IMG/VR virus record: IMGVR_UViG_3300025767_000115
Span: 1-25,342 of that record
Length of the DNA stretch: 25,342 nucleotides
Reading direction: 5' to 3' (one strand)
Source: a virus
The notes beneath the pieces were generated by a model. The model was not told the origin of the DNA. It saw only the letters and a list, made by a program, of their open reading frames with translations, and made no database searches. A program made the translations under genes and the position numbers. The number at the start of each line of letters is the position of its first letter. Position 1 is the stretch's first letter. Shown piece after piece: positions 1 to 25,342 of the stretch.

Positions 1-395
1 TAACTTTTGATGGAAACTTATTAAATGTAACCGGTGATTTAGATGTAAGTGATGCTACATTCTCTACGAGATTCCATGAGAATTACAACAACATTGGAAA
101 CTCAAGTGGAACAACTAATATCAACTTAACAACAGGTAACAACTTCAGAATTAATAGAACTGGAAATATTACAATTACCATTACAAACGCACCATCAGGC
201 CCTCGCTCAATGGGATTCACCTTAGTATTAGAAGATGGGCAGCCAGGTGCAACCGTAAGTTGGCCAGCTAGTATTCAATGGGCAAATGGAGCAGCTCCAA
301 CATTGACTACTGGTGGTAAGGATATTTTGGTATTCTATACTTATGATGGAGGGACAACCTATTATGGATTCCTAAGTGCTAACAATGTAAGTTAA
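1..395 (+). CDS. Tail fibre / virion protein, C-terminal part (5' end outside window)
   Basis: The reading frame is open from base 3 with no stop until TAA at 393-395, so this is the 3' end of a gene that begins upstream. The visible part is about 130 residues, rich in Thr, Asn, Gly and Ser, with alternating beta-strand character (TFDGNLLNVTGDLDV near the left edge). It ends in a compact domain holding VSWPASIQWANGAAPTLT and the aromatic stretch FYTYDGGTTYYGF. A 'tWPasv.Wp.G..PtLT...D...FytyDgGt.wyGf' ending is, from memory, common at the C-terminus of tail-fibre or tail-appendage proteins of T4-like marine phages. The neighbouring genes are also fibre or adhesin genes, which supports a virion role. 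The internal ATG at 210 lies inside this frame and is not a separate gene start. Confidence 0.7.
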   Translation, partial: TFDGNLLNVTGDLDVSDATFSTRFHENYNNIGNSSGTTNINLTTGNNFRINRTGNITITITNAPSGPRSMGFTLVLEDGQPGATVSWPASIQWANGAAPTLTTGGKDILVFYTYDGGTTYYGFLSANNVS

Positions 396-408
396 TGAGT
401 TATGAATT

Positions 409-1329
409 ATGAGTATAGCGAGAAGATTATTATCAATAGAAGCAGGACAAGTGAGGCCTTTTAAATTTACCATACAAACAACTACATCAAATACTCAGTT
501 TGAGTTACCGATAAATATAGGTACACTACCTAACCCAAATCTAACTGTGAGTTGGGGTGATGGGAGTGGTACAACCACAATTACCACTAAAAATTCGGTA
601 AATAGATTTCACACATATGCATCTGCTGGGACATATCAAATTATTGTAAATGGATATTGTCCAGCATTTAATGTCAACAACTCATCATATAGGTTATTGT
701 ATCGTTCGGTTGATGATTGGGGACAAGTTGATTTTTCTCAGATAGATTTCTATGGATGTACAAATTTAACTTCACTTCCGGTGGATGGTGGAAATAATGC
801 TATTTTACACGAAGGATTAAATACTGTGGTTAATTTTGATTCAACTTTCAGACAGACAGGAATTACTTCAATTCCAATTGGATTGTTTGATTATGCATCA
901 AATGTTAAAACATTCATTAACACATTTGTATTCTGTCAAGGAATAACATCGATTCCATCTGGCTTATTTGATAACAATACTCAAGTATCTGCATTTTCTG
1001 GTACATTTAACGCATGTTTAAATTTAACATCAATCCCATCTGGGTTGTTTGATAATAATACTTTGGTTGTAAACTTTGAATCAGTTTTTAGAAACTGCCG
1101 TAAATTAGCAGGAATCCCATCTCAGTTATTTACAAATAATCAAAGTGTTACAACATTTGCAAATGCATTCAATATGGCAACAACATCAAACCTTTTAACT
1201 GGGGTAACTCCTCAAGATTCAAATGGTGATGAAATTTGGGAAAGAATACCAACTCCAACAGGTACCGATTGTTTCGCATTTTGTACAGGTTTAACTAATT
1301 TTGGTTCTATACCACCAACATTTACTTAA
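409..1329 (+). CDS. BspA-like leucine-rich-repeat surface protein with PKD-like N-terminal domain
   Basis: The product is 306 residues. Residues of about 45-85 read like a PKD/Ig-type beta-sandwich: VSWGDGSG, then HTYASAGTYQIIVNG, the usual WGDG...H.Y...G.Y spacing. After a linker, roughly residues 115-265 contain repeats of about 27 residues built on 'ItSIPsGLFDnnT.V..F..tF..C.nL' (for example TSIPSGLFDNNTQVSAF), which is the BspA/DUF285 type of leucine-rich repeat. Such repeats are typical of secreted adhesins of Bacteroidota, Mollicutes and some protists. Here the gene sits between fibre genes, so a virion adhesin or tail-appendage role is inferred. No signal peptide is visible, as expected for a virion protein. 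The start is the first ATG after an in-frame stop at 403. A five-codon mini-ORF (395-412) joins the previous stop to this start. Domain type is fairly secure; role is inferred. Confidence 0.75.
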   Translation: MSIARRLLSIEAGQVRPFKFTIQTTTSNTQFELPINIGTLPNPNLTVSWGDGSGTTTITTKNSVNRFHTYASAGTYQIIVNGYCPAFNVNNSSYRLLYRSVDDWGQVDFSQIDFYGCTNLTSLPVDGGNNAILHEGLNTVVNFDSTFRQTGITSIPIGLFDYASNVKTFINTFVFCQGITSIPSGLFDNNTQVSAFSGTFNACLNLTSIPSGLFDNNTLVVNFESVFRNCRKLAGIPSQLFTNNQSVTTFANAFNMATTSNLLTGVTPQDSNGDEIWERIPTPTGTDCFAFCTGLTNFGSIPPTFT

Positions 1330-1335
1330 TAGATT

Positions 1336-1791
1336 ATGTATTTAAAAGTTTCAGGTTCAAATATTACTTATCCATATTCCATTCAAGATTTAAAACTTGA
1401 AAATAAGAATATTAGTTTTCCATCAACAATTAATGATTCGTTGCTGGAAACTTTTGGTATATACAAAGTTGAACTAAGAGATAGTGGATACGATGATGAT
1501 TATACTAAAGATGTAATTGAATTAACTCCGATTCTTTCTGGTTCGGTGTATATCCAAACATATGAAATAAATGATGCAGATGAAGTAACTATCAGCACCA
1601 GAAAAGAAATAAAGTGGGAAGAAGTTAGAGAAAAAAGAAATCAACTTTTATCTGAGTGTGATTGGACTCAATTTCAAGATTCACCTATTAGTGGTGAACA
1701 ATTAACTTTGTGGCAAAATTATAGACAATCACTTAGAGATATCACAAATCAATCCAATCCATTCGAAATTATTTGGCCAACTAAGCCTTGA
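1336..1791 (+). CDS. Phage tail assembly chaperone-like protein (fibre-associated)
   Basis: The product is 151 residues. The C-terminal third is the diagnostic part: EEVREKRNQLLSECDWTQF, then GEQLTLWQNYRQSLRDI and the ending IIWPTKP. The arrangement 'R..RN.LL...DWTq..D.......W..YRq.LRDi......P....WP..P' is that of the phage tail assembly chaperone family found beside tail-fibre genes (Phage_TAC/APC type). Residues 1-90 are less conserved and predicted beta-rich (VELTPILSGSVYIQTYEI). It starts 6 bases after the stop of the BspA-like gene and is probably co-transcribed with it, so it may help fold or load the neighbouring adhesin or fibre. I identify the family by sequence pattern only. Confidence 0.65.
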   Translation: MYLKVSGSNITYPYSIQDLKLENKNISFPSTINDSLLETFGIYKVELRDSGYDDDYTKDVIELTPILSGSVYIQTYEINDADEVTISTRKEIKWEEVREKRNQLLSECDWTQFQDSPISGEQLTLWQNYRQSLRDITNQSNPFEIIWPTKP

Positions 1792-1810
1792 GAAGGTAAA
1801 AGATAATTCT

Positions 1811-1827
1811 TTAATATTTATACCTAA
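1811..1827 (+). promoter_or_regulatory. Candidate late-promoter motif upstream of 1845
   Basis: The 53-base gap after the chaperone-like gene contains TTAATATTTATACCTAA, ending 17 bases before the next ATG. The same ATATTTAT core recurs in the other larger gaps of this window. No Bacteroidota-type TTG is seen at the usual upstream spacing. Assignment as a promoter is inference from recurrence and position. Confidence 0.4.
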
Positions 1828-1844
1828 CAAAAGGTAATTATCAA

Positions 1845-2177
1845 ATGAGAATAGACGGCCCAAGTTTTTCCGGTTCGATTACACAAGCTCCATCGGCATA
1901 CGCTGATTTGAGCGGTTCGTTTACAGGTTCCTTTACGGGTTCACTTAGTGGTTCATTTATTGGTGATATTACTGTTCAGCAAGCAGCATTTAATGATTTG
2001 GTGGTAAAACAAACTTTTACTGCTGGAACTGAAAATTTTGATGGCGGTGTAAATATTGTTAATAGTGGTTCAATAGAAGTAAGTGGTTCAGTAAATCTAA
2101 CTGCTGGAAATTCATTTTCGGTAGATGGTGTAAATGTATTGGATTCGGCATTGGCATTCTCAATAGCATTAGGATAA
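1845..2177 (+). CDS. Small Gly/Ser/Thr-rich virion or fibre-associated protein
   Basis: The product is 110 residues. The N-terminal half has a short tandem pattern SGSFTGSFTGSLSGSF (residues about 23-38), followed by beta-type repeats such as VNIVNSGSIEVSGSVNL. The opening GPSFSGS resembles SSFSGSFRGDGS near the N-terminus of the giant fibre at 2525, so both may share a head fold or bind each other. No catalytic motif, signal peptide or membrane segment is seen. It begins a new cluster after a gap with a candidate promoter motif and is followed 4 bases later by the next gene. I do not recognise a named family; a structural role is inferred from composition and neighbours. Confidence 0.55.
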   Translation: MRIDGPSFSGSITQAPSAYADLSGSFTGSFTGSLSGSFIGDITVQQAAFNDLVVKQTFTAGTENFDGGVNIVNSGSIEVSGSVNLTAGNSFSVDGVNVLDSALAFSIALG

Positions 2178-2181
2178 GAAT

Positions 2182-2514
2182 ATGGCAAATTTATTTAAAA
2201 ATAGTATAAAAGGACCTGCTAGTACTGGTGGATTGGTGGTTTATACTACCCCTTCTGCTACATCAACCACTGTAATTGGTGTAAATGTGGCAAATATCGT
2301 ATCCCAAAATATTTATGTAGATGTTCAGATAACTGATAGCTCTGCTGGAGTTACTAAATATTTAGTAAAGGGTGCAGTTATCCCACAAGGTTCATCCGCA
2401 GTTTTAGTGGGTGGAGAACAAAAGGTTGTATTAGAAGCAAATGATTCAATAACAGTAACATCTAATGTATTAAATTCGGCAGATGTTATTGTTTCAGTAT
2501 TAGAGATATCATAA
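2182..2514 (+). CDS. Small beta-rich virion protein, function unknown
   Basis: The product is 110 residues, opening MANLFKNSIKGPASTGG and continuing with alternating hydrophobic and polar strands (VNVANIVSQNIYVDVQITD; VVLEANDSITVTSN). The 'K.S.k....gg.vvYT.P....T.vig...aN' opening resembles, from memory, small putative structural proteins in T4-like marine phages, possibly a single beta-sandwich. It lies 4 bases after the preceding gene and 10 bases before the giant fibre gene, so it is almost certainly translated with them. It could be a fibre connector, a decoration protein or an attachment protein; the sequence does not decide. Confidence 0.55.
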   Translation: MANLFKNSIKGPASTGGLVVYTTPSATSTTVIGVNVANIVSQNIYVDVQITDSSAGVTKYLVKGAVIPQGSSAVLVGGEQKVVLEANDSITVTSNVLNSADVIVSVLEIS

Positions 2515-2524
2515 TTAGAGGTTA

Positions 2525-5500
2525 ATGGAATACGGAGGAAAGAACCCAAACGGAATTAATCAGGTCAGTCAAAGTTTACTTTCGATTGATGTACAAGGAG
2601 TAGAGCAGATTAATATATCAACTTCTTCAGTTGATATTAATACGTCTTTAAATGTAGAGAATGGTGTAACCGCATCTTCATTTAGCGGTTCTTTTAGAGG
2701 GGACGGTTCAGAGTTGAACAACATCCCAACCACCGCATTAACTGGTGATATTGCTCGAATCGCAGAAGGTTCAGCAACCGCTTCATTAGAAAACGGAACA
2801 ACTTTAGAAATTAATGTAACCACCAACATCGATGGTGATGTTAATGCAACAGGTGAAATTTCTGGTGCATTTATTAGTGGTGATGGTAGTGGGTTATTTA
2901 ATGTACCTGCGGAAGCATTGGGAGATATTAATAGAATCAAATCAGGTTCAGCTCAAGCACAAATATCTCCAAACTTAGGATTAGTAGTTGATGCAAAAGC
3001 TACAATTAACAACGATTTATTAGTAACTGGTTCAGCTACATTTGAAACCGATGTTCAAATTGATAATGATTTGACTGTTGGTAGAGATATCATAGTAGAT
3101 AGAAACTTATCCGTAGCTGGTAGAATTACCGCACAAGAATTATTAACAACATTTATTTCATCATCAGTAATTTACGCATCGGGTTCGAATGTATTTGGTG
3201 ATGAATCAATCGATACCCATCAATTTACAGGTTCGGTTTTAATTAAAGATTCGGTAGTAATTCCAGTCTTTAGTTCGGAACCGGCTGGTGGACAAATCGG
3301 ACAATTATATTATAACAATACCGATACCAACATATATAGATACACCTCAACAGGATGGGAACCAGCGGCGGGTACTGCTGGTACTTCTGGTACAAGTGGT
3401 ACTTCTGGGACAAGTGGTTCTTCTGGTACAAGTGGAAGTAGTGGAACTTCTGGTGTAGATGGAACAAATGGTACTTCAGGTTCTTCTGGGACAAGTGGAA
3501 GTAGTGGTACTGATGGTTCTGCTGGAACTTCTGGTACAAGTGGAAGTTCTGGTACATCTGGTTCTTCTGGTACTGATGGTTCAGCTGGTTCATCCGGCAC
3601 ATCGGGTTCATCTGGTACTTCCGGCTCATCTGGTACTGATGGTTCTGCTGGTTCTTCTGGGACAAGTGGAAGTAGTGGTACTTCAGGTTCTTCTGGAACC
3701 AGCGGAAGTAGTGGAAAATCAGGTTCATCAGGAACTTCTGGTTCTTCTGGGACAAGTGGAAGTAGTGGTGTAGATGGTGAGCAAGGACCTCAAGGACCGG
3801 CTGGTAATGATGGTTCTTCTGGTACAAGTGGAAGTAGTGGGACTAGTGGAAGCAGTGGAACTTCTGGTTCAAGTGGAACATCGGGTTCATCTGGTAGAGA
3901 TGGGGCAGATGGTGTAGGTGGTTCAGCTGGTACTTCTGGTTCAAGTGGCACATCAGGTTCGTCTGGTACATCTGGTTCATCTGGAACCAGTGGAAGTTCT
4001 GGGGCAAGTGGTAGTAGTGGTTCTTCTGGAACAAGTGGAAGTAGTGGAACTTCAGGTAGAGATGGAGCTGGTGGTGAGGGTGGTACACCTGGTACTTCTG
4101 GTTCATCTGGTACTTCGGGTTCTTCTGGGACAAGCGGTAGTAGTGGAACTTCTGGTTCATCTGGTACATCTGGGAGTAGTGGTACATCTGGAAGTAGTGG
4201 TACATCTGGAAGTAGTGGAACTTCAGGTTCTTCTGGTACGAGCGGTGTAGATGGTGCGCAAGGTGTTCCAGGTTCACCCGGTACATCTGGTTCTTCTGGG
4301 ACGAGTGGAAGTAGTGGGACTTCGGGTTCATCTGGAACTTCTGGTTCAAGTGGTACTTCTGGTTCAAGCGGTACTTCTGGTTCTTCGGGTACATCTGGAA
4401 GTAGTGGTACTTCTGGCTCATCTGGTTCTTCGGGTTCATCTGGAACTTCTGGTTCAGGCGGTACTTCTGGTTCTTCTGGGACGAGTGGAAGTAGTGGAAC
4501 TTCGGGTACTTCTGGATTATTAGCATTGACAGGTAATACTGATAATGGTATTATCACACTAAATGGTTCAGCACCAAACGCAACCGTTGAAAGTAATCTT
4601 ACTTTCGATGGAACAACTTTGAGTATCATTGGTAATCTGAATGTATCTGGTACTCAAACGATAATGAATACCGAAATCGTTCAGATAGCAGATAATATTA
4701 TCACTCTTAATTCAAACTTTACTTCTGGTACTCCTTCGGAAAATGCCGGTATTGAAGTATTAAGAGGTTCAGAAGCAACTAGACAATTCTATTGGAATGA
4801 GGGAAGTGATAGATGGTACGCTGATACCAACTTCCAAGTAGCTGGTAGAATTTACGCAAACGATATTGATACTGGACAAGGTGCAACTGAGGTTTACCTA
4901 ATGAACCAAAATGTTCGTACATCGGATACCCCAACCTTTAGTGGTGTTTATACAACTAATATTGGTATCAATGATAGTGGAATGGATGTTTACATCAACT
5001 TTAGTGATGCAAACCCAACATTCAGAGGACAAACACATGGTGGTGAATTTAGATTCTATGGTGATAAAGACCAAAATGCATCGATGTTGTATTTGGGTTC
5101 AATTGATGCTGCTAAAATCATCGATGCTGGTGTGGCAATGTACGCACCAATTTACTACGATTCTGATAATGATTCATACTACTTAAATCCTGCTGGAACT
5201 TCAAACCTATATGGTTTAACAGTCAACCAAACTATTAGTGGTACAATTACGGATGCAACTCAATTAGTTAGAGAAGATAATAGAACTATTTCTCCATCAG
5301 AATTAACTTCTGGTAGAATGAAGTTTGGTTTTACTTCTTGGGCAAATAACAACTCATCTCCATACGCAGATTTCTTACATCTTCGTTCATACACCGATTC
5401 ATCTGGTGGTTCGGATAACTTAGTGATGTTTAAGAAATCAGGCATCGGAATGAGAATTTGGCAACAAACTTATGGTTCATCAACACCATACTCATCATAC

Positions 5501-8500
5501 GCTGATGTATTGGATTCTACAAATAATCCATATGCATACAATATGAATCAGTATGTGAGAACTACCGATTCTCCTCAATTTGCTAGAGTTTATATTGATA
5601 ATACATCAAACTACATAGATACCAATGCTGGTTACTTATCATTCAAATCGAATGGTAATGAAATGACATTTGGTGGTTCTACATCAATGTACATCAACTA
5701 TCGTGCTGCATTAGGTGGAACGCCTACAACTTGGATTTGGAATGCTGGTTCATCTACATCATATGCAACTCATTATATGGCGGACGTATATGGTGATAGA
5801 TTTTATGAGAGAACAAATACAGCATATTACTTAGACCCAGCTTCAACTTCTGTATTGAATAATATGAATATTGAAGATGGTATATATCATAATGGTGATA
5901 CCAACACTTATATGCAGTTCCATGCATCAGACCAATGGAGAGTTGTAACTGGTGGTTCGGAAAGATTAGAAGTTAATAACTCGGCGGTAAGTATTAATAG
6001 TGGTATTCCGTTAGTAATGCAAGGTCGAATTGAACCTGATACTCCGGATGATTATGACCAAACTGCGGTAACATCACTTACCAATGCACCAATATATTTC
6101 CCTGAATTAAATGTTGGTACAACGAATACATATTTACCAGCATTCCACATGCGTTCTAGATATAATTCTGGTTATAGAACTCATATGAATGTAGGTCTTT
6201 ACAAACGGGCTTCTGCTTGGGGTGATAACGATACTGGATTCTATGTTGCATTAGGTGGAAATGATTCTTACCCAACCAAAGAATGGAAATTTACTTACGG
6301 AACTCACATTTACAATTCCGATGGATTTGTGAGTACACCGGGTTCATTCAGAGCTCCAATATTCTATGATTACGATGATACCACATATAGAATCGATGGT
6401 AATGGTGATTCTATTTTAAGAAACTTAGAATTAAGAACTTATGGTTTAAGATTATTAAGAAACTACTCTTACAATGGTATTTGGTTCAATGGTGGAACTG
6501 ATGCAAACCACGTTCTTTGGAATGATTACTATGGTGGACCAACTTCAAAAGGCGCTGCGGGTAGTGGTACATTAGATGGAATGAAGTGGAACACTTTACA
6601 AGGTTTACACATTAGAGGTGGTTCTTCTGGAGCATATGATATAGCTAAATTTTGGAATCCATCATCATCTACTTCAAACGCACATTATGTACAACTTTAC
6701 GCAGCAAATGTAGAGCAATTAGGTACGAGAAGTGGATACGCATTGGCTCCAAACCAAATGAGGTCTCCAATTTATTATGATTATACCGATACTGGTGCAT
6801 ATATCGACCCTAATGGATATTCAAATATTTATCGTTCATCTGGGCCGGTAATTGATATTACAAAAACAGGTTCAGCACCTGGAAACGATACTACATTAAG
6901 AGTAACTAATACATATGGTAACCACTCTTGGGGTGTTGTTGGTGAATTTAGAATTGATGGTAATAGTGGTACTGATAAACCAGCCATCATCTTTACATCT
7001 GGTCAAACTTCAACAACTTGGGCTACGGGTTACAACCAAACCACATCTAATTTCGCTATCACACAAGATAGAGGATATAGAAATGGTGGTTGGGGAACTG
7101 TTAGAATGCAAGTTGATACATCTGGTAATGTTACTAACTATGTATCTACTTACTCTCCAATCTATTATGATAATAATAACAGCGCATATTACGCTGACCC
7201 TGATTCAAACTCACGGTTCTACGATTTACAATTAAGAGGAAACTATGTAAGAACATACGCTCACTCTGGTTCTGATTTCACATCTGGAACTTTAGTATCA
7301 ACCTCAATACCAGCATCAGCAACCAATGGTGCATCCTTTGTATTAGAGGCAACTGGTAAGAGTTATAGTGGCGATGCTCCATTCTCATTTATGGCACAGG
7401 GTTACCTATACGCTAACACCATCATCAATTATAGTGGTGTTCATTTTGGTAAACCAGGTTTCACTCAAATGAAGATATTCAATAATGGTGGAACATTAGC
7501 ATTCTGGTGGCCAAGAGTATCTTATTGGAACTCATTCGCAGTTCATGTAAGAGATGCTGGTGGTGATGATAGAAACTTAGTAACTTCTATCACAAACTCA
7601 ACCGAACCAACTGGTACTAAGAAGGTAACGGTAAATATGTTGGTTAGTGCAACATATGGTGTGAATAATAATACAGGTGATTTATACGCAACTCGGTACT
7701 ACGATTCAAATAACACCGCATTCTACACCGACCCTGCTTCTACATCTCAAATGAACTATATCGATGCACATCGATTTAGAGATAGAGATAATACTAACTA
7801 TTATTTAGAACCCGCAACTGGTGCTAACTTATATGGTAGCGCTGGTTCATTTGTAATCACAGGTGGATATCCACAATTGGTTATTCGCCAAAATGATGGT
7901 ACACCTGATGCATCAATTCACTTTGATGCTGGGTATGCGAGAAAATTCAATATTGGTCCTGGTGCTGGAACATCTGAAGAACGGGAATTTGGATTCTCAG
8001 TTTACTCCGCACCTAGAGGTACTCACTACTTCACTCCATTCAGAATAAATGCGGATACTGGGTATATTCAAATTGGTGATAGAGACAACCCAGCATATCC
8101 ATTAGATGTATTAGGAAATGCATACTTCAGAAATACCCTTTATATGGGTAATGACCAAGAAATTCAGTTGTTCACTTCTTCTGGAAACATTAGAGGTTAC
8201 ATTAAAGCAACTGAAAGTAATGATGCTCACTTAGTTATCGCAACATCTGGTGGTGAAGATATTTCATTCCGGGATGGTGGTACTGGTGGGCAGTGGAATA
8301 TGATTATTAGAGGTGATGGGCAAACATTAATCAACTCTAGAATTGATTCACCTATTTATTATGATAGAAACAATACTGCATATTATTTAGACCCAAATAC
8401 AACTGGTACATCATTAAATGCAGCTGGATTTATCAATGGTTCTAATATTAACACATATATTAGATATTTGGGTACGGGGGTTTCTTATGATAATGATAGA

Positions 8501-11500
8501 ACTCAAAAAGTTTCTAATGGTATTGCTATTTATAGGGCATATAATGGTGGTGCTAACTCACCTTGGACATATGATACATCGGTTCAATTCAATACCGCTG
8601 GTGCTGGATTTGAATTATCGGCTGATTGGATTTCATCAAATTCAACCGGATTAAAAATCCGCTCACTTAGAGATTGTTGTCAAAACTGGTCTTCTTGGAC
8701 TGATGTTGCAACATCTAATCGTTCATTTACCAACGCTGTTGATTTAAGAGCGCCAATCTTTTATGATTCCGATAATCCATCATATTTTGTGAATCCAAAC
8801 GGCCGTTCTCGTTTAGCGGAGATTGATTATGGTAACAGTGGATACTATTGGAGAAGTGGTTCTTGGGGTTGGAGACATCAAACTCCAAGTGGATATATTG
8901 AATTTGGACCTGCAAACACATCACATGCGCATATCTATACTGATAGAAGTAACTTCTACTTTAACCAGCAACTTCAAGTAAATGGAGGTACATTAATCAA
9001 CACAAATGATGTACAATCTCAGATTTTCTATGACAGAAATGATACTAACTATTATGTAGACCCAAATAGTACATCTAGATTAAACGCTCTCCAAGTTAAC
9101 AAAACTTATTATAGAGAAGATTACATTGATGTTCCTGGTTCATTCAATGGTTCTTATGCTTGGGTGAGATTTAATATTAGCAGATTTAATGGTGGTGGTT
9201 CACCTGTTGAATTCTCAATCTCTCGTAGAATTAATGATAATGGTAATAACCCATATGGTGGTTGTACCGCACGATATATTGTAAACTCTAGAGAATGGCA
9301 TAGTGGACAAGAAAATGCTTGGTATTTCTATACTGAACATGGTTCTTATAACGCAAATTCCAATCCTTATGGATACTTCATCCGTTCAGCCGGACCAAGA
9401 GATTTAGCTAGTGGTGGATATTGGTTCTACATGCAGTTGTTACAAGGTGTTCGTTACCGAATTTCCTTTGCATCGGATATGAACTTCAATAACAATGGTA
9501 TTGGGGGTATTGAGTATGGTGTATCTGATCCTGGTGGTGTAAGGAGACAATTATTGGGTAGTGGTGTTATGGGTAATAACTCCACTTACAACAATGTAAA
9601 CGCTGATAGATTCTATAACGGAGATGACCCATCATACTTTGCAGATTTTGGTTCTGAAATCAGAATGCCATACCAAAATGGTGGTACAATGAGATTTAGA
9701 ACCAATACTCATTGGGATTCTCAGTCTGGTATTGATTTAATTGGTGGAGCAGGTGAATTCAGAATGAGTTCTGATGTTGGTAACCTAAACTTGAGAGTTG
9801 ATGGTTGGGGTATTTTCTATGATTATGTAAACTCACCAATCTATTATGATTTAAATGATAGTGGATACTATGTAAATCCTCGTTCTCGTTCTAGAATGAG
9901 TGGATTGAATCTTAGAGGTGTTGATAACCAAGCTTCTGGTGATGATGCAATCTTATGGATTGAAAAACCAAACAACAATGATTGGGGTATGATTATCACT
10001 GGTAACTTGGATTACGGAATTGACCTTCGTATGGCGAGTTCACATACCTATGGTTTAAGATTGTTGAGTGGTGGTGGTGAATCGTTCTTATTGAACAATG
10101 ATTATGCTCGACATAACTCTGATATGAGAGCACCAATCTTCTACGATTCAAATGATACTGGATATTATGTAGACCCTAATAGTTACTCAAATATGGGTGA
10201 TATTAGAGGTACTGAAATCTACGCTAGAAACTGGTTCAGAAACGATAATAGTGGTGAAGGTTTATACAACCAATCTACTGGAATGCATTGGTACTCTGAT
10301 TCGAACCGGAGATGGAGAATCTATGGTGGACAATCTACTGTTGAACTTGCTATGGCAACCGCTGGTAACAACATCAGAGGTTACTTCTACGCAGATAACG
10401 GAAACTCAGTTGGTATCTTAGATGCTGGTGGAAGTTGGGCAATCAGACACGCAAATGATAATGGTACTTACTTCTATACTGATAATGGTACTTACGAATT
10501 TGGTGTTGGTAGAGATGTTGTAGGGGGTAATTATGGTACAGTTGTAACTACATCTACAAGAGGTGGATGGGGTGGTTACTCCATCAACAATGGTTGGGTA
10601 TTTATGCACGACCACTCAAACGCAGCTGGTATCTACAACGATTACGAAAATGAGTGGGCTATCTTAATGTATAGAAACTCATATGTTCAGTTAATGCACA
10701 ATGGTACATACCAATTAGAGACACAATCTTATGGTGTGTATATGAGAGACCAGGTAAGGGCTTCTATCTACTATGACCACAACACTGGATACTATTTCAA
10801 TGGTGATGGTCTATCTAGAATGAACCATGTTAACATAATTGGTTCAGCTGGTAGATACTCATTATTAGTTGGACCTGAGGTTACTTACACTAACGGACGG
10901 ACATCAATTTACAATGATAGTAATAGATATGGTGTAGTTGTAAACGCACCATATTACCCACATTTATACATCAACGCTTACGCTGATAATGGTAACACCA
11001 CTCATGGTGCTGTATTATCAATGTTGGGTAACTTAACTTCTGGTGGATATAGAAAGTGGAATATGGGTATCGCAAACCGAAACCCAAATGAATTCTCAAT
11101 TGGGTGGTACGATAACAACGAAAACCCTCACTATGGTGTTGGTGTTGGTTGGTCTTATCCTGCTAGATGGTGGATTGATACTGGTGGTAATAGTATCGCA
11201 ACAGGTTCTCATAGAGCACCAATCTTCTACGATTACGACAATACCGGATACTATACAAACCCAGCCTCATATTCAAATATGAACGAAGGTAACTTCGCTG
11301 GTAGAATGTGGTTTAGTAATTACCTTGTAAGTAGAAACCAAGGTGGTATGATGGGTGATTACAATGTCACTGGTACTCGGTCAAAAGTAATTTGGACAAT
11401 TGGTGAAAGCTGGCCTATTGGTAATATGTACGGATTGGCGTATGAGTATGGTAGTGGATATGACCACCACCTTGCTCTAAGAAACAATGGTAGTACATAT

Positions 11501-12811
11501 CATAGAATAAGTTTCGCTAGCCAGGGTGCATACTTTAGTGGTAATGTAATAGCTGGTTCATCTCATAGAGCACCAATCTTCTACGATTCGAATAATACGG
11601 GTTACTATATGGACCCAACTTCAGATTCTAACTGGGAAGGGTTATCTACCTATGGTAAAATGAGAATCGGTTTGACTGCTAGGTCAAACTACCGAAGAAA
11701 CAACTACACTGGTGATTCTCGTTATTGGACTGGTGTACATGGTTGGGGAACAACGGATTTAATCTCAATGTTCGACCAAGGTTCTGGTTTCATCGATACA
11801 TGGTCAAACCCAGCTAACCAACCTGCTGGTACATCTCACTGGGTAGGTATCCAAGCATCTCACTTTAATGGTGGATACAACTATGGATATGGTATCCAAA
11901 TCGTTGGTGGACCAATCCAAGGTTTATGGCATACCTCATACTGGTCATCTAAGAGAAGTTGGTACAAAATTGCGATGTATGAGTTGAATGAATATTCAAA
12001 CGCATTCTACGCAACTGTAATGTATGATTCCAACGATACTAGTTATCGTATCGACCCGAATAGTTCATCTCAATTACGGCAGGTATATGCAAACGACTGG
12101 TTCAGAGCACAAGGTGCAAGTGGTTTCTACTTCCAAGATAGAGGATGTGGTATCCGTGCAGTAAGAGATGAAGGTGGACAGTATGGTACTGTTGCTACTT
12201 ATGGTTCGGATGTTGGTGGATACGAAGGTTTCTCTATCGGTGGTAGAATGGTATTCATGCATGATATGAGTTCTGCTAACGGTCTTTACAATGATGTTGA
12301 GAACGAATGGCATACATTAGGATATCGAAACGCTTGGTACGGAATCTATTACAATGGTTCTAGAAAAGGTAGAGCTGAATCTTATGGTTGGGCAGTTGAA
12401 GGTGATTTAAGAGCTACTGGTGATGTTATCGCTTACTACTCTGATATGAGATTGAAGGATAAGGTAGGTGATATCGAAAACGCTCTTGATAAAGTTTCTA
12501 AATTAAATGGTTTCTATTATAGAAACAATAAAGAAGCCAATATGATTGGTTATGAGGGAACTAATTTACAAGTAGGTCTTTCAGCGCAAGAAGTTGAAGA
12601 AGTTCTTCCTGAAATCGTTCACCCAGCTCCATTAGCACAATCATTAGGATATGATTACAAAACTATCAACTACGATAGAGTTGTACCTCTTTTAGTTAAC
12701 GCAATTAAAGAACAAAAATCAATTGTGGATGAACAAAAAGAAGAAATCGAATATTTAAAGTCAGAACTTTCAGAAATGAAAGAAATGTTGAAAAAATTAT
12801 TAAACAAATAA
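2525..12811 (+). CDS. Giant collagen-like tail fibre with 17 YYD/DP motifs and Peptidase_S74 C-terminus
   Basis: One uninterrupted frame encodes 3428 residues. Residues 1-282 form a beta-rich head with two fibre motifs (FRGDGSELNNIP; ISGDGSGLFNVP) and the segment YASGSNVFGDESIDTHQFTG, a pattern common in T4-like fibre proteins. Residues 283-664 are a perfect Gly-X-Y stretch. Residues of about 665-790 hold a conserved fibre block (TQTIMNTEIVQIADNIITLN). Residues 873-3184 carry 17 copies of 'PI.YDsndtgYYvDPns.S', each followed by a different beta-rich module. The end is a Peptidase_S74 intramolecular chaperone: SDMRLK (Ser3306, Lys3311), GLSAQEVEEVLPEIV, then a coiled coil (about 3393-3428). 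By analogy with endosialidase-type S74 domains, cleavage before Ser3306 would release 123 residues after trimerisation. GAGG precedes the ATG. Fibre identity is secure; receptor and module folds are unknown. Confidence 0.92.
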   Translation: MEYGGKNPNGINQVSQSLLSIDVQGVEQINISTSSVDINTSLNVENGVTASSFSGSFRGDGSELNNIPTTALTGDIARIAEGSATASLENGTTLEINVTTNIDGDVNATGEISGAFISGDGSGLFNVPAEALGDINRIKSGSAQAQISPNLGLVVDAKATINNDLLVTGSATFETDVQIDNDLTVGRDIIVDRNLSVAGRITAQELLTTFISSSVIYASGSNVFGDESIDTHQFTGSVLIKDSVVIPVFSSEPAGGQIGQLYYNNTDTNIYRYTSTGWEPAAGTAGTSGTSGTSGTSGSSGTSGSSGTSGVDGTNGTSGSSGTSGSSGTDGSAGTSGTSGSSGTSGSSGTDGSAGSSGTSGSSGTSGSSGTDGSAGSSGTSGSSGTSGSSGTSGSSGKSGSSGTSGSSGTSGSSGVDGEQGPQGPAGNDGSSGTSGSSGTSGSSGTSGSSGTSGSSGRDGADGVGGSAGTSGSSGTSGSSGTSGSSGTSGSSGASGSSGSSGTSGSSGTSGRDGAGGEGGTPGTSGSSGTSGSSGTSGSSGTSGSSGTSGSSGTSGSSGTSGSSGTSGSSGTSGVDGAQGVPGSPGTSGSSGTSGSSGTSGSSGTSGSSGTSGSSGTSGSSGTSGSSGTSGSSGSSGSSGTSGSGGTSGSSGTSGSSGTSGTSGLLALTGNTDNGIITLNGSAPNATVESNLTFDGTTLSIIGNLNVSGTQTIMNTEIVQIADNIITLNSNFTSGTPSENAGIEVLRGSEATRQFYWNEGSDRWYADTNFQVAGRIYANDIDTGQGATEVYLMNQNVRTSDTPTFSGVYTTNIGINDSGMDVYINFSDANPTFRGQTHGGEFRFYGDKDQNASMLYLGSIDAAKIIDAGVAMYAPIYYDSDNDSYYLNPAGTSNLYGLTVNQTISGTITDATQLVREDNRTISPSELTSGRMKFGFTSWANNNSSPYADFLHLRSYTDSSGGSDNLVMFKKSGIGMRIWQQTYGSSTPYSSYADVLDSTNNPYAYNMNQYVRTTDSPQFARVYIDNTSNYIDTNAGYLSFKSNGNEMTFGGSTSMYINYRAALGGTPTTWIWNAGSSTSYATHYMADVYGDRFYERTNTAYYLDPASTSVLNNMNIEDGIYHNGDTNTYMQFHASDQWRVVTGGSERLEVNNSAVSINSGIPLVMQGRIEPDTPDDYDQTAVTSLTNAPIYFPELNVGTTNTYLPAFHMRSRYNSGYRTHMNVGLYKRASAWGDNDTGFYVALGGNDSYPTKEWKFTYGTHIYNSDGFVSTPGSFRAPIFYDYDDTTYRIDGNGDSILRNLELRTYGLRLLRNYSYNGIWFNGGTDANHVLWNDYYGGPTSKGAAGSGTLDGMKWNTLQGLHIRGGSSGAYDIAKFWNPSSSTSNAHYVQLYAANVEQLGTRSGYALAPNQMRSPIYYDYTDTGAYIDPNGYSNIYRSSGPVIDITKTGSAPGNDTTLRVTNTYGNHSWGVVGEFRIDGNSGTDKPAIIFTSGQTSTTWATGYNQTTSNFAITQDRGYRNGGWGTVRMQVDTSGNVTNYVSTYSPIYYDNNNSAYYADPDSNSRFYDLQLRGNYVRTYAHSGSDFTSGTLVSTSIPASATNGASFVLEATGKSYSGDAPFSFMAQGYLYANTIINYSGVHFGKPGFTQMKIFNNGGTLAFWWPRVSYWNSFAVHVRDAGGDDRNLVTSITNSTEPTGTKKVTVNMLVSATYGVNNNTGDLYATRYYDSNNTAFYTDPASTSQMNYIDAHRFRDRDNTNYYLEPATGANLYGSAGSFVITGGYPQLVIRQNDGTPDASIHFDAGYARKFNIGPGAGTSEEREFGFSVYSAPRGTHYFTPFRINADTGYIQIGDRDNPAYPLDVLGNAYFRNTLYMGNDQEIQLFTSSGNIRGYIKATESNDAHLVIATSGGEDISFRDGGTGGQWNMIIRGDGQTLINSRIDSPIYYDRNNTAYYLDPNTTGTSLNAAGFINGSNINTYIRYLGTGVSYDNDRTQKVSNGIAIYRAYNGGANSPWTYDTSVQFNTAGAGFELSADWISSNSTGLKIRSLRDCCQNWSSWTDVATSNRSFTNAVDLRAPIFYDSDNPSYFVNPNGRSRLAEIDYGNSGYYWRSGSWGWRHQTPSGYIEFGPANTSHAHIYTDRSNFYFNQQLQVNGGTLINTNDVQSQIFYDRNDTNYYVDPNSTSRLNALQVNKTYYREDYIDVPGSFNGSYAWVRFNISRFNGGGSPVEFSISRRINDNGNNPYGGCTARYIVNSREWHSGQENAWYFYTEHGSYNANSNPYGYFIRSAGPRDLASGGYWFYMQLLQGVRYRISFASDMNFNNNGIGGIEYGVSDPGGVRRQLLGSGVMGNNSTYNNVNADRFYNGDDPSYFADFGSEIRMPYQNGGTMRFRTNTHWDSQSGIDLIGGAGEFRMSSDVGNLNLRVDGWGIFYDYVNSPIYYDLNDSGYYVNPRSRSRMSGLNLRGVDNQASGDDAILWIEKPNNNDWGMIITGNLDYGIDLRMASSHTYGLRLLSGGGESFLLNNDYARHNSDMRAPIFYDSNDTGYYVDPNSYSNMGDIRGTEIYARNWFRNDNSGEGLYNQSTGMHWYSDSNRRWRIYGGQSTVELAMATAGNNIRGYFYADNGNSVGILDAGGSWAIRHANDNGTYFYTDNGTYEFGVGRDVVGGNYGTVVTTSTRGGWGGYSINNGWVFMHDHSNAAGIYNDYENEWAILMYRNSYVQLMHNGTYQLETQSYGVYMRDQVRASIYYDHNTGYYFNGDGLSRMNHVNIIGSAGRYSLLVGPEVTYTNGRTSIYNDSNRYGVVVNAPYYPHLYINAYADNGNTTHGAVLSMLGNLTSGGYRKWNMGIANRNPNEFSIGWYDNNENPHYGVGVGWSYPARWWIDTGGNSIATGSHRAPIFYDYDNTGYYTNPASYSNMNEGNFAGRMWFSNYLVSRNQGGMMGDYNVTGTRSKVIWTIGESWPIGNMYGLAYEYGSGYDHHLALRNNGSTYHRISFASQGAYFSGNVIAGSSHRAPIFYDSNNTGYYMDPTSDSNWEGLSTYGKMRIGLTARSNYRRNNYTGDSRYWTGVHGWGTTDLISMFDQGSGFIDTWSNPANQPAGTSHWVGIQASHFNGGYNYGYGIQIVGGPIQGLWHTSYWSSKRSWYKIAMYELNEYSNAFYATVMYDSNDTSYRIDPNSSSQLRQVYANDWFRAQGASGFYFQDRGCGIRAVRDEGGQYGTVATYGSDVGGYEGFSIGGRMVFMHDMSSANGLYNDVENEWHTLGYRNAWYGIYYNGSRKGRAESYGWAVEGDLRATGDVIAYYSDMRLKDKVGDIENALDKVSKLNGFYYRNNKEANMIGYEGTNLQVGLSAQEVEEVLPEIVHPAPLAQSLGYDYKTINYDRVVPLLVNAIKEQKSIVDEQKEEIEYLKSELSEMKEMLKKLLNK
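3371..4516 (+). repeat. Collagen-like Gly-X-Y coding repeat, 127 triplets, within the giant fibre gene
   Basis: Glycine occupies every third residue from 283 to 664 with no phase break. Most triplets are GTS and GSS, arranged as six-residue GTSGSS units, with occasional punctuation such as GVDG, GEQGPQGPAG, GRDGADG and GSPG. At DNA level this is an 18-base quasi-repeat. A 29-base block starting GGTTCTTCTGGGACAAGTGG recurs near 3479, 3650 and 3740, and a version with ACGAGTGG recurs near 4289 and 4469. Identical synonymous codon choice in these blocks points to duplication or recombination and not only to protein-level selection. The product would form a trimeric triple-helical stalk. Confidence 0.9.
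5141..12076 (+). repeat. Seventeen degenerate copies of a 'P-I-[YF]-Y-D...YY-x-D-P...S' motif in the giant fibre
   Basis: A segment of about 22 residues recurs with starts near 5141, 5790, 6350, 6761, 7151, 7685, 7766, 8345, 8748, 9012, 9600, 9830, 10128, 10756, 11214, 11565 and 12008. Examples are APIFYDSNDTGYYVDPNS (10128), SPIYYDNNNSAYYADPDS (7151) and APIFYDSNNTGYYMDPTS (11565). Copies near 9600, 10756 and 6350 are degenerate, missing the DP or the second tyrosine. Spacing runs from about 80 to 650 bases, and the intervening sequence differs each time. The copies look like module boundaries or a repeated strand-turn-strand element along the fibre. Confidence 0.85.
10400..10760 (+). repeat. 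Duplicated fibre module, copy A (paralogue near 12100-12425)
   Basis: This segment encodes GGNYGTVVT...FMHDHSNAAGIYNDYENEW...YRNSY. The second copy encodes GGQYGTVAT...FMHDMSSANGLYNDVENEW...YRNAW. The order of conserved blocks is the same, and both copies are followed by a Q/ESYG element. Each sits downstream of a YYD/DP motif copy. The divergence indicates an old internal duplication, or the same module acquired twice. Confidence 0.7.
12100..12425 (+). repeat. Duplicated fibre module, copy B (directly before the S74 domain)
   Basis: This is the partner of the module near 10400-10760, sharing the FMHD, YND-ENEW and YRN blocks in the same order. It lies immediately upstream of the Peptidase_S74 domain (from about 12430), so it would be the receptor-distal tip of the mature fibre once the chaperone is cleaved away. 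Confidence 0.7.
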
Positions 12812-12815
12812 TAAG

Positions 12816-13058
12816 ATGGCAATCGAAAAGGAAATAGTTTTAAATAAATTAGGTATTAATGTTCAAACACCTCATATTGAGATAGTGAAGCGAGTTTCAT
12901 TTATTGAAGATGGGGTGGAGGTTAACCGAACTCACACAGAGGTAATTTATACATTTAAGGATGAAGAGCATATTTTTGTGAGTGAATCTCAATTTGTACA
13001 AGATATCTGGATGGAAGTATCAAGAAGCTTTGTGGAAGCTAGTGGTAGTATTCAATAG
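12816..13058 (+). CDS. Small acidic conserved phage protein, function unknown
   Basis: The product is 80 residues beginning MAIEKEIVLNKLGINVQ and rich in beta-forming residues and acidic charge (VEVNRTHTEVIYTFKDEEH). There is no signal peptide, membrane segment or recognised motif. It starts 4 bases after the giant fibre stop, suggesting coupled translation, and is followed by the first of the longer spacers with candidate promoter motifs. Possible roles include a fibre assembly factor or a small virion component, but nothing in the sequence decides this and I do not recognise the family. Confidence 0.6.
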   Translation: MAIEKEIVLNKLGINVQTPHIEIVKRVSFIEDGVEVNRTHTEVIYTFKDEEHIFVSESQFVQDIWMEVSRSFVEASGSIQ

Positions 13059-13064
13059 AGTTAT

Positions 13065-13078
13065 ATATATTTATTGGT
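13065..13078 (+). promoter_or_regulatory. Candidate late-promoter motif, distal copy of a pair
   Basis: TATATTTATTGG lies in the 85-base gap before 13144. A near-identical copy lies 40 bases downstream, making this the only gap with two clear copies. It is 69 bases from the ATG, so it could be a second start site or a duplication remnant. Confidence 0.35.
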
Positions 13079-13104
13079 AGAATAATCTCTTTTGAAGGAT
13101 TACT

Positions 13105-13118
13105 CTATATTTATTAGT
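13105..13118 (+). promoter_or_regulatory. Candidate late-promoter motif, proximal copy, upstream of 13144
   Basis: CTATATTTATTAGT is followed by AAGGAAAAATAAT and the ATG at 13144. The motif core ends 29 bases before the start, comparable with the copies before 1845, 15954 and 17586. It probably drives the 128-residue gene and possibly the sheath gene. Confidence 0.45.
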
Positions 13119-13143
13119 ACAAACTTAAAAAAGGAAAAATAAT

Positions 13144-13530
13144 ATGGCAATTTCATATTCTTGGAAAATTACCCAAATGACCAAAAAAACCATTGGGGAT
13201 AATGCAAATGTGGTTCTTCATGTTAGATGGGACCTAACTGGTACTGAATCTTCTACTGGTACTTCTGGTAAATTTAGTGGAGCTACTCCTTTGGATTTTG
13301 ATTCATCATCTACTGATGAATTTGTAGCATTCGGTGATTTAACTGAAGAAATGGTGATTGGTTGGATTAAAAATGTAGTAGTTGATTCTTATTGGGACCA
13401 TGTAGTTGAAAGAATTCAAAAGCAAATCGATGATATTGATGACCCAGAGGAAGAAGTTAAAGAAGAACTATTACCTTGGTCAACTGGTTCCGCTGAAGTA
13501 ACACCAACACCACCTACTGGTTCAGTATAA
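13144..13530 (+). CDS. Conserved T4-like phage structural-type protein (DUF7936-like)
   Basis: The product is 128 residues: MAISYSWKITQMTKK, then VVLHVRWDLTGT, GKFSGATPLDF, LTEEMVIGWIKNVV, YWDHVVERIQKQIDD and a low-complexity Pro/Thr tail. The pattern 'sY.WkI........nvV..v.W...G........F.G.tpl......f....dLTee.v..Wi......hv...Iq.qI' matches, from memory, a small family widespread in T4-like cyanophages and marine phages, annotated as a domain of unknown function (I believe DUF7936). Its place between fibre and sheath genes and its own candidate promoter suggest a late virion or assembly protein. AAGGAAA lies upstream of the ATG as a possible ribosome site. Role unproven. Confidence 0.6.
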   Translation: MAISYSWKITQMTKKTIGDNANVVLHVRWDLTGTESSTGTSGKFSGATPLDFDSSSTDEFVAFGDLTEEMVIGWIKNVVVDSYWDHVVERIQKQIDDIDDPEEEVKEELLPWSTGSAEVTPTPPTGSV

Positions 13531-13554
13531 TAATTGTTGGTTTGAACATTTTGG

Positions 13555-13568
13555 TTATATTTATATAA
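13555..13568 (+). promoter_or_regulatory. Candidate late-promoter motif upstream of the tail sheath gene
   Basis: TTATATTTATATAA sits in the 76-base gap before the sheath start at 13607, with the core ending 42 bases upstream of the ATG. A TTG at 13534-13536 is 19 bases before the TATATTTA element, so this copy could also be read by a Bacteroidota housekeeping sigma factor, although the final G of TAnnTTTG is replaced by A. Confidence 0.45.
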
Positions 13569-13606
13569 GTAATAACAAATCGATTACTTAATAACACGGA
13601 GATAAT

Positions 13607-15904
13607 ATGGCAGAAAGAATTGTATCACCTGGTGTGTTCACAAGAGAAAATGACCTTTCATTCTTAGCACAAGGTGTAGGAGAAATAGGAGCAGCGTTTA
13701 TCGGACCTTTTAAGCAAGGACCAGCGTTTGTTCCCACAATTGTAAGAACTCAATCGGAGTTCGAAGATAAATTTGGTAGACCTGATGGTACTTACTATAC
13801 AGAGTATGCGGTTCAGAACTATTTAAGAGAAGCTGGAACTGCAACTATTGTTAGAGTAGCAGGTGTAGGTGGTTACCAACAAGCAGCACCAATTGGTTTA
13901 TTAGCTAGTGGTTCTGATGGAACTGTAAAATTAATCGCAGCTCTTCACTCAACATCAAATGGTGATGAAGAAGTTGGATTTAGTGGTTTCACAGTAACTG
14001 CATCTGATACTGTATCTGGTTCATTTGTGGTTAGTGGTAGTGGTCTTGGTGAAATTTCTTCATCATTACTTTCATCAGCTAACAACGATGTAACTGATGT
14101 ATTTGGTGTATCTGCATTGGGAACTAAAGATGCATATACCTACGCTTACTTCAGAAACGCAGTAGATGGTATTAATTTAAATGTAACTGAAAGTAAAGCT
14201 GTATTAGCAGAAGCACTTCCAACTCAGGACTTCGCTTATGATGCTAGTGTAGCAGCAACTCCTTGGGTTAAATCACAACTTATCTCCGGTGAAAGATATG
14301 ACCTATTCCGTTTCCATACTTTAGGACATGGTAATGGAGAAAACACAAGATTCAAAGTTTCTATCTCTGGTGTAAAAGCAGCGGGTGAAGATGGTGGAAC
14401 TGATTACTCAGTATTTAGTGTAACCATCCGTTCATTTGCGGATACCGATAAGAGAAAAGTAGTATTAGAAACATTTAATAATGTAAACTTAGACCCATCA
14501 TCTCCAAATTACATCGCAAGAGTAATTGGTGATAGATACTATACTGTTGATTCAGAAGGTAAGATTACTGAAAATGGTGATTGGTTGAATAACTCTAAAT
14601 ACATTAGAGTAGAGGTTGGAGCACAAGGTTCTTATCCTGTATCAGCTGCACCATTCGCACATGGAGCTTATGAAAACCCAATCAAAGTAACTGACCCAAC
14701 TTTAGTACCTGCGGTAGTTTACCAAACAACTTCAACTTCAAACACAACTGGTAATCCTTATCAATATGCTGGTTTTGATTTCGAAACTACTGGTGTTAAA
14801 GTGGATAACGCTAACTACTTAAAACCAATCCCTAATACGGCTGGTACTGGTTCGAATGTAGTATTCGGATTCGATTCTCAACTATCATTAGAAATGACTG
14901 GTTCTGCAGCAGCAGATATGATTAAGAGACAATTCACATTGGCATTCCAAGGTGGATTTGATGGAATGAGTCCTGCTAGAGAAATTGCTTTAGGAGCATC
15001 AATCTCAGCTGGTAACTCACAAGGATTTGATTTAACTGATTCAACTGCTAGTGGTTCAGTAGCATACGCTAAAGCTGTAAACGCAATCTCTAACGCTGAT
15101 GAGTTTGATATCAATATGGTAGTAACTCCAGGTATCGTAAGAAGATTACATACCGCAGTTGTAACTGATGTAATCGATATGGTAGAAGCTAGACAAGATT
15201 GTTTCTACATCTCAGACTTTACCGCAATCAATGATACTATCGCTCAGGCAACCGCACAAGCGGCAGCAGTAGATTCTAACTATGTTGGAACTTACTACCC
15301 TTGGGTTAAGACAGTAGATAACAATACTAACAAACTAATCTCAGTACCACCTTCAGTATTACTACCGGCGGTTTACGCAGCAAATGACGCTATTGCAGCT
15401 GAATGGTTCGCACCTGCTGGTTTGAATAGAGGTGGAATTGTAGGAGCAGTTTCAGTATTGAATAGATTAACACACTCTGAAAGAGATACTTTATACGAAA
15501 ACAAAGTAAACCCAATCGCTTCTTTCCCTGGACAAGGTATTGTGGCATTCGGACAGAAAACTTTGCAAGATAAGGCATCAGCATTGGATAGAATCAATGT
15601 AAGAAGATTATTAATCGGAGTTAAGAAATTCGTAGCATCTACTTCTAGATTCTTAGTGTTCGAACAAAATACCGCTCAGACAAGAGGTAGATTTATCAAC
15701 ACTGTACAACCTTACTTAGAGGGTATCCAACAAAGACAAGGATTGTACGCATTCAAAGTGGTTATGGATGAGACTAACAACACACCTGATGTGGTTGATA
15801 GAAACATACTTGCTGGACAGATTTTCCTCCAACCAACTAAGACCGCTGAATTCATTGTAATTGATTTCAACATCTTACCAACTGGAGCATCGTTCTCGGC
15901 ATAA
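13607..15904 (+). CDS. gp18: Contractile tail sheath protein (T4 gp18-like)
   Basis: The product is 765 residues (T4 gp18 has 659). The N-terminus MAERIVSPGVFTRENDLS, then GAAFIGPFKQGPAFVPTIV and FGRPDGTYYTEYAVQNYLREAG, is the hallmark start of tail sheath subunits. The C-terminal part (from about residue 505) carries the conserved packing domain: VVTDVIDMVEARQDCFYISDF, YYPWVKTVDN, VPPSVLLPAVYAAND, WFAPAGLNRGG, LDRINVRRLLIGVKKFV and a beta-rich end (IFLQPTKTAEFIVIDFNI). The variable middle (about 90-430) is the outward-facing insertion typical of this family. It polymerises around the tail tube and contracts on infection. GGAG at 13598-13601 precedes the ATG by 5 bases. The tube gene follows, as in T4. 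Identity is secure. Confidence 0.95.
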   Translation: MAERIVSPGVFTRENDLSFLAQGVGEIGAAFIGPFKQGPAFVPTIVRTQSEFEDKFGRPDGTYYTEYAVQNYLREAGTATIVRVAGVGGYQQAAPIGLLASGSDGTVKLIAALHSTSNGDEEVGFSGFTVTASDTVSGSFVVSGSGLGEISSSLLSSANNDVTDVFGVSALGTKDAYTYAYFRNAVDGINLNVTESKAVLAEALPTQDFAYDASVAATPWVKSQLISGERYDLFRFHTLGHGNGENTRFKVSISGVKAAGEDGGTDYSVFSVTIRSFADTDKRKVVLETFNNVNLDPSSPNYIARVIGDRYYTVDSEGKITENGDWLNNSKYIRVEVGAQGSYPVSAAPFAHGAYENPIKVTDPTLVPAVVYQTTSTSNTTGNPYQYAGFDFETTGVKVDNANYLKPIPNTAGTGSNVVFGFDSQLSLEMTGSAAADMIKRQFTLAFQGGFDGMSPAREIALGASISAGNSQGFDLTDSTASGSVAYAKAVNAISNADEFDINMVVTPGIVRRLHTAVVTDVIDMVEARQDCFYISDFTAINDTIAQATAQAAAVDSNYVGTYYPWVKTVDNNTNKLISVPPSVLLPAVYAANDAIAAEWFAPAGLNRGGIVGAVSVLNRLTHSERDTLYENKVNPIASFPGQGIVAFGQKTLQDKASALDRINVRRLLIGVKKFVASTSRFLVFEQNTAQTRGRFINTVQPYLEGIQQRQGLYAFKVVMDETNNTPDVVDRNILAGQIFLQPTKTAEFIVIDFNILPTGASFSA

Positions 15905-15920
15905 CAAAAAAGTGAATAAC

Positions 15921-15935
15921 TAATATTTATTAGTA
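15921..15935 (+). promoter_or_regulatory. Candidate late-promoter motif upstream of the tail tube gene
   Basis: TAATATTTATTAGTA lies in the 49-base gap between sheath and tube, with the core ending 23 bases before the ATG at 15954. It is followed by GAGGAAA (15941-15947), a plausible ribosome site. A separate promoter would allow extra tube synthesis. Confidence 0.45.
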
Positions 15936-15953
15936 TAAAAGAGGAAATATAAA

Positions 15954-16442
15954 ATGGCAGAAGTATTAGAATTTAACGAAATGTTCTTCACCAACTTCGA
16001 ACCGAAGATGAAGAACCGCTATATTATGGAGATTGATGGTATTCAATCATACTTAATCAAAACAGCGGCAAGACCTTCAATCAACTTCGAAACTGTGAAG
16101 TTAGACCACATCAACACTTATAGAAAACTACAAGGTAAAGGTGAGTGGCAGGATATTACAATCACATTGTATGACCCGATTGTACCTTCAGGGGCACAAC
16201 AGGTAATGGAATGGGTGAGATTGGGATATGAATCTCTAACGGGTAGAAAAGGATACGCGGATTTCTATAAGAAAGATATCGATTTCTATATGTTAGGACC
16301 TGTTGGTGATAAAATCGAACAATGGAAGTTAAAAGGAGCATTTATTGCATCAGCTAACTTCAACGATTTAGATTTCTCTTCTAATGACCCTGCTGATATC
16401 GAATTGACTTTAGCATACGATTACGCTATTTTGGAATTCTAA
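15954..16442 (+). CDS. gp19: Tail tube protein (T4 gp19-like)
   Basis: The product is 162 residues, almost exactly the length of T4 gp19 (163). It opens MAEVLEFNEMFFTNFEPKMKN and includes RYIMEIDGIQSYLIKTAARP, a WQDITITLYDPI strand and an acidic beta-rich C-terminus (DPADIELTLAYDYAILEF). This is the T4-type tube family, whose subunits stack as hexameric rings to form the inner tube through which DNA passes. GAGGAAA lies seven bases upstream of the ATG. The sheath gene precedes it, and a strong hairpin terminator follows, separating this highly expressed unit from the chaperone unit. Identity is secure from length, order and pattern. Confidence 0.93.
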   Translation: MAEVLEFNEMFFTNFEPKMKNRYIMEIDGIQSYLIKTAARPSINFETVKLDHINTYRKLQGKGEWQDITITLYDPIVPSGAQQVMEWVRLGYESLTGRKGYADFYKKDIDFYMLGPVGDKIEQWKLKGAFIASANFNDLDFSSNDPADIELTLAYDYAILEF

Positions 16443-16474
16443 GAAATTATCCACTACTAATTATATTTTTGAAG

Positions 16475-16501
16475 AAGGTTCTCTATGTGAGAACCTTTTT
16501 T
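16475..16501 (+). terminator. Rho-independent terminator after the tail tube gene
   Basis: AAGGTTCTC (16475-16483) pairs perfectly with GAGAACCTT (16489-16497) across a five-base loop (TATGT) and runs straight into a T tract ending at 16501. It closes the sheath/tube transcription unit 33 bases after the tube stop. Confidence 0.9.
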
Positions 16502-16521
16502 CATTTTATAACTTTTTTGTT

Positions 16522-16540
16522 TCTATATACTTATATATAC
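16522..16540 (+). promoter_or_regulatory. Weak candidate promoter for the chaperone unit
   Basis: TCTATATACTTATATATAC lies between the terminator and the ATG at 16547. It is a degenerate version of the ATATTTAT motif (C for T in the core). A promoter is expected here because the upstream unit is terminated and a second terminator ends the pair of genes that follow. The exact element is uncertain. Confidence 0.3.
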
Positions 16541-16546
16541 AATTAA

Positions 16547-17320
16547 ATGTATAATGTTATGAGTGAAAAACAATTTGATTTCCCAACGGAAGTTATTGAT
16601 TTACCATCACAAGGAAAGGTTTATCCATTAGATAATCCTTTATCATCTGGTAAAGTTACATTAAAATATATGACAGCAAAGGAAGAAGATATCTTATCTT
16701 CCCAAAACCTTATTAAAAAGGGAGTAGTGTTGGATAAATTATTCGAATCCATTGTTGTAGATAAAGTAAACATTGATGATATCACTATTGGTGATAAGAA
16801 CGCAATTATACTCGCAACACGAGTATTAGGGTATGGTCCTGAGTATCCAATGAGATTCTATTCTACAAAATTGGGAGAAGAAGTTGAAGCAGTGGTTCAT
16901 TTAGGTAAGGTAAGTACTAAAGAAGTTGATTTATCTGGATTTAACAACAAAAATGAATTCGAATTCACAACCCCAGTTGGAAAGAATAAATTGGTATTTA
17001 AATTGTTGACTCATGGTGATGAGAAGGCAATTGAAAAAGATATCGCAGCATTGGAAAAGTTTAACAAAGATGCATCCTTTGATATTACTACTCGATTAAG
17101 ATATATGATTAAATCAGTTGATGGAAACTCAGATTTGGGGGTAATCAATAGATTTGCTTCAAATATGTTGGTTAGAGATAGTAGAGCATTTAGGAACTAT
17201 ATCAAGGAAATCCAACCTGATATGGACATGACTTATGAGCATGAGCATGAAGATGGTGAAAAGGAGGTAGTGCCCATCACGTTGGGCGTTAACTTTTTTT
17301 GGCCTGGCGAAGAATCATAG
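16547..17320 (+). CDS. gp26-like baseplate/tail assembly chaperone protein
   Basis: The product is 257 residues from ATG 16547; a second in-frame ATG at 16559 gives MSEKQFDFPTEVIDLP, which may be the true start, as neither has a clear ribosome site. The block FPTEVIDLPSQGKVYPLDNP, followed by LKYMTAKEEDILSSQNLIKKG and IGDKNAIILATRVLGYG, is typical of the T4 gp26-type family (T4 gp26 is 208 residues). It ends with an acidic/His stretch (YEHEHEDGEKEVV) and NFFWPGEE. Its position just before the tape-measure region is where other tailed phages encode tail assembly chaperones, so that role is likely. A seven-T run at 17294-17300 lies in the overlap with the open frame of the next gene. Family fairly sure; role inferred. 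Confidence 0.75.
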   Translation: MYNVMSEKQFDFPTEVIDLPSQGKVYPLDNPLSSGKVTLKYMTAKEEDILSSQNLIKKGVVLDKLFESIVVDKVNIDDITIGDKNAIILATRVLGYGPEYPMRFYSTKLGEEVEAVVHLGKVSTKEVDLSGFNNKNEFEFTTPVGKNKLVFKLLTHGDEKAIEKDIAALEKFNKDASFDITTRLRYMIKSVDGNSDLGVINRFASNMLVRDSRAFRNYIKEIQPDMDMTYEHEHEDGEKEVVPITLGVNFFWPGEES

Positions 17321-17327
17321 TCAATTA

Positions 17328-17519
17328 ATGCACAACCAAATATTTGAGTTGTGTTACTATGGAAACGGATTTACTCAGTTTGATGTGTATAAAATGCCAA
17401 CACATCTTAGGAACTTCTATTACAACAAATTATTAGAAGCTAAGAGACTTGAGAAAGAAGCAACTGAAAAAGCAAACAAAAATATAAAGACACCATCTAA
17501 AGTTAGGGTAAGGAAGTAA
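17328..17519 (+). CDS. Small partner of the gp26-like protein (possible tail assembly chaperone second frame)
   Basis: The product is 63 residues: MHNQIFELCYYGNGFTQFDV, then YKMPTHLRNFYYNKLLEAKR and a lysine-rich tail. The 'LcYYg.GF...dVy.MP..LR.fYy.kL..a...E' pattern is reminiscent, from memory, of small proteins that follow gp26-like genes in T4-like phages. It starts 7 bases after the gp26-like stop with no Shine-Dalgarno sequence. Its frame is open upstream to 17271, so it could also be read as an extension of the preceding gene by a +1 shift. The last codons and stop form part of a terminator hairpin. It is probably an assembly factor for the tape measure or baseplate; not recognised beyond this pattern. 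Confidence 0.65.
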   Translation: MHNQIFELCYYGNGFTQFDVYKMPTHLRNFYYNKLLEAKRLEKEATEKANKNIKTPSKVRVRK

Positions 17520-17545
17520 ACTCTTCTATTATCCTAACTTTTTTT
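17499..17545 (+). terminator. Rho-independent terminator overlapping the end of the small chaperone ORF
   Basis: AAAGTTAGG (17499-17507) pairs with CCTAACTTT (17533-17541). The stem continues through four more pairs (GTAA with TTAT, one wobble), an A/A mismatch, and an inner GGAAG/CTTCT stem (17512-17516 with 17523-17527) around loop TAAACT. A seven-T tract ends at 17545. The stop codon (17517-17519) lies in the apical loop, so the 5' arm is coding sequence. Confidence 0.88.
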
Positions 17546-17550
17546 GTATC

Positions 17551-17564
17551 CGATATTTATAGAT
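17551..17564 (+). promoter_or_regulatory. Candidate late-promoter motif upstream of 17586
   Basis: CGATATTTATAGAT follows directly after the preceding terminator; the core ends 25 bases before the ATG at 17586. Being placed right after a terminator strengthens the case that this motif starts transcription of the tape-measure/baseplate unit. Confidence 0.5.
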
Positions 17565-17585
17565 GGATAATTGGAGATTAAAATT

Positions 17586-17801
17586 ATGGCACGATACAAA
17601 ATTTCAAAAGAAAACATTAATGAGTTTTTTGGTTTGTTTGGTAAGAAGAAAGATAGAAAGGATATTCAAAAACTTATTGATAATGACCCAAGATTAAAAG
17701 CTATTGATAAAGAAATTCAAGCTTTGAATAAAAAGGCAACTGAAAAGTTAGAACCTTGGCAATTGAATTTGCTTAAAAAACATGGTATATCTGTAAAATA
17801 A
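17586..17801 (+). CDS. Small basic protein preceding the tape measure, function unknown
   Basis: The product is 71 residues from ATG 17586: MARYKISKENINEFFGLFGK, then KKDRKDIQKLIDNDPRLKAID and a helical Lys/Glu-rich remainder. I chose ATG 17586 over the TTG at 17571 because GGAG (17573-17576) lies at ribosome-site distance before it and the TTG would overlap that site. It is highly charged and predicted helical, possibly coiled-coil, with no membrane segment. It is the first gene after a terminator and candidate promoter, 11 bases before the tape measure. A tape-measure chaperone or virion component is plausible; unrecognised. Confidence 0.6.
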   Translation: MARYKISKENINEFFGLFGKKKDRKDIQKLIDNDPRLKAIDKEIQALNKKATEKLEPWQLNLLKKHGISVK

Positions 17802-17812
17802 TTTAAATAGAT

Positions 17813-20032
17813 ATGGCAGACTCTCAAAATATCAGAGAACAAAGAGAACTTCTTCAACTTCAACAAAAAGAACTTGAAGGTAGAAAAAATCTGTCTGCTG
17901 AAGAGCAAAGGTCATTAAACTTAGTTAAATCTCAAATAAAAGAATTAAATCGATTACTTGCGGTAGAAAGTCGAAGAAAGCAAGTAAACGAAGATATTAA
18001 TAAAGAGTTTGCATCTTTTGCAAATGAATTTAGAAAATTATCCCCATCCGTAAAACAACAATTGGGTAGTACGAAAGAAATGAGCGGAGTTTATGCTCAA
18101 CTTACTACCAGAGCAGCTAGAGAAGCTGCAATTGCTAAAAACAATAATGGTATTGTTAAACAAAATGCGGAACATCGTAAGGAAGTATTAGAAACTGCAA
18201 AAAATAATCTAGTCCAACAAGCATCTGCGGCCGCACAAGCTCAAGATGAATTATTGGGTATTTCTCAATATGAAAGAGAACGAATGGATTTGGAATCCAG
18301 ACGAAATGAATTGGGTAGTGCTAATGTAGATGCGTTACAAGCCGCTTCAAGACAAACCGAATTACTATCCAAAAAAACCGAAATACTTCAGGGAATGAAT
18401 GATTCGTTACCCGCTCCAATTCAACAAATGGTGGGATTTGCTAAATCATTCAGAGGAGCTATTGTAGCGGGATTAGGTCCTTTATTTATAATTGGTACTT
18501 TATTAGCGGCAGCTGTAAGTTCTTTCACATCTTTGGATGAGGGGGCTAAGGCATTTAGAGAAACAACGGGGCTTACTAACTCACAAATGGCCGGTATCAA
18601 ATCTCAGGCAAATGATATTGTTGGTAATTTTGGCGATTTGGGTGTAAATGCTGAAAAGGTATTTAACACTGTAGCTGCATTAAAATCTGAATTTAGTGAT
18701 GTTGCTAACTTTGGTGATGAAGTGGTAGCTGGATTAACCTTATTAAATACCAACTTTGGAGTATCAGCTGATTCTGCGGCCAAAGTACAAGGTATATTCG
18801 AACAAATTGGAGGATTAACCTCAGAAACCGCAGCCGGTGTTCAGTTGCAAGTAGCCAATATGGCTAAATTAGCTGGTGTGGCACCTGCTAAGATATTTGA
18901 AGATATAGCTGAAAACGCTGAGATTGCATCAACTCTTTTTCAAGGTGATGTTGAATCATTAACCAAAGCGGCAATTGAAGCTAGAAGATTGGGTACAAAC
19001 CTTAAATCAGTAGCAGCAACTACCGAACACTTATTAGATTTCCAAAGTAACATTGGGGATGAGTTAGTAGCGGCTACTTTTGTTGGGGGTCAATTCAACT
19101 TAACACAAGCTCGTTCGTTAGCAGCAGCGGGTAAGACTGTTGAAGCTCAGAAAGAAGTACTAAAACAACTTAATAGAGCGGGTGATTTTAGAAAGCAAGA
19201 TTACTTTACACAAAGACAATTAGCCAAAGCGGCGGGTATGAGTGTTGAAGAAATTAATAAACAACTAAATGCACAAGAGAAACTAAACTCATTATCATCG
19301 GAACAAAGGGCATTGGCTGAACAAGCTATATCTCAAGGTTTAGATATTTCAAATATAAATAAAGACCAATTAGCATCTCAAGTTGAGCAATTTAGTAAAC
19401 AACAAGAACAACAAGCTCAGTTAGAACAACTCCAAAATGCCTTTATGGGTATAGCATCTACGGTGGGTACTGTATTGACGCCATTATTACAGGCGTTGAT
19501 GCCTATCATTCAAGCTTTATTATTTCCGGTTCAACTTATCGCAGAAGGATTCAAATTCTTCGCTGATAATTTGGCATTAGCGATACCACTTGCAGCCGGA
19601 TTAGCTATTGCATTTGCACCAGCTATTATAGCTGCACTTTCAACTGCGGTTGGTTTTATTATGAGTACATTCGCTCAAATTCCTTTAGGTTTGGGTATTC
19701 CATTGGGAATCGCTGCAGTTGGTGGTTTATTCAGTATGGTATCTAAAGCTAAAAGTGTGGCTCAAGTTGGTGACCTTGCTATAAATCCAAATGGTGGTCC
19801 TGTGGTAATGTCTCCGAGAGAAGGTGGATTATTCCAAGGAACCAAAAACGATGGATTAATGATGGCTCCTAATATTGGAGCTGGTGGTGGTGTTAGTGAT
19901 AGAAAAATAGATGAATTAATAAACGCTGTTAAACAAACTAAGGATGTTTATATGGATGGTAGACGAGTTACATCTAATGTTGCAAGAAGTGTTGATAAAT
20001 CAACTATGAATAACTTTGCATTTGGAACTTAA
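17813..20032 (+). CDS. Tail tape measure protein
   Basis: The product is 739 residues (T4 gp29 is 590). Residues 1-200 are helical and coiled-coil with high Gln/Glu/Lys/Arg. A hydrophobic segment follows at about 216-237 (AIVAGLGPLFIIGTLLAAAV), then a long Ala-rich helical middle. A large hydrophobic region at about 587-645 (ALAIPLAAGLAIAFAPAIIA) precedes a C-terminal segment VGDLAINPNGGPVVMSPREG, a motif often seen at tape-measure ends. Coiled coil plus membrane-type segments and position between tube/chaperones and baseplate genes identify it. The tape measure sets tail length and leaves the tube during infection. At about 0.15 nm per residue the predicted tail is close to 110 nm. Confidence 0.85.
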   Translation: MADSQNIREQRELLQLQQKELEGRKNLSAEEQRSLNLVKSQIKELNRLLAVESRRKQVNEDINKEFASFANEFRKLSPSVKQQLGSTKEMSGVYAQLTTRAAREAAIAKNNNGIVKQNAEHRKEVLETAKNNLVQQASAAAQAQDELLGISQYERERMDLESRRNELGSANVDALQAASRQTELLSKKTEILQGMNDSLPAPIQQMVGFAKSFRGAIVAGLGPLFIIGTLLAAAVSSFTSLDEGAKAFRETTGLTNSQMAGIKSQANDIVGNFGDLGVNAEKVFNTVAALKSEFSDVANFGDEVVAGLTLLNTNFGVSADSAAKVQGIFEQIGGLTSETAAGVQLQVANMAKLAGVAPAKIFEDIAENAEIASTLFQGDVESLTKAAIEARRLGTNLKSVAATTEHLLDFQSNIGDELVAATFVGGQFNLTQARSLAAAGKTVEAQKEVLKQLNRAGDFRKQDYFTQRQLAKAAGMSVEEINKQLNAQEKLNSLSSEQRALAEQAISQGLDISNINKDQLASQVEQFSKQQEQQAQLEQLQNAFMGIASTVGTVLTPLLQALMPIIQALLFPVQLIAEGFKFFADNLALAIPLAAGLAIAFAPAIIAALSTAVGFIMSTFAQIPLGLGIPLGIAAVGGLFSMVSKAKSVAQVGDLAINPNGGPVVMSPREGGLFQGTKNDGLMMAPNIGAGGGVSDRKIDELINAVKQTKDVYMDGRRVTSNVARSVDKSTMNNFAFGT

Positions 20033-20037
20033 TTATT

Positions 20038-21768
20038 ATGCCTACATTAGAACAATTATTTAATAACGGAACACTAACACAAGGACCTTACGCTGGGCAA
20101 GTTCCAAAGGATGCGTTTTATCCAAAAAATTCCAACAAAATAGAATTATCATCTAATTCACCTGTTATTAATTCAACTGCTATGAAAGCTCTTAATAAAT
20201 TGAGAGCGAATAATGGTAGTACATTAGAAGAAACTCTTTTAGAACAAGAAACAACAGGTATAAGAATATTAAGTAAACTATCTTCTCCATTATTATATGG
20301 GTTTGAGAGTGGTAGAATAACACTTAGAACTACGAAACCACTTACTGATATGAAACTAGCCGCAAATGGTGAGTTAAGTGGATTGCCAATTGTTGGTAAG
20401 GCAATAAAGAGTGTACAAAATATATCTCAGAAAGTACAAAAGTTTTTAGGAATTCCTGAACTAGCAACACCTACTTATGTAGTAAATAGCGGAGGTCTGG
20501 ATACATCTCAAATTCAAAGTTTATACATTAAACGATTACAAAGTATAAAATCTGGGGCCGATGGAACTGCTTTCGGTGGTTTAGTTAGTGGATTATTAAA
20601 AGGTCAATTAACTGACCCAGACCAATTAAAGAAAAAAGCAATCACTGGTGCAATTGGTTTAGCAAAAGGATTTTTAAGAGATAAGATTGTGGGTGGGATA
20701 ACCCCATCTCAAAACAATTATGATTACACAAATTATCCAGCTTTTAAAAACGGAGTTAAAGTTGTAAGAAATTATGGTAGTTCCACCAATACATCTATCG
20801 ATGGATTTGGGATAAATAATATTAGCTCAACTTCGGATACTTCATATAACGCATTGGGAGCTAAATACTCATCTTTCTTTTTACCAAGAGTTGAAACTGA
20901 TGAATTGGGTGGAACCGGGCCTTTAGGTTCTGAAGCACCTCCATTGATTCAACAAACTTTTATTTCGGCAAATGAAGTTGAAGAGAATAGAGAATTTGGT
21001 ATCCTAAAGAATACACCATTTCCTGATATTGAAAAGGCAACTGAGGAAAAGATTAGAAACCCAAAATTAAAATGGAGAGCATCTGAGAATACTAAAAAGA
21101 AAAATTCATTAGAGCAAGGTATTGCTGGAAACTATTCTTCATATACTCATTTTGTGAATAGATACACTCCATACACTATTGGTGATATTAATGAAGCTGC
21201 AAATAAATTGGAGATTGATTCTAAAGATATTATTACATTAAAATTCGAATCAATCAAGCAAAATAAAGCTGTAAATTTCTTATCAACAATTACTGGCTTA
21301 AACGAATCTTTTTCACCTTCTTGGAGTAGCGGAAAGTTTATTGGTAATCCTTTTAATTTTTATACCTATGATGGTATTGAACGAAGTGTATCTTTTTCAT
21401 TTAAGGTATTCTCTTTAAATCCAACTGAACATAAAGCAGCTTGGGATAGGTTAAACTTTTTAACCTCTTTGGTTTACCCACAAGCATTTGAAGGTGATGC
21501 TGGCTATATTACCGCACCATTTTTAAGATTAACTTTGGGTGATATGTATATTAGAAAAGAGGGATTTTTGGAATCACTATCATATGGTGTTGATGATAGT
21601 ACACCATGGGAAACGCAAACATCCAGCCCATCGATTGAAGGTGATGTTAATTTAAAAGGATACAAATTACCAAAGATTATAAATGTAGAGACTACATTTA
21701 AATTTATTGAACAACGAAACAGTGTAGATAATCACAAATATTATCCATTTGCACCTATAACAAATTAA
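20038..21768 (+). CDS. Baseplate / tail-tube cap-type structural protein
   Basis: The product is 576 residues. The N-terminal part (about 1-330) is variable, with a Gly/Leu-rich stretch (FGGLVSGLLKGQL). The C-terminal part (about 395-576) is the conserved portion: LKFESIKQNKAVNFLSTITG, SFSPSWSSGKFIGNPFNFY, TYDGIERSVSFSFKVFSLNP, AAWDRLNFLTSLVYPQAF and LTLGDMYIRKEGFLESLSYG. This 'F.PsW....f.G....fytY.g.eRsisFsFk...l' pattern occurs, as I recall, in baseplate or tube-initiator proteins of T4-like phages (compare gp48/gp54). It starts 5 bases after the tape measure, where the proteins capping the tube at the baseplate are expected. Structural role fairly sure; exact T4 equivalent not. Confidence 0.65.
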   Translation: MPTLEQLFNNGTLTQGPYAGQVPKDAFYPKNSNKIELSSNSPVINSTAMKALNKLRANNGSTLEETLLEQETTGIRILSKLSSPLLYGFESGRITLRTTKPLTDMKLAANGELSGLPIVGKAIKSVQNISQKVQKFLGIPELATPTYVVNSGGLDTSQIQSLYIKRLQSIKSGADGTAFGGLVSGLLKGQLTDPDQLKKKAITGAIGLAKGFLRDKIVGGITPSQNNYDYTNYPAFKNGVKVVRNYGSSTNTSIDGFGINNISSTSDTSYNALGAKYSSFFLPRVETDELGGTGPLGSEAPPLIQQTFISANEVEENREFGILKNTPFPDIEKATEEKIRNPKLKWRASENTKKKNSLEQGIAGNYSSYTHFVNRYTPYTIGDINEAANKLEIDSKDIITLKFESIKQNKAVNFLSTITGLNESFSPSWSSGKFIGNPFNFYTYDGIERSVSFSFKVFSLNPTEHKAAWDRLNFLTSLVYPQAFEGDAGYITAPFLRLTLGDMYIRKEGFLESLSYGVDDSTPWETQTSSPSIEGDVNLKGYKLPKIINVETTFKFIEQRNSVDNHKYYPFAPITN

Positions 21769-21775
21769 GCTAATA

Positions 21776-22066
21776 ATGGCTAGTAGATACGAAAATAATA
21801 CAACCAGAAAAACAAACGATGGACGAACAGTGTATCGTTCTAAGATATACCCAGATATCCCATTAAAGGATACGGATATTTATGTAGCTACTGAAACTGG
21901 CGATAGATTAGATACACTTGCGTATCAATATTACAATGATTCATCACTTTGGTGGATAATTGCATCGGCTAATAACATTCATAACTCACCATTTGGTTTG
22001 AAAGATGGGACAATTCTAAGAATACCTCAGAATTACATAGAAATACTTAATAACTTCAGAGAATAA
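21776..22066 (+). CDS. LysM-like baseplate protein (T4 gp53 / P2 gpX-like)
   Basis: The product is 96 residues. The core VYRSKIYPDIPLKDTDIYV, then ETGDRLDTLAYQYYNDSSLW, WIIASANNI and GTILRIPQNY, is a LysM-like fold signature as seen in T4 gp53 (baseplate wedge) and in the short P2 gpX-type tail proteins next to the hub gene. Tryptophans and the 'DRLD.LA..yY' helix are conserved. It is followed directly by the hub-like gene, whose ATG overlaps its stop (TAATG), so translation is coupled. Here LysM-like means the fold that seats baseplate proteins; no peptidoglycan hydrolase domain is present. Whether it is closer to gp53 or gpX cannot be decided here. Confidence 0.75.
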   Translation: MASRYENNTTRKTNDGRTVYRSKIYPDIPLKDTDIYVATETGDRLDTLAYQYYNDSSLWWIIASANNIHNSPFGLKDGTILRIPQNYIEILNNFRE

Positions 22067-24594
22067 TGTGGCCAAAGTTATCGCAAATAAATGATAAAAT
22101 ATACAACAAAATCACAGATAGAAATAATTACGAAGTAAGTAAATTAAATTGCTGGGTTCGAATTTTTTCTGGTGTGGGTAGTGGGTTGATTATGGTATCA
22201 AATCCAGATACCAAATTATTTGCCGCAACTGGTGAAGATGCTGGAGTTTATGGATTTGCAGGAGATACTCAAACTTCTGGGTATAGTGGTACATTAGGTA
22301 TTGATTGGAACGGAAAGGCTGTAAATCCAAATGTTGGTAGAAGTTTAAGACCCTCACCAATTGTAACTTCTATGGAGTTTGAAGAGGGAGAGGACCAGAT
22401 ATCCAGAAGTGCAAAATTATCAATCACTGCTTTTTCATTGGAACAAATGGAAAAGATTCAGCAATATTTTATGGAACCTGGATATCAATTGTTTATTGAG
22501 TGGGGTTGGAATACACCAGATGGTGTATCTCAAATGGTGAAAACAAAAACAAAAGAAGGTAATCCGGATTCTAAAAAAATAGTATCATCGGCAGCGGCAG
22601 GTAATTTAACTCAAAGTGGAATTGCAAATAAACATAACAAAAGTAATGGAGATTACGATAATTTTTTAGGATTTATTGTAGGGGGTTCGGTTGGAAACGA
22701 TGGTGAAAACTTTTCAATAACAATTGAAATGAGAGGAACTCCTGAACTACCAACTTATCTTCAAAATCATAAAGTAGTATTTACTCAACCTACTGAAACT
22801 ACTATAACCAAAGTACAAGGTTCAGATACTTATCCAAAATCAGATTTAACCAAAAAAGGCGAAGGTGGGGATTCACAATCAGTTGCATTGGATAGGAGAT
22901 TTGCTGCTATGTACAATAGACTACCTGCAAATAGACAGACTTCTGATGTTAGAAAACTAAAAAGTACATTTAACCTAGGAGATTTTGTTAATTTTGATGG
23001 TTTAGTTGAACAAAACATAAACTCATATATTCAAGCTAGCTTTGGTCAAAAATTATTAGCTTGGGTTAGGGGTAAAGATGCCGAAGCAATTGAAATCGAT
23101 AACTTTGAGGTTGAGAAGGAAAAAATGTTCTCAAAAAACAAATATTTAAGATTCGAAAAAGTAATTGATATCTTAAATACAAGTGGTATGGGTAGTTATA
23201 CAATTGGTGATAGACAATTGAACGCATCAATTGATATTTCTGATGTAAAGATAGGTGCATTTCCATTGATATACTCAACCAAACCCGAATCTCTGATAAT
23301 TCCTGGCAAAATACCTGATTTTACAAAATACTTTTTAAGTACTGATAATGTGAATTATTCAACTGTAATCGATAATCCATTTGATGGTAATATCGATGGG
23401 ATTTCTTTTACAAGTGGTGATTCCACTGGTGATTTTATCGAATCCAAAGGATATTGGGGATATTTAAAGAACCTATACATCAATATGGATATGTTCTCTC
23501 AAAAAGTTTCCGTTCCAAACAAAAATTTTAGAGAAATTTTGTTAGATTTGTTAAATGAACTATCCTCAGCAGTAAATTCATTTTGGGACTTTCAAATTGT
23601 TGAGAATATAAAGGATGATAAACTTATCTACACAGTTATTGATAGAAATTGGGTAGGACAGAAACCCGGAAAACCAAAAGAATTTTATCATACTGGTGAG
23701 AATTGTAGATTCTTAGATTCATCTCTTACAATTGATATTCCGGGTGAGATGGCAAATCAAATTATCAACAGACGATTGGGGATTGCATCTCAAGCAGATG
23801 CCCCAATTGTAAAAGTTGGTAGTGGTACTTTTTTTGCAAAGGGTAGTGATAAATTTATGAGTGGTGTGGTTGTTAGAGGAAGTGAAATTGAAACTGAAGA
23901 ACAAACTACTCCTGATACAAATACTATAAAAGGACAAGAAGAACAAATAAAATTAAACAGACAAGAGATAGATGATATAACCGCAGGTTCTACCAGAACA
24001 ACAACAGGAACTCAAGGTAGTACAACTATTTCAGAATATAGCGCAAATGGTCAATTACTAAAAACAACTACATTTTCAGCTGGAGGTTATAGAACATATT
24101 ATGGTTCAACTCCAGAAGCCCAAAGATTAAAGCAATTGGAAACCGAAAATACGGAATTAAACACCAAAATGAATGAAACTAAGCAATCAAATTTATCTGC
24201 AAATGTTGATAAAACTGAGATAGTTCCAAAACCTATGTTGATTGATGAGATTGAAATTACCGATGATATGATAAAACCAACTGAAAATGGTGAAAATAGT
24301 TCATTTAGTGAAAATTTTAGAATTTATACATTTAAAGATACGAACTTATTGGATTATCTTAAAAATTTAAAAATATTAGGTAGTAGTGGAAGATTATCAC
24401 ACCCACTTCCAATTAAGTATTCATTTACTATTATTGGTACGAGTGGTATTCGTAGAGGTGATATGTTTAATATTGTTGGAATACCTGATAAATACAGAAA
24501 GAGTGGATTATTTCAAGTAAATGCAGTTACTCATACAATTGAGGGTATGCAATGGAAAACTCAAATAGAAGGATTATATAGACAAGTACAGTAA
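22066..24594 (+). CDS. Baseplate hub-like structural protein (gp27 / gpD-type)
   Basis: The product is 842 residues. The N-terminal third contains LNCWVRIFSGVG, RPSPIVTSMEFEEGEDQISR, SAKLSITAFSLEQMEKIQQY and FMEPGYQLFIEWGWNTPDG, a block I associate with large baseplate proteins of T4-like marine phages. The C-terminal end (about 780-842), PLPIKYSFTIIGTSGIRRGD, MFNIVGIPDKYRKSGLFQVN and AVTHTIEGMQWKT, resembles the last domain of hub proteins such as gp27 or P2 gpD. Between about 610 and 735 lies a Thr/Glu/Gln-rich, partly coiled-coil insertion (RLKQLETENTELNTKMNE). It overlaps its neighbours by one base at both ends (TAATG). No lysozyme domain is visible, so a gp5-type spike must be encoded elsewhere. 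Hub role inferred from position and C-terminal pattern. Confidence 0.68.
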   Translation: MWPKLSQINDKIYNKITDRNNYEVSKLNCWVRIFSGVGSGLIMVSNPDTKLFAATGEDAGVYGFAGDTQTSGYSGTLGIDWNGKAVNPNVGRSLRPSPIVTSMEFEEGEDQISRSAKLSITAFSLEQMEKIQQYFMEPGYQLFIEWGWNTPDGVSQMVKTKTKEGNPDSKKIVSSAAAGNLTQSGIANKHNKSNGDYDNFLGFIVGGSVGNDGENFSITIEMRGTPELPTYLQNHKVVFTQPTETTITKVQGSDTYPKSDLTKKGEGGDSQSVALDRRFAAMYNRLPANRQTSDVRKLKSTFNLGDFVNFDGLVEQNINSYIQASFGQKLLAWVRGKDAEAIEIDNFEVEKEKMFSKNKYLRFEKVIDILNTSGMGSYTIGDRQLNASIDISDVKIGAFPLIYSTKPESLIIPGKIPDFTKYFLSTDNVNYSTVIDNPFDGNIDGISFTSGDSTGDFIESKGYWGYLKNLYINMDMFSQKVSVPNKNFREILLDLLNELSSAVNSFWDFQIVENIKDDKLIYTVIDRNWVGQKPGKPKEFYHTGENCRFLDSSLTIDIPGEMANQIINRRLGIASQADAPIVKVGSGTFFAKGSDKFMSGVVVRGSEIETEEQTTPDTNTIKGQEEQIKLNRQEIDDITAGSTRTTTGTQGSTTISEYSANGQLLKTTTFSAGGYRTYYGSTPEAQRLKQLETENTELNTKMNETKQSNLSANVDKTEIVPKPMLIDEIEITDDMIKPTENGENSSFSENFRIYTFKDTNLLDYLKNLKILGSSGRLSHPLPIKYSFTIIGTSGIRRGDMFNIVGIPDKYRKSGLFQVNAVTHTIEGMQWKTQIEGLYRQVQ

Positions 24595-24950
24595 TGGGAG
24601 TTGGGAGATATAAACGATTAAAGAGAGAAAGTGATGGATTATTAAAAATCCCTAACATAGTTGTGTCTATACCTAAACCAATCGAACAAGATTACCAACG
24701 AGGTTATATAATTAGATATTTTGTACAAAAATCAAATGATATTAATGGTATCATTTATGAAGTTGATTCTAAACAATATTCAAAATTAAAATCATCTGAG
24801 CTATATACTTCTGTTTCATTGGATTGGCGAATTGGTGGAGACCCGATTGAGATTAAAAAATCCAATTCCGCTTCAATCCGAATCGCTTCTGAAGTAATTC
24901 CTAAACTTTCACTCTACCTTCCAAACCTTTTACAATTTCATCAAAAATAA
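24594..24950 (+). CDS. Small conserved tail-module protein, function unknown
   Basis: The product is 118 residues: MGVGRYKRLKRESDGLLKIP, then GYIIRYFVQKSNDINGIIYE, LYTSVSLDWRIGGDPIEIK and an end PKLSLYLPNLLQFHQK. The 'RYFvqK.Nd..g.I.EV....y..l.....y..v.l.WRI.G' pattern is reminiscent of small proteins found beside hub genes in T4-like marine phages, without an assigned role that I know. Its ATG overlaps the hub stop (TAATG), indicating coupled translation and probably matched stoichiometry. It is the last gene of the tail unit; no hairpin terminator is visible in the 36 bases that follow. Possible roles are baseplate assembly or tail completion. Confidence 0.6.
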   Translation: MGVGRYKRLKRESDGLLKIPNIVVSIPKPIEQDYQRGYIIRYFVQKSNDINGIIYEVDSKQYSKLKSSELYTSVSLDWRIGGDPIEIKKSNSASIRIASEVIPKLSLYLPNLLQFHQK

Positions 24951-24951
24951 T

Positions 24952-24982
24952 TTGGATATCTAAAATAATTTTCTTATATTTG
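24952..24982 (+). promoter_or_regulatory. Bacteroidota-type promoter (TTG-N20-TATATTTG)
   Basis: TTG at 24952-24954 and TATATTTG at 24975-24982 are separated by 20 bases, a perfect match to the TTG-N17-23-TAnnTTTG consensus of Bacteroidota/Flavobacteria primary promoters. The -7 element ends four bases before the ATG at 24987, so the transcript would be leaderless or nearly so. Unlike the recurrent late motif it ends in G and has the upstream TTG. Confidence 0.65.
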
Positions 24983-24986
24983 TAAG

Positions 24987-25342
24987 ATGATTGTAGTAGA
25001 GTCTAACAAAGAGAGAGAAGAATTCCTAAATCGATGGAACAACGAACCATCGATAATCATTCCTGCTTGGAGTGATTTGGAGAAGCATCCGATGAACAAT
25101 GAACTTTCGTTTTTGTTCATAAGGATGGATAAAACTGACTTTATTCTCATATACAACCATATTGATGGAAAATCCCATCATTTAGACCTTACCACCTCCG
25201 AACAACCAAAATGGGTGTGGAATAAGAAAGGGTTTCTACAAATGGATACAAAGATACAAAATCTTTTTGATATATCCACATACACCTTCTTTGATGAGAA
25301 TCGCTTGTTGGACTTCAAACCCGAAGAACAACCTTTTATCTC
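24987..25342 (+). CDS. Partial gene, N-terminal 118 residues, probable early/replication gene
   Basis: The frame starts at ATG 24987 and runs off the window with no stop. The visible protein begins MIVVESNKEREEFLNRWNNE, then PSIIIPAWSDLEKHPMNNEL, SFLFIRMDKTDFILIYNHID, a WVWNKKGFLQ segment and NLFDISTYTFFDEN. It is mixed alpha/beta and has no fibre-like composition. The 'iiP.w.D..kHP.n..LSFl......df.l..nH.D' pattern faintly resembles the N-terminal region of some phage DNA polymerases, but I cannot confirm this without the rest. It has its own host-type promoter, unlike the tail genes before it, which fits an early gene at the border of the late module. The gene call is good; the function is a guess. 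Confidence 0.55.
   Translation, partial: MIVVESNKEREEFLNRWNNEPSIIIPAWSDLEKHPMNNELSFLFIRMDKTDFILIYNHIDGKSHHLDLTTSEQPKWVWNKKGFLQMDTKIQNLFDISTYTFFDENRLLDFKPEEQPFI

Follow-up and report, generated by a model that had tools for sequence, protein, structure and literature searches.

A recurrent Tyr/Asp-rich motif separates exchanged modules in a giant predicted phage tail fibre

Introduction

Why should a single viral protein carry the same short motif seventeen times, with stretches between the copies that look unrelated to one another? The protein is encoded in IMG/VR virus record IMGVR_UViG_3300025767_000115, which comes from environmental DNA and was analysed here as a window of 25,342 bases (the whole stretch of DNA considered). 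The original prediction for this locus held that the motif may be a fixed scaffold or hinge while the segments between its copies are exchangeable, receptor-binding modules, and proposed that recombination breakpoints between related phages be examined for their position relative to the motif. Here we examine the motif, the modules and the breakpoints across related fibres, and weigh what the modules and the motif might do.

Results

A giant open reading frame within a tail gene cluster

Profile matches indicate that the open reading frame at 2525-12811 encodes a tail fibre, and the gene sits in a phage tail cluster, with an assembly chaperone and additional fibre-like reading frames upstream and with sheath, tube and baseplate genes downstream:

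2525-12811, + strand: giant tail-fibre open reading frame, 3428 aa (PHROG tail fiber phrog_8745, E = 6e-67)
3371-4618, + strand: collagen-like Gly-X-Y shaft with GTSGSSG repeats (Pfam Collagen, E = 9.7e-46)
12440-12619, + strand: Peptidase_S74 intramolecular chaperone (Pfam, E = 4.9e-12; T4 distal fibre 6f45, E = 5.6e-7)
1336-1791, + strand: tail fibre assembly chaperone gene (Pfam Phage_tail_APC, E = 6.8e-18)
13607-15904, + strand: tail sheath, our yardstick of vertical descent (profile and homology matches)

The fibre is ordered, from N to C terminus, as collagen-like shaft, motif region and S74 chaperone. Glycine occupies 93% of one phase of the collagen-like stretch, as in a long Gly-X-Y repeat, and the S74 domain lies at the C terminus with a Pfam score above the cutoff, as in S74-terminated phage tail fibres. 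Among named phages, the closest relatives of the sheath belong to a Microcystis phage (47%) and to Flavobacterium phages (52%, over half of the protein). The reading frame at 409-1329, which adjoins the fibre assembly gene and has a weak PKD-like match as well as a match to phrog_9915 (function unknown), is possibly a second adhesin.

The tetranucleotide GATC occurs once in the window (1-25342; at 9527), as compared with 84.6 occurrences expected from dinucleotide-preserving shuffles, and is also rare across 77 related fibre regions (161 occurrences vs 1,072 of GACC). Such scarcity suggests that the site is strongly avoided, perhaps in response to a host restriction enzyme.

Seventeen copies of the motif

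A motif profile trained on 11 copies recovered 16 copies in the fibre, scoring 13.4-48.4 bits as compared with a maximum of 4.7 bits across 300 shuffles of the region. An additional copy (copy 11; aa 2363-2374, nt 9611-9646) is degenerate and scores under the threshold; since DNA homology to nine related contigs begins inside it, at nt 9627-9633, we regard it as real, and the predicted count of seventeen copies across 5141-12076 thus stands, with the region ending at about 12076-12079. The copies are as follows, with homology blocks shared with related loci (L003, L083, L084 and L094) located by DNA alignment:

5141-5212, + strand: motif copy 1 (profile, 35.3 bits)
5789-5860, + strand: motif copy 2 (profile, 23.1 bits)
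6350-6421, + strand: motif copy 3; an L084 homology block begins at 6410 (profile, DNA alignment)
6761-6832, + strand: motif copy 4; the L084 block begun in copy 3 ends at 6782-6814 (profile, DNA alignment)
7151-7222, + strand: motif copy 5; an L084 block of 87% nucleotide identity begins at 7157 (profile, DNA alignment)
7685-7756, + strand: motif copy 6, first member of a tandem pair (profile)
7763-7834, + strand: motif copy 7, second member, start-to-start distance 26 aa (profile)
8345-8416, + strand: motif copy 8; an L084 block ends at 8376-8404 (profile, DNA alignment)
8747-8818, + strand: motif copy 9 (profile)
9014-9085, + strand: motif copy 10; L083 and L084 homology begins here (profile, DNA alignment)
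9611-9646, + strand: motif copy 11, degenerate; homology boundary for nine contigs (sub-threshold profile, DNA alignment)
9830-9901, + strand: motif copy 12 (profile)
10127-10198, + strand: motif copy 13 (profile)
10757-10825, + strand: motif copy 14; L003 and L083 blocks end at 10795-10797 (profile, DNA alignment)
11213-11284, + strand: motif copy 15 (profile)
11567-11638, + strand: motif copy 16; L003, L083 and L094 homology begins at its first base, 11567 (profile, DNA alignment)
12008-12079, + strand: motif copy 17 (profile)

The gaps between copies, predicted at 5 to 190 residues, measure 8-187 aa between profile hits. The accompanying claim that the inserts are dissimilar holds for most of them, the exceptions being aa 2558-2744 and 3185-3305, which have a 72-aa stretch in common (51% identity, E = 1e-21), and several weaker module pairs. 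This shared piece (10523-10735 and 12173-12388 in the window) overlaps the best match to phrog_8745.

Modules recur in different orders among related fibres

Related loci were recruited with the sheath (80) and with the modules F60 and F3 (15 and at least 80) as baits, a non-random sample from which we retained 77 non-redundant IMG/VR fibres bearing two or more motifs, 22 in some; many loci are fragmentary, and F1 loci found later were left out of the statistics. Modules were defined as stretches of at least 40 aa, counting the 120-aa flanks that border each motif region on both sides (n = 755), and were grouped into families by single-linkage clustering with cutoffs of 35% identity and 75% coverage. 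By these definitions, 657 of the 755 stretches group into 75 families, including five in the window:

7223-7684, + strand: module family F19 (family clustering)
9902-10126, + strand: module family F10 (family clustering)
10199-10756, + strand: module family F9, predicted all-beta with a mid-module pLDDT of 54-84 (clustering, AlphaFold)
11285-11566, + strand: module family F3, 94 aa, with relatives 61-92% identical in at least 80 loci (clustering, module search)
11639-12007, + strand: module family F1 (clustering, module search)

Neighbours change: only 21% of same-family pairs have the same right neighbour, and the 54 occurrences of F3 adjoin 25 different families on the left and 17 on the right. 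Reversals of module order occur in 472 of 1274 fibre pairs; a duplicated family is present in 28 of the 77 fibres. The order is still not random, and since 84% of module-pair orders are concordant, substitution in place is commoner than transposition. Prokaryote genomes scanned with the F3 module yielded no relative. Two loci (L013 and L014) carry single inserts of more than 1,000 residues between two motifs, and an insert of about 410 residues is shared.

Homology between relatives is lost at the motif

Across pairs of fibres that share only the left module, excess identity is about 0.7 until 11 residues before the motif, declines through the motif and reaches zero just past it, and pairs that share only the right module mirror this pattern. 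The loss within the motif persists when each family context is given one vote (260 left, 398 right). A scan that is free of module definitions gave the same picture, with homology lost in 60-66% of cases across the motif as compared with 7-12% mid-module. At the DNA level, 46% of the ends of blocks with at least 85% identity fall within the motif (18% for random positions) and 59% fall within 15 bases of it (25%). About 40-50% of block ends lie away from any detected motif, and degenerate motifs that escape detection depress the measured concentration; at some module edges the sequence is itself a mosaic in the 10-20 residues nearest the motif.

A single close relative illustrates the exchange. 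The sheath of L084 is 93% identical to that of the window, yet only 8/16 modules are shared, and the shared DNA blocks mostly end in motifs, with edges (6410, 6782-6814, 7157, 8376-8404 and 9005-9066) inside motif copies or at most 9 bases from them. Colinear divergence without module swaps, which would speak against exchangeable modules, was looked for, and modules were found to be swapped between relatives; nor did the motif prove to map to the core of each domain. The central expectation of the original prediction, that relatives swap whole modules with breakpoints at the motif, is therefore borne out by the breakpoint analysis that it had proposed.

Do the modules bind receptors?

In well-studied phage fibres, contact is made by the part that changes fastest, and receptor contact is usually expected at the C-terminal tip, the usual variable part. 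Judging from locus and precedent, the variable contact surface of this fibre is probably formed by the modules. Within-family conservation is strong (F3 as above; 16 invariant residues over 24 members in F1), unlike that of neutral filler. The prediction of receptor binding nevertheless finds no corroboration in profile searches of motif and modules against Pfam, PHROGs and PDB, which returned nothing firm and no known binding domain. A weak match between F9 and the cyanophage P-SCSP1u fibre gp28 (8i4m; E = 0.009) contains no single significant domain and was set aside. The poor AlphaFold models, used as queries in fold searches, gave no match at E = 0.001; T4 gp34, which topped one list at E = 0.05, was likewise set aside.

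Diversity along the fibre bears on the same question. Counting back from the S74 end in 69 S74-ended fibres, we find 7-10 families per 30 fibres at positions -1 to -3 and 18-21 at mid-shaft positions -7 to -10, so that diversity is lowest beside the S74 end and highest mid-shaft. The modules could accordingly be structural knobs or spacers along the shaft that do not bind, comparable to the globular knobs of long tail fibres, with swaps tolerated since nothing would hinge on which module is present, and with specificity residing in the C-terminal tip or in another fibre. The low diversity of tip-proximal modules, the lack of a known binding fold among the modules as a whole and the fibre-like genes upstream all fit such spacers, which sit poorly with the within-family conservation and with the rule that the fast-changing part makes contact. 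We consider spacers rather unlikely, and they retain the weight that they do mainly because the diversity pattern reverses the usual variable tip.

The motif is a stackable protein unit

Over 254 copies, the consensus (about -3 to +28) reads (D/S)(M/V/L)RAPIFYDxNNTGYYVDPxSTSxL, a Tyr/Asp-rich motif of 24-26 residues. Tandem motifs are exactly 26 residues apart in 44/56 cases and occur in runs of up to three, a fixed spacing that argues for a self-contained, stackable unit. It had been supposed that a module was lost between the back-to-back copies near 7685 and 7766. This can be discarded, because fixed 26-residue tandems recur in many fibres; the pair is better read as a repeat unit, and the same pair occupies the place between the same two modules in L084.

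The motif is probably a beta-hairpin connector. In both of two AlphaFold monomer models it forms two short strands flanking an NNT turn; with a mean pLDDT of 43-47 (about 27-45 in the motif), both are poor and therefore weak evidence for a hairpin. A profile search of solved structures in the PDB found no match to the motif, and literature searches for it found nothing.

As an alternative to a hairpin connector, the motif may be a metal-binding loop resembling the DxDxDG calcium loops, which would stiffen the shaft at its joints. Four candidate positions (D6, N/D8, T/S/D/N10 and D/N15) each show 86-96% conservation across 686 copies, but position 6 of the loop is Gly in only 62% of these (A, S, N or T instead), which departs from such loops, NNTG is also an ordinary hairpin turn, and no solved structure matches the motif, all of which makes a metal loop improbable. 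That the motif is instead preserved for its nucleotides, as a recombination site or hot spot in the DNA, would fit the concentration of breakpoints and the skew of some motif codons (e.g., GAC for 70% of Asp vs 14% elsewhere), but it is very improbable and largely refuted by codon use, as the skews largely follow sequence context also present outside the motif (the next base or next residue), the Asp-Pro skew follows from GATC avoidance, residues that are identical have matching codons in 57% of pairs (53% expected), near the fibre background once context is considered, and motif copies average 55% nucleotide identity. Codon use thus indicates that the motif is conserved as protein and not as a DNA site.

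Discussion

We favour, as reasonably probable, an explanation in which a trimeric fibre uses the motif as a standard shaft connector, recombination at or next to the motif exchanges modules, and the modules serve as the probable contact surface, this last part being the least certain. The protein would be a trimer with a collagen-like proximal shaft, a chain of about 16 modules and a self-chaperoning S74 end, in which each motif would form a self-contained connector, its hairpin packing against the two other chains. With the same connector joining every module, a module from a foreign phage could be taken up in frame and leave the fold intact. When two phages infect the same cell, short stretches of identity at or next to the motif may then seed recombination, by which modules are replaced, inserted, deleted or moved. 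Short exact runs that could act as seeds do exist: only 1.3% of random motif pairs share an exact run of 20 bases, but two fibres with 17 copies each allow 289 pairings, so that a few usable seed pairs would be expected per phage pair.

The closest precedent is recombination at conserved motifs in T-even fibres: the distal subunit of the long tail fibre (T4 gp37/gp38) reportedly recombines between conserved motifs, as Tetart, Desplats and Krisch are said to have described in 1998. There, too, short conserved fibre motifs mark the exchange of adhesin segments among related phages; breakpoints between relatives fall at a conserved motif in both systems, and an S74-type domain is common to our fibre and the T4-like distal fibre structure 6f45. 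The T-even motifs, rich in glycine, are located in the tip adhesin, whereas the motif described here is Tyr/Asp-rich, occurs in 17 copies along the shaft and flanks whole modules. Its consensus (RAPIFYDxNNTGYYVDPxSTS) is neither glycine-rich nor of the His-box type, and we found no sequence relation between the two kinds of motif.

Fibre mosaicism is general in phage receptor-binding proteins, according to the portion of Smug et al. 2023 (PMC10684548) drawn on here, which likewise describes tail-fibre domains shared between proteins with unrelated neighbours, together with recent exchange. In that material N- or C-terminal parts are swapped, and a fixed connector that recurs and delimits many internal cassettes is not mentioned. 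The fibres of extracellular contractile injection systems (PMC12923769) similarly combine shaft repeats, collagen and S74 with varied modules; in the part of that report used here, families are set by the baseplate-attachment domain and no such motif is mentioned. Among 50,697 records, the only named phage with the motif is Synechococcus phage DSL-LC03, whose fibre (WJZ47903.1, OR003938.1; 3161 aa) contains the same motif five times and has an S74-like end. Unlike the fibre studied here, it is without the collagen-like repeat, has only five copies and is annotated as hypothetical. What differs here from these systems is a single connector, repeated up to 22 times, that bounds internal cassettes.

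More tentatively, and as a possibility that we put below the explanation favoured above, the fibre may be a plug-in adhesin of an aquatic phage family, with a universal 26-residue trimeric connector and at least 75 interchangeable families. With its modules mixed along the shaft, such a fibre would show at least a dozen distinct binding surfaces simultaneously, and the re-ordering of slots, instead of point mutation at the tip, would drive the evolution of host range.

The fibres described here provide naturally tested junction rules for fibre modules, with a defined connector, at least 75 families and hundreds of left/right combinations, and make the building of new adhesins without breaking the trimer directly testable. 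They also suggest that, in a widespread uncultured group of phages, host recognition may spread along the shaft, beyond the tip.

Follow-up and report, generated by a model that had tools for sequence, protein, structure and literature searches.

A predicted leaderless transcript from a host-type promoter ahead of a phage DNA polymerase gene

Does a promoter of the Bacteroidota type that ends four bases ahead of a start codon, at the border between two gene modules of a phage, give rise to an mRNA without a leader, and which gene would it control? The question is raised by the last part of the window, as the whole stretch of DNA analysed is called here, an IMG/VR record 25,342 bases long. On its + strand, TTG (24952-24954) is followed by 20 bases, the box TATATTTG (24975-24982), TAAG (24983-24986) and ATG 24987, so that the exact TTG-N20-TATATTTG match and the -7 element ending four bases ahead of the ATG, both claimed in a preliminary description, are found in sequence and coordinates as given there. 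The accessible text of a study of F. johnsoniae gives the consensus TAHHTTTG with G at -5 and transcription starts 4-5 nt after the box (PMC6847099), and that of a study of F. psychrophilum places the box at -12 to -5 (PMC9723704). The box in the window conforms to TAHHTTTG, and TTTG of the -33 element lies at the usual spacing (TTTGG at 24951-24955 and N20). The features at the locus are as follows.

24594-24950, + strand: last gene of the tail/baseplate module, 118 amino acids, no family found
24951-24955, + strand: -33 element TTTGG, its first base directly after the upstream stop codon; TTTGG is common to most relatives
24955-24974, + strand: AT-rich spacer of 20 nt with the 3' end TTTTCT (mostly TTTTCG in relatives)
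24966-24968, + strand: in-frame stop TAA, read from the sequence, which closes the frame 5' of ATG 24987
24975-24982, + strand: -7 element TATATTTG of the type of the Bacteroidota primary sigma factor (consensus as in the accessible text of PMC6847099)
24987, + strand: predicted transcription start, the A of the ATG (from the published box-to-start distance and box position); G24986 is the alternative
24987-25342, + strand: 5' part of a short family-A-type DNA polymerase gene, predicted from full-length relatives, Pfam DNA_pol_A, phrog_17 and a fold match to 1kfd

Taken alone, the match in the window is within chance, and its exactness in one AT-rich window proves nothing. In a window of equal composition, 0.56 occurrences of TTG-N20-TAHHTTTG are expected, and at least one was found in 40 of 100 shuffles; significance from the window alone was rejected on this ground. 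A second, looser match with N21 lies within a gene on the minus strand (19350-19381), and a scan for sigma-70 promoters gave no excess (26 found, 25.9 expected). The case for the putative promoter is carried by its conservation in relatives. A search of IMG/VR with the 118 visible residues of the downstream gene yielded 47 viral loci, and a box TA[TA][CA]TTTG with TTG at exactly N20 is present in 42 of them, with the ATG 4 nt after the box in 38 and 9 nt after it in four (L009, L010, L011, L017). One further locus (L040) has a box at 14 nt that lacks the TTG, and in four of the 47 (L036-L039) no box was found. The promoter is kept where the upstream sequence is different (L003, L008, L011, L017, L041-L048). 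That the match is a functionless accident of AT-rich DNA would agree with the 0.56 expected per window; it is hardly credible in view of the conservation in 42 of 47 loci and of the intergenic copies repeated genome-wide in related phages.

A profile search added 80 loci, partly on the same contigs, and the joint set comprises 57 distinct upstream sequences including that of the window. The box stands 4-5 nt before the ATG in 29 of the 57, at 9 nt in three and, lacking the TTG, at 14 nt in one, while 24 have no promoter of their own, most of them overlapping or abutting the upstream stop codon. A few variant boxes (TATATTAG, TATCTTTA) keep the same distance to the ATG. One locus (L147, box TAACTTTA) was rejected as a leaderless case, the box lying within coding sequence, and was dropped from these counts; it was still counted as leaderless in the tree of 50 sequences, on which the promoter state changes six times. 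The 4-nt distance persists even in relatives with only about 45% protein identity, suggesting maintenance of the leaderless state itself. The three distinct relatives at 9 nt and the one at 14 nt show that strict leaderlessness is not required everywhere.

The gene downstream, which the preliminary description had left unnamed, is a DNA polymerase gene. Its reading frame runs out of the window after 118 visible codons; full-length relatives have 415-432 amino acids (the product would have about 422) and match the DNA polymerase family phrog_17. The Pfam DNA_pol_A match is weak, with an E value of 1.6e-8 in L003 (34.3 bits, at the curated cut-off, which only this relative reaches) and of 4.3e-7 in L015 and 0.075 in L041, both below it. 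Structure prediction (mean pLDDT 81, 15 sequences) gave the Klenow fragment 1kfd as the best PDB match (E 2.6e-16), and the aspartates D246, D248 and D382 (L003 numbering, alignment A1) are invariant across 15 aligned relatives. By its predicted fold and these aspartates the encoded protein is classed as a short DNA polymerase of the family A type, with a putative polymerase activity. What we take to be motif C reads YDS, not HDE, and the aspartates are retained despite this alteration. Several relatives also encode a family B polymerase (phrog_262).

The position of the gene agrees with the module edge proposed in the preliminary description, since the border runs from a tail module to a replication module in the same order as in Flavobacterium phage immuto (Immutovirus). 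Tail sheath, tail tube and a T4-type baseplate protein are encoded upstream of the promoter in the window, and the stop codon of the last tail gene ends at 24950, 36 nt before ATG 24987, with the promoter starting on the next base. A single reading frame of 3,428 amino acids (2525-12811) takes up 10.3 kb of the tail region. The order in immuto is sheath, tube, hub, tape measure, large gene and one further gene, and it continues across the record ends with a family A polymerase, two small genes, SSB, a recombinase, a 5'-3' exonuclease and a helicase. The window and immuto thus share the passage from the tail module to family A polymerase, SSB, recombinase, exonuclease and helicase; unlike the window, immuto has a hairpin and a T-run ahead of the polymerase and no TAHHTTTG there. 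The sheath is 52% identical to that of immuto with 48% of the query covered, and 47% identical over 99% to that of Microcystis phage Mel-JY01, which has the same gene order and is as close as immuto or closer. Many small immuto genes (L069 16811-26244; immuto 67-76 kb) are preceded by TTG-N20-TATATTTAGGTATCAATAA or TTG-N20-TATATTTA, and TATATTTAGGTATCAATAA is the -7 box with A replacing the nearly invariant G.

In seven related viral records examined in full, together with the window, two kinds of upstream word, TTTTCGTATATTTG and ATATTTAT, show the strongest enrichment. For the TTTTCGTATATTTG class with TTG at N19-21, 18 of 42 sites in a relative of 252 kb are intergenic against 2.2 expected, and sites of this class lie ahead of the genes for primase, short family A polymerase, SSB, DnaB helicase and a nuclease. 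The ATATTTAT class is a late motif, found ahead of sheath, tube, baseplate hub, gp20-type and head genes. In the form ATATTTAT[AT], about 20-45 nt before a gene, it is absent before 24987 and has six sites elsewhere in the window, listed below.

1814-1822, + strand: late motif ATATTTATA, 22 nt before the gene at 1845
13067-13075, + strand: late motif, the more distant of the two sites ahead of the gene at 13144
13107-13115, + strand: late motif ATATTTATT before the gene at 13144
13557-13565, + strand: late motif ATATTTATA before the tail sheath gene at 13607
15923-15931, + strand: late motif ATATTTATT before the tail tube gene at 15954
17553-17561, + strand: late motif ATATTTATA before a small gene starting near 17586

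At these window sites (1814-17561) the late motif ATATTTAT looks like the host -7 box TATATTTG with the last G changed to A. The downstream genes of both classes were scored through their immuto homologues (42 and 112 promoter-bearing genes in total, the rest having no homologue). A structural gene follows in none of 17 cases of the host-type class and in 34 of 56 of the late motif (Fisher 3e-6), and counted by distinct immuto genes in none of seven against 12 of 22 (p 0.023). The late motif also stands ahead of some replication genes including SSB, and the classes overlap on the replication side. The preliminary description had called the promoter early. It is indeed unlike the late motif and its class avoids structural genes, but the data do not separate early from middle use, and 'early' is shown only in the sense of 'not late'.

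As to the host, the extended pattern TTTGG-N13-TTTTCG-TATATTTG has matches in 77 stretches of one-per-species genomes, a scan that had no scrambled control pattern for comparison. Bacteroidota names are borne by 73 of the 77, one is from Melainabacteria, one from Prochlorococcus and two lack a phylum (one of them Kapabacteria); within the limits of that scan, the pattern is nearly confined to Bacteroidota. The reading of the element as a promoter of host type is borne out by this distribution and by the repeated, intergenic and strand-correct copies in related phages. The distribution, together with the gene order and the similarity to immuto, also speaks for the host phylum that had been proposed, and the phage probably infects Bacteroidota. 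The sigma-ABfr or sigma-A promoters of F. johnsoniae, F. psychrophilum and B. thetaiotaomicron share with it TAHHTTTG, TTTG at -33 and an AT-rich spacer; the phage copies differ from them in a spacer of 20 in 34 of the 37 distinct host-type promoters of the seven records and the window (19 in the other three), in frequent TTTGG and TTTTCG, and in AAA within the spacer. This AAA, 8 bases after TTTGG, is present in 82-92% of 39 phage promoters and in at most 45% of 76 host promoters and is possibly a phage-specific element. A spacer palindrome TTTGGA...TCCAAA was rejected as a general feature, [TC]CAAA occurring in 11 of the 39 phage sites and five of the 76 host sites. Mel-JY01 (PP395634, L091-L093), labelled a Microcystis phage, has 27 matches to TTG-N19-21-TAHHTTTG against 11 in a reversed control, and three of its promoter patterns carry TTCGTATATTTG; the host assigned to it may be worth verifying.

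Because published transcription starts lie 4-5 nt after the box in the accessible text of PMC6847099, the polymerase mRNA should begin at A24987 and be leaderless. Host RNA polymerase would start at this base or one base earlier, the mRNA would begin with AUG, and the ribosome would start at this 5'-terminal AUG; a start 5 nt after the box, as in some published promoters, would lose the A of the AUG. The gene begins with AUG, and ATG 24987 is the sole canonical start, the codons read backward from it being AAG, TGT, ATT, TAT, TCT and TTT and then the stop TAA. The leaderless transcript suggested in the preliminary description is thus retained as a prediction (leader of 0-1 nt) from the published distance and the conserved 4 nt. 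Since the product is predicted to be a DNA polymerase, the promoter would activate the replication module without depending on the late tail operon. We consider it probable that a host primary-sigma promoter yields a leaderless polymerase mRNA and turns on replication apart from the late genes.

Leader length falls into two groups. Among the 37 distinct promoters the distance is 4-5 nt in nine and 15-40 nt in 28, with none between, and the nine belong to the short family A polymerase (six), a SET-domain protein, a glycosyltransferase-like protein and a family B polymerase. The SET-domain gene (L089:16708-17115; L252-L264, L270) has the 4-nt distance in 14 of 19 loci and no such promoter in the other five; for the glycosyltransferase-like gene (253 amino acids, 4 nt), the search gave no relative beyond itself. 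For the family B polymerase (L271-L350), 55 distinct upstream sequences were compared: seven are leaderless with the box 5 nt away and all have ATG, 13 have the promoter at 17-24 nt (nine TTG, four ATG), and 35 are promoterless (23 ATG, nine TTG, three ATT, the ATT being unsure). In both polymerases pooled, ATG is the start codon in 36 of 36 leaderless distinct copies and in 51 of 76 others with L147 dropped, the Fisher value of 8.7e-6 having been computed before its removal. The association is not significant when independent pairs alone are counted: the family B tree has four of these, of which 1.9 on average agree with it and none run counter to it. In 12 contigs with both polymerases (11 locus pairs and G006), a host-type promoter of its own precedes only A in five, only B in five and neither in two; none has one before both, and the clades are confounded. 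The accessible text of one source states that AUG matters for leaderless mRNAs and that GUG works in some named species (PMC9031893), and the ATG in all 36 leaderless copies fits this preference. A wider proposal is that the leaderless genes form a distinct class among host-sigma promoters, centred on the DNA polymerases of families A and B and the SET protein, in which the leader is all-or-nothing, the choice of start codon goes with it (ATG without a leader, often TTG with one) and leaderless initiation serves as a control switch for replication; we hold this only tentatively and think it rather doubtful.

The missing leader might instead be a by-product of packing, with the promoter filling the smallest gap after the upstream stop and no translational function attached. 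In the window and many relatives the TTG indeed lies 1 nt after the upstream stop, in others it overlaps the upstream gene, and the other arrangement of the polymerase gene is an overlap with the upstream stop. However, leadered promoters in the same genomes are equally tight to the upstream stop and yet have a leader of 15-40 nt, so that packing alone fails to explain the loss; L167 holds the 5-nt distance with 57 nt free upstream, and the leader lengths are bimodal rather than a continuum of packing. Compaction is possible as the origin of the missing leader, and as the full account it is unlikely, though it deserves some weight. Much less probable is that the polymerase is made mainly from leadered read-through transcripts of the upstream genes, the promoter being weak or minor. 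The stretch from the tail genes to the polymerase showed no terminator-like site, and in 24 of the 57 distinct upstream sequences the gene has no promoter of its own and is probably co-transcribed. However, loci with an exchanged upstream sequence still have the promoter at its exact spacing, and the tail genes carry the late motif, so that read-through would presumably come after the onset of replication.

The promoter could also be a middle one that requires a phage-altered RNA polymerase and acts in a middle window. Replication genes are of the middle class in T4, and the genes downstream are replication genes (primase, SSB, helicase, polymerase); moreover, the phage consensus, with the AAA frequencies given above, is tighter than that of the host. 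Against this, the box, the -33 element and the spacing are those of the host consensus, with no phage-specific replacement of either element, and we regard a middle promoter as no likelier than the packing account. The preferred reading is still a host primary-sigma promoter with a leaderless polymerase mRNA.

Leaderless genes of other bacteria have a box about 10-12 nt before the start in the accessible text of a survey (PMC3160421) and share with this locus the box position and the AUG, while the box is of the Bacteroidota type here and TANNNT there. The same text puts many Bacteroidetes genes under atypical signals (PMC3160421). Among phages, lambda cI is named as leaderless in the part of PMC9031893 available. 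Its mRNA likewise begins at AUG and is made by host RNA polymerase (the start here being predicted), whereas the present gene belongs to a T4-like tailed phage from another phylum and encodes a replication polymerase, not a repressor. A passing remark in a paper on phage AR9 describes the lack of a leader as frequent among phage transcripts (PMC5312081), which limits the novelty. In the literature covered, which consisted of titles and abstracts with subscription journals and preprints mostly outside, no leaderless transcripts in Bacteroidota phages were recognised. As for the hosts, leaderless mRNAs are put at 5.5% in F. psychrophilum in the accessible text of PMC9723704, and about 3.7% of leaders are under 10 nt in B. 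thetaiotaomicron. In 60 genomes from the family to which a Seonamhaeicola strain belongs, a loose form of the pattern exceeded its reversed control modestly at 4 nt (34 against 20) and showed no such excess at 10 nt (15 against 21) or 22 nt (32 against 29), and this comparison was set aside as too weak. Leaderless mRNAs are a minority in the host phylum, and their conserved use before the polymerase is the notable part of the finding.

Bacteroidota mRNAs lack Shine-Dalgarno sequences, leaderless mRNAs are reportedly rare in the phylum, and the early gene control of its phages has been little mapped. The conserved gene set described here offers a place to test both early control and leaderless mRNAs, and the promoter signature may be of use in linking uncultured viral contigs to hosts in the Bacteroidota and in spotting host labels that are doubtful.
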